Notes under the pieces: generated by a model
The model's input: the letters and a program-made list of their open reading frames with translations, nothing else
Database searches by the model: none
Told to the model about the DNA's origin: nothing
Shown: one piece after another, positions 1 to 64,000 of the stretch
Layout: each line of letters starts with the position of its first letter
How positions within the stretch are numbered: the first letter of the stretch is position 1
Translations under genes and position numbers: made by a program
Assembly: GCF_020103725.1 (NCBI RefSeq)
Contig: NZ_JAHXBG010000016.1
Coordinates: forward strand, 1 to 64,000
DNA: 64,000 nucleotides
Direction of reading: 5' to 3'
Source: Hyalangium gracile
GTDB taxonomy: Bacteria > Myxococcota > Myxococcia > Myxococcales > Myxococcaceae

Positions 1-2
1 AT

Positions 3-143
3 GTTCAGCCCAAGCGCCTGCGCAAGCACCCACGAGGGCCCAAGAAGAAGACGAAGAAGGGTTACGTCTCAGGACGGGCTGCACGCCAGCACGTCTCCAC
101 CGCTCGTGTTCTGGCCTCCGGACGCATCGATCCAACATCTTGA
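3..143 (+). CDS. C-terminal tail of a probable IS transposase (5' end outside window)
   Basis: The third forward frame is open from the left edge to a TGA at 141-143 and encodes about 46 residues that are strongly basic (runs such as PKKKTKKG) and contain HVSTARVL. Basic tails ending in this kind of motif are what I recall at the C termini of IS4-type transposases in myxobacteria, but that is memory and not a search. The reading frame ends exactly where recognisable recombinase sequence begins, which fits an insertion sequence whose right end lies near 145. No terminal inverted repeat can be verified because the left part is outside the window. Confidence 0.35.
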   Translation, partial: VQPKRLRKHPRGPKKKTKKGYVSGRAARQHVSTARVLASGRIDPTS

Positions 144-448
144 AAGGGGTGGCCCTCAAGGCGCACCGCCACCTTCGAGGCCCCTTCGTCTTCTGCGATG
201 GTGGCGGGACGTACCTCAAGAACGATGCCTGCCGGAACGCCCTCCTCCGGGCCTGCAAGCGGGCGGGGCTGCGGCCCGTCGGCTGGCACACCCTGCGGCA
301 CACGTTCGCCAGTCACTTGGTGATGCGCGGGGTACCCCTCAAGGCCATCCAGGAGCTTTTGGGGCACGCCACCATCGAGATGACGATGCGGTACGCCCAC
401 CTGAGCCCGGACGTGAAGAAGGACGCCGTCCGAGCGCTCGAGGGGTAG
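140..448 (+). pseudogene. Tyrosine recombinase/integrase, C-terminal catalytic fragment
   Basis: About 100 residues match the C-terminal half of a phage-type tyrosine recombinase: an HTLRHT box (His-x-x-Arg), then a LLGHATIE box carrying the second His, then the nucleophile Tyr in MRYAHLS. The first catalytic Arg and the whole core-binding domain are missing. The frame is formally open upstream, but that part is out of frame with, and overlaps, the transposase-like tail, and the recombinase resemblance starts only around ALKAHRHLRG. The apparent TTG start at 140 is therefore probably not a real start. Insertion of the element to the left most likely removed the 5' two thirds of the gene. A complete family member is about 300-400 residues. 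Confidence 0.8.
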
Positions 449-454
449 AGTCGA

Positions 455-1231
455 CGGGAGGCGCGGTGCCGCTCGGGTTCGTCGGCGCCTGCTGCGAGGG
501 TCTGCTTTCGCTCGCCCTCTCGCCGAGTCTCACCCACGGTCCGTTTCCTCCACGCCGCTCATCGAACCGGACGTGCAGTTTTCCTGCATCCGGCTCTCGG
601 ACAGGTTTCACGCGACGCGTGTCGGCGCGGAGGTGCTCGCGGCTCCTTCTGCGTGCACCTCCTGGCTCCACCTTGGCCTTCGCGTACAGTTCCGCTCAGA
701 GATCTTCGAGCTTTGTAAGGGTTGTAGGCTCACGCCAATCTCCCGCTGCGTTCTCTCCTTGCGAAGCATCCTGAACCAGGGCCCCTTCCCTCCACGGTCG
801 TTACCCGCTTCCTCGGTACTGTAGGCCCCTCCGACTCCTGGCCCTCGCCACGCGCCAAGAGCGTGTTCGGGTCGCCATCCCGCTTGGACCAGGCCTCCCG
901 TGTTGCGCACCTCACCGTGTTCATGCATGCCGCGCCCACTACCCCGGTGGAACGCCCAGCGATGCTCTGTCGACCTTCTCGCTGGGCCCATGGCCTTCCC
1001 TGTATGTGAGCCAGGTCGGCTTCCACGATTGCCCTTTCGAGGCCTGCTCGGGCTTCACTCATGTTGCGGCCTGCACGCTTGCTCGACCTCCTTTCGAGGC
1101 CTTCTGTCTCTGGGCTTCGAGTCCGAGGGTCGCCCCTCGTCCCCGCCAGATAGCTACCGAGGGGGTCGACTTCCTCCTCGGGCGGGACTTCCACCCGCTG
1201 GTCAGGTGCACCTTTCACGGCGCACTCACAC
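455..1231 (-). mobile_element. Group II intron remnant, 5' RNA domains only
   Basis: Read on the minus strand, the stretch starts near 1225-1231 with a GTGTGAGTGCGCC sequence, fitting the GUGYG 5' boundary of group II introns, and continues as a GC-rich non-coding region. At 564-596 it contains the hairpin of the type GAGCCGGATG..CACGTCCGGTTC, typically found shortly before the maturase gene, followed by GAGCGGCGTGGAGGAAACGG. Next comes a short open frame from 537 beginning MGETRREGERKQTLAAG, which looks like a maturase N terminus. That frame runs into antisense integrase sequence near 450, so the maturase body and domains V/VI are gone. No intact protein gene is seen on either strand between 449 and 1288. 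Confidence 0.55.
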
Positions 1232-1288
1232 TGGGGGCACACGGACCGGGCTGGGCGGAATTTCCCAATAAAGTCCGTGGGTTAAGAG

Positions 1289-1374
1289 TGCACGAGCCGG
1301 GGATCGAACCCGGACGGCCCTTTCGGGCCAGCGGATTTTAAGTCCGCTGCGTCTGCCAGTTTCGCCACTCGTGC
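1289..1374 (-). tRNA. tRNA-Leu (anticodon UAA)
   Basis: The minus strand folds as a class II tRNA. The acceptor stem is GCACGAG (1368-1374) with CTCGTGC (1290-1296) and discriminator A at 1289. The D-arm has GGCGAAACTGGCAGACGC, typical of bacterial tRNA-Leu. The anticodon stem GCGGA/TCCGC encloses the loop CTTAAAA with anticodon TAA. There is a long variable arm (GGCCCGAAAGGGCC) and a T-arm with GGTTCGATCC. CCA is not encoded. It lies beside mobile-element debris, a common setting for tRNA-targeted integration. Confidence 0.97.
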
Positions 1375-1474
1375 CCGAGGGCTCCTCAGGAGTCGGGACC
1401 TTCTCTCAACTGCCGGACGGCCGCAATGCGCGCAACGGTCGATTCTGGCCCGCCCTTGTTATAAAGCGCCCGCC

Positions 1475-3112
1475 ATGCTCGAGACCGTCACCAAGGGCTT
1501 CCGTGCCGCCAAGAACCGCCTCGCCGGCAAGAGCGAGCTCACGCAGGACGTCGTGGACGAGTCCCTCCGCGACATCCGCGTCTCGCTGCTCGAGGCCGAC
1601 GTCGCCTTCGATGTGGTGAAGAAGTTCGTCGCCCGTGTTCGCGAGAAGACGGTGGGCGAGGTGGTCCAGACGACGATCACGGACAAGTCCGGCCAGAAGC
1701 GGAAGGTGAGCCCGGCCGACTACTTCGTGAAGATCTGCCATGACGAGCTCGAGGCCCTGATGGGGCCGGTGGACACCAGCCTGAAGCTCAAGCCCAAGGG
1801 GCAGCTGAGCGGCATCATGATGGTGGGTCTGCAGGGTTCAGGCAAGACGACGACCACGGGCAAGCTGGCCAGCAGGCTCCTCCAGGAGGGGCGCAAGCCG
1901 CTGCTCGTGGCGGCGGACATCTACCGTCCGGCCGCCGTGGATCAGCTGAAGGTGCTCGGCGAGCGGTTGAAGGTGCCGGTGTACTTCGAGCCCAACGTGC
2001 CGCCGCCGGAGCTGGCGACGCGAGGGTATGCCGCGGCGCGGGAGCAGAAGTGCGACGTGGTGCTCATCGACACGGCGGGTCGGCTCGCCATCGACGAGGC
2101 GCTGATGGCGGAGCTGGAGTCCATCAAGGGCCAGGTGCACCCGGACAACATCCTGCTGGTCTGCGACGCGATGATCGGCCAGGACGCGGTGCGCACGGCG
2201 GCCGAGTTCGATCGGCGGCTGACGCTGGACGGCTTCATCCTGACGAAGCTGGACGGTGACGCGCGTGGTGGCGCGGCGCTGTCCATCAAGGAAGTGACGG
2301 GCAAGCCCATCAAGTTCCTCGGCATGGGCGAGGGGATGGACAAGCTGGAGGAGTTCCGTCCGGACGGGCTCGCGGGCCGCATCCTGGGCTTCGGCGACAT
2401 CGTCGGCCTGATGAAGGACTTCGAGAAGGTCGTCGACGAGAAGAAGGCCGAGGAGGACGCGCGCAAGCTCCTGTCGGGCAACTTCTCGATGAAGGACTTC
2501 GTCGAGCAGATCCGGATGGTGCGGCGGATGGGGCCGCTGAAGGATCTGCTGGAGAAGTTCCCGCTGTTTGGCGATCTGACGGATCAGCTGAACCCGGATG
2601 AGAAGGAGCTCACGAAGATCGAGGCGATGTACGACTCGATGACGGAGAAGGAGCGCCTGCGTCCGGACCTGATCAACCAGAGTCGGCTGGAGCGCATCGC
2701 GAAGGGCAGCGGGCGGAAGGTGGATGATGTCCGTGAGCTGCTGCAGAAGTTCGGGATGATGCAGCAGGTGATGGGGACGATTGGCCAGAATCCGGGCCTG
2801 CTGGGGAAGATCCCTGGGTTCAAGCAGCTGGGGCAGCTGTCGCAGCTGAAGAACATGGACCTGTCGAGCATCATGGGGAAGGACAAGATGATGCAGCAGG
2901 CGCTGGGAAGCATGGGTGGAGGGCTGCCCATGCAGATGCCGCAGATCGCCCCAGGCTACACGCCGCCCATGAGCCAGGCGGCGATGGCCAAGGCCCGGCT
3001 GATGGGCTACACGCCGCCTTCCGCGAGTGGAAAGTCCGAGGATCGGGACGCCATCAAGGAGCGCCGCAAGCGCGAGAAGGCCAACAAGAAGAAGAACCGG
3101 AAGAAGAAGTAG
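1475..3112 (+). CDS. ffh: Signal recognition particle GTPase Ffh
   Basis: Ffh binds 4.5S RNA and signal sequences of nascent chains and delivers ribosomes to FtsY at the inner membrane. The 545-residue product shows the NG domain with the P-loop GLQGSGKTTT (about 118-127), DTAGR (199-203) and TKLDGDARGG (257-266). The Met/Gln-rich M domain follows, including RIAKGSG, part of the RNA-binding helix-turn-helix, and MMQQVMG signal-peptide-binding segments. The protein is about 90 residues longer than E. coli Ffh, mainly in a C-terminal extension ending in a Lys-rich tail (KKKNRKKK). ATG at 1475 gives the standard Ffh N terminus (MLETVTKGF). It appears monocistronic and is followed by a large hairpin. 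Confidence 0.97.
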   Translation: MLETVTKGFRAAKNRLAGKSELTQDVVDESLRDIRVSLLEADVAFDVVKKFVARVREKTVGEVVQTTITDKSGQKRKVSPADYFVKICHDELEALMGPVDTSLKLKPKGQLSGIMMVGLQGSGKTTTTGKLASRLLQEGRKPLLVAADIYRPAAVDQLKVLGERLKVPVYFEPNVPPPELATRGYAAAREQKCDVVLIDTAGRLAIDEALMAELESIKGQVHPDNILLVCDAMIGQDAVRTAAEFDRRLTLDGFILTKLDGDARGGAALSIKEVTGKPIKFLGMGEGMDKLEEFRPDGLAGRILGFGDIVGLMKDFEKVVDEKKAEEDARKLLSGNFSMKDFVEQIRMVRRMGPLKDLLEKFPLFGDLTDQLNPDEKELTKIEAMYDSMTEKERLRPDLINQSRLERIAKGSGRKVDDVRELLQKFGMMQQVMGTIGQNPGLLGKIPGFKQLGQLSQLKNMDLSSIMGKDKMMQQALGSMGGGLPMQMPQIAPGYTPPMSQAAMAKARLMGYTPPSASGKSEDRDAIKERRKREKANKKKNRKKK

Positions 3113-3128
3113 CCCTCCCCTCCCCTCA

Positions 3129-3174
3129 CACCGTCTCGCCGCACGGACGGCCCAGTCCGCGCACGGAGACGGTG
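3129..3174 (+). terminator. Stem-loop after ffh
   Basis: A perfect 9-bp inverted repeat, CACCGTCTC (3129-3137) and GAGACGGTG (3166-3174), encloses a second stem CGGAC/GTCCG. It begins 17 bp after the ffh stop. There is no T-run, so termination is inferred from position and stability. Confidence 0.6.
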
Positions 3175-3307
3175 CGCGTGCGAGCCGTTGCCGCAAACCT
3201 CTGGCGCTCGAAGGCGGAACCGTCTTTTCTGCCTCTCTTGGAGCGTCATGACGAGCAGGGAGCATCCACGAAGGTCTGTGGAATGCATCTTGCTCTGGAG
3301 GAGCGGC

Positions 3308-4654
3308 ATGCCCCTTTTCAATCGTGCAGTCCCCCTGGTTCTGGCAGCCCTGCTGTCGGCGTGCATCAATGTCCCCGAGATCGAGGCCCCCGAATCACCC
3401 GATGCCGGCCTGCCAGATGCCGGCCCCAAGCCCGACTCCGGCGTTCCGGCCGACACCACGTCCCCTACCATCACCGCGACGACGCCCTCTCACGGGTCCA
3501 CCAACGTCGCCACGAGTACGCAGCTGGTCCTCACGTTCTCCGAGCCGATGAACGTGAGCACGGTGCAGGTCAGCATCGCCCCCACGGTGGAGTTCAGTGA
3601 GACCACCTGGGCGAACGGGAACACCCTGCTCACGCTGCAGCCGACAGTGCCTCTGGCCCAGAACACCGGCTACACCCTCGTGGTGGATGGCAAGGACGTG
3701 GCTGGAAACGCGCTGACGGACCGGAAGGCGTTCTCCTTCAGCACGACAGGGCCAGCCCCGGACACCACGCCGCCGACGGTCCTCGCCATCAGCCCCGCGC
3801 ACGGGACCATCGGGGTGGCACGGGATGCGTCCATCACCGTGACGTTCTCCGAACCCATGGACAAGGTGTCTGCTCAGGCCGCCTTCAACATCACCTCGCC
3901 ACCCGGCTTCAACTCGGGAGTCTTCGACTGGAATGAGGCGGGCACCGTGATGACCTTCAATCCGGACACCGACTTCCCCCATGGCACTGACGTCATCTGG
4001 CGCGTCTCCACGACCGCCAAGGATCCGTCCGCCAACACGCTGGAGAACAACGTCTCAGGCACGTTCCGTGTCATTCGCGTCAACACGGTCACAATCAACT
4101 ACGACCCTCCAACGACTGGTGCCGCAGTTAGCCCTTCCTATGACAAGCAAACATACCTTTTCTTAGGTGCCCTCGTAGGAGACACAGGCAACGCAACTCA
4201 GGCTCGGCTCTTTCTAGGCTTCAAGTTGGACGCGCTTCCCGAAAATCTCTCCCGCCTCACCTCGGCCAAGCTAATCTGGTACACGACCAATCAGACCGGA
4301 GACCCGCTCGCAAGCCTGGGCAGCCTTCTACTAGAGAGAGTTTACATCGGAGAAGAAATTGCTCTTTCAAATGCTACATGGACAAACCCAGTCGCCAAAA
4401 CCCAATACGAGTCTCCTGCGCTCAACACTCCCATCAGCGTGTCCGTCGGCCCTTTGATACCTGCTGTCCAGTTCAACACCACGTCATTCGTGGCATCGGA
4501 CTGGCTGGATCGCACCAATCGAGGCACTAAACGGTCTCAGTTCAGGCTTCGCTTCGAGGTTCCCAGCGACAATGACGCCGAGAACGACTCCATCCACACA
4601 CATGAAGACGTTTCGACGCCAGCGGAGCTTGAGGTGACTTATGAGTACCCGTAA
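3308..4654 (+). CDS. Secreted lipoprotein with two Big_5 (SbsA Ig-like) domains
   Basis: The start is set at ATG 3308, preceded by GGAGG at 3297-3301, because it gives a lipoprotein signal MPLFNRAVPLVLAALLSAC with lipobox LSAC. An upstream in-frame ATG would add a non-signal extension. After a Pro/Asp-rich linker (PDAGLPDAGPKPDSG) come two Big_5-type Ig-like repeats, each with the pattern SPxHGxxxVAxxxxxxxTFSEPM (about 55-150 and 155-255). The C-terminal third has patterns such as FLGFKLDALPENL and ASDWLDR, resembling DNRLRE-type beta domains of surface proteins. This is a probable surface-exposed outer-membrane lipoprotein of unknown ligand. The DNA from about 4095 to the end is visibly AT-richer and less codon-biased than the first two thirds, suggesting the C-terminal domain was acquired separately. 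Confidence 0.8.
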   Translation: MPLFNRAVPLVLAALLSACINVPEIEAPESPDAGLPDAGPKPDSGVPADTTSPTITATTPSHGSTNVATSTQLVLTFSEPMNVSTVQVSIAPTVEFSETTWANGNTLLTLQPTVPLAQNTGYTLVVDGKDVAGNALTDRKAFSFSTTGPAPDTTPPTVLAISPAHGTIGVARDASITVTFSEPMDKVSAQAAFNITSPPGFNSGVFDWNEAGTVMTFNPDTDFPHGTDVIWRVSTTAKDPSANTLENNVSGTFRVIRVNTVTINYDPPTTGAAVSPSYDKQTYLFLGALVGDTGNATQARLFLGFKLDALPENLSRLTSAKLIWYTTNQTGDPLASLGSLLLERVYIGEEIALSNATWTNPVAKTQYESPALNTPISVSVGPLIPAVQFNTTSFVASDWLDRTNRGTKRSQFRLRFEVPSDNDAENDSIHTHEDVSTPAELEVTYEYP

Positions 4655-4712
4655 ATAGACACGCAGCAAGCGGGTCCAACTCAGGCGCGAAAAATGGGGG
4701 TGCTGCTTCGGC

Positions 4713-5813
4713 TCACCCCTTGCGTTTGGGAACAACGAGTCCCCGTGCCAGACGGCGCAGCACACGCCGTTTCTGCCGGCGCTTGTAAAGCTTATGGGCA
4801 TTCTCTCCCTCCTCATTCGCGCGGGCCGTCGCTTCGTCCATGATCTGGAACTCCACGAGCGTGAAGACGATGCGGCTCTTGCGGGGACGCAGATCCTCTT
4901 CGGGAGGAGGGAGGTACGCATCCATCCGCAGAGGCATGTCGACGATGAAGTTGAGAGCTCGATAGGTGCTTCCAGAAAACTGATTGCTGCCGTGCTCCTC
5001 GCGGTCCTCGTAATCGCGATCCAGATGAAGCTGCGCGGCGAATTGTTCGAAGTGTGGATACTCAGCCAGCACCGACTTGAATTGAATCAACGAGTTTTCT
5101 GTCTGCCCTGGCACCACGAAGTTGAATGGGAACAGCCGCTGGCTGAGAAAGTAGAGCGTCGGAAGGATGTCCGCGCGGTTCTTCGTAATGATACGGAACC
5201 GCGTGCGATCATAGACCTGAGCGGCCACCGTCTCCTTCTTCGCTATCAGCTTGGTGATCAGGGAATCCCGCGTCTTGATCGAATGCGCAAACTCGACGAT
5301 GGGCCCGCCCTTGGCCTCGAGCTCCTGGGCCACCGCCAGCACCTTGGCGGTGACCAGCTCGGCCAGATCCGCCTCTGAAACGGGAAGCCGGAAGAGCAAG
5401 TCCCGCCCTTCGATGTGCTGGATGACATGCATCACCTTCAGCACGATGCACGCGATACGGCGGTACTTGGGCAGGCCCTTGGCGCCAGAAGCGAAGAGGA
5501 AAAGGTCGTGAATCTCCGTTGGCGAAGCCACTGCATCCGCGACCCGGTAGTCGAACGTCTTCCGGAGATACTCCACCGCGTCCGCGAGAACCAAGCGCGC
5601 CCACGCCTCGTCGTAGGGCCGAGAGGTATCGAGCTGGCAGAGCCGTAGGAAGTGGTCGACCTCCTCACGGGACTGGAAGTGCATCCGCCGCCAGTCGATG
5701 ACCGACCCACCTCGAAGGATGAGCCGGAGGCGCTCCAGCTCGCGGAGCCCCATCTCCGTCACCGTGCGGATGGGGAGGTCGGGCAGTTGTGGGATGAGGG
5801 AGACGGCCTTCAC
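4713..5813 (-). CDS. Divergent RelA/SpoT-fold protein (TIGR04552-like)
   Basis: This looks like the family I know as TIGR04552, conserved in Myxococcales without assigned function. Numbered from GTG 5813, the C-terminal half carries, in order, the signatures of a RelA/SpoT nucleotidyltransferase fold: SIKTRDSLITKL (178-189; family RxKxxxSxxxKL), DRTRFRI (202-208; family DxxGxRI), TYRALNF (283-289; family YxSxH) and VEFQI (320-324; the catalytic Glu motif ExQIR). The Asp, Tyr and Glu are kept. The first Arg of the first box is Ser and the His after YRxL is Asn. The N-terminal half is helical. The longest frame starts at 5879, inside the upstream gene's terminator, so I prefer GTG 5813. A (p)ppGpp- or related nucleotide role is inference only. 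Confidence 0.7.
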   Translation of the reverse strand: MKAVSLIPQLPDLPIRTVTEMGLRELERLRLILRGGSVIDWRRMHFQSREEVDHFLRLCQLDTSRPYDEAWARLVLADAVEYLRKTFDYRVADAVASPTEIHDLFLFASGAKGLPKYRRIACIVLKVMHVIQHIEGRDLLFRLPVSEADLAELVTAKVLAVAQELEAKGGPIVEFAHSIKTRDSLITKLIAKKETVAAQVYDRTRFRIITKNRADILPTLYFLSQRLFPFNFVVPGQTENSLIQFKSVLAEYPHFEQFAAQLHLDRDYEDREEHGSNQFSGSTYRALNFIVDMPLRMDAYLPPPEEDLRPRKSRIVFTLVEFQIMDEATARANEEGENAHKLYKRRQKRRVLRRLARGLVVPKRKG

Positions 5814-5866
5814 AGCGGCGCTTCTAGCTGAGCCTGCACATGAAGGGAACTCCCCGAAAAGTAGAA

Positions 5867-5893
5867 GGCCCTCCCCCACTTGGGGAAGGGCCT
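5867..5893 (-). terminator. Rho-independent terminator of the MORN-repeat gene
   Basis: On the minus strand GGCCCTTCCCC and GGGGGAGGGCC form a GC-rich hairpin with a short loop, followed by TTCTACTTTT. It starts 26 bp after the stop at 5920. Confidence 0.8.
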
Positions 5894-5919
5894 ACATGCT
5901 CGTTGCCTGGGCAGACGAG

Positions 5920-6432
5920 TTACTTGTTGGCCACGGGCTTGCCGTTCTCGAAGCGCTGCTCCCTGACCAGGTTGCCACCACGGTACTCGGCCTCCGCGAC
6001 CTTCTTCCCATCCTCAGAGTAGGTCGTGGAAGCCCCTTCACGATTGCCGTGGACCCAGCGCTCCTCGAGCTTCACCTTGCCCGACGGGAAGTACTGCACA
6101 TGGCGTCCATTGTAGTGGTGGGCCGTGTACTCGATCTCCTCGATCTTGCGTCCATTCTCGTCAAAGTACGTCCAGAGGCCAGTCTGCATGCCGTCGGTGT
6201 TCTGGCCCTCGGCCCGCTTCTGACCGTTCGGATGGAAGCTCACGAAAGGACCGTGGGCGCTGCTATTGCGATCCTTGGCGTTGGTCTTCGCACACATCCA
6301 AGCCCCCTTCTCCGCCGCAGCCCGCTGCTGGGTCCCAGCCGGGCAGTTCAGCTTGACCTCGCCAGCCAGTGCGGCCGAGGCGCTGAAGGCGAGAGTGAGG
6401 GCAACGACGCGAGCAGAAGTCTTCTTGAACAT
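5920..6432 (-). CDS. Secreted MORN_2-repeat protein (YwqK-like)
   Basis: ATG 6432 is chosen because GGAAGAG precedes it and it starts a Sec signal peptide (MFKKTSARVVALTLAFSASAALA). The 170-residue product then has an N-terminal Cys pair (C and C in about 25-45) and four successive MORN_2-like repeats of the type GxWxxYxxNGxxxxExxY: GPFVSFHPNGQK, GLWTYFDENGRK, GRHVQYFPSGKV and GASTTYSEDGKK. Such repeats occur in the YwqK family of periplasmic and extracellular proteins, sometimes labelled antitoxins, but no toxin gene lies next to it. Probably periplasmic or exported; the function is unknown. It has its own terminator and is likely transcribed alone. Confidence 0.8.
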   Translation of the reverse strand: MFKKTSARVVALTLAFSASAALAGEVKLNCPAGTQQRAAAEKGAWMCAKTNAKDRNSSAHGPFVSFHPNGQKRAEGQNTDGMQTGLWTYFDENGRKIEEIEYTAHHYNGRHVQYFPSGKVKLEERWVHGNREGASTTYSEDGKKVAEAEYRGGNLVREQRFENGKPVANK

Positions 6433-6556
6433 GGCTCTTCCTTTTCTGGGAAACCTGTGGCGTCCCATACGCCGCTATAATTGACGCCCTGTGCGCAGGA
6501 TAATTCATCCTCCGCAGGCACAGAGCCAGCGCTCTCTCAACCAGAGCAGGGCGCAT

Positions 6557-6590
6557 GAAAAGGCCCTGCCCCCATGGGGGAGCAGGGCCC
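6557..6590 (-). terminator. Rho-independent terminator of the Cys-rich lipoprotein gene
   Basis: On the minus strand GGCCCTGC and GCAGGGCC (arms 6582-6589 and 6562-6569) with an inner CCCC/GGGG stem are followed immediately by TTTT, 29 bp after the stop at 6619. Confidence 0.85.
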
Positions 6591-6618
6591 AGAGCAGACT
6601 CAGAAACCGCCTACGCTC

Positions 6619-7587
6619 TTAGCGAGAGAACGAGGCGCAGTAGCCGTTACCATTCGTGAAATAGAACCCCATGGTAACGTTCTGGACGTCCGGGATGCAG
6701 AGGAAGACGCTGACAGAAGCGCTCTTCTGGTCCGCAGCCTTGGTGTAGTTGAACAGGTTGCCAGAGCCGAGCGGAACCTCACCCTTGTCCGTGCGCACGT
6801 AGAAGAACCCCTGGAAGCTGCTCTGGTCCGCCGGAACCGTCCCGCTCTTCACGTAGAACGAAACGCGCGGAACCACCTTGATGGGGTTAGTAGCGCCCGG
6901 GCAGCCGGCAGGATCTGCGGCGAACGAGACCTTCTCCACGCTGTAGATGATGTTGCCGGTGCTGGTGGTCGCGCCCGGATCGAAGCTGGCGGCCGGCTTG
7001 CCCTCGAGGTTGCCGCAGGTGGGCTTCGGCGCGTCCGCGCACTTGCCCCCGCTGCAGAACTGACCGTAGGTGCAGGAGCTCTGAGCGTCGCCGGAGCAGG
7101 TCGCGGCGGCCTCGCACTTGTCCGTGGTCGCGTTGCAGACCTCACCCGCGGCGCAGGAGCCGTAGGTGCAGGTGGTGCCCGTGTTGCCGCCCGCCTTGCA
7201 CTGACCCGTCGCCGTGTCGCAGGTCCGCCCCGTGCCGCAGGACGCGTCCGTGGTGCACTTCGGCGCGCAGACCTTGTCCAGATCCGAGCAGATGACGTCC
7301 GCGCCGTACTCGTTGCTGCACAGGGTCGACAGCGTGCACTTGCAGATCTTGCGCGAATCCGTCGCGCTCACCGCCGTGCACTCCGACTTCGCGGAGTCCG
7401 GACACTCGCCCGCCGCGTCGCACGTCTGAGCACAGACCTTCGCGGTCGGGTGGCAGATTTCACCGTCGAGGCAGTCCCCGTCGATCGAGCACGTGATGCT
7501 GCTCTCCTCGTCACCAGGACAACCCGTCATCACCACGCTCAGCGCGCTCAGCGCGGTGAGCATCATCATCGTCTTCCGAAGCTGCAT
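6619..7587 (-). CDS. Cysteine-rich lipoprotein
   Basis: ATG 7587 has a strong AGGAGG 8-10 bp upstream and starts a lipoprotein signal ending VVMTGC. An upstream in-frame ATG would add about 20 non-signal residues. The mature protein (about 300 residues) has an N-terminal region of repeated Cys-rich units of the kind CxxDGDCxxGExCxxxxxxC (for example SIDGDCLDGEICHPTAKVC and GTGRTCDTATGQC). This disulfide-knot style is common in myxobacterial surface lipoproteins. The last 140 residues have few cysteines and look like a globular beta domain (SFYVKSGTVPADQSS, GFFYVRTDKGEVPLG). Probably an outer-membrane or cell-surface protein; no specific function can be named. Convergent or divergent partners are absent, so it is likely monocistronic. 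Confidence 0.8.
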   Translation of the reverse strand: MQLRKTMMMLTALSALSVVMTGCPGDEESSITCSIDGDCLDGEICHPTAKVCAQTCDAAGECPDSAKSECTAVSATDSRKICKCTLSTLCSNEYGADVICSDLDKVCAPKCTTDASCGTGRTCDTATGQCKAGGNTGTTCTYGSCAAGEVCNATTDKCEAAATCSGDAQSSCTYGQFCSGGKCADAPKPTCGNLEGKPAASFDPGATTSTGNIIYSVEKVSFAADPAGCPGATNPIKVVPRVSFYVKSGTVPADQSSFQGFFYVRTDKGEVPLGSGNLFNYTKAADQKSASVSVFLCIPDVQNVTMGFYFTNGNGYCASFSR

Positions 7588-7748
7588 GCTGGAACTCCTC
7601 CTATGGGTGCCTCGCATGGGGCTTCCGGCCTCACAAGCCCCCTCCATCCTTGCGAGCGGGGCTGGCTTTAGCCCTGCTCGTCCGGACGTGTCAACGAATG
7701 TCGACGCATCCTGGACGAACGACCCATTGCGGAATTCAGCACGTGCAC

Positions 7749-7786
7749 AAACGGACAGCGTCGCAGCGCTTCTTCACTGTCCGTTT
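7749..7786 (-). terminator. Stem-loop after gltJ
   Basis: A perfect 10-bp inverted repeat AAACGGACAG (7749-7758) and CTGTCCGTTT (7777-7786) with an 18-nt loop lies 11 bp beyond the gltJ stop. The TTT at the end of the stem supports terminator function and could work in both directions. Confidence 0.7.
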
Positions 7787-7797
7787 GGACCTCAGCG

Positions 7798-9846
7798 TCA
7801 GAACTTGAACGGAAAATCGATGGGATCTCCCTGCTTCCGGTGCTTCGGGAAAGACCAGCCCTTGATGAGCCCCGAGATGCAGCTCGCCATATAGGTCTTC
7901 TTGAACTCATCCGACTTCACCAGCACGCCCGACGTCTTGCCGGTGGTCTGGATCGTCCAGCGCATCACCAACGTGCCAGAGATGTCCGGATCGCGCTTCT
8001 TCTGCTCGTTCACGCACTTCAGGATGGCCGGCTTGTTGTTCAGCACCACCGCCATGATCTCCGACTGACCGAGCCGCTCGGGAACACTCCCGCCGCCAGG
8101 CTCGGGCGGAACGTAGACGGACGACGACCCCGACGCGCCGCCGCTCGGCTTCTTCTCCGGCTTCTTCGACCCGAAGAGATCATCGAAGTCATCACCCAGG
8201 CCGTCATCCTGCTTCCCGGATTTCGGAGCCGTGGACGCCGAGCTCACGGCCTCGGGCTGCCTCTCGGGCCGGGAGTTGTTCACCCGCGGCGTGCTCGTGC
8301 GATCAGGACGCGAGCCCGGATTGGTCTTCGTCGCGGCTTCGGCCGATGCAGGAGGCGCAGGCGGCGGCGTGGCGGGAGGCGTCGTCGGAGGTGCCGCCGT
8401 CGGCGCAGGCGTCCCAGCCGCAGCCACGGCCTGGCCCGGCGCAGGCGCGGCAGGCGTGCCCGGAGCGGGCGTAGCAGTCGTACCCGGCGCAGGCGTGGTG
8501 GGCGCGGCCGTATTCGCCGCCGCCACGGGCGGCGTCTTCACCTCAGGCGCAGGCGGAGTCGGCTCGGCCGGCTTCGTCGGCTGAGGCGTGGGCTGCGCCT
8601 CCGCCACGAGCACGGGCTGAGGAGGCTGAGGCTGCGGCGAGGAGCGTCCGAACGCGAGGTATCCCCCAACGCCCAGCAGCGCCACTGCCGCTACCGCGAT
8701 GCTCGCGAACATGACCGTCTTGTTGCCGCCACCCTGCGACCCAGGAGCCGCCGGCGGCGGATAACCCGGGTACGCAGGCTGCGGGTAGCCTCCCGCGGAA
8801 GCGTAGGCCGGCTGCCCGTACGCGGGCGCCGGCTGCGCATACGCGGGCGCGGGCGCCACGGGTGCATACGGCATCGGCGCGGGCTGCGGTGCACGCATCG
8901 GCTCGACGGCGGACAGCATCGGCGCCGCACGCGCGGCCGGAGCCATCGCAGGCTCCGGAGGCGGCAGATCGAGCAGCCCCGGCGCCTGCTTCTCCTCGGC
9001 CGCGGGCTTCGGCGGCGGCTTGGACAGCGCCTCGTTCTCCTCCTTCACCAGCGAGGCGAGCACGCTCGCGGCCGACGGCTTCCAGCCCGACGACGTCGGC
9101 TCCGCGCTCAGCGCGGGCGCAGCGGGAATCTCGGGACGCGTGTTCTTCGCCGCGGCTCCCGCGCTGAAGGCGGACTCCACCGGCGCCGACACGGCCGGCG
9201 TGGAGGTCGACACCGGCGTGGGCGCGACGATGACCGGCTTGGCCGGACGCGGCGCGAGCACCGACGCCAGCTCCGTCACCTCGGAGAGCGGAATCCAGTC
9301 ACCGAAGCCCTGGCGCCAGCACAGGCTGTCCGGCCCCACCTCGCCGCGCTCCCAGTGCTCCTTCACCTTCTCGACCGAGAGCGGCCCCACCTGCTTCTCG
9401 TCGATGGCGACGAACCAGTCGTTCGCGGGCGCCGCCGCCTTCGGCTCGTCCGGCTCCGACTCGGCCTCCGCCAGCTTGCGCACGGCGTCAGTCGAGGACT
9501 TGCTCTCCTTCGTCGGCTCCGCGGGGAGCTTCTGCGAGCCCGAGAGGACCTGATCGAACACCGCGCCGATCTCGTCCTCCTCGACGTCCGTGAAGAGGCC
9601 ACCCTCGGGTGGAGTCCCCAGCGAGGCCAGCCCACTCGCGGCGTTGGCGCTCGCGGCTCCATTGCTCGCGGCCGCGGCAGTCGCCTCCGCTGCTGGAGCT
9701 CCCTCATCCTTCGGCGCCGCGGCACCGGATGGGCGAACCACAATGACGTGGCCGCACTTCTTGCAACGAATCTTGACGCCCTTGGCGCCAATCTTGTCGT
9801 CGCTAATCATGTACTGCGCGCGGCAGCTGTCGCAGACGAAGCGCAT
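7798..9846 (-). CDS. gltJ: Gliding motility protein GltJ (AgmX)
   Basis: GltJ is an inner-membrane component of the Agl-Glt focal-adhesion gliding machine. ATG 9846 gives the family start MRFVCDSC. Domains in order: an MJ0042-type zinc ribbon (C5, C8, C28, C31), a GYF_2-like domain (about 143-190, DWFVAIDEKQVGPLS..., GFGDWIP), a long Pro/Ala linker, one membrane helix (about 377-399), a second Ala/Pro/Thr linker, and a TonB-C-like AgmX/PglI C-terminal domain (about 590-682, ILKCVNEQKKRDPDISGTL). In M. xanthus the cytoplasmic Zn/GYF part contacts the MglA-controlled motor and the C-terminal part lies in the periplasm. The same C-terminal fold is found in GltG of this cluster. It is the last gene of the cluster and is followed by a stem-loop. 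Confidence 0.93.
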   Translation of the reverse strand: MRFVCDSCRAQYMISDDKIGAKGVKIRCKKCGHVIVVRPSGAAAPKDEGAPAAEATAAAASNGAASANAASGLASLGTPPEGGLFTDVEEDEIGAVFDQVLSGSQKLPAEPTKESKSSTDAVRKLAEAESEPDEPKAAAPANDWFVAIDEKQVGPLSVEKVKEHWERGEVGPDSLCWRQGFGDWIPLSEVTELASVLAPRPAKPVIVAPTPVSTSTPAVSAPVESAFSAGAAAKNTRPEIPAAPALSAEPTSSGWKPSAASVLASLVKEENEALSKPPPKPAAEEKQAPGLLDLPPPEPAMAPAARAAPMLSAVEPMRAPQPAPMPYAPVAPAPAYAQPAPAYGQPAYASAGGYPQPAYPGYPPPAAPGSQGGGNKTVMFASIAVAAVALLGVGGYLAFGRSSPQPQPPQPVLVAEAQPTPQPTKPAEPTPPAPEVKTPPVAAANTAAPTTPAPGTTATPAPGTPAAPAPGQAVAAAGTPAPTAAPPTTPPATPPPAPPASAEAATKTNPGSRPDRTSTPRVNNSRPERQPEAVSSASTAPKSGKQDDGLGDDFDDLFGSKKPEKKPSGGASGSSSVYVPPEPGGGSVPERLGQSEIMAVVLNNKPAILKCVNEQKKRDPDISGTLVMRWTIQTTGKTSGVLVKSDEFKKTYMASCISGLIKGWSFPKHRKQGDPIDFPFKF

Positions 9847-9982
9847 CGTTCCCCGCAAGTCTCAGAAAAGACGGAAGAAATCCTGCCAAAATCGTAGAGG
9901 TGCTACCCGGGGGGGTCAAGGATGCGTCCCATGACCGCCCGGTCACCCTTCAACGGCTGAACCCTTCATCAGGTTCTAACCG

Positions 9983-12900
9983 CTACTTCCTCACCTGTAC
10001 CTCCACGTGCGTCCCTACAGCGACACGCAGGGCATGCAGGTCCTCGGACGTCGCGAACACCAATAGATCCCGTAGCTTGGTGGTAGGGGGGACCCGGAAC
10101 GTCGAGCCTGTCTCCCCGCTCACCATGCGCTTGACGGGCTCCATCTCCCCCGCGGCGAACAAGCCAGCGCGCGCGGCGGTCAGCTCCACGCCCTCCAGCC
10201 AGGTGCGCACATCCATCGGGGTCGCCGTGGGCAGGTAGGCGCGGGCCACCTTCGCCAGGGCTCCCCGGGCCGGCTCGCTCAGGTTCTTCTCCAGGATCTG
10301 CCGCGCCTCGCCGAAGTGGCGCGGATCAGCCGTGGGACGGATCTGGCCCACCATCATGCTGAGCGCCGCCTGGAGGAGTGCCTCGAGGCGATCCGGCGCC
10401 AGCCGCTGACTGAACGCGAGCTCCGGCCGCGCCAGCGCGAGCGTGCGGCCCAGCAGGTAGTAGACCTCTTTCTGTCCCTGCTCCCCGAAGAACTTGCCGC
10501 CCACGCGCACGCAGGCCGGGTGAGTCTGCAGCAGATCCACGTTGACCATCGGCTCGGGCGCGGGCTCGTTGGAGCGCCGGCTCAACAGCTCGCGCTTCGC
10601 CACGAGGAACGGCGAGTACAGCTCCACTGCCTCCATGCCGAAGAGCCGCGCCACGTAGCGGTAGTGGTGCACGTGGTACTCCTGCGACATCCCCACGTCG
10701 ATGCGGTGCTTCTTCGGGACGATCTGGTACTGCTGGAAGGGCAGCGCGTACAGGTGCCCCACCTGCTCGAACAGGATCCCCAGCAGCTCGGTGAGCGGCG
10801 TGCGCACCTTCTGATGGAACAGGTGCGACTGCCACAGCCGATCCGTCAGCACGCGCTGCGCCACTTCCTTGCGCTTGGCGTAGGGCCCCAGCTTCGTGAG
10901 GATCTCCTTCTCGTCATCCCCCGCGTCGCCCACGAGCCCCGCCACCGCCTGCGCGGCCAGCCACGCCCCGTCGTAGTCCTTGCGCAGCGCCAGCAGGCGC
11001 ACGAGCTGGCCGCACACCTTGCGCGGATCGCTCGTGTTCGGCAGCGCCCGGCGGAGCGCCGCGATGGCCTCCTCCTCCTTGCCCTGCACCTGCCCGGCCA
11101 CCTCGGCGTACGTCTCCTGCACCACCGCGTCGTCCGGCAGGCCCTTGGCCACCACGCCGTAGGCCGCCACCGCGCCCTCCGTGTTCTTCAGCACCTGGAG
11201 GTACAAGTCTCCCAGCGCACGCCACAGCGCCATGCGCGCCACGTGCGTGTCCGGCGTCTTCGGGATGCGTGACAGCATCCGCGCGTAGTTGTCCTCCAGC
11301 GCCTTCCACTGCTCCGCGGCGCCCAGCATGGACTCCAGCGCGCTGAAGGCCTCCACGAAGCGGTGATCCAGGTCCAGGGCCCGGTTGAACGCCTCGGCGG
11401 CTCCGTCGACGTCCTTCGCCTCGTCGCGGCGGATCTCCGCCAGCGCGAACCACACGCGCTTGGCTTTCTGCGGCTCGGCGGCCAGCGTCGGCAGCGAGAG
11501 CATCCGCTGCAACACGTCCGCCGCCTTGTGCCCCTGGCGCGTCTCGCGCAGCAGCACGTACAGCGAGTCCATCACGTCCAGCGCGTCCGGCTGCTCCTTG
11601 AGCGCCCCGCTGAACGCGTCGATCGCCATGTACGGATCCTTCAGCTTGTCCCGCGCGATCTGACCCAGTTCCAGGTAGACGCGGAACTTCGCCTCGCCGT
11701 CCAGCACGTTCACGAGCTGCTGGCGCAGGTCCGCCGACTTCTCGTACTGGCCCACCTTGTCCATCAGCGCCACCAACGCCCGCAGGGAAGGCTCGTGGCC
11801 CGGATCGATGGCGAGCGCCTTCTCGAAGTGGTTCTGCGCGCGATCCGCGTGGCCCAGCGCGGCCAGCACGTCGCCGAGCTGCCAGTAGACCTCCACCACC
11901 TCGAGGTCCGTCAGGCTCTCACGGTGGTGGATGAGGATGGCCTGGAACACCTTGAGCGCGTCCTCGTAGCGCTTCGCCTGCACCAGCAGGTTGCCGAAGC
12001 TCTCCAGGTTGGCCAGGTACCTCGAGTCCAGGCCGTACGACTTCTCGTACGCGTCCAGCGCCTTCTCGCGCTTGCCCAGCTTCTCCGCCACGTAGCCCAG
12101 CCGGTAGAGCTGCCGAGACAGCTCCACCGTCAGCGCGCCGTCCTTCTCCGCGATGGCCCTCTCCGCCATCTTCCGGGCGACGATGTCCAGCATCTTCTCG
12201 CCCAGCGGCCAGTCCTCACGCGCGATGTAGACGTCCGCCAGCGGGCGCGCCGCCTCGAGGCTGTCCGGCACGTGCTTGAGCACCTCCTCGAAGTAGTGCG
12301 TCGCCGTCTGCTGATCCTGCCGCGTCTCCACGTGGTACTTCGCCACGTCCAGCAGCGCGCGCGCCTTGGCCTGCGGATCCTCGGAGCTCTGGGCCTCCTG
12401 GAGCAGCGTCTGCTCGTAGCCGCCCCAGTCCTTCTCCTGCTCCTGGATGCCCTTCAGCGCCCGGATGCTGGGCAGGTAGCCCGGGTCGATCGCCAGCGCC
12501 TGCTGGTAGTTCGACTTCGCGCTCCCCGTGTCCATCAACATGTCTTCGTTGATCTTGCCCATGCGGTGGAACAGCTCCACCGCCTCCTGCGTCTGGCCCG
12601 CCACCTGCGCCTCGCGCTGCAGCATCTCCAGCGCGAAGGGCCAGTTGCCGCTGCGCTCGTAGAGGTTGCCCAGGGCGTGCATCGCCGGCCGGCAGTTCGG
12701 ATCCACCTGCAGCGCGTAGCCGTAGCTGTCCACCGCGCGGTCCACCGCCTTCATCTGCTGGTGGTAGACGGTGCCCATGTCCACGTACAGCTGGGCCTGC
12801 TCCTGCGGCTCCGACGTCAGCGCGAGCTGCCGCTCGTAGGCGACGATCAGGTCCTCCCACCGCTCCTGCGTGCGGCGCAGGCGGATGAGCGTCTTGATCG

Positions 12901-15900
12901 CCTGCATGTTCGTCTGATCGATGGCCAGGATGGCCTCGACGCAGGCGTCCGCGTTCGCCGGGTTCTGGTACTTGTCCTCCCAGATGCCCGCGCTGCGGAA
13001 GAGCACGCGCACCCGCTCGCGGTAGTCCGTGCTCAGCTCCAGCATCCGCTCGTACACGGCCAGCAGCTCCGCCGGCTGGTCGAGCTTGGTGTGCAGCCGC
13101 TCCAGGGACTCCAGCGCCTCGCGGTTCTCCGGATCGAACTCCAGCGCCTGCCGGTAGGCCACCACCGCGGCCTCGTCGTCACCGATGTCCCGCTCGTAGA
13201 CGCCCGCCACCTGCACCTGGATGCGCGCACGCTCCTCCGTCGTGCCCGCCAGGTCTCGCGTCCGCAGCAGCGTCGCGGCCACGTCCTGGTGCGCGTTCTG
13301 ACGCCGATACAGCAGCGTGAGCACGCCCAGCGTCTCCATGTCCGGCTCGAGCTCCAGCGCTCGCAGCAGCGCCGTGGCCGCCTCCTGCGGATCCCCGATG
13401 GCCTCGTCGTAGACGCGGGCGATCTCCTTCAGGATGCCCTTGCGCGCCTCGATGGACGCGGCCGCCTCCAGCTTCTGCTCCAGGGCCACCACGTACTCGC
13501 GGTCCCGACCGCGACGGTGGAACATCGCGGACAGCCCGTCGAGCGCCGTGGCGTTCGTCGGATCGAACTCGAGGATCTTCCGGAACGCCGCCTCGGCCGC
13601 GGGCGCGTCGTCCAGCCGCTCGTCGTGGACGCGGGCCAGCGTGGCGTAGAGCCGCTCGGCCAGCGGGCCCTTCGGCAGCGAGTCCGCCACCTCCTCGTAG
13701 ACCGCCGCCAGCTCCTCGTGGGAGCCCGTCTCGTTCGCCAGCCGCTCCACTTCCTCGCGCAGCGTGTCGTCCGCGGCGTCGATCTGGAGCGCACGGCAGA
13801 GCGCCAGGAACGCCACGTCCTTCTGCCCGAGCCGCTCCTCCTGCACCCGCGCCAGCTCGCGCAGCCAGGAGAGCTTCTCCTCGTCCGTGACGAGGTGAGG
13901 CATGTAGCGGTCCACCACGCCGGCGTAGGCACGCCAGTCGTTGTGGCCACGATACAGCGTGGACACCCGCTCGAAGGCCTTGCGGTTGGCCGGATCCAGC
14001 TCCAGCACCTTCTCCAGCGCTCCCGCGGACAGCTCGGGCTTGGCGCCCGGGCCTTCCCACATGTCCGCCACCGCGAAGTACGTCTCCACCGCCTGCTCTC
14101 GCTCCTCGGCGGCCAGGTGCACCTGCACCTTGAGCTCCAGGGCGCGGACGGCGTCGTTGTACGCGCGCAGCGACACGAACAGCGCGTGGACCCGATCCAG
14201 GTCCGCCACCGAGTGCGGCTCCACCTCGAGCGCCCGGCGAGCGGCGTCCAGCGCCTCCTCGCGGCGGCTCATCTCCGCCAGCACCTCGGCCAGGCGCAGG
14301 CGCAGCGCCTTCACGCCATCCGAGGCCTCCTGCAGCGGCACGAGCCGACGCAGCACGCTCACCAGCTCCTCGCGCTGCCCCGTCTCCTCGTACAGCTCGC
14401 GCAGCGTGTCCAGCACGCCGCGGTGACGCGCGTCACGGTCGAGCGCCGCCTTGAAGTACGGCACCGCCGCCTCGGGCTGCTTCAGCAGCCGGTACACCAC
14501 CCGGCCCAGCCGCTCGTTGAGGCGCACCACCTCGCGCGGATCCAGCGTCTGCGCCAGGCGGTCCGCCAGCAGCGTGCGCAGCTCCTCCGGCCGGCCCGCG
14601 CGCTCCAGCAGCCCTTCCAGCGCGCTGAACGCCTGCTCGTTGCGCGGGTTCTTCGCCAGCAGCTCGCGGTACAGCTCGATGGAGCGGCCCAGGTCCTCCA
14701 GCCCCTCGGCCGACACCTGCGCCATCTTCCCGAGCACTCGCTCCTTCTCCTCTCCGGAGACGCGCTCGAGCTCGTGCTGCAGGATGGCGTACAGCTTGTC
14801 GGACGCTCCCGCCGTCTCGTACAGCCCCTCCAGGAGCCGCGCGGACGCCAGGTGCCCCGGATCGATCGTCAGGATCTGCTCGTAGGCGGACGCCGCGCGA
14901 TCAGGGCTGTCCAGCCGCTCCTGGAAGATCTGTCCCACGCGGAAGAGGAAGCCCACCTTGTCCGCGGGCGCCGTGGCTCCGGCGGCCAGCTGCTCCAGCA
15001 CGCCCGCCAGCTCCGGCCACGCCTCCAGCTCCACGTAGAGCCGATCCAGCGCCAGCAGCGCCTTCTCCTGCACCGAGGCGTGCATGCTGCGCGCGCGCTC
15101 GTAGTAGGTGATGGCGCGCTCCGGCTCGCGCAGGCGCGTCTCCAGCATCTGGCCCAGCTTGAGGCAGACCTCCGCCGCGTCCGCCGCCTCGGCCACGCGC
15201 GGCAGGGACTCCTCGTAGGCCGCCACCAGCTCGTCATACGTGTTGGAGGCGTCGGTCGCGTTCTCCAGCCGGTGACGCAGATCCGCGTCGTTCGGGTCCT
15301 CCTTGAAGGCCCGGAAGAGCGCCAGGAAGGCCAGCTCCGCCTCGCCCTGCGTCTCGCGCAGCGTGGCCAGCTCTCCGAGCAGCGCCTTCTTCTCGAAGGC
15401 ATCCGTGGACACACCGACACGGACCTCGATGAACTGCGCCAGCTTCGTGATGTCGCCACTCGCCCGGAAGGCGCGCAGCAGCGTCTCCACCGCGAGCAGG
15501 TTCTGCGGCTCGCGCGTCACCCACGCCTCCATGCGCGCCACCGCGCCCGCATGGTTGGGCTGCAGCGAGAGCACCTCGCCGAACTGCGCCAGCGCTCCCG
15601 TCTTGTCGAGCAGCTTCGTCTCGCGCACCGTCGCCAGCCGGAACTTCAGCTCCAGCGACTGCTCCGGCGGCATCAGCGCGATGCGCCTGGCCAGCACGTC
15701 GGCCAGCTCCGGCCACCGCTCCTGCTTCTGGCAGAGGCTCTCCATCCGGGCCAGCGCCGCGGCGTCGTCCGGCTTGAGCTCCATCAGCCGCCGGAACGTC
15801 GCCAGCGCGCCCAGGTTGTCCTTGAGCTGATCCTCCTGCAGCACGCCGATCTGGAAGAGCACCGCCGCACGGCGCGTCGGCTCCTCCGCCATCGCCAGCT

Positions 15901-18900
15901 GCCGGCGCAGCACCTCGAGCAGCTCCGAGGGCTTGCCCTCGGACGTCAGCAGGCGCCCGATGCTCTCCAAGGCCTCCTCGTCCGTGGGCCGGACCTCCAT
16001 CACCTTGCGCCACGCGGCGAGCGCCTCGTTGTCCTCGCCCATGCGCGCCTGCAGCCGCGCCAGCGCCCGGTACAGCTCCGCGCGCGCGGAGTCGCCGGCC
16101 TTCGGGGCGATCTGCGCGAGGACCTCGATGAACTCCTCGGCCGTGCCCGCCGGCTCCACCAGCGAGAGGCACAGCTCGAGCGAGCGCGGCTCGTCCGGCA
16201 GATCCTGCAGCGCGCGCACCGCGTACACGAACGCCAGCTCCGCGTTCTCCATGGGGCCCGCGTACGTCTCCGCGATGCGCCGCAGCAGCGCCGCGCGCTC
16301 CTGGGGCACCGGCTCCACGGAGGCTCGCGCCTCCAGCATCTGCACCTGCTTGAGGTGGTCTCCCACCCCGGCGAACACCGGCTCCAGGGCGCTGGCCGCC
16401 GCGCCGCGCAGCGGGCTCTCCGAGCGCGCCATCTCCTCCAGCGCACCCACCGCTCCCGCATGCCCGGCCCGACGCGCGAGCACCGCCTGGTACAGATCCA
16501 GCGCGCCGCGCGGATCATCCAGACGGGTGAACTTCAGGCGGCCCAGGCGCACGCGCAGCTCCGAGGCCTCCTCCACCGCGTTGCGCGCGTCCGCGAGCTG
16601 GATCTCCCGCTCGATGTGCTGCGCCAGCTCCGGCCAGCGCTCCATCTCCGTGAGCACCTTGGCCAGCAGCTTCAGCGCGTTGCCGTTCTCCGGCCGCCGA
16701 TCCAGGACCTCCCGGTAGGCCTGCGCGGCGAGCGCCTTGTCCGACAGCGTCTCCTCCGCCAGGTGGCCCAGCTCGAAGAGCAGGTTGATCTGCGAGCTGG
16801 GGTTGGTGTCCGCCGCCACCTGCCGCCGCATCACCAGCGCCAGATCGCGGTGCGCCCCCGTGCGCCGGTGGATCCGGGCGATCGACTCCAGCACGTCCTT
16901 GTTGTACGGGTCGCGCCGGCTGACCTCCTCCAGCGCCCGGACGGCCAGGTCGTAGCGCTTCATGCGCCCGTCGTAGATGGCCGCCAGCCGCCGCCACAGC
17001 TCACCCGCCAGCGGCTCCTTGGTGCCGCGCTCGAGCTGATCCTCGTAGGCCGCCGCCACCTCCTCGAAGGAGCCCGAGTCGGCCGCCAGCCGCTCCAGCT
17101 CCTCCAGGACGCTCTGCGCCTGCGGGAACTCGTTGAACGCCCGCAGCCGCGCGGCGAACGCCAGCGACGTCTGCCCCAGCGCCTCGCGCAGGATGGCGAT
17201 CTCCTGGATGCGCTCCAGGCGCTGCTCCGGCGGGGCGGAGGACAGCAGCACCTCCAGCACCTCCACCAGCTTCCGGGTGTCGTTGATGCTGCGGTAGACG
17301 GGCTCCAGCAGGCGGGCCGCGTCCAGCCGCTGCCCTTCCTGCGCGAACAGCCGCTCCAGGCCCGCGATGGCCTGCGGATCCCCAGGCACCAGCTCCAGCA
17401 TGCCGCGGTAGCCGATGAGCGCCTCGGCCGTGCTCCCCGCCAGCTCCAGCAGCTGCGCCCGGCGCAGCATGAAGCCACGGCGGGACTCGGCGTCCGCCGC
17501 CAGCTCCGCCAGCTGGGCCAGCACGTCCGCCTGCTCCTGGACGCGGTGCCCCTTGGCGAACAGCTTGTCCAGCGCCAGCAGCCCCTCGGGCCCCTTCTTG
17601 ATGGCCAGCGCCGAGCGGTAGGCCTCGATGGCCTTCGCGTCCTCGCCAGCGCTGGCGAAGGCATCACCCGCCTTCAGCAGCAGGCCCCGACGGGCCTCCG
17701 GATCGGTCGAGAGCTGCGCCTGCTGCGCGTACACCTCGGAGAGGTTCTTGGCGTTCTGTCCCTTCTCGTACAGCCGGGACAGCGCCTCGAGCGCCTGGCG
17801 ATCCTGCGGCGCCTCCTGCAGCAGGTTCTTCCAGAGGCGCGTGGCCTCCTCGGGCTGGTTGAGCTGCTCGCGCAGCTCCGCCGTCCTGCGCAGCAGCGCC
17901 ATCGCGGCCGCATCGCCCGAGGGCAGATCCGTGGCCGCGTCCTCGTAGATCTCCGCCAGCGTCTCGTGAGAGCCCGTCTCGCGCGCCAGCCGCTCCAGGT
18001 CCGGCTGCAGCGCCTCGCGGTCCAGCCCCGCCGCGAAGGCCTTCACCGCCGCCATGAACGCCAGCGACGGCTGCTGCATCTCCTGCTCGTAGATGAGGCG
18101 GATCTCCGCCGCGAGCTGCGCCTTCTCCACCGTGAGCGCGGCTTCCATGCGCGTCTCACGCAGCGCCACGCGGCGGGCATGGTCACCCAGCTGCTTGAGC
18201 ACTGGATCGAGCGTCTCCAGCGCCGCCCGGCTCGTCGGCAGGGCCGCCTTCACCCACTCCTCCAGCGCGGCGCGCGCGCCGGGGTGGCCCGGATCCTCGG
18301 ACAGGATGCGCTCGTAGAGCTTGAGCGCGGCGTTGGGGTTGTTCAGCTCGGTGCGCAGCAGCTCCGCCAGGCGGAAGGAGACCTCACGCCCCTGCGGGCT
18401 CTGGCCCTCCTGGCTGCGCCGCAGCGACAGCGCCCAGGCCAGCTCCTGGGAGCGCCCCAGCTCCGTGTAGAGGCGATCCAGCGAGGCGGCGGCCTCGCGC
18501 TGAAGCTGATCCTTCTCGGCGATCGCGCGCCACGCGGCGGCCGCGCGCTCCTTGTTCTCCAGCTTGCTCTCGTGCAGCAGCGCGGCCTCGCGCAGGTAGG
18601 CCACCTGCTCCGCCGTCTCCGTCGACACGGAGGCCAGCTTCTCGAGCACCTCGGCCACCTCGGCCCACTGCTCGCCCGCGCGGTGGAGCCGCTGCAGCGC
18701 CTTGAGGCAGTCGACGTTGGTGGGCTCCAGCGCCAGCAGCGCGTGCAGCGCCTTGATCGCGCCCGCCTTGTCGTCGAGCTTCTTCTCCTGCACGTCCGCC
18801 AGCTCGCGCAGGATCGCCGCGCGCGCCGGGCCGACATTCCCCTCCTCCGTCAGCTCCTGGAGGATCTCCGCGAAGCTGTCCAGCGAGTCCGCGTCCTCGG

Positions 18901-21900
18901 CCGCCTGGCGCGCCGTGGCCCGCAGCCCCGTGTCGCCCGGCGTCAGGCGCATGGCCCGTGCCAGCGAGGCGAAGGCCAGCTCCGGCTGCCGCAGGTGCGT
19001 CAGGTGCACGTGCGCGGCCTGGCGCAGCGCCTGCGCACGACCCGCGTCATCCTTCGCCACCTCGGCCAGCACGTCCAGCGCGGCCACCAGCTTGCGGTGG
19101 TCCTTGGTGAGCTCGTACGCCGGCAGCAGGGCCCGCGCCGCCTCCTCGCGCGCGGGTCCGGAGGCGAGCATCCCCTCCAGCGCGGTGAGCGCGTCCGGAT
19201 CCGACGGGCGCTGACGCAGGATGTCCGCGTAGCTGCGCACCGCCTCGGCCTGGTCGCCTCCCGGCGCGCCCTGGAGCAGCTGCGCACGCTTGAGCTTCAG
19301 CCGCGCCACCTTCTCGGTGTCTCCGGCCGTCTCCGCCAGCTCCACCATGCGCGCCAGCGTCTCGTTCAGCTCGCGCGTGCGGCCCGCCTTCTCGTACAGC
19401 TCGGCGAGCCTCGGCAGGAACTTGCCCTCCTCGGCGCCGTTCGAGATCGCCGTCTGCAGGGCCTCCGCGGCCTCCGCCGGGCGCCCCGTCTGCGCGTTGA
19501 GCTCCACCAGCTGGAGCAGCAGCTTCAGCCGCTCCTGGCCCTTGGCCGTCTGGATGCGCTTGCGGAGCATGCTCTCCGCGTCCGCCACGCGCCCCGCCCG
19601 CCAGAGCATCCGCAGCAGCCGCTGGAGCAGCTCGGGCGACTCCGGAGCACGCCCCAGCGCCGCCTGCAGCGCGTCGATGGCGTCCGGCACCGCGCCCACC
19701 TCTTCGGCCAGCGCCGCCGAGTCCGACAGCAGCTGCACGGCGACCGCCAGCTCCTCCGTCTCCGTCGCCAGCCGGCGCAGCACTCGCACCAGCTCCGCCT
19801 GCGCGGACAGGTCGTGCGCCAGGCGCAGCGCCTCGGTGCGGCTCAGCTCGTCCTTGGGGTTCTCGCGCAGCGCGCGGACCCGGCAGTCGAAGGCCGCCCG
19901 GCTGTCGGCCAGCTGCTTCTCGTGGATCGTCGCCAGCAGCGTGAACAGGCGCTGCCGCGCCGCCAGGTCGGTCGTGGCGTCCAGCTGCTGCTGGAGCGCG
20001 GCCACCTGCCGCTGGTGATCGCCCGTGCGGCCGTAGTGGTTGGCGAGCGCCTCGGCGATCTCGCCCGTCCGGATGTTGGCCGACGCCAGTCGCTCCAGGC
20101 CACCCACCACCAGGCCCGTGGACACGTTCTCCGCCAGCAGCTTCAGGAAGATCTGCGCGGCATCCTGCGGCCGGTTCAGCCGCTCCGCGTAGAGCTTCGC
20201 CTGCCGCGCCGTCCAGTCGCTGCGCTCCACCTGCGTCTCGGCGAGCTTCGACAGCCGGCCCGCCAGCGTCGCGGCCTCCTCGAACTTCGACAGCGACACG
20301 CACAGCGCCTGCAGGCGCTGCAGCGGCCCGGGCTCATCCGGCGCCATCGAGACGAGCTGCCGCACCAGCGGCTCGATCTCCTCCGGCGGAGCGCTCGTGT
20401 TCTCCTTGCGGCTGATCTCGCCCTCCAGCTTCACCCGCGGATCATCCGCGAGCGCCGCCGCCGCCTTGAGCGACTTCACGGCCTCCTCGGCCACGGAGTC
20501 CCCCGGCGCGCGCGCCAGCACCTCGCGCCACGCCGCCTCGGCGCCCACGGGATCTCCCAGCGGGCCCTGGAGCAGCTGCGCCAGCTGCCGCCAGATGGCC
20601 AGCGCCACCTGCTCCGGCGCCACCAGCACCGCGCGCTTGAGCGCCATGGCCAGCTCGTGCTGCGCCTGCGCCTTCTCCGCGTGCTCCACCACCGTGCCCA
20701 GCAGCAGCGGCCGCGCCGGATCCAGCACCAGCGCCCGCGCCAGCACGCCGAAGGCCCGCTTCGCGTCCCCGCTCTCCTCGAACGTGAGCGCCAGGGCCTC
20801 GCAGAACGCGATGCGCTCGGCCTTCGAGCGCGGCGCCAGCATGGCCAGATCCAGCAGGGGCTCCAGCGCGTCGAACTGCTCGTCCTCCGCCAGCAGCCGC
20901 GCCAGGTGGAAGGCCGCCAGCGCGTTGGCCGGATCGCTCTTGAGCGCCGCCTCCAGGTGCACGCGCGCCGCCGACCCGTCCTTCAAGTGCTCCAGGCACA
21001 GCTCCGCCATCCGCATCCGCAGCGCGGCCTGCGCCTGGCGGTCCTTCACCGTGGCCACGTGCCGCTCGAGCACCGCGACGGCATCGGCCGCCCGCCCCTG
21101 CTCGATCAGCGTCTCCGCCGCCAGGTTCACCGCGTCCGCCCGAGAGGGGTCCGCCGCCGCCGCCTTCTCGATGGCCGCCAGCGCGCCCGCCGGATCGTTC
21201 AGCCGCGTCAGGCGCCCGGTGCCCACGCGCAGCCACAGGTCCACCTGCGCCGTGCGATCCTTGGCCTCGGTGGCCATGGCCTCGAACTGGGCGATCGCCG
21301 GGGCGAAGTCCCCGCTGCGCTCGGCCAGCCGCTCGATGAGGTTGAGCGCCTCGGGCATGCCCGGCCACAGCAGGAAGCACCGATCCAGCGCCTCCTTCAC
21401 CTTGGCCGCCGCGGTCGGCTCGTACCAGGCGAACAGCTTCGCCACCAGCAGCGACAGCCGCGCCGCGCTCTTCCGGTCCCGCTCCTCCAGCGACATGCTG
21501 CGCAGCATCCGGACGCGGTCGCGCCACGTCTGCTCGAAGCGCTGCAGCGCCTTCTGCGCCTTCTCCACCCGCGCGTTCTGCGCATCCAGCGTGCGCGCCA
21601 CATCGAGCACCTTCTGCGCCAGCGCGTGCTCGGTGGGATCCTCCACCAGCCGCTCGGCCACGGCCGCGTACTCCTCGGCCATGCCCTCGGGGCCCATCGC
21701 CTCGCGCTCGCGCTCCAGCGACTCGAAGACGGGCTGGAAGCGATCCTCGGCCAGCAGCAGCTGACGCAGCCTGCGGAACGTCGCCCGATCCGGCTGGGCG
21801 CGCGCGGCCTGCTGCAGGCAGAACACCGCTCGATCCCTGCGGAAGAGCTTGGTCTCGTAGAGGTCCGCCGCCTTCAGGAAGAAGGCCGCGCTCTCCTTGC

Positions 21901-22255
21901 TGGTGGTGGCGCCGGCCAGCTTCTCCAGCGTGTCGGCCAGCGCGGAGGCGTCCTGCTTGGCCTCGTAGAGCGCCTTCATCCCGCGCAGCACGGGGAGCGG
22001 CTCGGGCGCCAGCAGCAGCGCGCGCCGCAGCAGCTCCTCGGCGCGGTTGGGGTTGCGGAGTCGTTCGAGGGCGAGATCCGCGGCACGGCCGAGCAGCCGC
22101 GCGGCCTCGGGGGCAGGGACCTCACGTCCCCGGCTCTCGTAGAGCCGGATGAGGTCCTCGACACGACCTGCCTTCTCCAAAGTGGCCTCGGCTTCGAGGA
22201 AGGACCGGTCGTCGGTCACACGCACAGAGGGGCGCGGAGAGGAGGATTGTTCCAT
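9983..22255 (-). CDS. gltI: Giant TPR protein GltI (AgmK)
   Basis: At 4090 residues this single frame fills 12.3 kb. It is built almost entirely of degenerate 34-residue TPR-type helical hairpins (for example [38 protein letters not shown]), often in half-units with an EDLIxLYE or AYEEV register. The last roughly 370 residues lack TPRs (segment with [19 protein letters not shown] and [11 protein letters not shown]), a separate globular domain. There is no signal peptide or membrane helix, so I infer a cytoplasmic location. Position and size match AgmK/GltI of the M. xanthus G2 cluster, which is needed for A-motility. No stop or frameshift interrupts the frame. It lies 136 bp before gltJ, and two small hairpins precede it. 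Confidence 0.93.
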
Positions 22256-22298
22256 GGAGAGCGGGCCTCGCGGGAAAGGGAGCGCAACCGCACGGAGG

Positions 22299-22322
22299 CG
22301 CTAGAGGGGTGAGACTCTAGCG
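22299..22322 (-). other. Stem-loop in the gltI leader
   Basis: CGCTAGAG (22299-22306) and CTCTAGCG (22315-22322) form a perfect 8-bp hairpin with an 8-nt loop, 44 bp before the gltI start. A second small stem CTCGCC/GGCGAG at 22354-22369 sits directly after the upstream stop. Neither has a T-run. They may be processing or partial-termination signals between the two genes. Confidence 0.45.
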
Positions 22323-22371
22323 ATCGTGAGCGTCCCCGGGCAATCGCGCAAAGCTCGCCAACCGGCGAGAA

Positions 22372-24336
22372 CTATTGACTTTCCTGCTCCCCAGGCGAGG
22401 AGGCAGGAGGGGCGGAATCGGATGGGGACTCGGTACCGGACTCGGACTCGGACGCAGAGTCCTTGTGGGCCCCGCCAGCAGGAGCTGGAGGCGTCTCAGG
22501 GAGGGCCTTGGCCCGCTCCAAGCCCGCAGCATCATTGAGCCGCGTGTAGAGGTCCACGGCCTTGGCCCGCTGCTGGAGCTCCTCGGCGAGCTGAGCCGCG
22601 CGCGCCAGGTTGCCCAGCTGCTCGTGGAGCGGGAGGGCCTTCTCCTTGCGCCCGGCCTGCTCCCAGGCCTCCGCCGCCTCGGCGGTCTGCCCCAGCAGCT
22701 CGAGCCACCGGGCACGCCCGGCCGGCTTCTTCTCCTCCTCGGCGCGGGCCAGCTCGCGCTGAGCGAGCGCCTTGGCCTCCTCCTCGAGCTTGAGCCGCTG
22801 CATGAAGTGGAACGCCTTGGGCGGAGGCAGCGGGCTGAGCACCTCCACGGCCTCGCGATTCTGGCCCGCGGCCACCAGGAGCGTCGCCGCCCCCAGCCGA
22901 TCGCCACGCTCCACCAGAGACTTCACCTCGAGGCCCCGGACGCGGTTGGCGCTGGCCATGTCCCGCGCGCGCTCGTAGGACTTGCGAGCCTGGGTCAGCT
23001 TGTTGGCCCGCTCGTACGCGAGCGCTGCCTGGTCGAACTGCCTGGCCCGCTCGTACAGCCGCGCCACGTTCTCGAAGTCACCCTTGCCGACGTAGTGCTC
23101 CATGAGGAGCTCGTACGCCCCGGCCTTCTCCAGCGTGGGGCCAATCTGGTCCGCGGGCAGGCCCGAGACGAGGCGCCGGGCCGCGTCCAGGTCCTTGCCC
23201 TCGACCGCGCAGCGCAGCGCGCTCTTCACGTCCCCGCCCGCCTCGAAGAGCCGGATGGCCTCGGTGAAGGAGTTGTTGCGCTCGTGCAGCCGCCCCGCGT
23301 CCCGGGTGCGGCCCATGGCCTCGAGCTGCTTCGCCTGCTCGGACCAGTCGCCGGTCAGCTCCGGCATCGGCTTGCGCTCGGGGCGCTCGCCACGCTCCGG
23401 ACGCTCACGGCGCTCGCCACGCTCGGGGCGCTCACCCCGCTCCGGACGCTCACGGCGCTCGCCACGCTCCGGACGGTCGCCACGCTCGCGACGCTCCCCC
23501 CGCTCGCGGCGCTCACCGCGCTCAGGACGATCGCCACGCTCGGGGCGCTCACGGCGCTCGGCCTCCGCGCGCACGGGCTCCTCCTGCTCGGGGCCCGGCT
23601 GACGGCCGCTGGCGGCGAAGGCCACCTCGGCTCGCTCGCGGTCCCCCGCGGCGCGCCAGGCCTGGCCCACCAGGTACATCACATCCGTATAGGCGACGTA
23701 CTTCTCGCGCACCGGGTCCGCGGCGGGAGCGGCCGGAGCCGCACCCTCGGCCGGAGCAGCGCTCTCGGCAGGGGCCGCACCCTCGGCCGGAGCAGCGCCC
23801 TCGGCGGGAGCAGCACCCTCCGCGGGGGCCGCAGCCTCGGCAGGCGCCGCCTCGGGCGCTGGAGCCGCCGCCTCACCCGCGGGCGCACCCTCGGCCGGAG
23901 CAGCGGGCGCCGCCTCGGGCGCGGGCGGCTTCGGCTGGCGCTGCACGCGCAGCAGCGTGGTGATGAGCCGGCCGCGCGTGTTGAGGTCCAGGTCCTCCAG
24001 CGACTTGAGCCGCATGGGACGCAGCGCGCGGACGATGGCCTCGAGAGGCCCCTTCTGCGACGCGAAGTCGTTCTTGGAGAGCGCCTTCTCGAGGACGCTC
24101 AGCTCGACGATGACGCGGTGCCCCGGCCCGCTGGCCCGCTCTTCATCCCGGCCACGGCCCCCCCGGCCACGGCCCGGACCATCCCCCCGGCCACGGCCGC
24201 CATCGCGGCCTCCGAAGCCACCCTCACGACCGCCAAAGCCACCCGGACCCTCGCGGCGGGGACCCTGGCCAGGTCCTCCGTCCCGGCCGCGCCCACCACC
24301 ACCGCGCGGCCCACCGCTTCCATTCTCCTGAGGCAC
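22372..24336 (-). CDS. RGG/Ala-Pro/Arg-Glu repeat protein with TPR-like C-terminal half
   Basis: GTG 24336 follows GGGAGA at a good distance. The 654 residues split into an RGG/FGG-rich N terminus (8-63), a short helical domain (about 72-132), an Ala-Pro-Glu tract (136-206, repeated PAEGA units), a helical segment (210-240), a 64-residue tract of RERPERGE units (258-321), and a helical-repeat half of TPR/clathrin-like hairpins (about 327-620) ending in an acidic Ser-rich tail. It sits where M. xanthus has the unnamed ORFs between gltH and gltI (MXAN_4865/4864 as I recall). There is no signal peptide, so it is presumably cytoplasmic. Almost half of the chain is predicted to be disordered. Its function is not established. 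Confidence 0.8.
   Translation of the reverse strand: MPQENGSGGPRGGGGRGRDGGPGQGPRREGPGGFGGREGGFGGRDGGRGRGDGPGRGRGGRGRDEERASGPGHRVIVELSVLEKALSKNDFASQKGPLEAIVRALRPMRLKSLEDLDLNTRGRLITTLLRVQRQPKPPAPEAAPAAPAEGAPAGEAAAPAPEAAPAEAAAPAEGAAPAEGAAPAEGAAPAESAAPAEGAAPAAPAADPVREKYVAYTDVMYLVGQAWRAAGDRERAEVAFAASGRQPGPEQEEPVRAEAERRERPERGDRPERGERRERGERRERGDRPERGERRERPERGERPERGERRERPERGERPERKPMPELTGDWSEQAKQLEAMGRTRDAGRLHERNNSFTEAIRLFEAGGDVKSALRCAVEGKDLDAARRLVSGLPADQIGPTLEKAGAYELLMEHYVGKGDFENVARLYERARQFDQAALAYERANKLTQARKSYERARDMASANRVRGLEVKSLVERGDRLGAATLLVAAGQNREAVEVLSPLPPPKAFHFMQRLKLEEEAKALAQRELARAEEEKKPAGRARWLELLGQTAEAAEAWEQAGRKEKALPLHEQLGNLARAAQLAEELQQRAKAVDLYTRLNDAAGLERAKALPETPPAPAGGAHKDSASESESGTESPSDSAPPASSPGEQESQ
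23374..23565 (-). repeat. In-frame repeat tract coding for RERPERGE units
   Basis: Short tandem units of about 12-24 bp built on CGCTCGGGGCGCTCACGG variants (plus-strand reading) code for residues 258-321 of the RGG-type protein: alternating RERPERGE, RRERGE and RGDRPE. The unit is a multiple of three, so copy number can change without frameshift. Confidence 0.8.
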
Positions 24337-24349
24337 GTGTGTCTCCCGA

Positions 24350-24997
24350 CTAGAACGCGTACTTGAGGTTCGGCATGAGCGCGAACCCGACTGTTCCCGA
24401 GGAGATCAGATAGCTGCCTGTCACCTCGAGGCCCACCGAGAAGTGGCGCAACCGCGTGTAGTACTCCACTCCCGGCCCGGCGAACACCAGAATGTCGGAG
24501 TCCGGCAACAGCAGCTTCGGAGAGAACATCGCGAAGCCGGCTCCCGCTCGCGCGTAGATGAAGGTCCGCTTGACCTCCTGATTGTCGGCGAAGCCCACCA
24601 GATGCGCGCGCATCGTCACGCCGGGCACGATGCTGGAGAAGTCACCGGAAGCCGCGCCGCCCGAGTTCCCCACGTAGTCCGAGCCCGCGCGGTTGGCGGT
24701 GCCCAGGACGAACACGCCCAGCGACAGGCGCTCGCCGATGTCGATGCCCACCTCCACGTGGGCCGCCTGTCCCGAGGAGAACGGTCGCGGCCCCGTGTCC
24801 GCCGGAGCGTTGACGAGGAACGAGGGACCGCCCTGCACCAGGAAGTACAGGCCACGTTCGATCTCGTTGAACGTCTCGGCCGGTCGGTCCTTCACCGGAT
24901 TGTTGGCGGCGGGGGACTGCTGGGCACGCGCGAGCGTCGGCACGACGAGCACGCTGAACAGAGCAAGGGACGCAAGAGCTTTCATGCTGGTCATCAC
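24350..24997 (-). CDS. gltH: Outer-membrane beta-barrel gliding protein GltH
   Basis: The 215-residue product has a Sec signal peptide (MKALASLALFSVLVVPTLARA; the frame opens MMTS and M5 is an alternative start). The rest is beta-strand pattern with alternating residues and ends in a Phe-terminated strand (MPNLKYAF), as expected for a BamA-inserted barrel. In the M. xanthus G2 cluster the gene after gltG is GltH, predicted to form an outer-membrane pore or barrel with GltA and GltB. Order, size and fold agree. The stop is 13 bp before the next start. A strong terminator hairpin lies between gltG and this gene, so it may begin its own transcription unit. Confidence 0.85.
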   Translation of the reverse strand: MMTSMKALASLALFSVLVVPTLARAQQSPAANNPVKDRPAETFNEIERGLYFLVQGGPSFLVNAPADTGPRPFSSGQAAHVEVGIDIGERLSLGVFVLGTANRAGSDYVGNSGGAASGDFSSIVPGVTMRAHLVGFADNQEVKRTFIYARAGAGFAMFSPKLLLPDSDILVFAGPGVEYYTRLRHFSVGLEVTGSYLISSGTVGFALMPNLKYAF

Positions 24998-25025
24998 GTT
25001 ATCGCGCCAGAAGCACCTGGCGCCT

Positions 25026-25065
25026 AAAAAGCGACGCGGGCGGACCCGATGCCGAGCCCGCCCGC
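25026..25065 (-). terminator. Intrinsic terminator or attenuator between gltG and gltH
   Basis: On the minus strand GCGGGCGG (25058-25065) pairs with CCGCCCGC (25036-25043) around a 14-nt loop, followed by GTCGC and TTTTT (25026-25030). It lies 31 bp after the gltG stop and 28 bp before gltH. Confidence 0.8.
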
Positions 25066-25096
25066 TTCCCTACTACAATTTTTCAGCAGCCCCGGC

Positions 25097-27052
25097 TTAC
25101 TCGCCCGAGGCCTTGAAGATGAACGGGTAGGTGACGATCACCACGCCGCCGCCCTTGGGCTTGGGGAACTGCCAGGTGCGCACGCGGCCAGCCACGCAGC
25201 TCTCCAGCTCGGCGTTGCTCGCGGTGGACTGGGCCACCTCGGAGGACACCACCCGGCCCTCGGCGTTGATGACGAACTTGACGGCCACCTTACCGGCCAG
25301 CTTCGGGTACTTGGTCAGCTGGCTCTCGTAGCAGAAGCGGATCTGGCTGCGGTTGCGCTGGATGACCTGGCGGATGAGCTCCTTGTCCAGCGAGCCCATG
25401 ACCATGGGCTCCGACGAGGTGATGCCCACGTCCACGCTCTGCTTGCCGCCGAGCACGCCCACCCCCGAGCCGTAGCTGCTGGTGCCGCCGCCACGACCCT
25501 TGGTGCCGATGCCGCCGATGCCGATGGTGTCACCGGTGCCGCCGCCACCGCCGCCGCTGCCGCGGATGCCCAGGCCGCCGAAGCCGCCCGAGTCACCCGC
25601 CTTGGCGCCGAACATGTTGCCCATGGCGCTCTTGAGCTCGCCGCCCAGGCCCGCGTTGCCGAAGATGGTGGAGACGCCGCCCTTGCCGCCGCCGAAGATC
25701 TTCGCCGTCAGGGCGCGCGCCTCGTCCTTCTTGTCCTTCTGGCCCTGCGGCGCGGTGCGATTCTGGGTCTTGGGCGTGTTGTCCTTCTTGCCCATCTGCC
25801 CTTCCTCGTTGCGCTGCTTGGCGGCCATCTCGCCGGCCTTCTTCTTCTCGGCCTTCTGCTCCTTGAGCTTCTCGAGGAACTTGTTCTTCTGCGTCTCCGG
25901 CGGCTTGATGATGAGCTTGGCCAGGCGCGCGTCCTTGCCGTTGAGCTCGTCGGCGAACTCGTCGCCGTCACCGCTGCGGTTCATCGCGCTGATGACGAAC
26001 ATCGTGCCCGCGAAGAACATCAGCAGGAAGATGTTCAGCGCGCGGTAGTCCACCGAGTCCGCCAGCGGGACGTAGACCTTCTTGGGCACCGGCTGGAAGA
26101 GGACCTCCATCGTCACGCCGCCCAGGTCCACCCAGAAGAAGTCATCCGGGTCCAGCGTCAGCGCGTAGTTGCCGCCGTCGCTGTTGGCCTTGCCGGACTC
26201 GATGACGGCCTGGAGCTCCATCGTCTCACCCTTGCGGATGAGCTCGCCCTTCATCTTCCCGCTGAAGCAGACGCTGAAGGACTGGCCGTCGGTGCGCGCC
26301 ACCTCCATGGTCGGGCTGCCCAGCTTGGCGTCGCCCATGACGAAGTCCACGCCCGCGGCGCTGCCCGCGGTCAGGCTCTTCTTCTTGCCCGGAGCCAGGA
26401 AGAACTCGCCCACGCGCTGGTCGCCCCACATGAAGCGGATGGAGGCGCCCAGCGGGCCGCTGGCCTTCGTGCGGCGCACGGTGCGCACGCGGGGCTCGGC
26501 CTCGACCGGAGCCTCGGCCACCGGCGCCACCACCGCGTTCTGCTCCGTGGCGGCGAAGGACGGATCCATCGCCGGAGCGGGCGCGACCACCGGAGCGGCC
26601 ACGGGCGCGGCCACCACCGGAGCGGCCGTCACGGGCGCCGCGGCGGCCTGGGCCAGCTGCGCGGCCACCTGGGCGTCCTGCACCGGCAGCTCGATCTTCG
26701 TCGTCACGTCCGAGCTGGACACGGCGGCCGCCAGGTTCACCGCGGCCACGGCGGCCGGGTTCTCCAGGCGGATGGTGGTGCCACCCACGCGGATCTCGTC
26801 CCCGAAGGCGACCTTGCCCTTGTTGACGCGCTTGCCGTTGACGTAGGTGCCCTCGACGCTGCCCATGTCGATGATGGACAGCGAGCCGTCCGGAGACACC
26901 TCGATGACGGAGTGGATGCGGCTGACCTTCTCGTCATCCAGGCACAGGTGCGCCGACGACAGACGGCCAATCTTGATGATGTCGCGCTCGAAATCCTTCG
27001 AGCTGACCAGGCTCTCGCCCTTGAAGACCTTGAGTGTCAGAGGAACGGCCAT
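25097..27052 (-). CDS. gltG: Gliding motility protein GltG (PglI)
   Basis: GltG is an inner-membrane protein of the Agl-Glt machine. ATG 27052 has GGGAG just upstream. The N-terminal FHA domain (about 6-97) shows IGR (28-30), SRIH (44-47) and GTYVNG (68-73), the phosphothreonine-binding signature. An Ala/Pro/Val linker, a second beta domain (about 195-330), one membrane helix (about 337-357), a Lys/Glu-rich periplasmic helix, a Gly-rich stretch, and an AgmX/PglI TonB-C-like domain (about 560-651, QIRFCYESQLTKYPKL) follow. The FHA domain suggests reading of kinase output on the cytoplasmic side. It follows gltF by 74 bp and ends 31 bp before a terminator. Confidence 0.93.
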   Translation of the reverse strand: MAVPLTLKVFKGESLVSSKDFERDIIKIGRLSSAHLCLDDEKVSRIHSVIEVSPDGSLSIIDMGSVEGTYVNGKRVNKGKVAFGDEIRVGGTTIRLENPAAVAAVNLAAAVSSSDVTTKIELPVQDAQVAAQLAQAAAAPVTAAPVVAAPVAAPVVAPAPAMDPSFAATEQNAVVAPVAEAPVEAEPRVRTVRRTKASGPLGASIRFMWGDQRVGEFFLAPGKKKSLTAGSAAGVDFVMGDAKLGSPTMEVARTDGQSFSVCFSGKMKGELIRKGETMELQAVIESGKANSDGGNYALTLDPDDFFWVDLGGVTMEVLFQPVPKKVYVPLADSVDYRALNIFLLMFFAGTMFVISAMNRSGDGDEFADELNGKDARLAKLIIKPPETQKNKFLEKLKEQKAEKKKAGEMAAKQRNEEGQMGKKDNTPKTQNRTAPQGQKDKKDEARALTAKIFGGGKGGVSTIFGNAGLGGELKSAMGNMFGAKAGDSGGFGGLGIRGSGGGGGGTGDTIGIGGIGTKGRGGGTSSYGSGVGVLGGKQSVDVGITSSEPMVMGSLDKELIRQVIQRNRSQIRFCYESQLTKYPKLAGKVAVKFVINAEGRVVSSEVAQSTASNAELESCVAGRVRTWQFPKPKGGGVVIVTYPFIFKASGE

Positions 27053-27126
27053 TTACGGCTCCCGGTAGACTTTCCCGTGATGACAGACAGCGTGCGTGGC
27101 GGAAGGTTCCGCGATTTTTTCGCGGG

Positions 27127-27390
27127 CTACAGCTCGCCCACCGACTGCATCACCTTGTCCTGGAAGTCCTCACGGATACGGATGAGGTTGGAGTGGCGCA
27201 CCTTCTTGCGCGCCTCCACGTACTCGCCATCCGGCTTGGTGAGGTCGCCCTCGATGGTGTCGTCCTCGAAGTCGATGGTCTGCGTCTTGTTGTAGCGCAC
27301 GTTGCCCTCGCCCCCGCCTCCCTTCGCCTCGTCCTGGGCAAAGGCCGGGGCCATCGTCAGCATCACGCACAGCGCCAAGAGCTTCCGCAT
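27127..27390 (-). CDS. gltF: Small secreted gliding protein GltF
   Basis: ATG 27390 has GGAGACGG upstream and opens a Sec signal peptide (MRKLLALCVMLTMAPAFA). The longer frame from 27432 would disrupt it. The mature protein of about 69 residues has a Gly-rich start, an acidic middle (IDFEDDTIEGDLTKPDG) and a basic amphipathic C-terminal helix (EARKKVRHSNLIRIREDF). Size, signal and place between gltE and gltG match GltF of the M. xanthus G2 cluster, a small periplasmic factor. The acidic middle plus helix resembles a segment of AgmX/PglI-type regulators, so it may be a partner or an evolutionary offshoot of GltG. It is separated from gltE by 126 bp with a hairpin. Confidence 0.82.
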   Translation of the reverse strand: MRKLLALCVMLTMAPAFAQDEAKGGGGEGNVRYNKTQTIDFEDDTIEGDLTKPDGEYVEARKKVRHSNLIRIREDFQDKVMQSVGEL

Positions 27391-27471
27391 CACCGTCTCC
27401 TCGCGGGCTTGAGACGCCCGCTCGTCCACCACTTCCAGTAAATCAGGCTTCCTAGATTCGCATCATTCAGA

Positions 27472-27496
27472 GCGGCCCCGCTACTCCAGGGGCCGC
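27472..27496 (-). other. Stem-loop between gltE and gltF
   Basis: GCGGCCCC (27472-27479) and GGGGCCGC (27489-27496) form a perfect 8-bp GC stem with a 9-nt loop, 20 bp after the gltE stop. No T-run follows. It is a possible transcript-processing or stabilising element. Confidence 0.55.
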
Positions 27497-27516
27497 ACCT
27501 ACATCCCGACTGCTGA

Positions 27517-28965
27517 CTAGAACTCGTCCGTCGGCTCGTTCGGATCCACCTTGGCTGGATTCTTCTGCCCAGGGGAATTCTGCGGAGCAGGGGTGCCCTG
27601 CTCCTGGCCCGGGGACGGGAGATCGCCGGTGGGATCCTCGAGAGGCTCGCCGGCCCCCGCCGCGGGGTTGGCCGCCGCGCCGGCGGGCGGAGGGGCCTTG
27701 CCCTCGTTCTTCTTGAGCTCGTCCTGCTGCTGCTTCTGGAGCGCCTCCATCTGCCTGGCCTGGTCCTCGGCGCGCTTGGCGTCGGCCTTGGCCTGGATGA
27801 CGGCCTCCGCCTCACGCATCAGCCCGAAGACGGGCGCCTCGGCGCTCAGCGCCACGTCGCCGCCGGCCATGCCGATGTACTTCTTGTAGAGCTCCACGGC
27901 GCGCTCCGGAGCGTCCTTGGCGCGGTGAAGGATGATGGCGCGGTTGAGGTAGATGGCGGCCAGGTTCGGGTCCAGCTTCTCCGCCTCGTCGTACTCCTGC
28001 ATGGCCTTGTCGAACTGGCCCTGGCCCTTGTAGGCCACGCCCAGGTTGAGGTGGGCCGCGGCGTTCTTGCTGCCGGCCTGGAGGATCTTCCGCAGGTGCT
28101 CCTCGGCGCCGGGGTAGTCCTCGGCCTCGAGCGCCATCTGCGCCAGCAGGATGTGCGAGGGCAGGTAGTCGGCGCGAACCTCGAGCGCGCGCTTGAACTC
28201 GAGCATCGCGCCGTCCGCGTCACCCTCCTGCTGGAGCAGCAGGCCCACGGTGTGGTGCAGCTCGGGATCGTTGTTGTCGATCTTCATCGCGCGCAGGGCC
28301 ACCAGCTTCGCCATGGCGAGCTGCTTGCGGTCCAGGTAGCTGCGCATCATGACCTTGAGCGCGGTGGTGGATTGTGGATCGCGCATCAGCGCCGCGCGGG
28401 CGAACTCCATCGCCTTGTCGTGGTCGGCGGTCTGCCGGTAGATCTCCGCCAGGCGGGCGCGGCTGGCCGCGTCGTCCGGGTAGCGCTTGAGCACGTCCTG
28501 GTACAGCGCCACCGCGCCGGAGATGTCCCCCGCGTTCTGCGCCATGACGGCCATGTTCTCGGAGGCCTGGCGCAGCGAGGGCTTCTTCTTCAGCGCGGAC
28601 TGGTACCAGCCCTTGGCCTCGTCCTTCTTGCCCTGGCGCTCGGCGAGCACGCCCAGGTTGTAGTCGGCCTCGGCCAGGTTCGGGTCCGCCTCCAGGGCGG
28701 CCTTGAACTTGCGCTCCAGCGACGGGAAGTCCATCGCCTTGCTCTTCTTCTGGGCGTCCATCGCCTTCACCGCGTCCTCGAAGAGGAGCTTGGCGCGGTT
28801 GGAGATGGTCGGCGCCTCGGCCGGCTTGGAGGTGGCCGGCTTCGGGCCTGCGCTCGCCTTGGGGCCGGTGGGGCCGGCGGCCGTGGAGGAGGTGCAGCCG
28901 GAGGCCAGCAGCGCCGCGGCCACCAACCCCAGTGAGGTACGGAGGAATCGAGTCGAGGTCATCAT
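27517..28965 (-). CDS. gltE: TPR lipoprotein GltE (AglT)
   Basis: The product starts MMTSTRFLRTSLGLVAAALLASGC, a lipoprotein signal with lipobox ASGC (Cys24). About nine TPR hairpins follow from residue 70 to 390 (for example LAEADYNLGVLAERQGKKDEA and AAHLNLGVAYKGQGQFDKA), then a Gln/Lys coiled stretch and a Pro/Asn-rich tail. AglT/GltE is the outer-membrane TPR lipoprotein of the gliding complex. Its ATG overlaps the gltD stop by one base (TAATG at 28967-28963), so translation is probably coupled. The C-terminal tail ending PTDEF is similar in character to the GltD end. The length matches the M. xanthus protein. Confidence 0.93.
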   Translation of the reverse strand: MMTSTRFLRTSLGLVAAALLASGCTSSTAAGPTGPKASAGPKPATSKPAEAPTISNRAKLLFEDAVKAMDAQKKSKAMDFPSLERKFKAALEADPNLAEADYNLGVLAERQGKKDEAKGWYQSALKKKPSLRQASENMAVMAQNAGDISGAVALYQDVLKRYPDDAASRARLAEIYRQTADHDKAMEFARAALMRDPQSTTALKVMMRSYLDRKQLAMAKLVALRAMKIDNNDPELHHTVGLLLQQEGDADGAMLEFKRALEVRADYLPSHILLAQMALEAEDYPGAEEHLRKILQAGSKNAAAHLNLGVAYKGQGQFDKAMQEYDEAEKLDPNLAAIYLNRAIILHRAKDAPERAVELYKKYIGMAGGDVALSAEAPVFGLMREAEAVIQAKADAKRAEDQARQMEALQKQQQDELKKNEGKAPPPAGAAANPAAGAGEPLEDPTGDLPSPGQEQGTPAPQNSPGQKNPAKVDPNEPTDEF

Positions 28966-31900
28966 TAGAGGAAGTCCTCCGGCTCCTGATCATCGGCGGA
29001 CGCCTTCTTGGGCGCCGCGCCGTCCTGAGCCGTCGCCGGACGAGAGACGTCGGTGGCGGTCTGCTCACGCAGCTTCTTGGTGAGGTCGGTGAGATCCTCC
29101 TGGATCTCCTCGGCCTTGGCCTGGGCGGTGGGCTCGTCCTGCACCACCGGCTCGGGCACATCCTGGATGGCGGCGAGCAGATCCCCGCCGAGCGCCAGGT
29201 CCGCGCCCTTCTTCAGGGCCACGCGCTCCTCCTGCACCTGCGGGAACTGCTCCGGGGCGTAGGTGTCGCGCAGCATCGTCAGGCTCTCCTTCGTGCAGCT
29301 GCTGAAGAAGTCCAGCTCGCGGCTCTTGGTCACCGCGCTGGCGAAGGCCTCGGTGGCCTGGGCGCGCAGGGGCTCGGCCTGCTTGGAGAACTCGTCGCGG
29401 ATGGCGGCCTCCGTCTCCGGATCGATGCCCGGAGGCATGGGGGCGTTGCTCACCCGGTCGGCGAACTCGTGGTAGGCCATGCCGATGCGGTGCAGCGCGC
29501 AGATGGCGGGCTGCGGCGCGCCGAAGGCCACCGTCTGGATGTACTTCTTCTGCACCACGTCCAGCGCGCGCTTCTTCTCGGCGATGGACTCCTTGAACTT
29601 CTTCGGGTCGGCCGGGCGGCCCCACGTCAGCTTGATGCGCAGGTACTCGCGCCAGTCGGGCTCCACGCTGAGGAACTGCGCCTGGGCCACCGGGGCCACG
29701 GCTGTCTTCTCCAGCTCCTTCTGCGTGCGCTTGGGCAGCTTCTCGTAGTACTCGAGGATGCGGTTGTAGAGGCGCGCGGTGTCGCGGGGCTTCTTCAGCT
29801 TGTTCTCGAAGATGTCGACGATGCGGCCCTCGGCGGTGAGCACCTTGCTGGGCGAGCGGATGTTGTCGCGCTCGTACTCCTCCAGCATCTTCATCGCCTT
29901 GCCGTAGGCGCCGGTCTTCTCGTAGAGCGAGACGATGGACAGGAAGATCTGCTCGGCGTCCTTCGTCTTCGGCCACAGCTCCAGGTAGTGCTCGCGGTTC
30001 TTGAGCGCCTGCTTGTACTGCCCGAGCCCCTCGCGGTAGGTGGCGGCGTTGAAGAGGGCGACCTGGGCCTTGGACTCCTCCCACTTCTGCTTCTCCTCCT
30101 TCTTCTCGTCGCCGTCGTCCTTCCTGGCCTGCTTCTTGGGCTTGGACCTGGGCGCGCCCTTCTCGTTCAGGCTGCGCTCGTAGCCCTTCACGTACAGCTC
30201 GAAGGTGCTGGCCGCCTGCTCGAAGTCACCGATGGCCTCCAGCGCCTCGGCGTTGGCGTAGATGGAGTCCGGCACGAAGCGCGAGCGCGGGTACTTGGAG
30301 ATGAGCGCCTGGCGCACCTCGATGGCCTTGTCCAGCTGCTTGCCTTTGAAGTAGTCCACCGACGCGTTGTAGAGCGCCTGGTCCGCGATGCTCGTCTGCG
30401 GGAAGTCCTTGACGAAGTTCAGGTACGCCTCGGCCGCCTTGGAGAACTGCTTCTTCTCCTCGAGCTGCGCCACCAGCGCGAACGAGGACTGCTCGATGAG
30501 CTTGGAGAGGTCCTCGCGGAACTTGCCCACCGCCAGCTTGTCGTTGGCGTAGAACTTGCGGGCCCACTCGTTCACCTTCGCGTAGTCCTTCTGCAGGTTG
30601 TACGAGTCGAGCACCAGGTTGGCGGCCACCTCGCCGGCCTTCTCGCCGTTCTCGAACTTGTGCTCGGGGTAGTTGAGCGCGATCTCGCTGAAGCGCTTCA
30701 CCGCCTCGTCGAAGTGGTTGTAGCGGTAGTAGATGTTGGCCGCCTTGAAGGCGATCTCCACCCGCTTGTCGGCCTTGGGCAGGTACTTCAGGTAGCGCTC
30801 GCACGCCTCGAGCAGGCCCTTCTTCGGCTCGGCGATCTGCTGCTTCTTCTTGATGTCCGAGGTGTCCGGCGGCTTGAGGGTGCCCTTCTCCTCGGCGGCC
30901 TTCACCACCTCGTCATAGGCGAGCACCGCGTTGTAGGCGGCGTTGGGCAGCCACTTGCCGGGCTTGCCGGGCTTGGGGTTGCCCTTGTCGTCCTTGGCGT
31001 CCATCACCTTGGCGTCCTGGAGGACGACCAGGGTGTAGTTGACGGCGGCCTTCTCGTAGTTGTTCAGGTTGTCGTTGAGGAGCTCCGCCCAGAAGAAGCG
31101 CATGTCGTACGCCTTGGGGTTCTCCGGGAAGAGCGTGAGGTAGTCGCCGTAGATGCTGTCGGCGTAGCGGAACGTCTCCTCGTCACGCGTCTTGCGCGCC
31201 TCGTTGTGCCAGGTGACGGCGAGGTTGGACAGGGTGCGCTCGGCCAGCTCGTTGGCCTCTTCCAGCAGCCGCTTGTCCTTGTCCTCCTTGATGACGCCGG
31301 AGGCCTCCACTTCCTTGGTGATCTTCACCAGGCGGCGCACCTGGGCGACGGTGCGCTCCTTGTTGCCCATGCGCAGCACGCAGTCGACGATCTTCGCCTG
31401 GAAGCCCGGAGACTCGGGCGACAGCGGCTTCTCCTTGATGAGGGCGTTGTAGGTGATGGCCGCCTCGCGGTCCTTGCCGTCGCCGTAATAGAGGTTGGCC
31501 AGCTGCCGCATCATCGCGAAGCGGTCCTCCGGCTTGGTGGCGACCTTGCTGAAGTCGTCGCGGGCCTGCATCACGTCGCCGTCGCGCGCGTAGGTGCGCA
31601 CGTAGTCGGCGCGGGCCTCCTTGGCCAGGCCGCTCTTGCCCTTGGCCTTGCCGTCCTGCTCGATGGCGGCGCCGGCCAGCTCGCCGTAGAGCACCACCGT
31701 CTTGAACTTGTCCTTGGCGGCCGGGTAGTCGGCCATGTTGAAGTAGCACCAGCCCTGCTTGTAGAGGGCGTAGGCGTAGACCTGGCTGTCGGTGTACTCG
31801 GCGGCGCGCTTGTAGGCCTCGAGGGCGCGCTCCAGCTCCGGGCGCTTGCCCTTGGAGTTGTTGAAGTAGTACTCGCCGAAGGCCAGCCACGCGTCCGGCA

Positions 31901-32531
31901 CGAACTTGGACTTCGGGTACTTCTTCACCAGGCGCTCGTAGACGACCAGCGCCTTCTTGTCCTGGCCGTCCTCCATGAGGAACTGGCCCAGGAAGAAGAG
32001 CACCTCGTCGCTGCGATCGAAGTTCGGGTACTCCTGGACGATCTTCGTGTACTGCGCCATCGCCGCCCGGCCGTACTCCTTGGACTTGGCGAGCAGCTCC
32101 GCCTTCTCCGCCTTGGCGCGCGTCTGGCCCGCGGCGTCGTTGCGGTTCATGGCCTTGATGAGCTCGTCGTCCTTCCGGTTCGCCTCGAACTCGTGGAACT
32201 TGGCCTCTTCCCAGTAGAGCTCGCCCAGGCGGAACAGCAGGCCCGGAGCCTCCGCCTGGTCGGGCGACAGCTCGATGATCTTCTTCAGCGACTCGATCTG
32301 CTCGCGCCGCTTGGAGGCCACCTGCACTTCCACGCCCAGTCGAAACTGGTCGTACTGCATGGCGGGGGCCTGCTGCTCCTTCTCCTTCTTGCGGGAGATG
32401 TCGCCGGCGAGTGACTTGTCAATGGTGGTGGCCGACTTCTTGCCTAGATTGGCCTCGCGAGGGGTCTTCTTCCCCTGCGCGGAGGCGACCGAGGCCAGCA
32501 GAAGCAGGCCGACGAGGAGCGAGCGACGCAT
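28965..32531 (-). CDS. gltD: Periplasmic TPR gliding protein GltD (AgmU)
   Basis: ATG 32531 is preceded by AGGAGAG and starts a Sec signal peptide (MRRSLLVGLLLLASVASA). A longer frame from 32813 has no signal at its end and would run into the divergent gene. The 1188-residue protein is a solenoid of TPR and Sel1-like hairpins (for example DEVLFFLGQFLMEDGQDKKA, LVVYERLVKKYPKSK) broken by Lys/Glu-rich insertions, with an acidic C terminus. AgmU/GltD in M. xanthus decorates a moving helical or focal-adhesion track in the periplasm. It is the first gene of the cluster here. A 280-bp divergent region separates it from the next gene and presumably holds the promoter. Confidence 0.93.
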   Translation of the reverse strand: MRRSLLVGLLLLASVASAQGKKTPREANLGKKSATTIDKSLAGDISRKKEKEQQAPAMQYDQFRLGVEVQVASKRREQIESLKKIIELSPDQAEAPGLLFRLGELYWEEAKFHEFEANRKDDELIKAMNRNDAAGQTRAKAEKAELLAKSKEYGRAAMAQYTKIVQEYPNFDRSDEVLFFLGQFLMEDGQDKKALVVYERLVKKYPKSKFVPDAWLAFGEYYFNNSKGKRPELERALEAYKRAAEYTDSQVYAYALYKQGWCYFNMADYPAAKDKFKTVVLYGELAGAAIEQDGKAKGKSGLAKEARADYVRTYARDGDVMQARDDFSKVATKPEDRFAMMRQLANLYYGDGKDREAAITYNALIKEKPLSPESPGFQAKIVDCVLRMGNKERTVAQVRRLVKITKEVEASGVIKEDKDKRLLEEANELAERTLSNLAVTWHNEARKTRDEETFRYADSIYGDYLTLFPENPKAYDMRFFWAELLNDNLNNYEKAAVNYTLVVLQDAKVMDAKDDKGNPKPGKPGKWLPNAAYNAVLAYDEVVKAAEEKGTLKPPDTSDIKKKQQIAEPKKGLLEACERYLKYLPKADKRVEIAFKAANIYYRYNHFDEAVKRFSEIALNYPEHKFENGEKAGEVAANLVLDSYNLQKDYAKVNEWARKFYANDKLAVGKFREDLSKLIEQSSFALVAQLEEKKQFSKAAEAYLNFVKDFPQTSIADQALYNASVDYFKGKQLDKAIEVRQALISKYPRSRFVPDSIYANAEALEAIGDFEQAASTFELYVKGYERSLNEKGAPRSKPKKQARKDDGDEKKEEKQKWEESKAQVALFNAATYREGLGQYKQALKNREHYLELWPKTKDAEQIFLSIVSLYEKTGAYGKAMKMLEEYERDNIRSPSKVLTAEGRIVDIFENKLKKPRDTARLYNRILEYYEKLPKRTQKELEKTAVAPVAQAQFLSVEPDWREYLRIKLTWGRPADPKKFKESIAEKKRALDVVQKKYIQTVAFGAPQPAICALHRIGMAYHEFADRVSNAPMPPGIDPETEAAIRDEFSKQAEPLRAQATEAFASAVTKSRELDFFSSCTKESLTMLRDTYAPEQFPQVQEERVALKKGADLALGGDLLAAIQDVPEPVVQDEPTAQAKAEEIQEDLTDLTKKLREQTATDVSRPATAQDGAAPKKASADDQEPEDFL

Positions 32532-32811
32532 GTCTCTCCTATCCCGGAACGTGCGGTCCTGGACGCTTGCCTGCCGGGCAAGTAGCCGGGACTCTTTAGG
32601 AATTTCCATTCGAGGGGCGCCACTATGCGCAGAGCCGGCAAGGGCGGTCAACTGAACCTGCTCGGCCGCCGGGGTGGGGGAAAGCTGGCCGGAAAACTTC
32701 CAGAACCGCTGTGTGGAATGCGTTGGGTTGGCTGCCATGTCGGCCTGGGAGGTTATGGGTGGGGTAGCGCTCGTCTGCCTGGCTGCTCTACCCTGCGATG
32801 CGAACCCGATC

Positions 32812-33453
32812 ATGAGTCTCTTGCCCGAAGGCGCCAGTTTCGAGGAGCTGGTGCAGGACTACTTTCTCGCCGTGCGCGGAGCGGGGCTGATGCTCTCCGC
32901 ATTGGATACGGAGCTTCTGACGTCCTGGGCGCGAGAGGGCGTTCCCTTCGAGGTGGTGGCGCGCGGCATCCAGCGCTCGGCGGAGAAGGCGCTGTGGGAC
33001 GCGCGGCCCGGAGAGCCGGTGCTGCGCAGCCTGCGCGCGTGCCAGCGGCAGGTGGCCTCCGAGATCAAGAAGTACCGGGAGCGCAGCGCGGGTGAGACGG
33101 AGAGTCCTCGGCGACGCCGGGCGCTGACCTGGGAGGAGACCCGACATGCCCGGCTGCGGACGTCCCTGGAGCGGCTGGCCGAGCGTCGCCCGGAGCTGAT
33201 GCCCCGGGTAGGGCGGCTGCTGGAGGAGGTGCTCGCCTCGCCGCCCGCTGACCCGGCGCAGCTGGATGCCCAGGAGGGGTTCGTCTTCCTGGCGCTCCTG
33301 CGCGCCCTGCCCCTCTCCGAGCGGAGCCAGCTGTGGCGCGAGGCCCGCGGCGCGACGGAGGGCCAGGGCATGTCCGCGCGATCACGCCGGGTGGGACGGC
33401 GCTTCCGGCTGCTGGCGCTCGTGCGCCGCTCGCTCGAGATGAAAGAGGCCTGA
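32812..33453 (+). CDS. Conserved myxobacterial hypothetical protein
   Basis: I do not recognise a named family. ATG 32812 is preferred because the sequence from MSLLPEGASFEELVQ is a coherent helical domain, whereas the 46 residues from the longer frame are not. The RBS is weak. The 213-residue product is all-helical and very basic in its second half (ESPRRRRALTW, RSRRVGRRFRLL), with no signal, membrane helix or Cys motif. It sits directly upstream of the DnaC-like ATPase on the same strand (54 bp gap), so the two may form an operon. Such helical basic proteins next to helicase loaders suggest a nucleic-acid-related role, but that is inference from context. Confidence 0.7.
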   Translation: MSLLPEGASFEELVQDYFLAVRGAGLMLSALDTELLTSWAREGVPFEVVARGIQRSAEKALWDARPGEPVLRSLRACQRQVASEIKKYRERSAGETESPRRRRALTWEETRHARLRTSLERLAERRPELMPRVGRLLEEVLASPPADPAQLDAQEGFVFLALLRALPLSERSQLWREARGATEGQGMSARSRRVGRRFRLLALVRRSLEMKEA

Positions 33454-33507
33454 CCCATGAAGACACCTGAACGCCTGCTCAGAAGTCCGGCTCAGGGGGG
33501 GACTGCT

Positions 33508-34461
33508 ATGGATCGCTCCGACATGGGGACCAAGGGCAGTGGCGGTGCGTGTGGCGTGTGCGGGGGACGGACGTACCTCATCGAGCGGCAGGGAGACCGC
33601 GCGCATGCGCGCATCTGCGACTGTTCGGTGGAGTGCAAGGTGTGCGGCGGACGAGGGCACAACCTCATCCAGCAGGAGGCCACCTTCAGCAAGAAGGTGG
33701 GCCCGCGCAAGTACGACGTGCTGGCGCCCTGCGCGTGCACCCTGAGGGCGCGGCGGGTGGCCCGCTACAACGAGGTGGGGCTGCCCGGAGTGCTGGCCCA
33801 CGCCACGTTCGACAACTACCGCCCCATCGACGACGCCCACAACCGGCCCAAGACGGTGGCGCAGCACTTCGCCCACCACTACGACAAGAAGGGCACCAAC
33901 AAGGGCTTCATCCTCAGCGGGCCGGTGGGCACGGGCAAGACGCACCTGCTGGCGGCCACGCTGGCGCACCTGGTGCTGGAGCTGGGCGTGGAGACCCGCT
34001 ACATCGAGATCTCCCTGCTCTACGCCACCATCCGGCGCGGCTTCCAGGAGGGCAAGAGCGGCGGGGAGATCATCGGCCCGCTGTCCGAGGTGGAGGTGCT
34101 GGCCATCGACGAGCTGGGCAAGGGGCGCGGCAGCCAGTTCGAGCTGGAGACGATGGATGAGCTCATCGCCCGGCGCTACAACGCCAACCGCACCACCCTG
34201 TTCGCGACGAACTACTCGCTGGAGCCCGAGCGCAAGGTGACGCGCGCGGTGAGCGGCTACCAGTCCACCGACGACGCGAAGAACGTGCTGCGAGAGGCGG
34301 AGCTGCTGCGCGAGCGGGTGGGCGAGCGCATCTACAGCCGGCTCTGCGAGATGTGCACCTTCGTGGAGCTGCCCAAGGACACGCCGGACCACCGGCGCGC
34401 CCGGCAGCAGGGCGAGATGCGCGGGCACCACGCCCCGGCGAAGATGCGCGCGCACCGCTGA
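33508..34461 (+). CDS. DnaC-like AAA+ ATPase with N-terminal Cys-rich (Zn) region
   Basis: ATG 33508 follows a GGGGGG sequence at good spacing. The N terminus has four paired Cys sites (CGVCGG, CDCSVECKVCGG, then CACT), suggesting bound zinc as in DnaJ-type or IstB/DnaC-associated modules. The ATPase core shows Walker A GPVGTGKTH (about 147-155) and Walker B VLAIDELG. These features make it a DnaC/IstB-type helicase loader or DNA-dependent ATPase of 317 residues. No replicative helicase, transposase or phage gene is adjacent. It is followed by cutA after 12 bp, with which it may be co-transcribed. Which DNA process it serves cannot be told from the window. Confidence 0.85.
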   Translation: MDRSDMGTKGSGGACGVCGGRTYLIERQGDRAHARICDCSVECKVCGGRGHNLIQQEATFSKKVGPRKYDVLAPCACTLRARRVARYNEVGLPGVLAHATFDNYRPIDDAHNRPKTVAQHFAHHYDKKGTNKGFILSGPVGTGKTHLLAATLAHLVLELGVETRYIEISLLYATIRRGFQEGKSGGEIIGPLSEVEVLAIDELGKGRGSQFELETMDELIARRYNANRTTLFATNYSLEPERKVTRAVSGYQSTDDAKNVLREAELLRERVGERIYSRLCEMCTFVELPKDTPDHRRARQQGEMRGHHAPAKMRAHR

Positions 34462-34473
34462 GGCGCCTGACCC

Positions 34474-34800
34474 ATGACTGACGCCATCGTCGTCCTCGTC
34501 ACCACGCCCTCGGCCGACAAGGCCGCCGAGCTGGCGCGCACGCTCGTCGAGGAGAACCTGGCCGCCTGCGGCAACATCCTCCCCGCCCTGCGCTCCATCT
34601 ACCGCTGGGAGGGCAAGGTGCACGACGAGCCCGAGGCGCTCCTCATCCTCAAGACGCGCGCCTCCCTCTTCGACGCGCTCCGCGAGCGCATCGTCGCCCT
34701 GCACCCGTACCAGGTGCCCGAGGTGCTGCGGCTCGACGTGGCCGGCGGGCACCTGCCCTACCTGGAGTGGATTCGGGACAACACCCGCCCTTCCCCCTGA
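34474..34800 (+). CDS. cutA: Divalent-cation tolerance protein CutA1
   Basis: The 108-residue product is a full-length CutA1, the small trimeric protein associated with copper and other divalent metal tolerance and also related to PII-fold signalling proteins. Family signatures are TTPSADKAAELARTLVEE near the start, AACGNILP with the conserved Cys, YRWEGKVHDEPEALLILKT, and HPYQVPEVL. It starts 12 bp after the upstream ATPase stop, so co-transcription is likely. It is probably cytoplasmic since no signal peptide is present. Confidence 0.95.
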   Translation: MTDAIVVLVTTPSADKAAELARTLVEENLAACGNILPALRSIYRWEGKVHDEPEALLILKTRASLFDALRERIVALHPYQVPEVLRLDVAGGHLPYLEWIRDNTRPSP

Positions 34801-34819
34801 AAAACCCAGGGCGCAGGGC

Positions 34820-34835
34820 GAGTCAGATGTGACTC
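34820..34835. repeat. Short perfect inverted repeat
   Basis: GAGTCA-GATG-TGACTC, a 6-bp arm dyad with a 4-nt loop, lies 19 bp after the cutA stop and about 95 bp before the next start. It could be a weak terminator or an operator for the downstream gene. Confidence 0.4.
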
Positions 34836-34927
34836 ACGGGGTTGGCCCCTGAAGCGGGTTCTCTGAGGGTGCGTGCTCGGGCTAGGCTGGGTGCGCGGCC
34901 CACCTCCCAGGTTTTACCTCCCCCTCC

Positions 34928-36007
34928 ATGGCTCCCATCCGAATCCTCGTGGCGGACAGTTCCGCGGTCGCCCGGAGGGAGCTCTCCCAGATGCTCTCGT
35001 CCGAGCCGGGCCTGGAGGTGGTGGCGCTGTCGCCCACCGGGCGCGTGGCGCTGGAGCAGACGGCGAAGCTGCAGCCGGAGGTCATCGTGCTGGAGCTGTC
35101 GCTGCAGGACATGAGCGGGCTGGAGGTGCTCAAGGAGCTGCGCCGGCAGTTCCCGCGCCTGCCGGTGCTCATCTTCAGCGCGCTGGCGGCGAGCACCGGC
35201 AACCTCACGCTGGACGCGCTGGCCCACGGCGCGAGCGACTACATCACCAAGCCCACCACCGCGGGCGGCGTGCCCTTCCTGGAGCAGGCCCGGCAGCAGC
35301 TGGTGACGAAGATCCGCGAGCTGCACTCGCGCATCCAGCCCGAGCCGCCGAAGATCATCCCGCCGCGCAAGCGGCACGAGCTGGCCAGGCCCCCGCAGCG
35401 GCAGGCGCGCATCGGGGTGGTGGTGATCGGCGCTTCCACGGGCGGGCCCAACATGCTGAACGAGGTCATCGCGGCGCTGCCCGCGGACTTCCCGGTGCCG
35501 GTGCTCATCACCCAGCACATGCCGCCCGTCTTCACCAAGCTGTTCGCCGAGCGCCTGGACACGCTGACGCCGCTGCAGGTGCGCGAGGCCGTGGCGGGAG
35601 AGCAGGTGCGGGCCGGCCAGGTGTGGGTGGCCCCTGGGGACTACCACCTGGCGCTCGTGCGCGAGGGGCCGCTGGTGAAGCTGAGCACGAACCGGGGGCC
35701 GATGGAGAACTCCTGCCGCCCGGCGGTGGATGTGCTCTTCCGGTCCGCCGCCACGGTCTACGGAGCCGGCGTGCTGGCGGTGGTGATGACGGGGATGGGG
35801 AAGGACGGGATGAAGGGGTGCCAGGTGGTGAGCCAGGCCGGAGGCCGCATCATCGTCCAGGATCCCGCCACCTGCGTGGTGGGGAGCATGCCCCAGGCCG
35901 TGCTCGAGGCGGGACTGGCCCACCATGTGGTGCCGCTGAAGAACCTGGGCGCGGAGATCATCCGCCGCGTCAACCGGGCGCTCGCCGCGGAGCCGCTGGT
36001 GGGCTGA
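34928..36007 (+). CDS. CheB-like protein-glutamate methylesterase with altered receiver
   Basis: CheB removes methyl groups from glutamates of chemoreceptors and can deamidate. The 359-residue protein has a receiver domain (1-125), a linker, and the CheB catalytic domain (about 160-350) with the triad: Ser170 in GAST, His197 in QHMPP, Asp293 in MGKDG. The receiver keeps one N-terminal acid (Asp10; the usual second acid is Ala9), the Ser84 and Lys108, but the phospho-acceptor position in VLxLSLQDMSG is Glu56 and not Asp. It probably cannot be phosphorylated there and may mimic the active state. No cheA, cheR or receptor gene is adjacent, so the partner system is unknown. Confidence 0.88.
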   Translation: MAPIRILVADSSAVARRELSQMLSSEPGLEVVALSPTGRVALEQTAKLQPEVIVLELSLQDMSGLEVLKELRRQFPRLPVLIFSALAASTGNLTLDALAHGASDYITKPTTAGGVPFLEQARQQLVTKIRELHSRIQPEPPKIIPPRKRHELARPPQRQARIGVVVIGASTGGPNMLNEVIAALPADFPVPVLITQHMPPVFTKLFAERLDTLTPLQVREAVAGEQVRAGQVWVAPGDYHLALVREGPLVKLSTNRGPMENSCRPAVDVLFRSAATVYGAGVLAVVMTGMGKDGMKGCQVVSQAGGRIIVQDPATCVVGSMPQAVLEAGLAHHVVPLKNLGAEIIRRVNRALAAEPLVG

Positions 36008-36112
36008 GGCGGCTGTCCGCCCTCCCGAGGACCGAGCGGGGGGACAGGCGAGCGCGCCCCCATGCATACCTTCCACCCAACGTCCCGGCACTCGGGACAG
36101 GACTGGTGGAAG

Positions 36113-37084
36113 ATGGACGCGATTCAGGTTCCAGTCTCCGGATGGATCGCCTTCGCCGGGCTGGCCCTGGGCCTGCTCGTGGTCGATCTGCTGGCCCATC
36201 GCGGGCGGCACGGCGAGTCGAAGCGCAGCGCCATCGCCTGGAGCCTGGGGTGGATCGCGCTCGGGCTGGGCTTCAGCGTGTTCGTCTGGAGGGCCTACGG
36301 CTCGCGCGCGGCCCATGAGTACCTGGGCGCCTGGCTCATCGAGAAGAGCCTGAGCCTGGACAACCTCTTCATCTTCCTCGTCATCTTCCGCAGCCTCAGC
36401 ATCCCCGAGGCCGAGCAGCGGCGGGTGCTCTTCTGGGGCATCTTCGGGGCGCTGGTGTTCCGAGGCCTCTTCATCCTGCTCGGCGTGGAGGCCATCGAGC
36501 GCTGGCACGCCGTGGTCTACGTGTTCGGCGCCATCCTGCTCATCACCGCCATCCGGGTGGCTCGCGAGGATCCGTCGCGAAAGCAGAAGAGCACGGTGGT
36601 GGAGTGGCTGGCCAAGCGGATTCCGCTGCACCCCGCGGTGGAGGGCTCGCACTTCCTCGTCCGGCGCGGAGGCCGGCTGCTGGCGACGCCCCTGCTGGTG
36701 GGGCTGCTCGCCATCGAGCTCACCGACATCGCCTTCGCCGTGGACTCGGTGCCCGCGGCGCTGGCGGTGAGCCATGAGCCGTTCATCGTCTACACCTCGA
36801 ACGTCTTCGCCATCCTCGGCCTGCGGGCCCTCTACATCGCGCTGGCGCACGTCATCTCGGAATTGCGCTACCTGCACTACGGGCTCGCCGCGGTCCTCGC
36901 CTTCGCGGGCCTGAAGATGATCATCCCCGACAGCGTGCTGCATGTGCCGCCGCTCGCCTCGGTGGTGGTCATCCTCGTGAGCATCGGCGTGGCCGTCATC
37001 GCGAGCCTTCGCTCCCGGGCCCGGCAGCGTCGCCTGGAGCGGCAGCGGAAGGGGCCAGGGCCTGGACGTGAGGTCCCCGCCTGA
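36113..37084 (+). CDS. TerC/Alx family integral membrane protein
   Basis: TerC-family proteins are multi-spanning inner-membrane proteins linked to tellurite resistance and, in better-studied cases, Mn(2+) export. The 323-residue sequence has 8-9 hydrophobic segments and the family acidic sites: EKSLSLDNLFIF (Asp within the membrane segment) and ELTDIAFAVDSVPA. ATG 36113 (MDAIQVPVSG) is the standard N terminus with GGTGGAAG directly upstream. The frame formally opens at 36062. I looked for a yybP-ykoY Mn riboswitch in the 105-bp leader and did not see one. The C-terminal tail is basic (RARQRRLERQRKG). It is likely alone or weakly coupled with the small lipoprotein 25 bp downstream. Confidence 0.92.
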   Translation: MDAIQVPVSGWIAFAGLALGLLVVDLLAHRGRHGESKRSAIAWSLGWIALGLGFSVFVWRAYGSRAAHEYLGAWLIEKSLSLDNLFIFLVIFRSLSIPEAEQRRVLFWGIFGALVFRGLFILLGVEAIERWHAVVYVFGAILLITAIRVAREDPSRKQKSTVVEWLAKRIPLHPAVEGSHFLVRRGGRLLATPLLVGLLAIELTDIAFAVDSVPAALAVSHEPFIVYTSNVFAILGLRALYIALAHVISELRYLHYGLAAVLAFAGLKMIIPDSVLHVPPLASVVVILVSIGVAVIASLRSRARQRRLERQRKGPGPGREVPA

Positions 37085-37109
37085 GCGGCACAGAGCCCCG
37101 AGGCGCGCT

Positions 37110-37490
37110 ATGAAGAGAGTCATGAGGCACGGGATGCTGAGCGCGGGGGTGCTGACCGCGAGCCTGCTGGTGGCGTGCGCCACGGGCTCCCGGGAGGTGC
37201 GTGATGAGGGCAGCGAGCGCATCGAGGCGGCCATGCGGCCCGAGGCCCACCCCGAGCTGATCCCCGAGGGCATCGTCCTGGGCGAGGACGCGCCCCCGCT
37301 CGCTCCCGTGGAGCCCGAGGTGGCGGGCTTCCCGGAGCGCGTGACGGCGTATGGCGGGCCCGAGCCCCTGGGCTGGGCGTACGGGGTGCCCGTCATCGGC
37401 TCGGGGCCGGCCTGTGGTCCCCCGCCGCCCGCGGTGCGCTACCACATCGAGGCCCGGCCCGGAGGCACCATCCCCGGCCTGCTGCCCTGA
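37110..37490 (+). CDS. Small lipoprotein
   Basis: ATG 37110 opens a lipoprotein signal MKRVMRHGMLSAGVLTASLLVAC with lipobox LVAC. The ORF could start 14 codons earlier but that would precede a basic stretch unlike a signal N-region. The mature 104 residues are Pro/Glu-rich with no recognisable domain (for example EAHPELIPEGIVLG, YHIEARPGGTIPG). It starts 25 bp after the TerC stop, so co-transcription is possible. The 204 bp that follow contain no gene that I can support. Function unknown. Confidence 0.65.
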   Translation: MKRVMRHGMLSAGVLTASLLVACATGSREVRDEGSERIEAAMRPEAHPELIPEGIVLGEDAPPLAPVEPEVAGFPERVTAYGGPEPLGWAYGVPVIGSGPACGPPPPAVRYHIEARPGGTIPGLLP

Positions 37491-37694
37491 ACGCAGCCGG
37501 CGTGCGACATCCTCCGCCGTGGATCGTTCTCCTATCAGGGAGGGGCGCTTCCGCTCCTTCCCTCGAGAGCCGGGGCAGACCGTGCGTGGCCCCCAGGAGA
37601 ACGACGATGAAGCCCCCCCACGGCGGCGCCCTTCAGACGTGGCCTGAACCCCCATGTGTTGTGATGGGCCCTCTCCCGCCTGGAGGCCGGCGTC

Positions 37695-38582
37695 ATGCCG
37701 CAGCATCTCGCTCAACCCTTCCTTGGTGCCCGCGAGGGCGCCGCCCCCTCCGAGTCCCTCCCGAGCCTGGAGGCACGGCTGGCCCGTGCGCTCGACACCG
37801 CCCGCGCCGCCTGGCCTGGCGTGGAGCTCGACGGCGCCCGCTTCGTCGCGCACCTCGCCCGGCACCTGCCCGCGGAGGGCTTCCCCGAGTCCCTCGAGCA
37901 CTTCCACCTGGGTGACTTCTACCTCGCCTGTGCCTGCGCCCAGCGCGTGCCGGCCGCCCTGGCGGCCTTCGAGTCCCGCTTCCTCCCGGAGGTGGATGTG
38001 GCCGTCGCCCGCATGAAGCTGCCCGCCTCCGTGCTCGACGAGGTGCGCCAGCAGTTCCGCCAGAAGATGCTCGTGGCCACTCCGGACGCGCCCGCGAAGC
38101 TCGCCGCCTACCCGGGCACCGGGCCCCTCAACGGCTGGGTCCGCGCCGCCGCGCTGTGGCTCGCGCTGGACCTGCAGCGCCGCAACGCCAGCGAATCGCA
38201 CGAGGATGACTCGGCCCTCCCCTTCCTCGTCGAGCCCGGAGATGACCCGGAGCTGGCCCACCTGAAGACGACCTACCGCGCCGAGTTCAGCGCCGCCTTC
38301 GCCCAGGCCCTCTCCGCGCTCGCGCCCCGGCAGCGCAACGTGCTGCGCCTCAAGTACCTGGACGGCCTGAGCATCGACGAGCTCGGGGCGCTGTACGGCG
38401 TGCACCGCGCCACCGCGGCCCGCTGGGCCGTGTCCGCCCAGGAGTCGCTCCTCGAGGAGACCCGTCGCGTGCTCACCGAGCGCCTGCGCCTCACCCACTC
38501 CCAGCTCGACAGCGTGCTGCGCCTGATCTCCAGCCAGCTCGACGTCAACCTCAGCCGGCTGCTGCGCTCCCGGCTCGACTGA
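37695..38582 (+). CDS. Sigma-70 family factor of Myxococcales type (Sig-70_gmx1-like)
   Basis: The 295-residue protein shows a sigma region 2-like part (HLGDFYLACACAQRVPAALAAFE, PLNGWVRAAALWLALDLQRR) and a region 4-type helix-turn-helix (about 205-265, ALSALAPRQRNVLRLKYLDG and LGALYGVHRATAARW). This matches a myxobacterial sigma-factor family (TIGR03001-like as I recall), usually encoded beside a Ser/Thr kinase. Here the kinase starts 7 bp downstream and carries an anti-sigma-type Zn motif, so the pair is probably one operon and one signalling module. The target promoters are unknown. Confidence 0.82.
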   Translation: MPQHLAQPFLGAREGAAPSESLPSLEARLARALDTARAAWPGVELDGARFVAHLARHLPAEGFPESLEHFHLGDFYLACACAQRVPAALAAFESRFLPEVDVAVARMKLPASVLDEVRQQFRQKMLVATPDAPAKLAAYPGTGPLNGWVRAAALWLALDLQRRNASESHEDDSALPFLVEPGDDPELAHLKTTYRAEFSAAFAQALSALAPRQRNVLRLKYLDGLSIDELGALYGVHRATAARWAVSAQESLLEETRRVLTERLRLTHSQLDSVLRLISSQLDVNLSRLLRSRLD

Positions 38583-38588
38583 ACCCCC

Positions 38589-41540
38589 ATGCGCTGCCTG
38601 GACGAAGCCACCTTCATGGCGTTGATGCTCGGAGGCCTGCCGCCGGACCGGGCCGCGGAGGTGGACGCGCACCTGGATGCCTGCCCGCCGTGCCGACGCA
38701 TGATGGCCCAGGCGCTCCAGGCCCAGTCTCCCCCACCGGTGGAGGCAGGCAGCGCTCCGGACTCCGAGCGCGAGACACTCCCGGCCGCGGCGTCCGAGGG
38801 CGCGCTCCTCACCCGAGGCACGGCGGTGGGGCGCTACCTGGTGCTGGAGCGGCTCGGCTCCGGGGGCATGGGGGTGGTGTACGCGGCCTACGATCCCGAG
38901 CTGGACCGACGGGTGGCCCTCAAGCTGCTGCGCACCGGAGCGCTCGGGCTGCAGGCCACCGAGGGCCGTGCCCACCTGCAGCGAGAAGCCCAGGCCATGG
39001 CGCGCGTCTCCCATCCGCACGTGGTGCCCATCTACGACGTGGGCACCTTCGGCGAGCAGGTGTTTCTCGCCATGGAGCTGGTCGAGGCGCGGACGCTGCG
39101 ACAGTGGCTGCGCGAGGCCCCCCGCTCCTGGCGCGAGGTGCGCGACGCCTTCGTGGAGGCCGCGCGCGGACTGGCCGCCGCCCACGCCGTGGGGCTCGTC
39201 CATGGAGACATCAAGCCGGAGAACCTGCTCGTGGGCCGGGACGGCCGGGTGCGGGTGACGGACTTCGGCCTCGCGCGCACCCTCGTGCCCGGAGAGTCCG
39301 GCGAGGAGCTGCCGAGCGTGGCGGGCGGCACTCCGGCCTACATGGCGCCCGAGCAGCTCTCGGGCAGAGGCGTCGCGGATGCTCGCAGTGATCAGTTCAG
39401 CCTCTGCGTATCCTTATATGAGGCCCTCTTCGGCGAGCGCCCTTTCGCGGGCTCCAGGGCGTCGGAGCTGGCCACCGAGGTGCGCGCGGGCCAGGTGCGC
39501 CCCGTCCCGCGAGGCACCTCCGTGCCGTCCTGGCTCCAGCGCGTGGTGCTGCAGGGCCTGGAGGCGGAGCCCGCGCGGCGCCACGCTTCCATCGAGGCGC
39601 TGCTGGCCGCACTCCACGCGGATCCCGCGGTGCGGCGCCACAAGTGGCTCCAGTGGAGCGGAGGATTGGTGCTCCTGCTGGGCGCGGTGGTGGCCACCCA
39701 GCTCTTGAACACCCACCAGGCCCGAGCCTGCGCGAGCTCCGCCGAGCGCGCGCTGTCCGGCGTCTGGGACGTGCCCCGGCAGCAGGCCGTGGAGAAGGCC
39801 TTCCTCGACACCGGACGTCCCTTCGCCGCTACCGCGTGGGCGCGAGTGCGGCGCTCGCTGGACGCGTACACCGCCGCGTGGGTGACGACGCGCACGAGCG
39901 CCTGCGAGGAGGCCCGAACGGGAGCGCCGCGCGCGGAGGAGCTCCGGGGCGAGCGGATGCGCTGCCTGGACGGACGGCTGGCGGAGGTGGCCGCGCTGAC
40001 GCAGGTGCTGGCCCAGGCGGACACGGACGTGGTGGGCCGGGCCCTTCGGGCCGTGGAGTCCCTGCCCCCGCCCTCGGGCTGCTCGGAGGTGGCGGCGTCA
40101 GGCCGCGAGGCCGTGCCCTCCAACGCGCTGCGAGAGGCGGTGGTGCGAGCGCGGGCCCTGGAGGCCGCCGGCCGGTACACGGAAGCGCTGGCCATCGCCG
40201 CGCCCGCGGCGGAAGCGGCACGCAAGCAGGGAGATCGGGCGGGCACCGCGGAGGGGCTGCTGGCCGTGGCGGAGCTCCGCGAGGAGGCGGGGGACTATCG
40301 AGGCGCGGAGGAGGCCCTCTTCGACTGCCTCTGGGCCGCCGAGGCCGGACGACACGATCGGGTGGCCGCGCGCGCGTGGACACTGGCGGTCCGCCTCTCC
40401 GGTGCACGCTTCGAGCAGTTCGCGCTCGCACGTCGCTGGCACGAGCGCGCGGACGCCGCCCTCGTCCGCCTGGGCGGGGACGATGCGCTGCGCGCGCGGC
40501 TGCACGTCAACCAGGGGCGAGTCCTCTACGCCCAGGGCCGCTACAGCGAGGCGGAGGCGCAGCACCACCATGCCCTGGAGCTGCTGGAGCACACCCTGGG
40601 CCCGGAGAGCCTGGAGGTGGCGGATGTCCTCCTGGAGCTGAGCGGGGCCCAGGCGGTTCAGGGGCGCAAGGAGGCCATCGGCCTGGGACAGCGAGCCCAG
40701 GCGCTGCGCGAGCGCGCGCTGGGGCCGGAGCACCCCGAGGTGGGCATGGCCCTGGCGGAGCTTGCCGGGCTGCACTGGCTCCAGGGCGGGTTCGCCGAGT
40801 CCGAGCGGCTCGCCACCCAGTCCCTGGCGCTGCTGGAGCGCTCGCTCGGCCCGAAGCACCAGCGGCTCGTCACCCCGCTCAACACGCTGGCCATCGCCCG
40901 GCTCGCCCAGAACCGGGCACAGGACGAGGTGGTGCCCCTGATGGAGCGAGCCCTCCAGCTGCTCGAGGGGAGCGGAAGCGAGGAGAGCTCCGAGACCGCG
41001 GTGCTGCGCACCAACATCGCCTCCGCCCTGGGACACGCCGGCCGGCCCGCCGAGGCGGAGCGGCTCATCACCGACGCCATCTCGAGCCTGGAGCGGAAGC
41101 TGGGCCCCGAGCACCCAACCCTCGTCGTCATGCTGCTCGAGCTGGCCACCGTCCTACAGGCGCAGGGCCGTGTCGCGGAGGCCCTCCCGCGGCTCGATCG
41201 CGCCGCAGCCATCCAGGACGCCCTGCCGGAGGACGTGCGCGGCATGTGGATGCACACGCGGATGGATCTCGGACGGGCCTACATGGAGCTGCGTCGCCCC
41301 AAGGAGGCCGTGGCGCCGCTGTCCCAGCTCGTCGCCGACCGGAAGCACACGCCCATGCCGCCCGAGATGGGGGCACTGGCGCGCTTCCTCCTGGCCCAGG
41401 CGCTGTGGGACTCCGGTGGCGACCGTCACCAGGCCGTGAAGCTGGCCACCGAAGCGCAGGGCCTGATCCCCGACACGGCTCCGGCCGCGCCCAGGTTCCG
41501 GAAGACGCTGGAGGACTGGCTCGCGCGGCACGTGCCCTGA
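38589..41540 (+). CDS. Transmembrane Ser/Thr kinase with N-terminal anti-sigma zinc motif and TPR ectodomain
   Basis: Residues 1-42 form a zf-HC2 anti-sigma zinc motif: His28-x3-Cys32-x2-Cys35 in DAHLDACPPC. The kinase domain (about 82-340) has the glycine loop GSGGMG (90-95), Lys112 in VALKLL, HGDIKPENLL (205-214) and DFG (225-227). The Arg before the catalytic Asp is Gly, so it is a non-RD kinase. A membrane helix lies at about 355-373. The remaining 610 residues are TPR hairpins of the FSA/kinesin-light-chain type (ALELLEHTLGPESLEVAD), presumably outside the membrane. With the sigma gene 7 bp upstream it can be read as a combined anti-sigma and kinase sensor. It ends back-to-back with the next gene. 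Confidence 0.88.
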   Translation: MRCLDEATFMALMLGGLPPDRAAEVDAHLDACPPCRRMMAQALQAQSPPPVEAGSAPDSERETLPAAASEGALLTRGTAVGRYLVLERLGSGGMGVVYAAYDPELDRRVALKLLRTGALGLQATEGRAHLQREAQAMARVSHPHVVPIYDVGTFGEQVFLAMELVEARTLRQWLREAPRSWREVRDAFVEAARGLAAAHAVGLVHGDIKPENLLVGRDGRVRVTDFGLARTLVPGESGEELPSVAGGTPAYMAPEQLSGRGVADARSDQFSLCVSLYEALFGERPFAGSRASELATEVRAGQVRPVPRGTSVPSWLQRVVLQGLEAEPARRHASIEALLAALHADPAVRRHKWLQWSGGLVLLLGAVVATQLLNTHQARACASSAERALSGVWDVPRQQAVEKAFLDTGRPFAATAWARVRRSLDAYTAAWVTTRTSACEEARTGAPRAEELRGERMRCLDGRLAEVAALTQVLAQADTDVVGRALRAVESLPPPSGCSEVAASGREAVPSNALREAVVRARALEAAGRYTEALAIAAPAAEAARKQGDRAGTAEGLLAVAELREEAGDYRGAEEALFDCLWAAEAGRHDRVAARAWTLAVRLSGARFEQFALARRWHERADAALVRLGGDDALRARLHVNQGRVLYAQGRYSEAEAQHHHALELLEHTLGPESLEVADVLLELSGAQAVQGRKEAIGLGQRAQALRERALGPEHPEVGMALAELAGLHWLQGGFAESERLATQSLALLERSLGPKHQRLVTPLNTLAIARLAQNRAQDEVVPLMERALQLLEGSGSEESSETAVLRTNIASALGHAGRPAEAERLITDAISSLERKLGPEHPTLVVMLLELATVLQAQGRVAEALPRLDRAAAIQDALPEDVRGMWMHTRMDLGRAYMELRRPKEAVAPLSQLVADRKHTPMPPEMGALARFLLAQALWDSGGDRHQAVKLATEAQGLIPDTAPAAPRFRKTLEDWLARHVP

Positions 41541-42716
41541 TCAGGGCCTCCCGGTCTGGAAGCGCCCGGCCGCGAGGTCTCTCTGGAAGCCCTCGAGCAG
41601 CCCGAGCCTCGACGCACCGACAGTGATCAACCACCCCGCCTGATACTTCCGCGCATAGGAGGCAGGGACGAAGTCCATCCACCGGGGCCGCGTCGAAGGT
41701 CCTCCCGTGAGACTGTCGTCGAGGGTCCTGCCCCGCTCCCAGAAGATCCGGGCCGTGGAGGTGGCGCAGGACATCTCCGCGAGATCCTCCGCGTGCGCGA
41801 CATAGGCCTCGCGGTAGGAGTCCTCCGCCAGGGGCCGCAGGTACTTCAGCGGGATGGAAGCCTCCGCCAGTCCGATGCAGCCACCCACCGCGGGAGCGCC
41901 ACAGTGGCGAGCCCGCTTCGCCACCTGCGCGGGAGAGGCGATGCTCGAGAAGGCATCGCTGGTCCCGATGATGGCGGTCATCCGCGCCACCTGCTCGTGG
42001 CTCATGGGGCGCCACTCCGACGGAGGCTCCTTCAAGGAGTCGTAGGCCTCGCGCTCGAGGCGGAGCAGCTGTGCCGCCACCAGCCCTCCGAAGATCGTAT
42101 CCGAGCGGTAGGCCATCCAGGCCAGGTGGCGCACGTCCTTGGCGGCCTCCACCGGCTGGCCCGTGCGCAGGCCATGCATCAGCCGGAACTGCGACCAGCG
42201 CCGCAGCCAGCCCAGGTTCGGCAAGGGCGTCGCCAGCCAGTCGACCCGCTCCGGCAGCACGAAGGGCGTGTTCCGCAAGATGTCCCACCGGTCATACGCC
42301 TGGAGCCTGCGCATCCACTCGAAGTCCAGGGAGGAGACATCGACCTGCGACGTGAGCCAGTCCTTGAACTCCGAGTCCAGCCGCGGCAGGTGCGAGGGAA
42401 TGTCGAGAGGCGACCCACGGGGCAGCCCGGGCCTGGGGCCCCAGGGCAGCCACCTGCTCAACAGGGGGCTCGCATCGCCCTCGGTCCGAGGCTCGTGGAA
42501 CCAGGGGTCCTTCGCGAGCAGCTCCTGCTGCTCACAGAAGAAGTCGATGGAGCGGGAGACGTCATGCCGGTGCTGGCCGAGCGCGGGCTCGTACTCCTGG
42601 CGAAGCCCCCAATCCAGCAGCACGAGCGTGGCTGTCCCCAGGAGCACGACGAGGCTCACCAGCCACAACACGACTCGCAGGATGCTTCCGCGACGCGAAG
42701 GAGGCTTCAGGGACAT
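41541..42716 (-). CDS. Membrane-anchored protein of unknown function
   Basis: I do not recognise a family. ATG 42716 opens a basic N-region followed by one hydrophobic helix (about 14-36, ILRVVLWLVSLVVLLGTATL). The rest (about 350 residues) is helical and extracytoplasmic, with many Trp and Pro residues (DPWFHEP, ELLAKDPW, LGWLRRWSQ) and a few Cys. The frame is also open to 42731 and that start cannot be excluded. Its stop codon TGA and the stop of the kinase gene are directly adjacent on opposite strands. Nothing visible links it functionally to either neighbour. Confidence 0.65.
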   Translation of the reverse strand: MSLKPPSRRGSILRVVLWLVSLVVLLGTATLVLLDWGLRQEYEPALGQHRHDVSRSIDFFCEQQELLAKDPWFHEPRTEGDASPLLSRWLPWGPRPGLPRGSPLDIPSHLPRLDSEFKDWLTSQVDVSSLDFEWMRRLQAYDRWDILRNTPFVLPERVDWLATPLPNLGWLRRWSQFRLMHGLRTGQPVEAAKDVRHLAWMAYRSDTIFGGLVAAQLLRLEREAYDSLKEPPSEWRPMSHEQVARMTAIIGTSDAFSSIASPAQVAKRARHCGAPAVGGCIGLAEASIPLKYLRPLAEDSYREAYVAHAEDLAEMSCATSTARIFWERGRTLDDSLTGGPSTRPRWMDFVPASYARKYQAGWLITVGASRLGLLEGFQRDLAAGRFQTGRP

Positions 42717-42844
42717 GGCTGGATCTGGCACAATACGGCTACAGATCGGAAGTGTCCGCCATTGAACACCCCCCCTCTGGCACCGCGCGCGGGCGGCACG
42801 ACCCCTGGAGTCACTTTTCCAAGGAAGGCTCTAAATACGCCGCC

Positions 42845-43606
42845 ATGCCGCGAACGAGGACGCCCTGCTCGGGTAAGGAGACGGGTCAAGCTGCGGTGGA
42901 GGCAGCACTCACGCTGCCGCTGACGGTCTTCCTCATCCTCGGGACGATCCAGCTCTTCGTGCTGCTCCAGGCCCGGGCGTTGACGCAGTACGCCGCCTTC
43001 CGCGCCGTGCGCACGGGCAGCGTCAAGCACGGCAGCTGCGAGGCCATGACGCACACGGCCATCGCGGCGCTGCTCCCCTCCTTCGCTCGCACCGACTCGC
43101 CGGAGGCGCTCGGCACCGCCTTCCGCGTCCACCGGGACAACGTCTTCAACCCGGCCTGGGATCAGGGCCACACCGGCAGCATCGTGTGGCTGGCCCGGGA
43201 GCGCCCGCGGCGGGAGGAGATCCCCCCGGACGAGGAGGAGACCTTCGACGACCCGGCGCGCTACACCTCGCTGGCGGACGTGGTGCGGTTGGAAGTGCGG
43301 CTGGTGTTCTGGTACCCGATGCGCATCCCCTTCGCCAACTGGGTCCTCAGCCGCATGTTCCTGGCCCACCTGGGACTGCTCGACTACGACGCCGTGGACC
43401 CGCTCCAGCCCGCGCACCAGGCGCACTGGAGCGGCAAGGTGACGCCCTCGCTCGACGCCGCCATCCAGAAGGAGCTGCTCGAGCGCACGAGCCGCAAGGA
43501 GTACGTCTTCCCGCTCCAGGCCACCTACACGATGCGGATGATGACTCCGGCCCGCATCTCGGAATTCGCCACCCAGAACTGCCCTCCCACGCCCCTCGGA
43601 CTATGA
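42845..43606 (+). CDS. TadE-like pseudopilin
   Basis: ATG 42845 starts a short basic region, then GQAAVEAALTLPLTVFLILGTI, the TadE/TadG-like prepilin motif with Glu at position 5 of the mature form and a following hydrophobic helix. The 253-residue protein then has a long extracytoplasmic part, unusual for a plain major pilin. It is the first of four overlapping genes. Its TGA overlaps the ATG of the next gene by ATGA (43603-43606), indicating translational coupling. Tad-type pili need a TadA ATPase and TadZ, TadB and TadC, none of which are in the window. A role in a Tad- or Kil-like extracellular fibre or contact apparatus is inference. Confidence 0.75.
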   Translation: MPRTRTPCSGKETGQAAVEAALTLPLTVFLILGTIQLFVLLQARALTQYAAFRAVRTGSVKHGSCEAMTHTAIAALLPSFARTDSPEALGTAFRVHRDNVFNPAWDQGHTGSIVWLARERPRREEIPPDEEETFDDPARYTSLADVVRLEVRLVFWYPMRIPFANWVLSRMFLAHLGLLDYDAVDPLQPAHQAHWSGKVTPSLDAAIQKELLERTSRKEYVFPLQATYTMRMMTPARISEFATQNCPPTPLGL

Positions 43607-45090
43607 GCCCCCCGCGCCCCCACGGACAATCGCTGGTGCTCTTCTGCCTGACGCTGCTGCTCGTCACGCTGATGGTCTGCCTCACGCTGTCGTTCTCCAT
43701 GAAGCTGCGCGAGAAGATGGAGACGCAGAACGTGGCGGACCTGGCGGCCTACAGCGGCGCGGTGGCCACCGCGCGCACGTTCAACAGCGTGGCCCTCATG
43801 CGGCGCGCCCAGACCGGGCAGCTGGTGGCCATCTCCTCGGTGATGAGCCTCATCAGCTGGACGAGCATGCTGCGCGCGAACCTGAACGCCGCTCGCATGG
43901 CGGCCAACGGGTGCCCCGCCGCCGCCACCGCGCTGGAGGCCCTGGACGAGAAGAACGAACAGATCGAGAAGAAGTGGCACGAGCTGGACGCCGCGGCCGG
44001 CGTGCAGGCCTACAACATCCAGCTGCTGGGCGGCCACCTGGGGGGCATGCAGGGCCAGATGTTCGAGCGCCTCAAGGAGTCCGTCTCCGGCGAGCAGAAG
44101 TCCTTCACCGCGAAGATGGCGGCCATGGCGAGCAAGGACGGCCGCTTCCCGGACGAGCTGCACGCGGGGCCCACGCCCGTCTCGGTGAACGAGCTGGTGC
44201 AGGCCACCAGCGGAGGCGCCGGCTACGCCCTGGACATGGCCATGGCCACCCGGGGCTACCACTTCCTCACCGAGCGCCAGGGCATCCCCGCCATGACGGG
44301 CAGCGGGGGCATCCTGGGCGCGCTGGGGGCGGCCGGAGGCCGGCTGCGCGTCGTCGAGGGCGGTGGCAGCGCGTACTGGGGCAAGGAGCTGGGCCACGGC
44401 GGGCGGGCGGATGCGACCTGGTTCACCTGGGCGGAGGATCACGCGCTGGTGGAGGTGTCCTTCCCCGGCTGCCCCACCTTCACGGTGCAGGCCACCGCGG
44501 GCGTGAAGGCCACCGACAAGGAGGACGAGACGGACAACCACTGGTGGACCCCCGCCACTCCCCTGCTGGGTGACGCGGATCCCGGCATGGAGAAGCAGTA
44601 CCGGCACACGCTCATCTCCTGCTGGCCGCGCGAGTACTGCCCCAACACGTTCATCGGCGGCATGACGTACAACACGAGCGACCACTCGGCCGACAACCTC
44701 TATGCCGAGCCGAAGCTCTTCGCGCTCGCCCGGCGCGACTACCGCAAGCGGGGCCTGCGCAGCGATCCGTGGGAGTTCTTCTTCCACTTCCGCTTCACCC
44801 CCGAGTCCAACGGCCGCTTCGACAACCACGGCTGGACGCTGGCGAATGGCACGGACATCAGCGTGCAGTCGGCGCTGGGCACCGGGCTGGCCTACTACCA
44901 CCGGCCCGGGCACTGGAACGAGGCGCCCAACCTGTGGAACCCCTTCTGGCGCGCCACCCTGGTCTCCGCGGACATCGACAAGGCGGGAGACCTGAGGCGC
45001 GGCGGCACGGACGTGCCGGACACGGTGGGCGGGCCCGCGGCCGAGGCCTTCCGGCAGCTCATCTCCGCTGGCTACAAGGGGGTGCACTGA
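43603..45090 (+). CDS. TadG-like pseudopilin with large extracellular domain
   Basis: The start is set to ATG 43603, which overlaps the previous stop, giving MSPPRPHGQSLVLFCLTLLL. A prepilin-type helix with the usual GQS start is followed by MKLREKMETQNVADLAAYSGA, as in TadG/TadE-like proteins (Pfam TadE/G-like). The longer frame from 43186 overlaps the first gene and lacks a leader. The remaining 440 residues form a large, Trp- and Cys-containing extracellular part (GHGGRADATWF, WWTPATPLLGDADPG) with no named domain. The TGA at 45088-45090 shares a base with the next ATG. The combination of a pilin-type anchor and a large globular domain resembles the hybrid pseudopilins of the M. xanthus Kil system. 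Confidence 0.75.
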   Translation: MSPPRPHGQSLVLFCLTLLLVTLMVCLTLSFSMKLREKMETQNVADLAAYSGAVATARTFNSVALMRRAQTGQLVAISSVMSLISWTSMLRANLNAARMAANGCPAAATALEALDEKNEQIEKKWHELDAAAGVQAYNIQLLGGHLGGMQGQMFERLKESVSGEQKSFTAKMAAMASKDGRFPDELHAGPTPVSVNELVQATSGGAGYALDMAMATRGYHFLTERQGIPAMTGSGGILGALGAAGGRLRVVEGGGSAYWGKELGHGGRADATWFTWAEDHALVEVSFPGCPTFTVQATAGVKATDKEDETDNHWWTPATPLLGDADPGMEKQYRHTLISCWPREYCPNTFIGGMTYNTSDHSADNLYAEPKLFALARRDYRKRGLRSDPWEFFFHFRFTPESNGRFDNHGWTLANGTDISVQSALGTGLAYYHRPGHWNEAPNLWNPFWRATLVSADIDKAGDLRRGGTDVPDTVGGPAAEAFRQLISAGYKGVH

Positions 45091-46154
45091 TGCGCGCTTC
45101 CTGGCGAGCCGCTCGCGGCCAGTCCGTGGTGGAGCTGGCCATCGGCCTGATCGTCTTCGTCACCGTGGTGATGTTCGGCATCCACTTCGCCGAGGTGGGC
45201 TACCTGTCGCTCCAGGTGCCCCAGGCGGCCGTCTCTCCGCTCTGGGACAGCACGGCGCTCCGGGTGCACCGGATGAGGGACCAGCAGGACTCGATCGGCG
45301 ACTTCACCGCCTTCCCCAACATCGCGCCCTCGGTGCAGGCGCACGCCGGCGTGCGCTTCCGGGACTTCGACGGCCGCAGCTCCACCTCCTCGAGCCAGAC
45401 CAACCACATCACCCAGGTCTTCACCCGGATGGATGGCCTGCAGGTCCAGTGCACCGAGGATCCCGAGGTGTTCTTCGACTTGCCTCGGGGCGAGCGCCCG
45501 GACCTGCTCGAGCCACGGCCTGGAAACTTTCCAGACGCTCCGCCCGGGCAGGACGTGGGCGCCCCCACGGACAGCCCGCTCGATGGCATCTACGAGAACG
45601 TGGGCGGGATGAGCTGCGCGGCGCAGGCCCACCTCGAGGGGCTGTCCACGCTGCCCACCTCCTTCCTGGAGGGCACCGGAGGCCTCTTCCAGGTGCAGCA
45701 CTCCGTGCCGCTGGAGATGACGATGTGCTCGGTGGGCCGGGCCCAGAATGGGGTCTGCAAGGGCCGCTACGGCATCCTGCTGGGAGACTTCGGCTTCACC
45801 GATGAAGACGTGGCCGGACACTGCCCCCTCCAGCCCGAGCAGCCGGATGTGCCCTGCCCCGAGAACCGGACCTTCTACTTCGCGGCGATGAAGGTGTTCT
45901 CCAACACCGGCCGCTCCGCGGGGCGCGCGGCCTCCGACTTCGCGAGGTTCTTCGCCGGCTACAGCCCCATCAACGAGAGCGGCTTCTTCATGAGCTATCG
46001 CGGCGAGGAGGACGACTACATCGAGCGCACCACGCCTCCGGGCGAGGAGGAGGACGAGATGGACCGGCCCCGCAACACGGGAGGCCCGGACCACGAGCCC
46101 TCGCCCTTCCGCCGTCCGTCCAACGCATGCTTCCTGGGGATACAGGGATGCTGA
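45090..46154 (+). CDS. TadE-like pseudopilin with Cys-rich extracellular part
   Basis: ATG 45090 overlaps the stop of the upstream gene (TGATG). MRASWRAARGQSVVELAIGLIVFVTVVM is a prepilin leader and hydrophobic helix of the TadE type. The 354 residues then contain at least six cysteines (VQCTEDPE, GGMSCAAQ, MCSVGRAQ, GHCPLQPE, PCPENRT, ACFLGIQGC), probably disulfide-linked outside the membrane, and an acidic region EEEDEMDRP. The last gene of the operon starts within it (46148). The function of the extracellular part is unknown; context points to a minor pilin in the same assembly. Confidence 0.72.
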   Translation: MRASWRAARGQSVVELAIGLIVFVTVVMFGIHFAEVGYLSLQVPQAAVSPLWDSTALRVHRMRDQQDSIGDFTAFPNIAPSVQAHAGVRFRDFDGRSSTSSSQTNHITQVFTRMDGLQVQCTEDPEVFFDLPRGERPDLLEPRPGNFPDAPPGQDVGAPTDSPLDGIYENVGGMSCAAQAHLEGLSTLPTSFLEGTGGLFQVQHSVPLEMTMCSVGRAQNGVCKGRYGILLGDFGFTDEDVAGHCPLQPEQPDVPCPENRTFYFAAMKVFSNTGRSAGRAASDFARFFAGYSPINESGFFMSYRGEEDDYIERTTPPGEEEDEMDRPRNTGGPDHEPSPFRRPSNACFLGIQGC

Positions 46155-46813
46155 GCACGCTCCTCACCCTTCAGCTGCTGCTGGCCGCGGCGCCCGGGCA
46201 GCCCCCTCAGCCCTTCCGCTGGCAGGTGCCGGAGATGGTGTCCCGGCTGGAGGTGCCCGGCAGGATGAACGTGGCCGGCATGCCCATCCGCCTGGAGGTC
46301 TACAGCTCGAGGCTGAGCGTGCAGCAGCTGCTCCAGCACTTCGCCACGGCCTTCGACCGGGCGGGCTTCTACCTCCAGCGCGAGCAGCGGCAGTTCTCCG
46401 CCCAGCCGCACCTCACCGCGCTGGATACGCGGACCTTCATCGCCTACACGGTCATCCTCGAGCCCGAGCCCGGAGGACTGACGACGGTGGTGCTGGGCGA
46501 GGCGAAGCTCAACGAGCCGCTGCCCCCCGCCGCGCCGGCCTCGCTCCCCATGTACCCCGGTGCCAGCAAGCCCCTGCACGGGGACTTCGAGGGCGCGCGG
46601 ACCGTGGCCTACCAGGTGGTCGCGAAGCAGGCGCAGGTCGAGAGCTGGTACCGCGAGCAGCTCACCCGCGCCGGGTACCAGGAGGAGACTCCCCTCGTCT
46701 TCCGCCGGCAGGAGCAGGAGCTGCGCGTGTCGCTCTCCCAGAACGGGGGCTGGGTGCACGTGGTCCTCTTCCAGAGGACCTCCACGGAAGCCCTGCCCTC
46801 GGGCCCGCGCTGA
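46148..46813 (+). CDS. Secreted protein encoded with the TadE/G-like operon
   Basis: ATG 46148 lies inside the end of the preceding gene (ATGCTGA at 46148-46154), a coupling arrangement. It opens a Sec signal-like stretch (MLSTLLTLQLLLAAAPG). The mature 204 residues contain two similar blocks of about 80 residues (VQQLLQHFATAFDRAGFYLQ and VESWYREQLTRAGYQEE), a duplicated helix-beta unit. No family name can be given. As the fourth coupled gene of a pseudopilin operon it is a candidate accessory or periplasmic factor. It stops 43 bp before the convergent glnS stop. Confidence 0.6.
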   Translation: MLSTLLTLQLLLAAAPGQPPQPFRWQVPEMVSRLEVPGRMNVAGMPIRLEVYSSRLSVQQLLQHFATAFDRAGFYLQREQRQFSAQPHLTALDTRTFIAYTVILEPEPGGLTTVVLGEAKLNEPLPPAAPASLPMYPGASKPLHGDFEGARTVAYQVVAKQAQVESWYREQLTRAGYQEETPLVFRRQEQELRVSLSQNGGWVHVVLFQRTSTEALPSGPR

Positions 46814-46855
46814 CGCGTCCCTCCTGGCGAGATACCGTCGGCCACGCCGTAGGCC

Positions 46856-49258
46856 CTAACCCAGCATCTCGTTCAGGAGCCGCGCGACGGCCTTCGCGTC
46901 CGCCTGGCCGTTCGTGGCGCGCATGACCTGACCGGTGAAGAAGCCGGTCAGGCCCTTCTTTCCGCCCCGGTACTCCGCGACCTTCCCTGGGTTGGCATCC
47001 AGCACGGTCTGGATGGCGGCGCGCAGCTGGCCCTCGTCGCTGACGACGCGCAGCCCCTTGCGCTCCACGATGGTCGCGGGCGCCTCGCCGGACGCCTGCG
47101 CCTCCGCGAGCACGTCCTTGGCGATGCGGGCGCTGATGCCGCCCTCCGCGATCAGCGCCACGAGCGCCGCGAGCTCCTTCACGCCCACGCGGTTGGTGCC
47201 CTCGCGGATGGCCGCGGACAGATCGTTCACGACCCACGGCACGAGGTCCGCGAGCTGCTTGCCCTGCACACCCTCGAGGTAAGCGGCGAGCTGCGGCTCA
47301 CGGGCCAGCAGGTGCGCATCGTTCTCGGTGACGCCCTGCTTGCGCAGGCGCTCGGACGTGGCCTCCTGCGCGGCATCGAGCGCCGGGCGGACGGGCGCCG
47401 CGGCCTCCGGCTTCTTCTCGGCCTTGGGCCTGGGCGGCGCCTGGGTCTCCGGCTTGGACTCGGGGGCCTCCGCCTTCCGGGTCCAGGTGTCCTTGAGCGT
47501 CATGGTGCGGTTGAGCACCAGCGCGTCGTCGCGGCTGTCCACGGGGTCGCGCCAGAAGTACCCGACGCGCTCGAACTGGTAGCGGGCGCTGGCCGGATCG
47601 CGCGTGAGGCTCGGCTCCACCAGCCCTTGCGTCACCACCATGCTCTGGGGGTTCACGAAGTCCAGGAAGTCCGTGTCGAGCGGCTGCGTCTCGTCCTCGT
47701 GGCCGGGCTCCTCCGGGTCGAACTGCTGCGCCTTCTTGTCGGGATGCGGCACCGAGAACAGCCGGTCGAACAGCCGGAACTCGGCCTTCACGCCCCGCGT
47801 GGCGCTCACCCAGTGGATGACGCCGCTGGCCTTCGCGTCCTCGCCCAGCAACGTGACGCGCAGCTCGGCCGGCTCGCCGTCGGGCCCCGCGACGACTTCA
47901 TCGCAGCGGATGATGCCCGCGCCGCGCAGGCGCACCGTCCCGCCAGGCGTGAGCCGCTTGAAGCCCTTGGGCGGGTTCGCGCTGAAGTCCTCGCGCTCGA
48001 TGACGAGCTCGCGCGTGAGCGGGACATCGCGCACGGCCTTCTCGACCGGCACGCGCTCGCCGCTGGGGAGCGGCACCTTCCCGTCCGTGCTCTCGCCGAT
48101 CGCGTCCTGCGGCCAGTACGGCAGGCTCAGCACCCGCTCCTCGCCCAGGTTCTGGACGACGACCTTCAGAGGCTGCGTCACGGCCATCACGCGGGGCGCC
48201 CGGACGCTCAGGTCCTCACGGACGGCGTTCTCGAAGATGGCCAGGTCCACGGTGCGGTTGGTGCGGCTCACGCTGATCTTCGACGCGAACGCACGCACCG
48301 ACTCGGGAGTGATGCCACGCCGGCGCATCGCGCTGAGGGTGGGCATGCGCGGATCATCCCAGCCCCGGACGATGCCCTCGCTCACCAGCAGCCGCAGCTT
48401 GCGCTTGCTGACGACCGTGTACTCCATGCTGCGCCGGCCGAACTCGTACTGGCGCGGCGGCGTCTTGCCCGTCTCCTGCTCCGAGAAGAGGTTGTCCATC
48501 AGCCAGTCATAGATGGCCCGGTTGTCGATGAACTCCAGGCTGCACATGCTGTGCGTGATGCCCTCGATGGCGTCGCTGATCGGATGGGCGAAGTCGTACA
48601 TCGGGTAGATGCACCACTTGTTCCCGGTCCGGTAGTGCGACGCGTGGAGGATGCGGTAGAGCACCGGGTCGCGCAGCTTGAAGTTCGGGTGGCCCAGGTC
48701 GATCTTCGCGCGCAGCGCGTGCTCGCCGTTCTTGAACTCCCCGGCGCGCATGCGGCGGAACATGTCGAGGTTCTCCTCGACGCCGCGGTTGCGGTACGGG
48801 CTGGGGGTGCCCGGCTGAAGCTTGGTGCCGCGCAGGCGCGCCATCTCCTCGGCGCTGACGCTCTCCACGTACGCCAGGCCCTTGCGGATGAGCTGCTCGG
48901 CGTACCCGTACAGCTGCTCGTAGTAGTCCGAGGCGTAGAACAGGCGCGAGGTGTCCCACCCCACCCACTGCATGTCGCGAATGATGCTGTCCGCGTACTC
49001 CTGCGTCTCCCCTTCCGGGTTGGTGTCGTCCATGCGCAGGTGGCAGACGCCGCCGTAGTCCAGCGCGGTCATGAAATCCAGGTAGCTGGCGAACGAGTGC
49101 CCCAGGTGGGCATATCCGTTCGGCTCTGGAGGAAAGCGGGTGACGACGTGGGAGTGACGCCCGGCTTGCAGGTCCGCGTCGATGATCTCCGTGATGAAGT
49201 TCGGAGCGACCCGACGGGCCTCGGGCTTCGGAATCAGGTGGGCAGACGGCTTGGCCAT
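46856..49258 (-). CDS. glnS: Glutaminyl-tRNA synthetase fused to YqeY
   Basis: GlnRS charges tRNA-Gln with glutamine. The catalytic core has the HIGH-type motif [12 protein letters not shown] (43-54), [12 protein letters not shown], and the KMSKS-equivalent VVSKRKL (282-288). The anticodon-binding beta-barrels follow to about 600. After a Pro/Lys/Glu linker, residues from about 640 to 800 match the YqeY/GatB-tail helical domain, ending NEMLG, as in the Deinococcus enzyme where this part raises tRNA binding. The total of 800 residues versus about 550 for a plain GlnRS reflects this fusion. ATG 49258 gives a normal N terminus. No gatCAB is seen in the window. Confidence 0.95.
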
Positions 49259-49326
49259 GCCTCATTTATGCCCGATTCCGGGGGGGGAGGAATCTGGAAT
49301 CTGACATCTGATTGGAGGACGAAAGA

Positions 49327-49971
49327 TCAAGGCTCCGGGGGGCGTAGCACCTCGGCCTTCGCGATGCGGTCCAACCGGAAGTGGCGGCGCTCGCCCCTGG
49401 CCAGGTCGACGGCGTCGAGCCGGGTCTCATGCCGGTCCATGACCACCGACTCGATGCGGACATCGCGAGTGGTCTCGAGGAAATTCCCGTCCACGTAGGT
49501 GATGCGCAGCGGCTGCTGCTCGAACCACGCTCGCTCGAGGGCCTCGCGGACCTCCTTCTTGCTCGGCAGCGACGGCACGCCGAGGAACGTCAGCTCCTTC
49601 AGGCGAGAGAGCAGCTCGCGCTGGGCGGACGTGGAGAGCGCGGCCCGCACCTTGTCGAGCGCCGACTCCAGGGTGTCGGTGAACGGCAACAGCCTCATCT
49701 GGATCGCGAAGCGCCCAAGCGCGACCAGGAGCGCCGCCTCACGCGCGGTGAAGTTCACCGGGGGCAGGCTGTAGCTGCGGTCCAGGGCATAGCCGCCACC
49801 GGGCCCTCGCTCGGCGCCCACCGGCAGGGCCGCGGCCCGCAGGGCATCCAGGTCGCGGTAGATGGTCCGGACGGTCACCCCGAAGCGCTCGGCGAGCACC
49901 TCCGCAGTGACACCGGTGCGGCGACCTCGCAGGTACTCCGCGAGGGCAAAGAGGCGCTCGGTCCGTTGCAT
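49327..49971 (-). CDS. YafY-type HTH-WYL transcriptional regulator
   Basis: Residues 1-60 are an HTH_11 DNA-binding domain (MQRTERLFALAEYLRGRRTG, then RTIYRDLDALRAAALPV). The second half (about 80-205) is a WYL-type sensor domain, in which the end reads RLDAVDLARGERRHFRLDRI. ATG 49971 is preferred. An ATG at 49989 six codons upstream is possible. It is divergent from the family-B polymerase gene with a dyad in between, suggesting auto- and possibly polymerase regulation; WYL regulators frequently respond to nucleic acid or DNA damage. The family gives no more precise ligand. Confidence 0.88.
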   Translation of the reverse strand: MQRTERLFALAEYLRGRRTGVTAEVLAERFGVTVRTIYRDLDALRAAALPVGAERGPGGGYALDRSYSLPPVNFTAREAALLVALGRFAIQMRLLPFTDTLESALDKVRAALSTSAQRELLSRLKELTFLGVPSLPSKKEVREALERAWFEQQPLRITYVDGNFLETTRDVRIESVVMDRHETRLDAVDLARGERRHFRLDRIAKAEVLRPPEP

Positions 49972-49986
49972 GGTTCCGATTGCTGA

Positions 49987-50015
49987 CATACCGCTGACAC
50001 AGCGGGTCATCAAGA
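49987..50015. promoter_or_regulatory. Extended dyad in the wyl-polB intergenic region
   Basis: CCGCTG-ACA-CAGCGG (49991-50005) is a perfect 6-bp inverted repeat, flanked by imperfect TGAC..GTCA outer arms. It lies 16 bp upstream of the regulator start and about 60 bp before the polymerase start. The location fits an operator of the regulator. Confidence 0.55.
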
Positions 50016-50067
50016 TGGGCCTCATCGAAGTCGGAGACAGGTGATACGCATTCATCTGGGAACCGCG

Positions 50068-52512
50068 ATGACGCTCACGCTGCAGGACGAGTGGCTCTGG
50101 GGGTGGGATCCCACGCCGGGCATCGTCTCGGTGTGGGCGGAGCCCGACGGCCGCGCGTTCGTCTGGCGTCGCATCCCGAAGACGGGCGAGCTGGTCCGGG
50201 ACGACGTGCGCTTCCGCCCCTGGCTGCTCCTCTCCTCGCTCGACAATCTGGCGCACCTGGGTGACAGGCTCCGCCCCGAGAGCGACGGCCCGGCCCCACA
50301 GCGGGTGACGTACCAGGAGCTGGAGGGCCCCGGCGCGCTTCGCTACCTGGTCCGGGCGGACGACGGGCGAGCGCTGGCCTCGGCCGTGCTCCAGGGTGCG
50401 TCGCGGCGCCTCGGCCGGACGGTCGGGCATCTGAAGGACCTGGGCGCGGACGCGGTGCTCACGCTGCCACCGGAGGAGCAGTACCTCATCGCGACAGGGC
50501 GCACGTACTTCCGCGAGCTCGGCTTCGACGAGCTGCACCGCATGCAGTTCGATCTGGAGACCACGGGGCTCGATCCCTCCCATGAGCGCATCTTCCTCGT
50601 GGCCCTGCGGGCTCCCGACGGCAGGACGGAGATCCTCGAGGCCCATGGCGAGGACGATGCCGCCGAGGCCGACCTCCTCCGCCGCCTGGTCGAGCGGGTG
50701 CGCGCCTTCGATCCCGACGTGATCGAGAACCACAACCTGCACGGCTTCGACCTGCCATTCCTGGCGCGCCGGGCGAAGGAGCTCAGTGTCCCGCTCGCGC
50801 TGGGACGCGCCGGAGCACCAGGCCTGCGGGAGCGTCCCGCCGCGCGAGGTGCGGCGCTCGATCGGGGAACGCCTGGGCGCAGGCCCGAGCGCCGCGCGCG
50901 GTACACGCTGCCCGGGCGCGAGCTGATCGACACGCTGGACGCGGTGCTGCGGCACGACTTCTCGTCCCGCGATCTGCCAGGCCACGGGCTCAAGGTCGTC
51001 GCGAAGCACTTCGGGCTCGCGGGTCCGGAGCGCGAGCACATCCCGGGCGCCCGCGTCCATGAAGTCTTCCGCCGCGATCCGGAGCGGGTGCGTCGCTACG
51101 CCCGTGACGACGTGACGGAGGCCGGCGGCGTGGCGCACCTGCTCGGAGGAGCCGCCTTCGCGCTGGCCCGCATGGCGCCGCGCCGCTACGAGCGCCTGGC
51201 GGACGCCGGGCCCGCCACCGGAGTGCTCGATCCGCTCCTGGTGCGCGCCTACCTCCGCTCTGGGGCCGCGCTGCCCGCCCACGAGCCCGGAGACGGCACG
51301 TCACACAGCGGCGCGGCGCTCCACCTGTTCGCCACGGGCGTGGCGCGGCACGTGGTGAAGGCAGACGTCGCGAGCCTGTACCCCTCGCTGATGCGCCAGT
51401 ACCGGATAGGCCCGAAGCGCGACCGGCTGGGCGCGATGCTGGCGCTGGTGGATCGGCTCGTGGAGCAGCGGCTGGAGGCCAAGGGGCGAGCACGGGCCGC
51501 CCCCCCCGGCTCACCGGAGCGTCACACCCACGAGGCGCTCTCGGCGGCGATGAAGATCGTGGTCAACGCGGCCTATGGCTACCTGGGCGCGGTGGGGCTC
51601 ACGCGCTTCGCGGACGTGCATGCGGCCAACGAGGTGACGCGGCGCGGACGGGAGGTGCTGGGGCTGCTCTGCCGCGAGCTGGCGGCGCGGGGCGTCACGC
51701 TGCTGGAGGCCGACACGGACGGCGTGTACTTCTCAGTACCGGAGGACTGGCGAGAGGCCGACGAGCGCCGGGTGGTCTCCGAGGTCGCGGCGCTGCTGCC
51801 CCCCCGGGTCCGCCTCGAGTTCGACGGGCGCTACGCCGCCATGCTCTCGCACGAGTCGAAGAACTACGCGCTGCAGCCCTACGAGGGGCCGCTGGTGCTC
51901 AAGGGCGTGGCGTTCCGCTCCAGCCGGGCGGAGCCCTTCGGGGAGGACTTCCTGCGCCGGGCGCTGCGCTGCCTGCTGGCGGGAGACATCCCCGGCGTCC
52001 GGGAGGCCTATGTCACCACCGTGATGTCGCTGCGGCGACGGACACTGCCCACGCACCAGGTGACGTCCCAGGTCCGACTGACGAAGCCCCCCGAGCAGTA
52101 CCTCGCCGCGCGCGAGCGTCGGCGCGAGCTTCCGTACGAGGCCGTGCTGGCGAGCGGGCGGACCTGGTGGGCCGTCGGCGAGTACGTCCGCGTCTACCGG
52201 GCGGTGGGAGGACGCGCGGGCCTGCTGCCCGATCCGGACGCCGAGGACACCGGCAGCGTCCGCCCAACCCTGCGAGCGAACGATGGAGCCGCGGGCGATC
52301 GGCGCGACTACGACGTCGAGTACTACGTCCGTCTGCTGCGCGAGACGTTCGCGGCCCGGCTGGTGCGCGCGCTGACGCCCGAGGACTTCGCGACGGTGTT
52401 CGAGGATCCCGGGCAGCCCTCCCTCTTCCCACCCTCGCTGGAGCAGGCGCGACCGGTCCTCACCGTGCTCCGCGACCCGCGGAGCGAGCCCCCTCTGGAC
52501 GCAACAGGCTGA
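50068..52512 (+). CDS. Family-B DNA polymerase, archaeal-type
   Basis: All three 3'-5' exonuclease motifs are visible: ExoI FDLETTGL (Asp162, Glu164), ExoII NHNLHGFD, and ExoIII YARDD (344-348). All polymerase motifs are present too: A VASLYPSLM (434-442, with Asp433), B KIVVNAAYG (496-504), and C EADTDGVYF (Asp549 and Asp551). The 814 residues are the length of archaeal PolB rather than of E. coli Pol II. ATG 50068 follows GGGAA at good spacing; the frame also opens at 50041. Such polymerases are found sporadically in bacteria. A damage-associated or repair role is plausible. It is divergent from a WYL regulator. Confidence 0.93.
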   Translation: MTLTLQDEWLWGWDPTPGIVSVWAEPDGRAFVWRRIPKTGELVRDDVRFRPWLLLSSLDNLAHLGDRLRPESDGPAPQRVTYQELEGPGALRYLVRADDGRALASAVLQGASRRLGRTVGHLKDLGADAVLTLPPEEQYLIATGRTYFRELGFDELHRMQFDLETTGLDPSHERIFLVALRAPDGRTEILEAHGEDDAAEADLLRRLVERVRAFDPDVIENHNLHGFDLPFLARRAKELSVPLALGRAGAPGLRERPAARGAALDRGTPGRRPERRARYTLPGRELIDTLDAVLRHDFSSRDLPGHGLKVVAKHFGLAGPEREHIPGARVHEVFRRDPERVRRYARDDVTEAGGVAHLLGGAAFALARMAPRRYERLADAGPATGVLDPLLVRAYLRSGAALPAHEPGDGTSHSGAALHLFATGVARHVVKADVASLYPSLMRQYRIGPKRDRLGAMLALVDRLVEQRLEAKGRARAAPPGSPERHTHEALSAAMKIVVNAAYGYLGAVGLTRFADVHAANEVTRRGREVLGLLCRELAARGVTLLEADTDGVYFSVPEDWREADERRVVSEVAALLPPRVRLEFDGRYAAMLSHESKNYALQPYEGPLVLKGVAFRSSRAEPFGEDFLRRALRCLLAGDIPGVREAYVTTVMSLRRRTLPTHQVTSQVRLTKPPEQYLAARERRRELPYEAVLASGRTWWAVGEYVRVYRAVGGRAGLLPDPDAEDTGSVRPTLRANDGAAGDRRDYDVEYYVRLLRETFAARLVRALTPEDFATVFEDPGQPSLFPPSLEQARPVLTVLRDPRSEPPLDATG

Positions 52513-52553
52513 GACAACCCACGGACCCCAGATCGCTTATGGAGAGCTCTCGA

Positions 52554-54479
52554 ATGCGTCGCATCATCCCCTCGTGCCTGCTCCTCGCGCTCTGGCTCGG
52601 GTGCGCTACTGGCGCTCCGGCGCCCGCCGTGAGTCCTGGCCCCGCCGCAGCTCCCACGCCCGTCACCGCTCCGAGCGAGGCAAAGCCCCGGCATGTCCTC
52701 TCCGGCAAGGTGCTGGGGCCCGGGGGCGAGCCCATCGCGGGAGCTCGCGTCGGCCTCACGCCCCGAGCGCCTGCGTGGGACCTCCGGCAGGACGCGCCAC
52801 GGACCATCGTGGAGACGGGCGCGGATGGCTCCTTCCAGGCGGGCCCGCTCGAGAGCCTCGCGTACAGCGTGGGAGTGTATGCCCCGAGCGGTGCCGTCGC
52901 CTTCGGACCGGCCGTCACGCGTGAGCGCGAGGAGCAGGTGCCGCCCGTCGAGCTGCGCCTGTCCTCCAGCCCCGCTACCCTCGAAGGCGCGGTGTGGGAC
53001 GAGGCGGGAACGCCGGTGCCCGGTGCCGAGGTGCGCATCGCGCGGCTGGCCATTCCGTACGACGACGTCGCCTACCTCCCGCCCAGCCCTGATGGCCGCT
53101 ACCGGGTGACGTTGACGCCGGGCCAGTACGCCGTCATCGCCCGGGTGAAGGGCTACCTGCCGTCCTCGAAGGTCGTCACGGTGGAGGCAACCGGGCTGAC
53201 CCTGAACCTGCGCCTGGAGCAGAGCCCGGACGCGGCCCAGCGGCAGGCGGCCATCGCGTGGGTGAAGCAGAAGGCCCTGCCGCTGCGAGCGGTGGAGGCG
53301 GGCAACGGCTTCGAGGACCTGCAGCCGCTGAAGAAGGTGCTCCAGGACGTGCAGGTGGTGGCGCTCGGAGAGGCCACGCACGGCACCCGCGAGTTCTTCC
53401 AGCTCAAGCACCGCATGCTGGAGTTCCTGGCCACGGAGCTGGGCTACACCCTCTTCGCCATCGAGTCGGATGTCGCCGACGCGCACGCCGTCAACACGTA
53501 CGTGCTCACGGGCCAGGGAGACGCGGCGCAGGTGCTCGCGGGCCTGGGCTTCTGGAACAACGAGGAGGTGCTCGAGCTCATCCGGTGGATGCGCCGCTAC
53601 AACGAGGATCCGAGCCACACGCGGAAGCTGACGTTCCACGGCGTGGACATGCAGGGGTCGGTGAAGGCGGTGGAGACGGTGGCCGAGTATCTGTTGAAGG
53701 TGGACGCTCCCTTCGCCTCGCGGGTGAAGGAGCGCCTGGCGCCGCTGGCGGACAAGAAGCAGTGGTTCCGCACGCTGCAGACGCTGTCCGCCGAGGACAA
53801 GAAGTCGCTGGCCGGCTTCGTGGACGAGGTGCTCGCCCGCTTCGATGCGCGGAAGCAGGAGTACGTGCGTGGCTCGGACGCGCGGCAGTGGGCGCGGATG
53901 CGGCACACCGCCAGCGTGCTGCGCCAGCTCATGGAGCGCCATGTGTCCGGCAACCGCGAGGTGCGAGATCGCTCCATGGCGGAGAACCTGCGCTGGGCGA
54001 TGGAGTACGAGGGCCCGGAAACGAAGGCCGTGGTGTGGGCCCACAACGGGCACGTGACGCGCACCCAGGATGACGGGATGGAGTGGCCCATGGGGCGCCA
54101 CCTGGCGCGGGAGCTGGGACGCAAGCTCTACGTCTTCGGCTTCGCGTTCCACCAGGGGGGCTTCCAGGCGTGGAACATCTCCAGGTCCCCCGCCGAGGGG
54201 CGGCGCGGGATGGTGGACTTCTTCGTGCCGCCGGCGCCCGAGGACACGCTGGACGCCATGCTGGGCGCGTCGGGCCTGTCGCTGGCGGCGCTGGATCTCC
54301 GGACGGTGCCGCGAGGCCCCGTGTACGAGTGGTGGCGGCACACGCACCGGACGCGCAGCCTCGGCTTCGTCTACTCGGACGAGGGCTATCCGCTGAACCT
54401 CGTGCGGCCGCTCGAGGCGTATGACGGGCTGCTCTTCGTGGAGCGCACCACCCCCGCCCGGCCGCTCCCCCAGCCGTAG
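52554..54479 (+). CDS. Lipoprotein with CarboxypepD_reg and erythromycin-esterase-like domains
   Basis: ATG 52554 has GGAGAG at 52541-52546 and opens a lipoprotein signal (MRRIIPSCLLLALWLGC, lipobox LGC). After a Pro-Ala linker, a carboxypeptidase regulatory-like beta-sandwich repeats twice (about 45-205; GKVLGPGGEPIAGARV and GAVWDEAGTPVPGAEV). From about 225 the sequence matches the erythromycin esterase family: VVALGEATHGTREFF with the catalytic-type Glu and His, FAIESDVADAHAVN, and WAHNGHVTR. True macrolide hydrolysis by this homologue is unproven, since many members have other esterase or unknown substrates. It starts 41 bp after the polymerase stop, and co-transcription is possible. Confidence 0.85.
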   Translation: MRRIIPSCLLLALWLGCATGAPAPAVSPGPAAAPTPVTAPSEAKPRHVLSGKVLGPGGEPIAGARVGLTPRAPAWDLRQDAPRTIVETGADGSFQAGPLESLAYSVGVYAPSGAVAFGPAVTREREEQVPPVELRLSSSPATLEGAVWDEAGTPVPGAEVRIARLAIPYDDVAYLPPSPDGRYRVTLTPGQYAVIARVKGYLPSSKVVTVEATGLTLNLRLEQSPDAAQRQAAIAWVKQKALPLRAVEAGNGFEDLQPLKKVLQDVQVVALGEATHGTREFFQLKHRMLEFLATELGYTLFAIESDVADAHAVNTYVLTGQGDAAQVLAGLGFWNNEEVLELIRWMRRYNEDPSHTRKLTFHGVDMQGSVKAVETVAEYLLKVDAPFASRVKERLAPLADKKQWFRTLQTLSAEDKKSLAGFVDEVLARFDARKQEYVRGSDARQWARMRHTASVLRQLMERHVSGNREVRDRSMAENLRWAMEYEGPETKAVVWAHNGHVTRTQDDGMEWPMGRHLARELGRKLYVFGFAFHQGGFQAWNISRSPAEGRRGMVDFFVPPAPEDTLDAMLGASGLSLAALDLRTVPRGPVYEWWRHTHRTRSLGFVYSDEGYPLNLVRPLEAYDGLLFVERTTPARPLPQP

Positions 54480-54648
54480 CAGCGAAGCGGAGGCGGTGGG
54501 TCAGGCGTTGTCGAAGTCCCTCACCAGCATCTCGCCAGAGCGCTGGAGGATGCCGTACTCCAGCTGCCGGTCAGGCCCTCCCGATGCCGCGCGTCGCGGC
54601 GACGGGGCACTTCCGTGCTCCGCCAATCACACACTGGAGAGCTGAGCC

Positions 54649-55113
54649 ATGGGTCATCGCGTCGAGAGACCAGGGGATATGTTCGACTCCGTCCGCTACA
54701 ACACCAAGACGACTCCCGAGCTTCGAGAGGCCATGCAGAAGAAGGTCAAGGAGATCGTGGCGCGAATCGCGGATCGCGAAGGGCGGATGAAGCGAATCCG
54801 GGATGAGTACCAGATCGACGCAGAGCGGCTGGCGGCCCTGGTCATCCAGTACCAGAACCAGGACTCGGACTTCGTCTCCTACCAGAGCCAGGGCGACTCG
54901 ACTCGCGGCGTCGTGCCTGCCGGCGTCATCGCCAACATCATCAGCGAGCGGGAGATGATCGACTCGGAGCGAGGGCAGATCCGCAAGATGGAGCTGGTCC
55001 TGCGCAACCTCCCCGAGACGGAGCTCTACAACGACCCGAGGACGGGCGCGGTCAAGAGCCGCCAGCCCCTGCACAAGCTCACGGATGACGAGCTCGAGTT
55101 CCTCGGGTTCTGA
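54649..55113 (+). CDS. Hypothetical coiled-coil protein
   Basis: ATG 54649 follows GGAGAG. The 154-residue product has no signal peptide. Two long charged amphipathic helices are visible (about 25-60, AMQKKVKEIVARIADREGR; and about 95-130, REMIDSERGQIRKMELVL), suggesting a coiled-coil dimer. The tail HKLTDDELEFLGF is hydrophobic at its very end. I do not recognise a family, and no functional motif is visible. The preceding 169 bp hold no gene. Confidence 0.6.
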   Translation: MGHRVERPGDMFDSVRYNTKTTPELREAMQKKVKEIVARIADREGRMKRIRDEYQIDAERLAALVIQYQNQDSDFVSYQSQGDSTRGVVPAGVIANIISEREMIDSERGQIRKMELVLRNLPETELYNDPRTGAVKSRQPLHKLTDDELEFLGF

Positions 55114-55224
55114 CGTGCGGAGGCTCGGCCAGATACTTCGAGCGAGCGGTGCCGTCGCGCCCAATGGATGGTCGGAGCGCGCGACGGCGCTCGGATTCTG
55201 GGTGAGAGCGCTATTCGCAACTGC

Positions 55225-55443
55225 TCACGCCATCTCTCGTCCGATGCGCCAGGCAGCCGGCGCTCTGAGAAGACCCCCACGTGGAAGCGACCCGGCGGCC
55301 AGCCCGGACGTAGACCGTGTGGGCTGCGGGATAGTGAAGAGCTCCATCAAGGAGTTGTCGCGGAGCTGGGCCAGCGTGCAGAGGTCGTCCTCCAGCGCGA
55401 GCGTCAGGACCGTGCCCGGTTTCTTGGGGATTCGTTTCAGCAA
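55225..55443 (-). pseudogene. Truncated immunity-like gene (Imm26-type resemblance)
   Basis: From a TTG at 55443 the first 36 residues (starting MLKRIPKKPGTVLTLALE, then LAQLRDNSLMELF) resemble the N terminus of Imm26-type immunity proteins. After that the frame runs into sequence with no resemblance and stops. I read it as a 5' remnant, not a working gene. The remaining 110 bp to 55114 hold nothing recognisable. Confidence 0.3.
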
Positions 55444-55461
55444 GGTGCGCTCACGGACTCT

Positions 55462-56913
55462 TCAGGGGCCCGAGGTGGGGGGATTCTTACGCTTGGGAAG
55501 GATGACGGGCACGTAGCAGGTGTCCTTGACCACCTGCCCCCCAAGCTCCAGGCATTTCTCAGCATCCCCGATGCCTATCCACCAGCACACTCCGTTGAGG
55601 ATCACCTGCCCCTTGATCGGACAGAGCCCTCTCTGATCGGGCCGCAACTGTCCAGGCTCTGGCTTGGGCAAGGGGGCCGCGCCCAACACCTCCTCCGACG
55701 AGTCCGTGGGAGCCTTCTCCTGAGGCAGCTCGGCTGCGGCCTCTCCGAGCCCAGTAGTACCCACCTCCCCGGATTCGGCTCCCGAGGACTCAGCCCGTGC
55801 GACGGATGGCGCCTGTGGCGGCTTGCCAGGCAGAGCCCTCCACACCCCGAGGGACAGGGCCAGGACCGCAGCTGCGGCCAGAGCCCGCTTGCGCCAGACG
55901 TGTCGAGGGACGGAGAGAGCAGGCTCGAGGGTGGATTCCAGTTCCTGCGCCAATTGCGCCGCGGTCCCTCCCTGCGCGGGGTCCACCGAGAGCAGGCGCA
56001 GTGCGCAGGCGCGCAGGACGGGATCCACAGTGGAGCTCTTCAGAAGCGCGGGAGGCAGCAGCACTCCCTCCAGGTGCACGGTTCCATCAGCACCGCGAGA
56101 AGGCGCTGCGGGCTCCGGATACTCTCCGATGAGCAGGTAGCAAACGGTAACGCCCAGGGCGTAGAGGTCATCGGCCGCGGTGGCACGGTAGCGAGCGGCG
56201 GCGTCTCGATAGAACCGCACCTCGAAGAGCCAGGACTCCGGGGAGCGATAGATCGGAGTGCCTGGGAACGCCATGGCCGGCGTGAGGGTGCCCGCTCCCG
56301 GGTAGAGGCCGGTACCGAAGTCCACGAGCATGGCTCGGCCATCGGAGCGGCGCACCAGGATGTTGCCCCCCTTCAGGTCCCGATGGACGGCCCCCTGCGC
56401 ATGCAGGACCGCCAGTGCCTGCACCAGTTGCAGCATCCAGCGTCGCGCCTGGGATGGCTTGGGCGGCTGAAGTCGGGCCTGGTCGTACAAGGGCACGCCG
56501 TCCACCCACTGCATGACCAGGAACGGATGGGAGGTGCCGGAGGAGGAGTGCCAGCACCCCTGATCGAGCAGACGAGGGATGCTGGGGTGCTGACATCGAG
56601 CCAGCAGCTCCGCCTCCCGGGCAAAGCGAGGGTCCGCCGGATGCAGTGCCAGCTTGAGCGCCACGGGGGCGCCGTGCGCGTCGTGCGCGGGAACGGCACG
56701 GTAGACGGCGCCGTAGACGCCGCAGCCGGCCCTGGCCACTACGCGCCAAGCCCCCACCACCGTGTCGAGAGGCAGCAGCGCGGGATGCGAGGGTGAGAGG
56801 AGCTCCATACGGTTCTGGAGCCACTCTGCCAGACCCGGGCCGCTCCCGGACATGAGGTCTTGAGGCGACCACGAGTGACGGCCAGGCGCCTCTGCCAGGC
56901 TCAGGCGGCTCAC
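55462..56913 (-). CDS. Membrane Ser/Thr protein kinase with Cys-containing ectodomain
   Basis: GTG 56913 is preceded by a good AGAGG. Internal ATGs at codons 21 and 36 are alternatives, and the kinase fold begins only at about 47. The domain shows a modified glycine loop AGCGVYGAVY (62-71), Lys87 in VALKLA, HRDLKGGNIL (177-186) and DFG (198-200), so it should be active. A membrane helix (about 356-376) separates it from a 105-residue tail with a Pro/Glu linker and four cysteines (GLCPIKGQ, GVCWWIG, EKCLELGG, DTCYVPV), probably disulfide-bonded outside. The substrate is unknown. A fragment nearly identical to its residues around RYRATAADDLY occurs at 62866. Confidence 0.85.
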   Translation of the reverse strand: MSRLSLAEAPGRHSWSPQDLMSGSGPGLAEWLQNRMELLSPSHPALLPLDTVVGAWRVVARAGCGVYGAVYRAVPAHDAHGAPVALKLALHPADPRFAREAELLARCQHPSIPRLLDQGCWHSSSGTSHPFLVMQWVDGVPLYDQARLQPPKPSQARRWMLQLVQALAVLHAQGAVHRDLKGGNILVRRSDGRAMLVDFGTGLYPGAGTLTPAMAFPGTPIYRSPESWLFEVRFYRDAAARYRATAADDLYALGVTVCYLLIGEYPEPAAPSRGADGTVHLEGVLLPPALLKSSTVDPVLRACALRLLSVDPAQGGTAAQLAQELESTLEPALSVPRHVWRKRALAAAAVLALSLGVWRALPGKPPQAPSVARAESSGAESGEVGTTGLGEAAAELPQEKAPTDSSEEVLGAAPLPKPEPGQLRPDQRGLCPIKGQVILNGVCWWIGIGDAEKCLELGGQVVKDTCYVPVILPKRKNPPTSGP

Positions 56914-57118
56914 TTGCCTCTTCCGGCTTCGGCTCTGCCCCCGCTCGAGGAAACTACCAGCAGGACTGGCCGGCGGCGCGCGGCGTGCGACTCACAGTGT
57001 ACCCACAGACAGGCCACAGGTACGAGCTTCTGACCCATTCAGCTTCGAATATGGCGAGGCACGGACGAAGAATGGCGGAGGAGCTGTTCCGGATGATTGG
57101 CTTCTGAAAGGCGATCCG

Positions 57119-57543
57119 ATGTGGCTCACCAACGTCATCCTGGAAGGCAAGGTCATCGAGAATGAGCGCCTGGAGCTCAAGGACAAGGACGCCCTCTATC
57201 ATCTCGGCCCCAACCTGACCCTCAATGGCTGTACCCTCGTCCTCCAGGTACCGGCCAAGCGGCTCCTTCTCCCCGGACCGCGCCTCGTCAACTGTACAGT
57301 CGAGACGAAGCGGGAGTTGACCCGCAGTGGCCGTGCTTCACGCTGCTCAACCCGTATCAGCGGCGGCAAGAGCTTGCCGCCTTCGCGTGGCCAGGGGATG
57401 TCCGCATCGCAATGGACTTCTCGCGAGGCCCGGAGTCCACGGTGGCCGTGACCTACCTGGCCACAAGCCTCGCCAGGCAGTTCGACACGACCACGGATGC
57501 CATCAAGTCTGCCCTCGAGAAGCTCGGCGACGTGATCTCCTGA
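57119..57543 (+). pseudogene. Decayed gene: N- and C-terminal parts in different frames
   Basis: Frame 2 from ATG 57119 encodes a plausible start (MWLTNVILEGKVIENERLEL, then GPNLTLNGCTLVLQVPAKRL) up to about 57320. Frame 1 then carries a plausible end (WPCFTLLNPYQRRQELAAF, then ARQFDTTTDAIKSALEK) to the TGA at 57541. My recollection of a myxobacterial family containing both ends has about 200 or more residues with a middle section lacking here. The simplest reading is an internal deletion of a few hundred bp with a frameshift at the junction. Function unknown. Confidence 0.5.
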
Positions 57544-57555
57544 GCTCGAAAGCAT

Positions 57556-57602
57556 CGACGCACACCCGGGCCAGCCGTGGCTGGAATCCCAGGTGTGCGT
57601 CG
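57556..57602. terminator. Strong bidirectional hairpin between convergent genes
   Basis: CGACGCACACC (57556-57566) and GGTGTGCGTCG (57592-57602) pair perfectly over 11 bp around a loop that itself contains CCAGCC/GGCTGG. It lies between the decayed gene (plus) and the Met-rich gene (minus). No T-run is present. Confidence 0.6.
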
Positions 57603-57681
57603 GTCAACCGCTCAGCCCGTCTTCTGGTGCGCCTGCTGCCCCCGGCCTGGCGAGCGGCAGGCTCCGTCATGGCCCCCTGGC

Positions 57682-59130
57682 TCAGAAGAAGCTGGCGATA
57701 TCCTTCACCGGCTGCGGAGCAGCCTCGGTCTGGCTCAGCGCGCCCGTGTAGGCCCCGAACAGCAGGGAGGCAGGGTTGACGCGGCCCTTCGTGAAGGCCC
57801 CGACGACGCCCTCTGCGGCTCCCTTCCAGGTATTGAGCACCCCTTCCGCGGCGCCCTTGAAGACGCCCCCGACGCCACCCTCCGAGTTACCGATGCCCGT
57901 CAGGACATTGCTGACGCCCGGGAGGAACCACAGGTGCTTGCCCGCCTCGCCGGCGAACCACTGGAAGTTGTCCTTGTTGCTCCCGTCCGCCTTGACGTGG
58001 GTGTCATTCGTGGTGGGCAGCTGGTGCTCGCCCAGGAAGGAGTACCCCTGCTCGGCGAAGTCCTTGACCATGCCGGCCTCGGTGCCGTGCCGGGCATCGC
58101 CATCCTTGGTCAGGCCCTCGATGTTGCCGTCGCCCGTGCCGTTCTGGACCTTGTTCGACCGGTCCCCGCCATCGGCGGACTTGGCGCTGTCGATGAACTC
58201 CAGCACCTTGGCCAGCCGGTAGACGGCGTCGGGGTTCTGCTTCGCGTCCTTGATGTCGAGCTTGGGGTCGACGCCCGTCTGCTTACACAGGTCGTTCCAC
58301 TTGATGTCCTTCTGGCGACCCAGCTTGGCCAGCACGGGGGTGTCCTCGACGATCTCCTTCGCCGACCGGGTGTCCCCTTCCGGCCGCTTGTCGTCGGCGC
58401 TCGGGACGAGAGACTTCTTGGGCTCGGCCTTGGCAGCGGGCTCGGCCTCGACCTGCTGCTCCTCCACCGGGGCGCCCTGAAGCTCAGGGGGCACGCCCAT
58501 CATGGCCGGGTCCATCATCGGCGGGCCCATCATCGGCGGGCCCATCATGGCCGGGGGCATCATCGACGGGCCCATCATCGGGGGCATCATCGGCGGGCCC
58601 ATCATGGCTGGGGGCATCATCGGCGGCATCATCGGGGGACCCATGAAGCCCGGGGGCATGCCGCCGCCCATCATGGCCGGCGGCATCATCGGCGGCATCA
58701 TCGGCGGGCCCATCATCGGGGGCATCATCGGCGGGCCCATCATGGCCGGGGGCATGGCGCCGCCCATCATGGCCGGGGGCATCATCGGGGCCATCATGCC
58801 CATGGCGCCGGGCAGCATGCCGGCGACCTGGGCACCCGCGCCGGCAATTCCCGCCGCGCCACTGGCCACTCCGCCCACGACGTCACCCACGGCCGACAGC
58901 CCGCCGCCGAGCACGTCGCCCAGGCCGCCGAGGCCCTTCGGCTTGAGCTTGTCCAGCCCGCTGCCAGGCTTGAAGTTGTCGAAGCTGGCGCCGGGCTTCT
59001 TGCCGGGAACGTTGCCGTTGATGTCCGGGCGAGGCGAGGGGGTGGGCTTGGTGTCCGGCTTGCCGCTCGGCTTGCCGCTGGGCTTGCTGCTGGGGAGCGA
59101 GAGCTTGGGGATTCCTTTGCCGAGGCGCAT
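57682..59130 (-). CDS. Methionine-rich repeat protein of unknown function
   Basis: The 482-residue product has a Lys/Pro/Ser-rich N terminus (about 10-66, no signal peptide), a Gly/Val/Ala-rich helical stretch (67-104), then a Met/Pro/Gly tract at 105-211 with 43 Met in 107 residues, made of PPMMPPMM, GPPMMP and PPAMMG units. An acidic linker and a 230-residue C-terminal domain follow (AVYRLAKVLEFIDSAKSAD, GEAGKHLWFLPGVSN) with three alike segments GGVFKGAAEGVL, TWKGAAEGVVG and GNSEGGVGG. I recognise no family. Met-rich runs can bind Cu(I) or make a flexible surface; neither is shown. It is flanked by decayed genes and by a TetR/SDR pair. Confidence 0.65.
   Translation of the reverse strand: MRLGKGIPKLSLPSSKPSGKPSGKPDTKPTPSPRPDINGNVPGKKPGASFDNFKPGSGLDKLKPKGLGGLGDVLGGGLSAVGDVVGGVASGAAGIAGAGAQVAGMLPGAMGMMAPMMPPAMMGGAMPPAMMGPPMMPPMMGPPMMPPMMPPAMMGGGMPPGFMGPPMMPPMMPPAMMGPPMMPPMMGPSMMPPAMMGPPMMGPPMMDPAMMGVPPELQGAPVEEQQVEAEPAAKAEPKKSLVPSADDKRPEGDTRSAKEIVEDTPVLAKLGRQKDIKWNDLCKQTGVDPKLDIKDAKQNPDAVYRLAKVLEFIDSAKSADGGDRSNKVQNGTGDGNIEGLTKDGDARHGTEAGMVKDFAEQGYSFLGEHQLPTTNDTHVKADGSNKDNFQWFAGEAGKHLWFLPGVSNVLTGIGNSEGGVGGVFKGAAEGVLNTWKGAAEGVVGAFTKGRVNPASLLFGAYTGALSQTEAAPQPVKDIASFF
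58498..58818 (-). repeat. In-frame repeat array coding for the Met/Pro/Gly tract
   Basis: On the plus strand the array repeats units such as ATCATCGGCGGGCCCATC and ATGGCCGGGGGCATC, giving residues 105-211 of the Met-rich protein. The units are multiples of three, and arrays of this kind tend to vary in length between strains. Confidence 0.8.
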
Positions 59131-59411
59131 GGACGTGACTCCTGGGGAAGACGAGGGGGGCGGGTGGTCGAGGGGGCTGCCTTTGACGGGAAGACCTCAC
59201 TGCAGCGCGCGTGCCATGGCGGGAGGCCTCGGAACCGGACGTGTTTCCGGGGACTTACGCGCAGCCAGGCGCACACGCGGAGCCGGCTGTCACCAGCGGT
59301 GGCCCGGCGCGCAGGGTGAATCCACTCACCAGGGCGATGACGGTTGTCACCAGGGGCGGAGTGCTGGCGTTGGAACCACGGACGGATCAACGAGGCAACG
59401 CCGGGAGCCCG

Positions 59412-60044
59412 CTAGGGGGAGGCCCGGCGGCCGCGTCGCGTCGCTTTCGTTGGAGGGAGGCTCGAAGGCGCCGCGCCCGTTCCAGCCGTGACGAGTCGGA
59501 GCTCCGCGAGCACCGCGCGGACGTGATGCGAGAGGTCGCCGTGCTCCCCGGTGTCCTCGACCCAGCGCTCGAACGCGTTCTTGAAGATGGCGATCCCCGC
59601 CTCGGCGATGAGGCTGGCGGCTGGCCTGGCGACGCCACGAGCTCGCAGACTGTCGGCAATCGCCGATGCGAGCGATGAGAGCTTGATCAGCTCTCGTTCT
59701 CGAAGCTCGGCGTGCTCCGCGATGAGGGCCTGTCGCTTGCGCGCGTACGCGCGGCGCTCCTCGAACCCGGGCGTCGTGGCTTCGAGAGCGGTGGCGACGG
59801 TGTCGAGCGGCGCCATCGCCGGTGGAGCACTCTGGATGGCATCGACGATGAGCTTCTCGAGCTCCTTCGAGCCAGAGAACAGAACCTCGCGCTTGTCGTT
59901 GAAGTAGCGGAAGAAGGTCCGCTCGGTGAGCCCGGCGCGCGCGGCGATCTCTTCCACCGTGGTGCGGTCGTACCCGCGCTCCTGGAAGAGCTCCATCGCG
60001 GCGTGCCGCAGCCGTTCTTGCGCGTTGGGTTCCCAGCGGCCCAT
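59412..60044 (-). CDS. TetR family transcriptional repressor
   Basis: ATG 60044 (MGRWEPNAQERLRHAAMELF) is a typical TetR start. The frame also opens at 60092, inside the operator region. The HTH is at about 20-50: GYDRTTVEEIAARAGL and TERTFFRYFNDK. The rest is a helical ligand-binding domain of about 150 residues with an Arg-rich tail. It is divergent from the SDR-type reductase and three half-sites of its likely operator lie between them, so it probably represses both itself and that gene. The inducer is unknown. Confidence 0.92.
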   Translation of the reverse strand: MGRWEPNAQERLRHAAMELFQERGYDRTTVEEIAARAGLTERTFFRYFNDKREVLFSGSKELEKLIVDAIQSAPPAMAPLDTVATALEATTPGFEERRAYARKRQALIAEHAELRERELIKLSSLASAIADSLRARGVARPAASLIAEAGIAIFKNAFERWVEDTGEHGDLSHHVRAVLAELRLVTAGTGAAPSSLPPTKATRRGRRASP

Positions 60045-60085
60045 GCGCCCCAGTGTAACCGATTCCAGAAAGTTGATTGCAGGAA

Positions 60086-60126
60086 CTGACATCAGTTGTT
60101 AGATGTGATGTCAGCTTCTGACATCA
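60086..60126. promoter_or_regulatory. Three CTGACATCA half-sites between tetR and SDR genes
   Basis: CTGACATCA occurs at 60086-60094 and 60118-60126, and its reverse complement TGATGTCAG at 60106-60114. The first two halves form an inverted repeat with an 11-bp spacer, and the third repeats the first. This is the likely TetR binding region. Confidence 0.7.
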
Positions 60127-60136
60127 GGAGATTTCC

Positions 60137-61054
60137 ATGCGTGTCTTCGTCACCGGTGCGTCCGGTCACATCGGTTCCGCTGTCATTCCCGAGTTGCTCT
60201 CCGCGGGGCACAAGGTCGTCGGTCTCGCCCGGTCCGACGCTTCGGCCGCCGCATTGGCGTCCGCCGGCGTCGAAGTGCGGCGCGGCAGCCTCGACGACCT
60301 CGCGGTTCTCCAAGAGGCCGCTGCCGCCGCGGACGGCGTCATCCACCTGGCGTTCAAGCACGATGTGGCCTTCACCGGCGACTACGCGGCCGCCGCGACC
60401 GCCGACCTCCGCGCTGTCGAGGCCATCGGCTCGGCGCTCGAGGGCTCCGGCAAACCGTTCGTGAATACGGCGGGCACGTTCTCGCTCGCGCATGCCGTGC
60501 GTGGTCGCGCCAGCACCGAGGAGGACGACGGCGGTGGGCCGCGCATTGCTTCGGAGAACGCCACGATCGCGCTCGGCAAGCGCGGCGTCCGGGCCTCGGT
60601 CATCCGCCTCGCGCCGACGGTGCACAGTGCGCTGGACCACCAGGGCTTCGTCCCGTCTCTCGTCGCGATGGCGCGGAGGAATGGTTTCGCCGCGTACGTG
60701 GGGGATGGGGCCAACCGCTGGCCCGCGCTGCACACGCTCGACGCGGCGCGCCTGTACCGACTGGCGTTGGAGGCAGCGCCGGCGGGCTCGCGGCTGCATG
60801 GGGTCGCGGACGAGGGGGTCCCCTTCCGGGAGATCGCTGAAGCCATCGGTCGCGGCCTCGGGCTGCGGGCCGTCAGCATCCCGGCCGAGGAGGCCGGCAA
60901 GTACCTCGGCTTCCTCGCCGCGTTCGCGCAGTTCGACAACCCCACGTCCAGTGCGCGCACGCGGGAGCTCCTTCGCTGGCAGCCGACGCACCCGGGGCTG
61001 CTCGCCGACCTGGCCGAACGGCACTACTTCGAGCCGTCACCGAAGGCTCCGTGA
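60137..61054 (+). CDS. NAD(P)-dependent SDR-type epimerase/reductase
   Basis: The N terminus MRVFVTGASGHIGSAVIPEL is the extended or atypical SDR Rossmann signature (GASGHIG, NAD(P)-binding). Further family marks are GVIHLAFKHD and NTAGTFSLAH; the usual YxxxK pair is not obvious. Its 305 residues fit the NAD-dependent epimerase or atypical SDR group whose reactions vary, so no substrate can be named. A CAGGAG ribosome site precedes ATG 60137. It is divergent from, and probably controlled by, the adjacent TetR protein, an arrangement typical of small detoxification or metabolite-modifying modules. Confidence 0.9.
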   Translation: MRVFVTGASGHIGSAVIPELLSAGHKVVGLARSDASAAALASAGVEVRRGSLDDLAVLQEAAAAADGVIHLAFKHDVAFTGDYAAAATADLRAVEAIGSALEGSGKPFVNTAGTFSLAHAVRGRASTEEDDGGGPRIASENATIALGKRGVRASVIRLAPTVHSALDHQGFVPSLVAMARRNGFAAYVGDGANRWPALHTLDAARLYRLALEAAPAGSRLHGVADEGVPFREIAEAIGRGLGLRAVSIPAEEAGKYLGFLAAFAQFDNPTSSARTRELLRWQPTHPGLLADLAERHYFEPSPKAP

Positions 61055-61224
61055 GCGCGGCCCACGAGCTCGAGCTCCTTGCCCGCCCTACTCCCTTGCG
61101 GCGTTCGCCGGGCCGTGGCCCGAGCACGCGCCGGCAGCTGGCTTTCAGAATTGATGACACTTTCCGCCCAAGCTCATGAGGGCCACGGGAGGAGTGTGTC
61201 GATGCTGGTGCTCATGATGGGGCA

Positions 61225-62666
61225 GTGCTGGCCGCCACTCCCCTCATGCCCCAAGAGCTGGAGCAGCAGGCCGCGCGGGTCGTGCAGACAGACACAGGTG
61301 GTGCGGGGTGGACAGAAGCAACCGGAGTTGGATGCGCTGCTCACCCAGGCGGCGAGACGGCTGGCGCGCGAGGCGCTGAAAGCGTCAGTGACCAGCGCGC
61401 CAGACCCGCGAGCGGCCACGGTGGCGGTGAGCTGGGAGGACGGCGCGGACCTGGTGACGACCACGGCGGCGGTGCGGGCGACAGCGCCCGAGCATGCCCT
61501 CGAGCTGCTGTAGGAGAAGAAGGCCGCGCTCGGCGGAGCGGCCTCACTGCTGGGGGTGGGCGTGGCCGTGGAAGGCACGCAGGTGGCGCTCGCGGTGCTG
61601 AAGCCTTCGCGAGAGCCGTTCAGGCCCCAGGCACTGGAGACATCCTCTGCGGCGAGCTGCTAGCCCCGCTGACGCACCCGAGCGTTCAGGTCGTCCGTCC
61701 GTCCGGCGCGGTGGAGTCGGTGCGGCTGGTGAGGCAGGCGGGGCGCTCCTTCTGTGCAGGGCTGGAGCTGCCCGCAGAGGGGGTCCACACAGTGGTGGTG
61801 AGCGCCGGCAAGGACGCGGCGCTGACGGTCGCGGGCGTGTTCCAGGTGCGCGTGGGGCCGGAGGCGCCAGCACCGTCCGAGCCTTCCACGGTAGAGGGAG
61901 CGCGGAACGAGGTCCTGTTGCGCATCAACGCCCTGCGCAAGGGCCAGGGCCTGACCGGGGTGAAGCGAGACGGGCTGCTGGAGCGGGTGGCCCAGGCCTA
62001 TGCCGACCGCATGGCGCGTGAGGGCTTCTACGGCCCGCAGGCGCCGGATGGCACCACGCTGCGCGAGCGCCTGCTGGAGGGTGTCTCGGTGAGCTCTTCG
62101 GTGGCCGAGAACCTGGGGTGGGGCTCCGGGCCGCTCGCGGCGCACTTCGGCATCGAGCTGCTCTCCGAGTCGCGCCGAAACCTGCTCTCGCCGAAGCTGC
62201 GCCTGGTGGGCATCGGCCTGGCCTGGAAGCCTTCGAAGGAGGGGGGGCGCGAGGCGCTCGTCGTCGAGGTGATGGCGAGCGATTCACCCGTGCATCTCCA
62301 GGCTGGCAGCCCGGGCGAGGAGGCCTACCAGACGGTGGCGCGGCTGCGCGCGCTGCCGCGCGAGGCGAAGCGCCCTGCCCTCGTGCGCAGCCCGGTGCTG
62401 GTGTCCCTGGCGGCAGAGGTGGCCCGAAGCAATCACGCGCCTGGCGAGGTGGTCCACACCGCCCTGTACGAGCGAGCGATGAAGGTGCTCCCGGAGGCGC
62501 GCACGGTGGCCATCGAGCTCTACGAGGTGGCGGATGTGCTGAACCTGCCACGCGCCGCGGCGCAGGCGGACGCACCACCTCGCACGTGGGCGCGGCAGTG
62601 GTGCGCACCGAGGCTGGCAAGGGGGCGCCCACGTAACGGGTGGCCCTCGTCTACGCCGCCGGACCA
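61225..62666 (+). pseudogene. CAP (SCP/PR1)-domain protein, frameshifted pseudogene
   Basis: A CAP domain is readable in frame 1 at about 61900-62290 (NEVLLRINALRKGQGL, VAENLGWGSG, VVEVMASDSPVHLQ). Parts that belong to the same product lie in other frames. The start (QELEQQAARVV) is in frame 1, a following stretch (QKQPELDALLTQAARRLARE) is in frame 2 and is stopped by TAG at 61511-61513, and reading resumes in frame 2. It returns to frame 1 before 61663 and moves to frame 3 near 62570 (VGAAVVRTEAGKG), ended by TAA at 62634-62636. At least three frameshifts and two stops mean no functional protein. The intact family is a secreted protein. Confidence 0.7.
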
Positions 62667-62865
62667 ACACCATATCGCGGATTGCCGCTCGACATGGTTT
62701 CATCAGTGGATACAACTGGATTGTTCAAGAAGAGGCACAGCCCGTCCCACAGTTTGAGCATGTGCTCAAGGGCCTTGCGAAACGCGCTGCCAGGGTCGGC
62801 TCGCTAGGCGATCGCCCACTGACAGATGCGCTCGACCAAGGGGGCCGACTGTCGTCGGACAGATA

Positions 62866-62950
62866 CCTTCGATGAGCAGGCAGCAAGCGGTGACGTCCAG
62901 GACGTAGAGGTCATCGGCCGCAGTGGCACGGTAGCGAGCGACGGCGAGGG
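62866..62950 (-). pseudogene. Short remnant of a Ser/Thr kinase gene
   Basis: Translating the minus strand gives RYRATAADDLYVLDVTACC, matching RYRATAADDLYALGVTVCY of the kinase at 55462-56913, with DNA identity high over about 85 bp. No other kinase motif is in reach, so only this fragment survives. Elsewhere in 62667-63182 I see no gene. Confidence 0.6.
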
Positions 62951-63182
62951 CGAATCCCGGATTCCCGCCACCACCACTTGCACGCCATGCTTACGGTTGA
63001 TTAGCAACTTCCTCCATTCGTGCTGCACGTATGTCGCACGCGAGCGCCAGTGGCAAGGTCGTGTCAGCCAATCCGCCCCCTCCCGGCCGATGCCCGCCCA
63101 CTTGCGGGCACGACGCAGCGGTCACTCCAGCTTGCCCGTCGCAAGCGGCTGCCGCAGGCCCGACAAGGGCCACTACCAAAGA

Positions 63183-64000
63183 TTACCGCTCATCAAGCTT
63201 CTCTAGTTCGGCCTTTTTCCGCTCATCTTCCCGCTCACGAACTTCATTCCGTCGAAGGCGGGCAGCAAGCATCGCCGCCCAAGATCTAAATTGCTTCGGA
63301 AAGGTTTGTTCAGAAGCCCATCCCTCAAGCGCATGCGCCTGCTTGGCATAATGCTCAGAGACAGGACCCCAAAAAGTACCCGAGAGGAACTCAGCACTGA
63401 AAGCAGAAGCAAATGTGCTCGACGCGCCAAATCGCTCGAACATTGCCAATACCATGGGCAATGGAGCAGTAGGAACTATCATAGCCAGCACAGCTTGAGC
63501 TGGCTTGCCCTTATTCTGTGCCCACTCAAGGACAGCATCGACACCAAGTGCTTCGACTACCTCGGGCCCCAACAGCCTGACAACTCTCGGGTTGTACTCT
63601 TCTCCCACAACAGCATGCCCAAGACTTCTCATTGCCAGTTTCGAACCTACAGCAACAATGCACTCCTTGAAGACTTCAACAGCTTCATCATCAAACGCAA
63701 TCCAATCATGCTTGTTTACGTTATCAAGCAGCATTGCCCCGATTTCAAAGGCACGTTTGGGCAGCGCGGCTCTCGCAACCTTGGCCCATTGGTGCGAACT
63801 GTGCCGCGGAACTCCCAGTCCTCTCTCAGTAAGTTCAAGCAGCAAATCACTATCCAACGACACCTTGCCATGAATAGCCATGCGTGCCGCATCAAGCGCA
63901 ACTTCAACGCCCTCTGAACTATGCTCCAAGAGTGCACGCATAAGGACAGTCAAACCAACCTTATCAACGCGCGACGTCCATCCACCCAATTGAATTCCTG
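63183..64000 (-). CDS. C-terminal part of a large lower-GC protein, cut by the window edge
   Basis: The frame is open from the right edge (no stop up to 64000) to TGA at 63183, giving at least 271 residues. The product is all-helical with HEAT-like hairpins (AVVGEEYNPRVVRLLGPEV, ALGVDAVLEWAQNKGKPA) and a final unit FLSGTFWGPVSEHY, WASEQTFPKQFRSWAAML and a charged tail EREDERKKAELEKLDER. The last pattern recalls C-terminal ends of large multi-domain NTPase/HEAT proteins found in defence islands, but I cannot name a family. DNA is clearly AT-richer and less codon-biased than the rest of the window, suggesting transfer. The start lies outside the window. Confidence 0.6.
   Translation of the reverse strand, partial: GIQLGGWTSRVDKVGLTVLMRALLEHSSEGVEVALDAARMAIHGKVSLDSDLLLELTERGLGVPRHSSHQWAKVARAALPKRAFEIGAMLLDNVNKHDWIAFDDEAVEVFKECIVAVGSKLAMRSLGHAVVGEEYNPRVVRLLGPEVVEALGVDAVLEWAQNKGKPAQAVLAMIVPTAPLPMVLAMFERFGASSTFASAFSAEFLSGTFWGPVSEHYAKQAHALEGWASEQTFPKQFRSWAAMLAARLRRNEVREREDERKKAELEKLDER

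Follow-up and report, generated by a model that had tools for sequence, protein, structure and literature searches.

The stretch of DNA analysed here (64,000 nucleotides of a Hyalangium gracile contig, NZ_JAHXBG010000016.1, hereafter the window) encodes at 4713-5813, on the minus strand, a protein of unknown function that is a far relative of the enzymes that make the bacterial stress signal ppGpp. The protein, found in most of the myxobacterial genomes examined, keeps most of the active site of these enzymes but has a rewired substrate pocket, and its gene often lies near gliding-motility genes, hinting at an uncharacterised signalling activity. The favoured reading is a working pyrophosphotransferase with a non-standard acceptor, associated with the Glt gliding module, although activity and acceptor are unproven and this reading is held to be about as likely as not.

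The ORF starts with GTG and encodes 366 residues. It is a member of the NCBIfam family TIGR04552 (414 bits, cut-off 125), and TIGR04562 also matches (352 bits, cut-off 140). In Pfam it matches RelA_SpoT (PF04607) only below the gathering score (21.9 bits, cut-off 27; E 2.2e-4), and no HD, TGS or ACT domain was found. Of 30 diverse TIGR04552 members scanned one by one, 21 match RelA_SpoT at E<=1, the best at 7.3e-6. An hhalign comparison of these 30 with 18 canonical synthetase domains from Myxococcota (long Rel and small synthetases) gives E 1.1e-5 and a probability of 82% over 160 columns, from residue 135 to 346. As a control, with plainer settings covering 96 columns, the real score was 44.1, against 25.5 for the reversed alignment and at most 23.2 in 200 column shuffles. 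Searches of PDB sequences alone were weak, with YwaC as the best relevant hit of the profile (E 0.15) and none for the single protein.

An AlphaFold2 prediction based on 55 sequences gave pLDDT 86.8 and pTM 0.84, with residues 191-200 and 271-280 being weak (58 and 62). All 36 Foldseek matches in the PDB with E<=0.001 are RelA/SpoT-type synthetases, led by S. aureus RelP (E 4.5e-6), although the superpositions are loose (TM on the query 0.23-0.31, rmsd 8.7 A and more for the 36 best, with one at 8.6). VIA-align gives a best Z of 13.3 (RelSeq and E. coli RelA chains; 125 residues and 3.2 A for RelSeq) and 12.2 for YwaC, with VIA superpositions at 3.0-5.2 A over 119-150 residues. DNA polymerase lambda, which also has a nucleotidyltransferase fold, reaches 8.6 and CapRel 8.1, so the match to RSH and small synthetases stands out, whereas that to CapRel does not. 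In a viral structure library the best match was a phage RelA/SpoT protein at E 2.3e-3, with none at E<=0.001. The matches cover residues about 145-350, and the predicted RelA/SpoT-type synthetase domain is placed at residues 147-345 (4779-5375, minus strand). It is preceded by a helical N-terminal domain, residues 22-146 (5376-5750, minus strand), in which R30, G35, S37, K126, H129 and H133 are kept in 27-30 of the 30 diverse members. Predicted alone (pLDDT 83.3), this N-terminal part had no convincing match (Foldseek best E 3.0, best VIA Z 4.7), so that no fold, including that of an HD-type hydrolase, is assigned and none is excluded.

A sequence-only reading had proposed four boxes in the order and spacing of the (p)ppGpp synthetase fold, with the catalytic Asp and Glu and the base-stacking Tyr kept and an Arg of the first box and the His after YRxL replaced, and this is confirmed. 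The boxes are IKTRDSLITKL (residues 179-189; 5247-5279), DRTRFRI (202-208; 5190-5210), TYRALNF (283-289) and VEFQI (320-324; 4842-4856), all on the minus strand. The box-1 Arg position is Ser, Gly or Asn (Cys in 2 of 30), and the His after YRxL is Asn in 24 of the 30 diverse and 50 of 55 nearer members (His in 1 of 30 and 5 of 55). Not noticed in that reading were the loss of the Arg of the EIQIRT motif (Met325; mostly Val, Ala or Met), a nearly invariant extra Arg205, and about 36 residues inserted before the Tyr box.

Carrying the alignment with canonical synthetases to FaRel2 by motif spacing gives K66=K180, S70=S184, K74=K188, D90=D202, R95=R207, E145=E321 and Q147=Q323, with Y128=Y284 on the acceptor side. 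By the roles described for FaRel2 (PMC11782079), K180, S184 and K188 would be donor phosphate residues, D202 the catalytic Asp, R207 an adenine-clamp Arg and Y284 the acceptor-stacking Tyr. In the 55 nearer members K180, K188, D202, R205, E321 and Q323 are invariant, R207 is kept in 54, S184 in 53 and Y284 in 51. In the 30 diverse members the counts are K180 28, S184 27, K188 30, D202 28 (Glu in the other 2), R205 28, R207 25, Y284 28, E321 29 (Asp in 1) and Q323 28. Of the 19 departures at these nine positions in the diverse set, 13 belong to two loci, L063 (6700-7743) and L064 (6030-7073), from two genomes of one family. These two members have lost K180, S184, D202, R205, R207 and Q323 and are possible natural pseudoenzymes, so decay is visible where it occurs. 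H340-x-x-Y343-K344-x-R346-Q347 (4773-4796, minus strand) is the counterpart of the canonical H...YK end of the domain.

Interestingly, the canonical strand-1 Arg (R64 of FaRel2) is lost while Arg205 appears three residues after the catalytic Asp. After dropping repeated sequences and rows with a gap in a scored column, 126 of 128 distinct TIGR04552 sequences show this pair, the two others being the decayed ones, whereas 49 of 49 canonical loci (47 distinct places, two appearing twice, all from Myxococcota) have Arg on strand 1 and Ala or Gly at the third residue after the Asp. The simplest reading is that an arginine reaches the donor pocket from strand 2 instead of strand 1, which suggests a second way to build the ATP clamp in this superfamily. 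However, the strand-1 Arg has key contacts in FaRel2 (PMC11782079) and its loss could abolish ATP binding, and a bulky Arg205 where canonical enzymes have Gly or Ala could fill the adenine pocket. Together with the loss of the His and of the IRT Arg, this leaves room for a pseudo-synthetase that binds a nucleotide (ATP, (p)ppGpp or another) without catalysis and works as a sensor or scaffold. This is the main rival, but it is considered doubtful, because both catalytic acids and the two donor-phosphate lysines are invariant in the 55 nearer members, more than binding alone would need, and visible decay was seen in only two of the members examined. The sequence-only reading had offered either an alternative nucleotide or a regulatory pseudo-synthetase; its interpretation is supported by the predicted fold and the conserved Asp/Glu pair, and conservation favours an active enzyme without deciding between the two.

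A second divergent PF04607 family of some myxobacteria (A5; loci L203, L205, L206 and L213-L220, 8 distinct genes, three of which appear twice) has the same Arg at the third place after the Asp in 11 of 11 loci and none in the strand-1 column. Gaps were kept in this case, the strand-1 column being a gap in 6 of the 11, and in L206 an Arg stands one position off, so there the absence of Arg rests on the alignment. A5 is sporadic (8 of 150 genomes at E 1e-67 or better) and lies above the Pfam cut-off in the three members scanned. An hhalign comparison of A5 with TIGR04552 covers only 24 columns (E 0.035), and a tree puts them apart, each on one side of a branch with support 100/99. As the forks that separate them are not strongly supported (89/86) and branches are long, two origins are suggested but not shown. 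Another divergent family, at L207 (977-1435) and L209 (955-1428), which gave no row in the Arg comparison, has FEIQVQP in place of EIQIRT and a Trp where the acceptor Tyr is expected; L207 is just above the Pfam cut-off (28 bits, cut-off 27).

The acceptor side is also rebuilt. A family signature F-N-x-x-x-P-x-Q-x-x-N (residues 230-240; 5094-5126, minus strand) is followed by the insertion, residues 241-276 (4986-5093, minus strand), whose length varies in the family, and then by N-x-F-S-G-x-x-Y-R-x-L-N-F (residues 277-289; 4947-4985, minus strand), in which N288 replaces the canonical His. An ordinary (p)ppGpp synthetase with drifted motifs, serving as a minor second source of alarmone, would agree with the fold, the acids and the acceptor Tyr. 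Nevertheless, this is unlikely, since the genome has a canonical long Rel and a canonical small synthetase, so that basic ppGpp metabolism does not need the protein, and the acceptor loop and clamp differ throughout the clade, which has a very long stem (3.57 changes per column). An RNA-directed pyrophosphotransferase acting on tRNA or another RNA 3' end, chemically like toxSAS but housekeeping, is also thought improbable. The modified acceptor loop and the extra N-terminal domain speak for it, as in FaRel2 an N-terminal part anchors tRNA (PMC11782079), but with no PADLOC match at E<=0.01 and no plasmid or phage match the gene does not look like a typical toxin-antitoxin gene.

Compared with the small alarmone synthetases RelP/YwaC and RelQ/YjbM, TIGR04552 shares the synthetase fold, the K, S, K, D, R, Y, E and Q positions and the final YK, but lacks the strand-1 Arg, the His after YxSL and the IRT Arg, and has gained Arg205, the insertion and its own N-terminal domain. 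The long RSH proteins (Rel, RelA, SpoT) give the best VIA Z, but the window protein has only 366 residues and shows the same residue changes. For the toxSAS proteins CapRel and FaRel2, donor-site residues map one to one by motif spacing except for the strand-1 Arg, and the acceptor is altered; FaRel2 keeps both R64 and a Gly at the third place after the Asp (G93) (PMC11782079).

TIGR04552 was found in 133 of 156 Myxococcota genomes at E<=0.001 (130 over the cut-off), mostly as one copy, and in 0 of 14 control genomes. It is chromosomal, and no plasmid, phage, PADLOC (E<=0.01) or PHROGs match was found, so that a toxin-antitoxin or defence role was rejected as the main reading. One assembly holds three TIGR04552 genes (L072, 6263-7267; L073, 6281-7393; L082, 5846-6955), one of them 41% identical to that of the window, but it is listed at 7% contamination and they may not all be from one organism.

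The window holds the G1 gliding cluster of Luciano et al. 2011 (PMC3169522), on the minus strand. It comprises a gltD-like gene (28965-32813, 1282 aa; named by position and size, with only YbgF/TPR-type matches), gltE (27517-28965; NF033758, 760 bits, cut-off 225), a cglF/gltF-like small protein (27127-27432), gltG (25097-27052; NF033760, 1074 bits, cut-off 650), cglE at the position of gltH (24350-24997; NF033755, 171 bits, cut-off 70), an unassigned ORF, a gltI (agmK)-like giant TPR protein (9983-22255, 4090 aa) and gltJ (agmX) (7798-9858; NF033761, 825 bits, cut-off 450). The cglF-like gene is named by position, and as a query it finds an ORF at locus L071 (phmmer E 3.1e-11) that matches CglF; the gltI-like gene is also named by position, supported by TPR-type models and by length and order as in M. 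xanthus. The unassigned ORF (22372-24336, minus strand) is repetitive, encodes 654 aa without an NCBIfam match at E<=0.01, and lies in the place of the doubtful agmV genes of M. xanthus (PMC3169522). Beyond gltJ follow a lipoprotein-like ORF (by eye), a MORN protein and TIGR04552.

In order to see how general this arrangement is, we scored the 100 of 160 loci that have at least 2.5 kb upstream, the other 60 being short-flank (L001, L004-L048) or below this limit. A GltJ-like gene (two or more of its zinc ribbon, GYF and C-terminal parts) lies upstream on the same strand in 64 of 100 loci, or 61 of 92 without eight repeated contigs. By family (labelled f1, f2 and so on), 11 of the 22 that carry a clear TIGR04552 gene have a glt/cgl-like gene there in at least one member: f1, f3, f6, f8, f9, f13, f16, f22 and f23 with GltJ or a GltJ-like protein, f2 with GltG and CglE-like genes, and f4 with a CglE-like gene. 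Several score below the NCBIfam equivalog cut-offs (for example 261 of 450 bits for L050 and 68.1 of 70 for the f4 CglE), so they are like GltJ or CglE but not proven orthologues. In f23 (L054), gltG, cglF, gltE and gltD relatives lie just downstream, convergent, and in L070 (3127-6974) the canonical rel gene, a CglE-like gene and TIGR04552 stand in a row on one strand. In L062, L059, L051, L050 and L054 the nearest plausible start codon lies from 4 bases before to 22 bases after the end of the GltJ-like stop, as in an operon. This suggests that the tie is to the cytosolic GltJ part, not to the motor.

In contrast, ten families show no clear glt gene near TIGR04552 (f5, f7, f12, f14, f15, f18, f24, f26, f28 and f29), the other glt genes having been sought in 27 loci of 16 kb or less each; f27 is a fragment, and f6 and f8 also hold unlinked members (L075, L076). 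The gene ffh, downstream and convergent, is also conserved in f1, f3, f6 and f9, so part of the synteny is general gene order. Co-occurrence is uninformative, as GltG is present in 149 of 156 genomes and 3 of the 7 without it have TIGR04552. In the window, a terminator-like hairpin (5866-5893, minus strand) stands between the MORN gene and TIGR04552. This hairpin is only moderately supported: the scan finds 3 overlapping sites with 2.7 expected in shuffles, so the count is no evidence, and the fold has z -2.23 (7 of 200 shuffles as good), but inverted arms can be seen by eye in 8 of 8 aligned relatives, with a T-rich tail clear only in some.

Taken together, TIGR04552 is best explained as a deep, separate clade of the RelA/SpoT synthetase fold, fused to its own N-terminal helical domain. 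Activity of some kind, counting the nucleotide, RNA and plain ppGpp readings together, is considered likely. The protein most likely binds ATP-Mg in the usual donor site (K180, S184, K188, D202, R207, E321, Q323), with R205 inferred to stand in for the lost arginine, and moves pyrophosphate to a nucleotide held by Tyr284, the acceptor probably not being plain GDP or GTP. It probably works with, or answers to, the Glt module, perhaps through the cytosolic zinc-ribbon/GYF part of GltJ, a partnership that is inferred. It is possible, though unlikely, that a dedicated enzyme tied to the gliding machinery makes a pyrophosphorylated nucleotide other than (p)ppGpp, or pyrophosphorylates an RNA, and that the product tunes adhesion-complex assembly through this part of GltJ, as a local alarmone for motility. 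No paper linking alarmone-type chemistry to gliding, or describing the function of the family, was found in literature searches that did not reach most subscription papers. TIGR04552 occurs in one paper, as a table entry for a Bdellovibrio mutation (PMC9888234), and TIGR04562 in none. The M. xanthus orthologue is inferred from synteny to lie just after MXAN_4862, and of the searched locus tags MXAN_4857 to 4861 only MXAN_4860 appears, in one outer-membrane-vesicle paper.

A TAG[A/G]A stretch about 13 bases before the GTG start (5811-5830, minus strand) is kept in the 8 aligned relatives and no ribosome-binding site is apparent, perhaps indicating a leaderless promoter, although a promoter scan found nothing. 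At the left edge of the window (2-448, plus strand) lies the C-terminal part of what looks, by eye, like a tyrosine recombinase.
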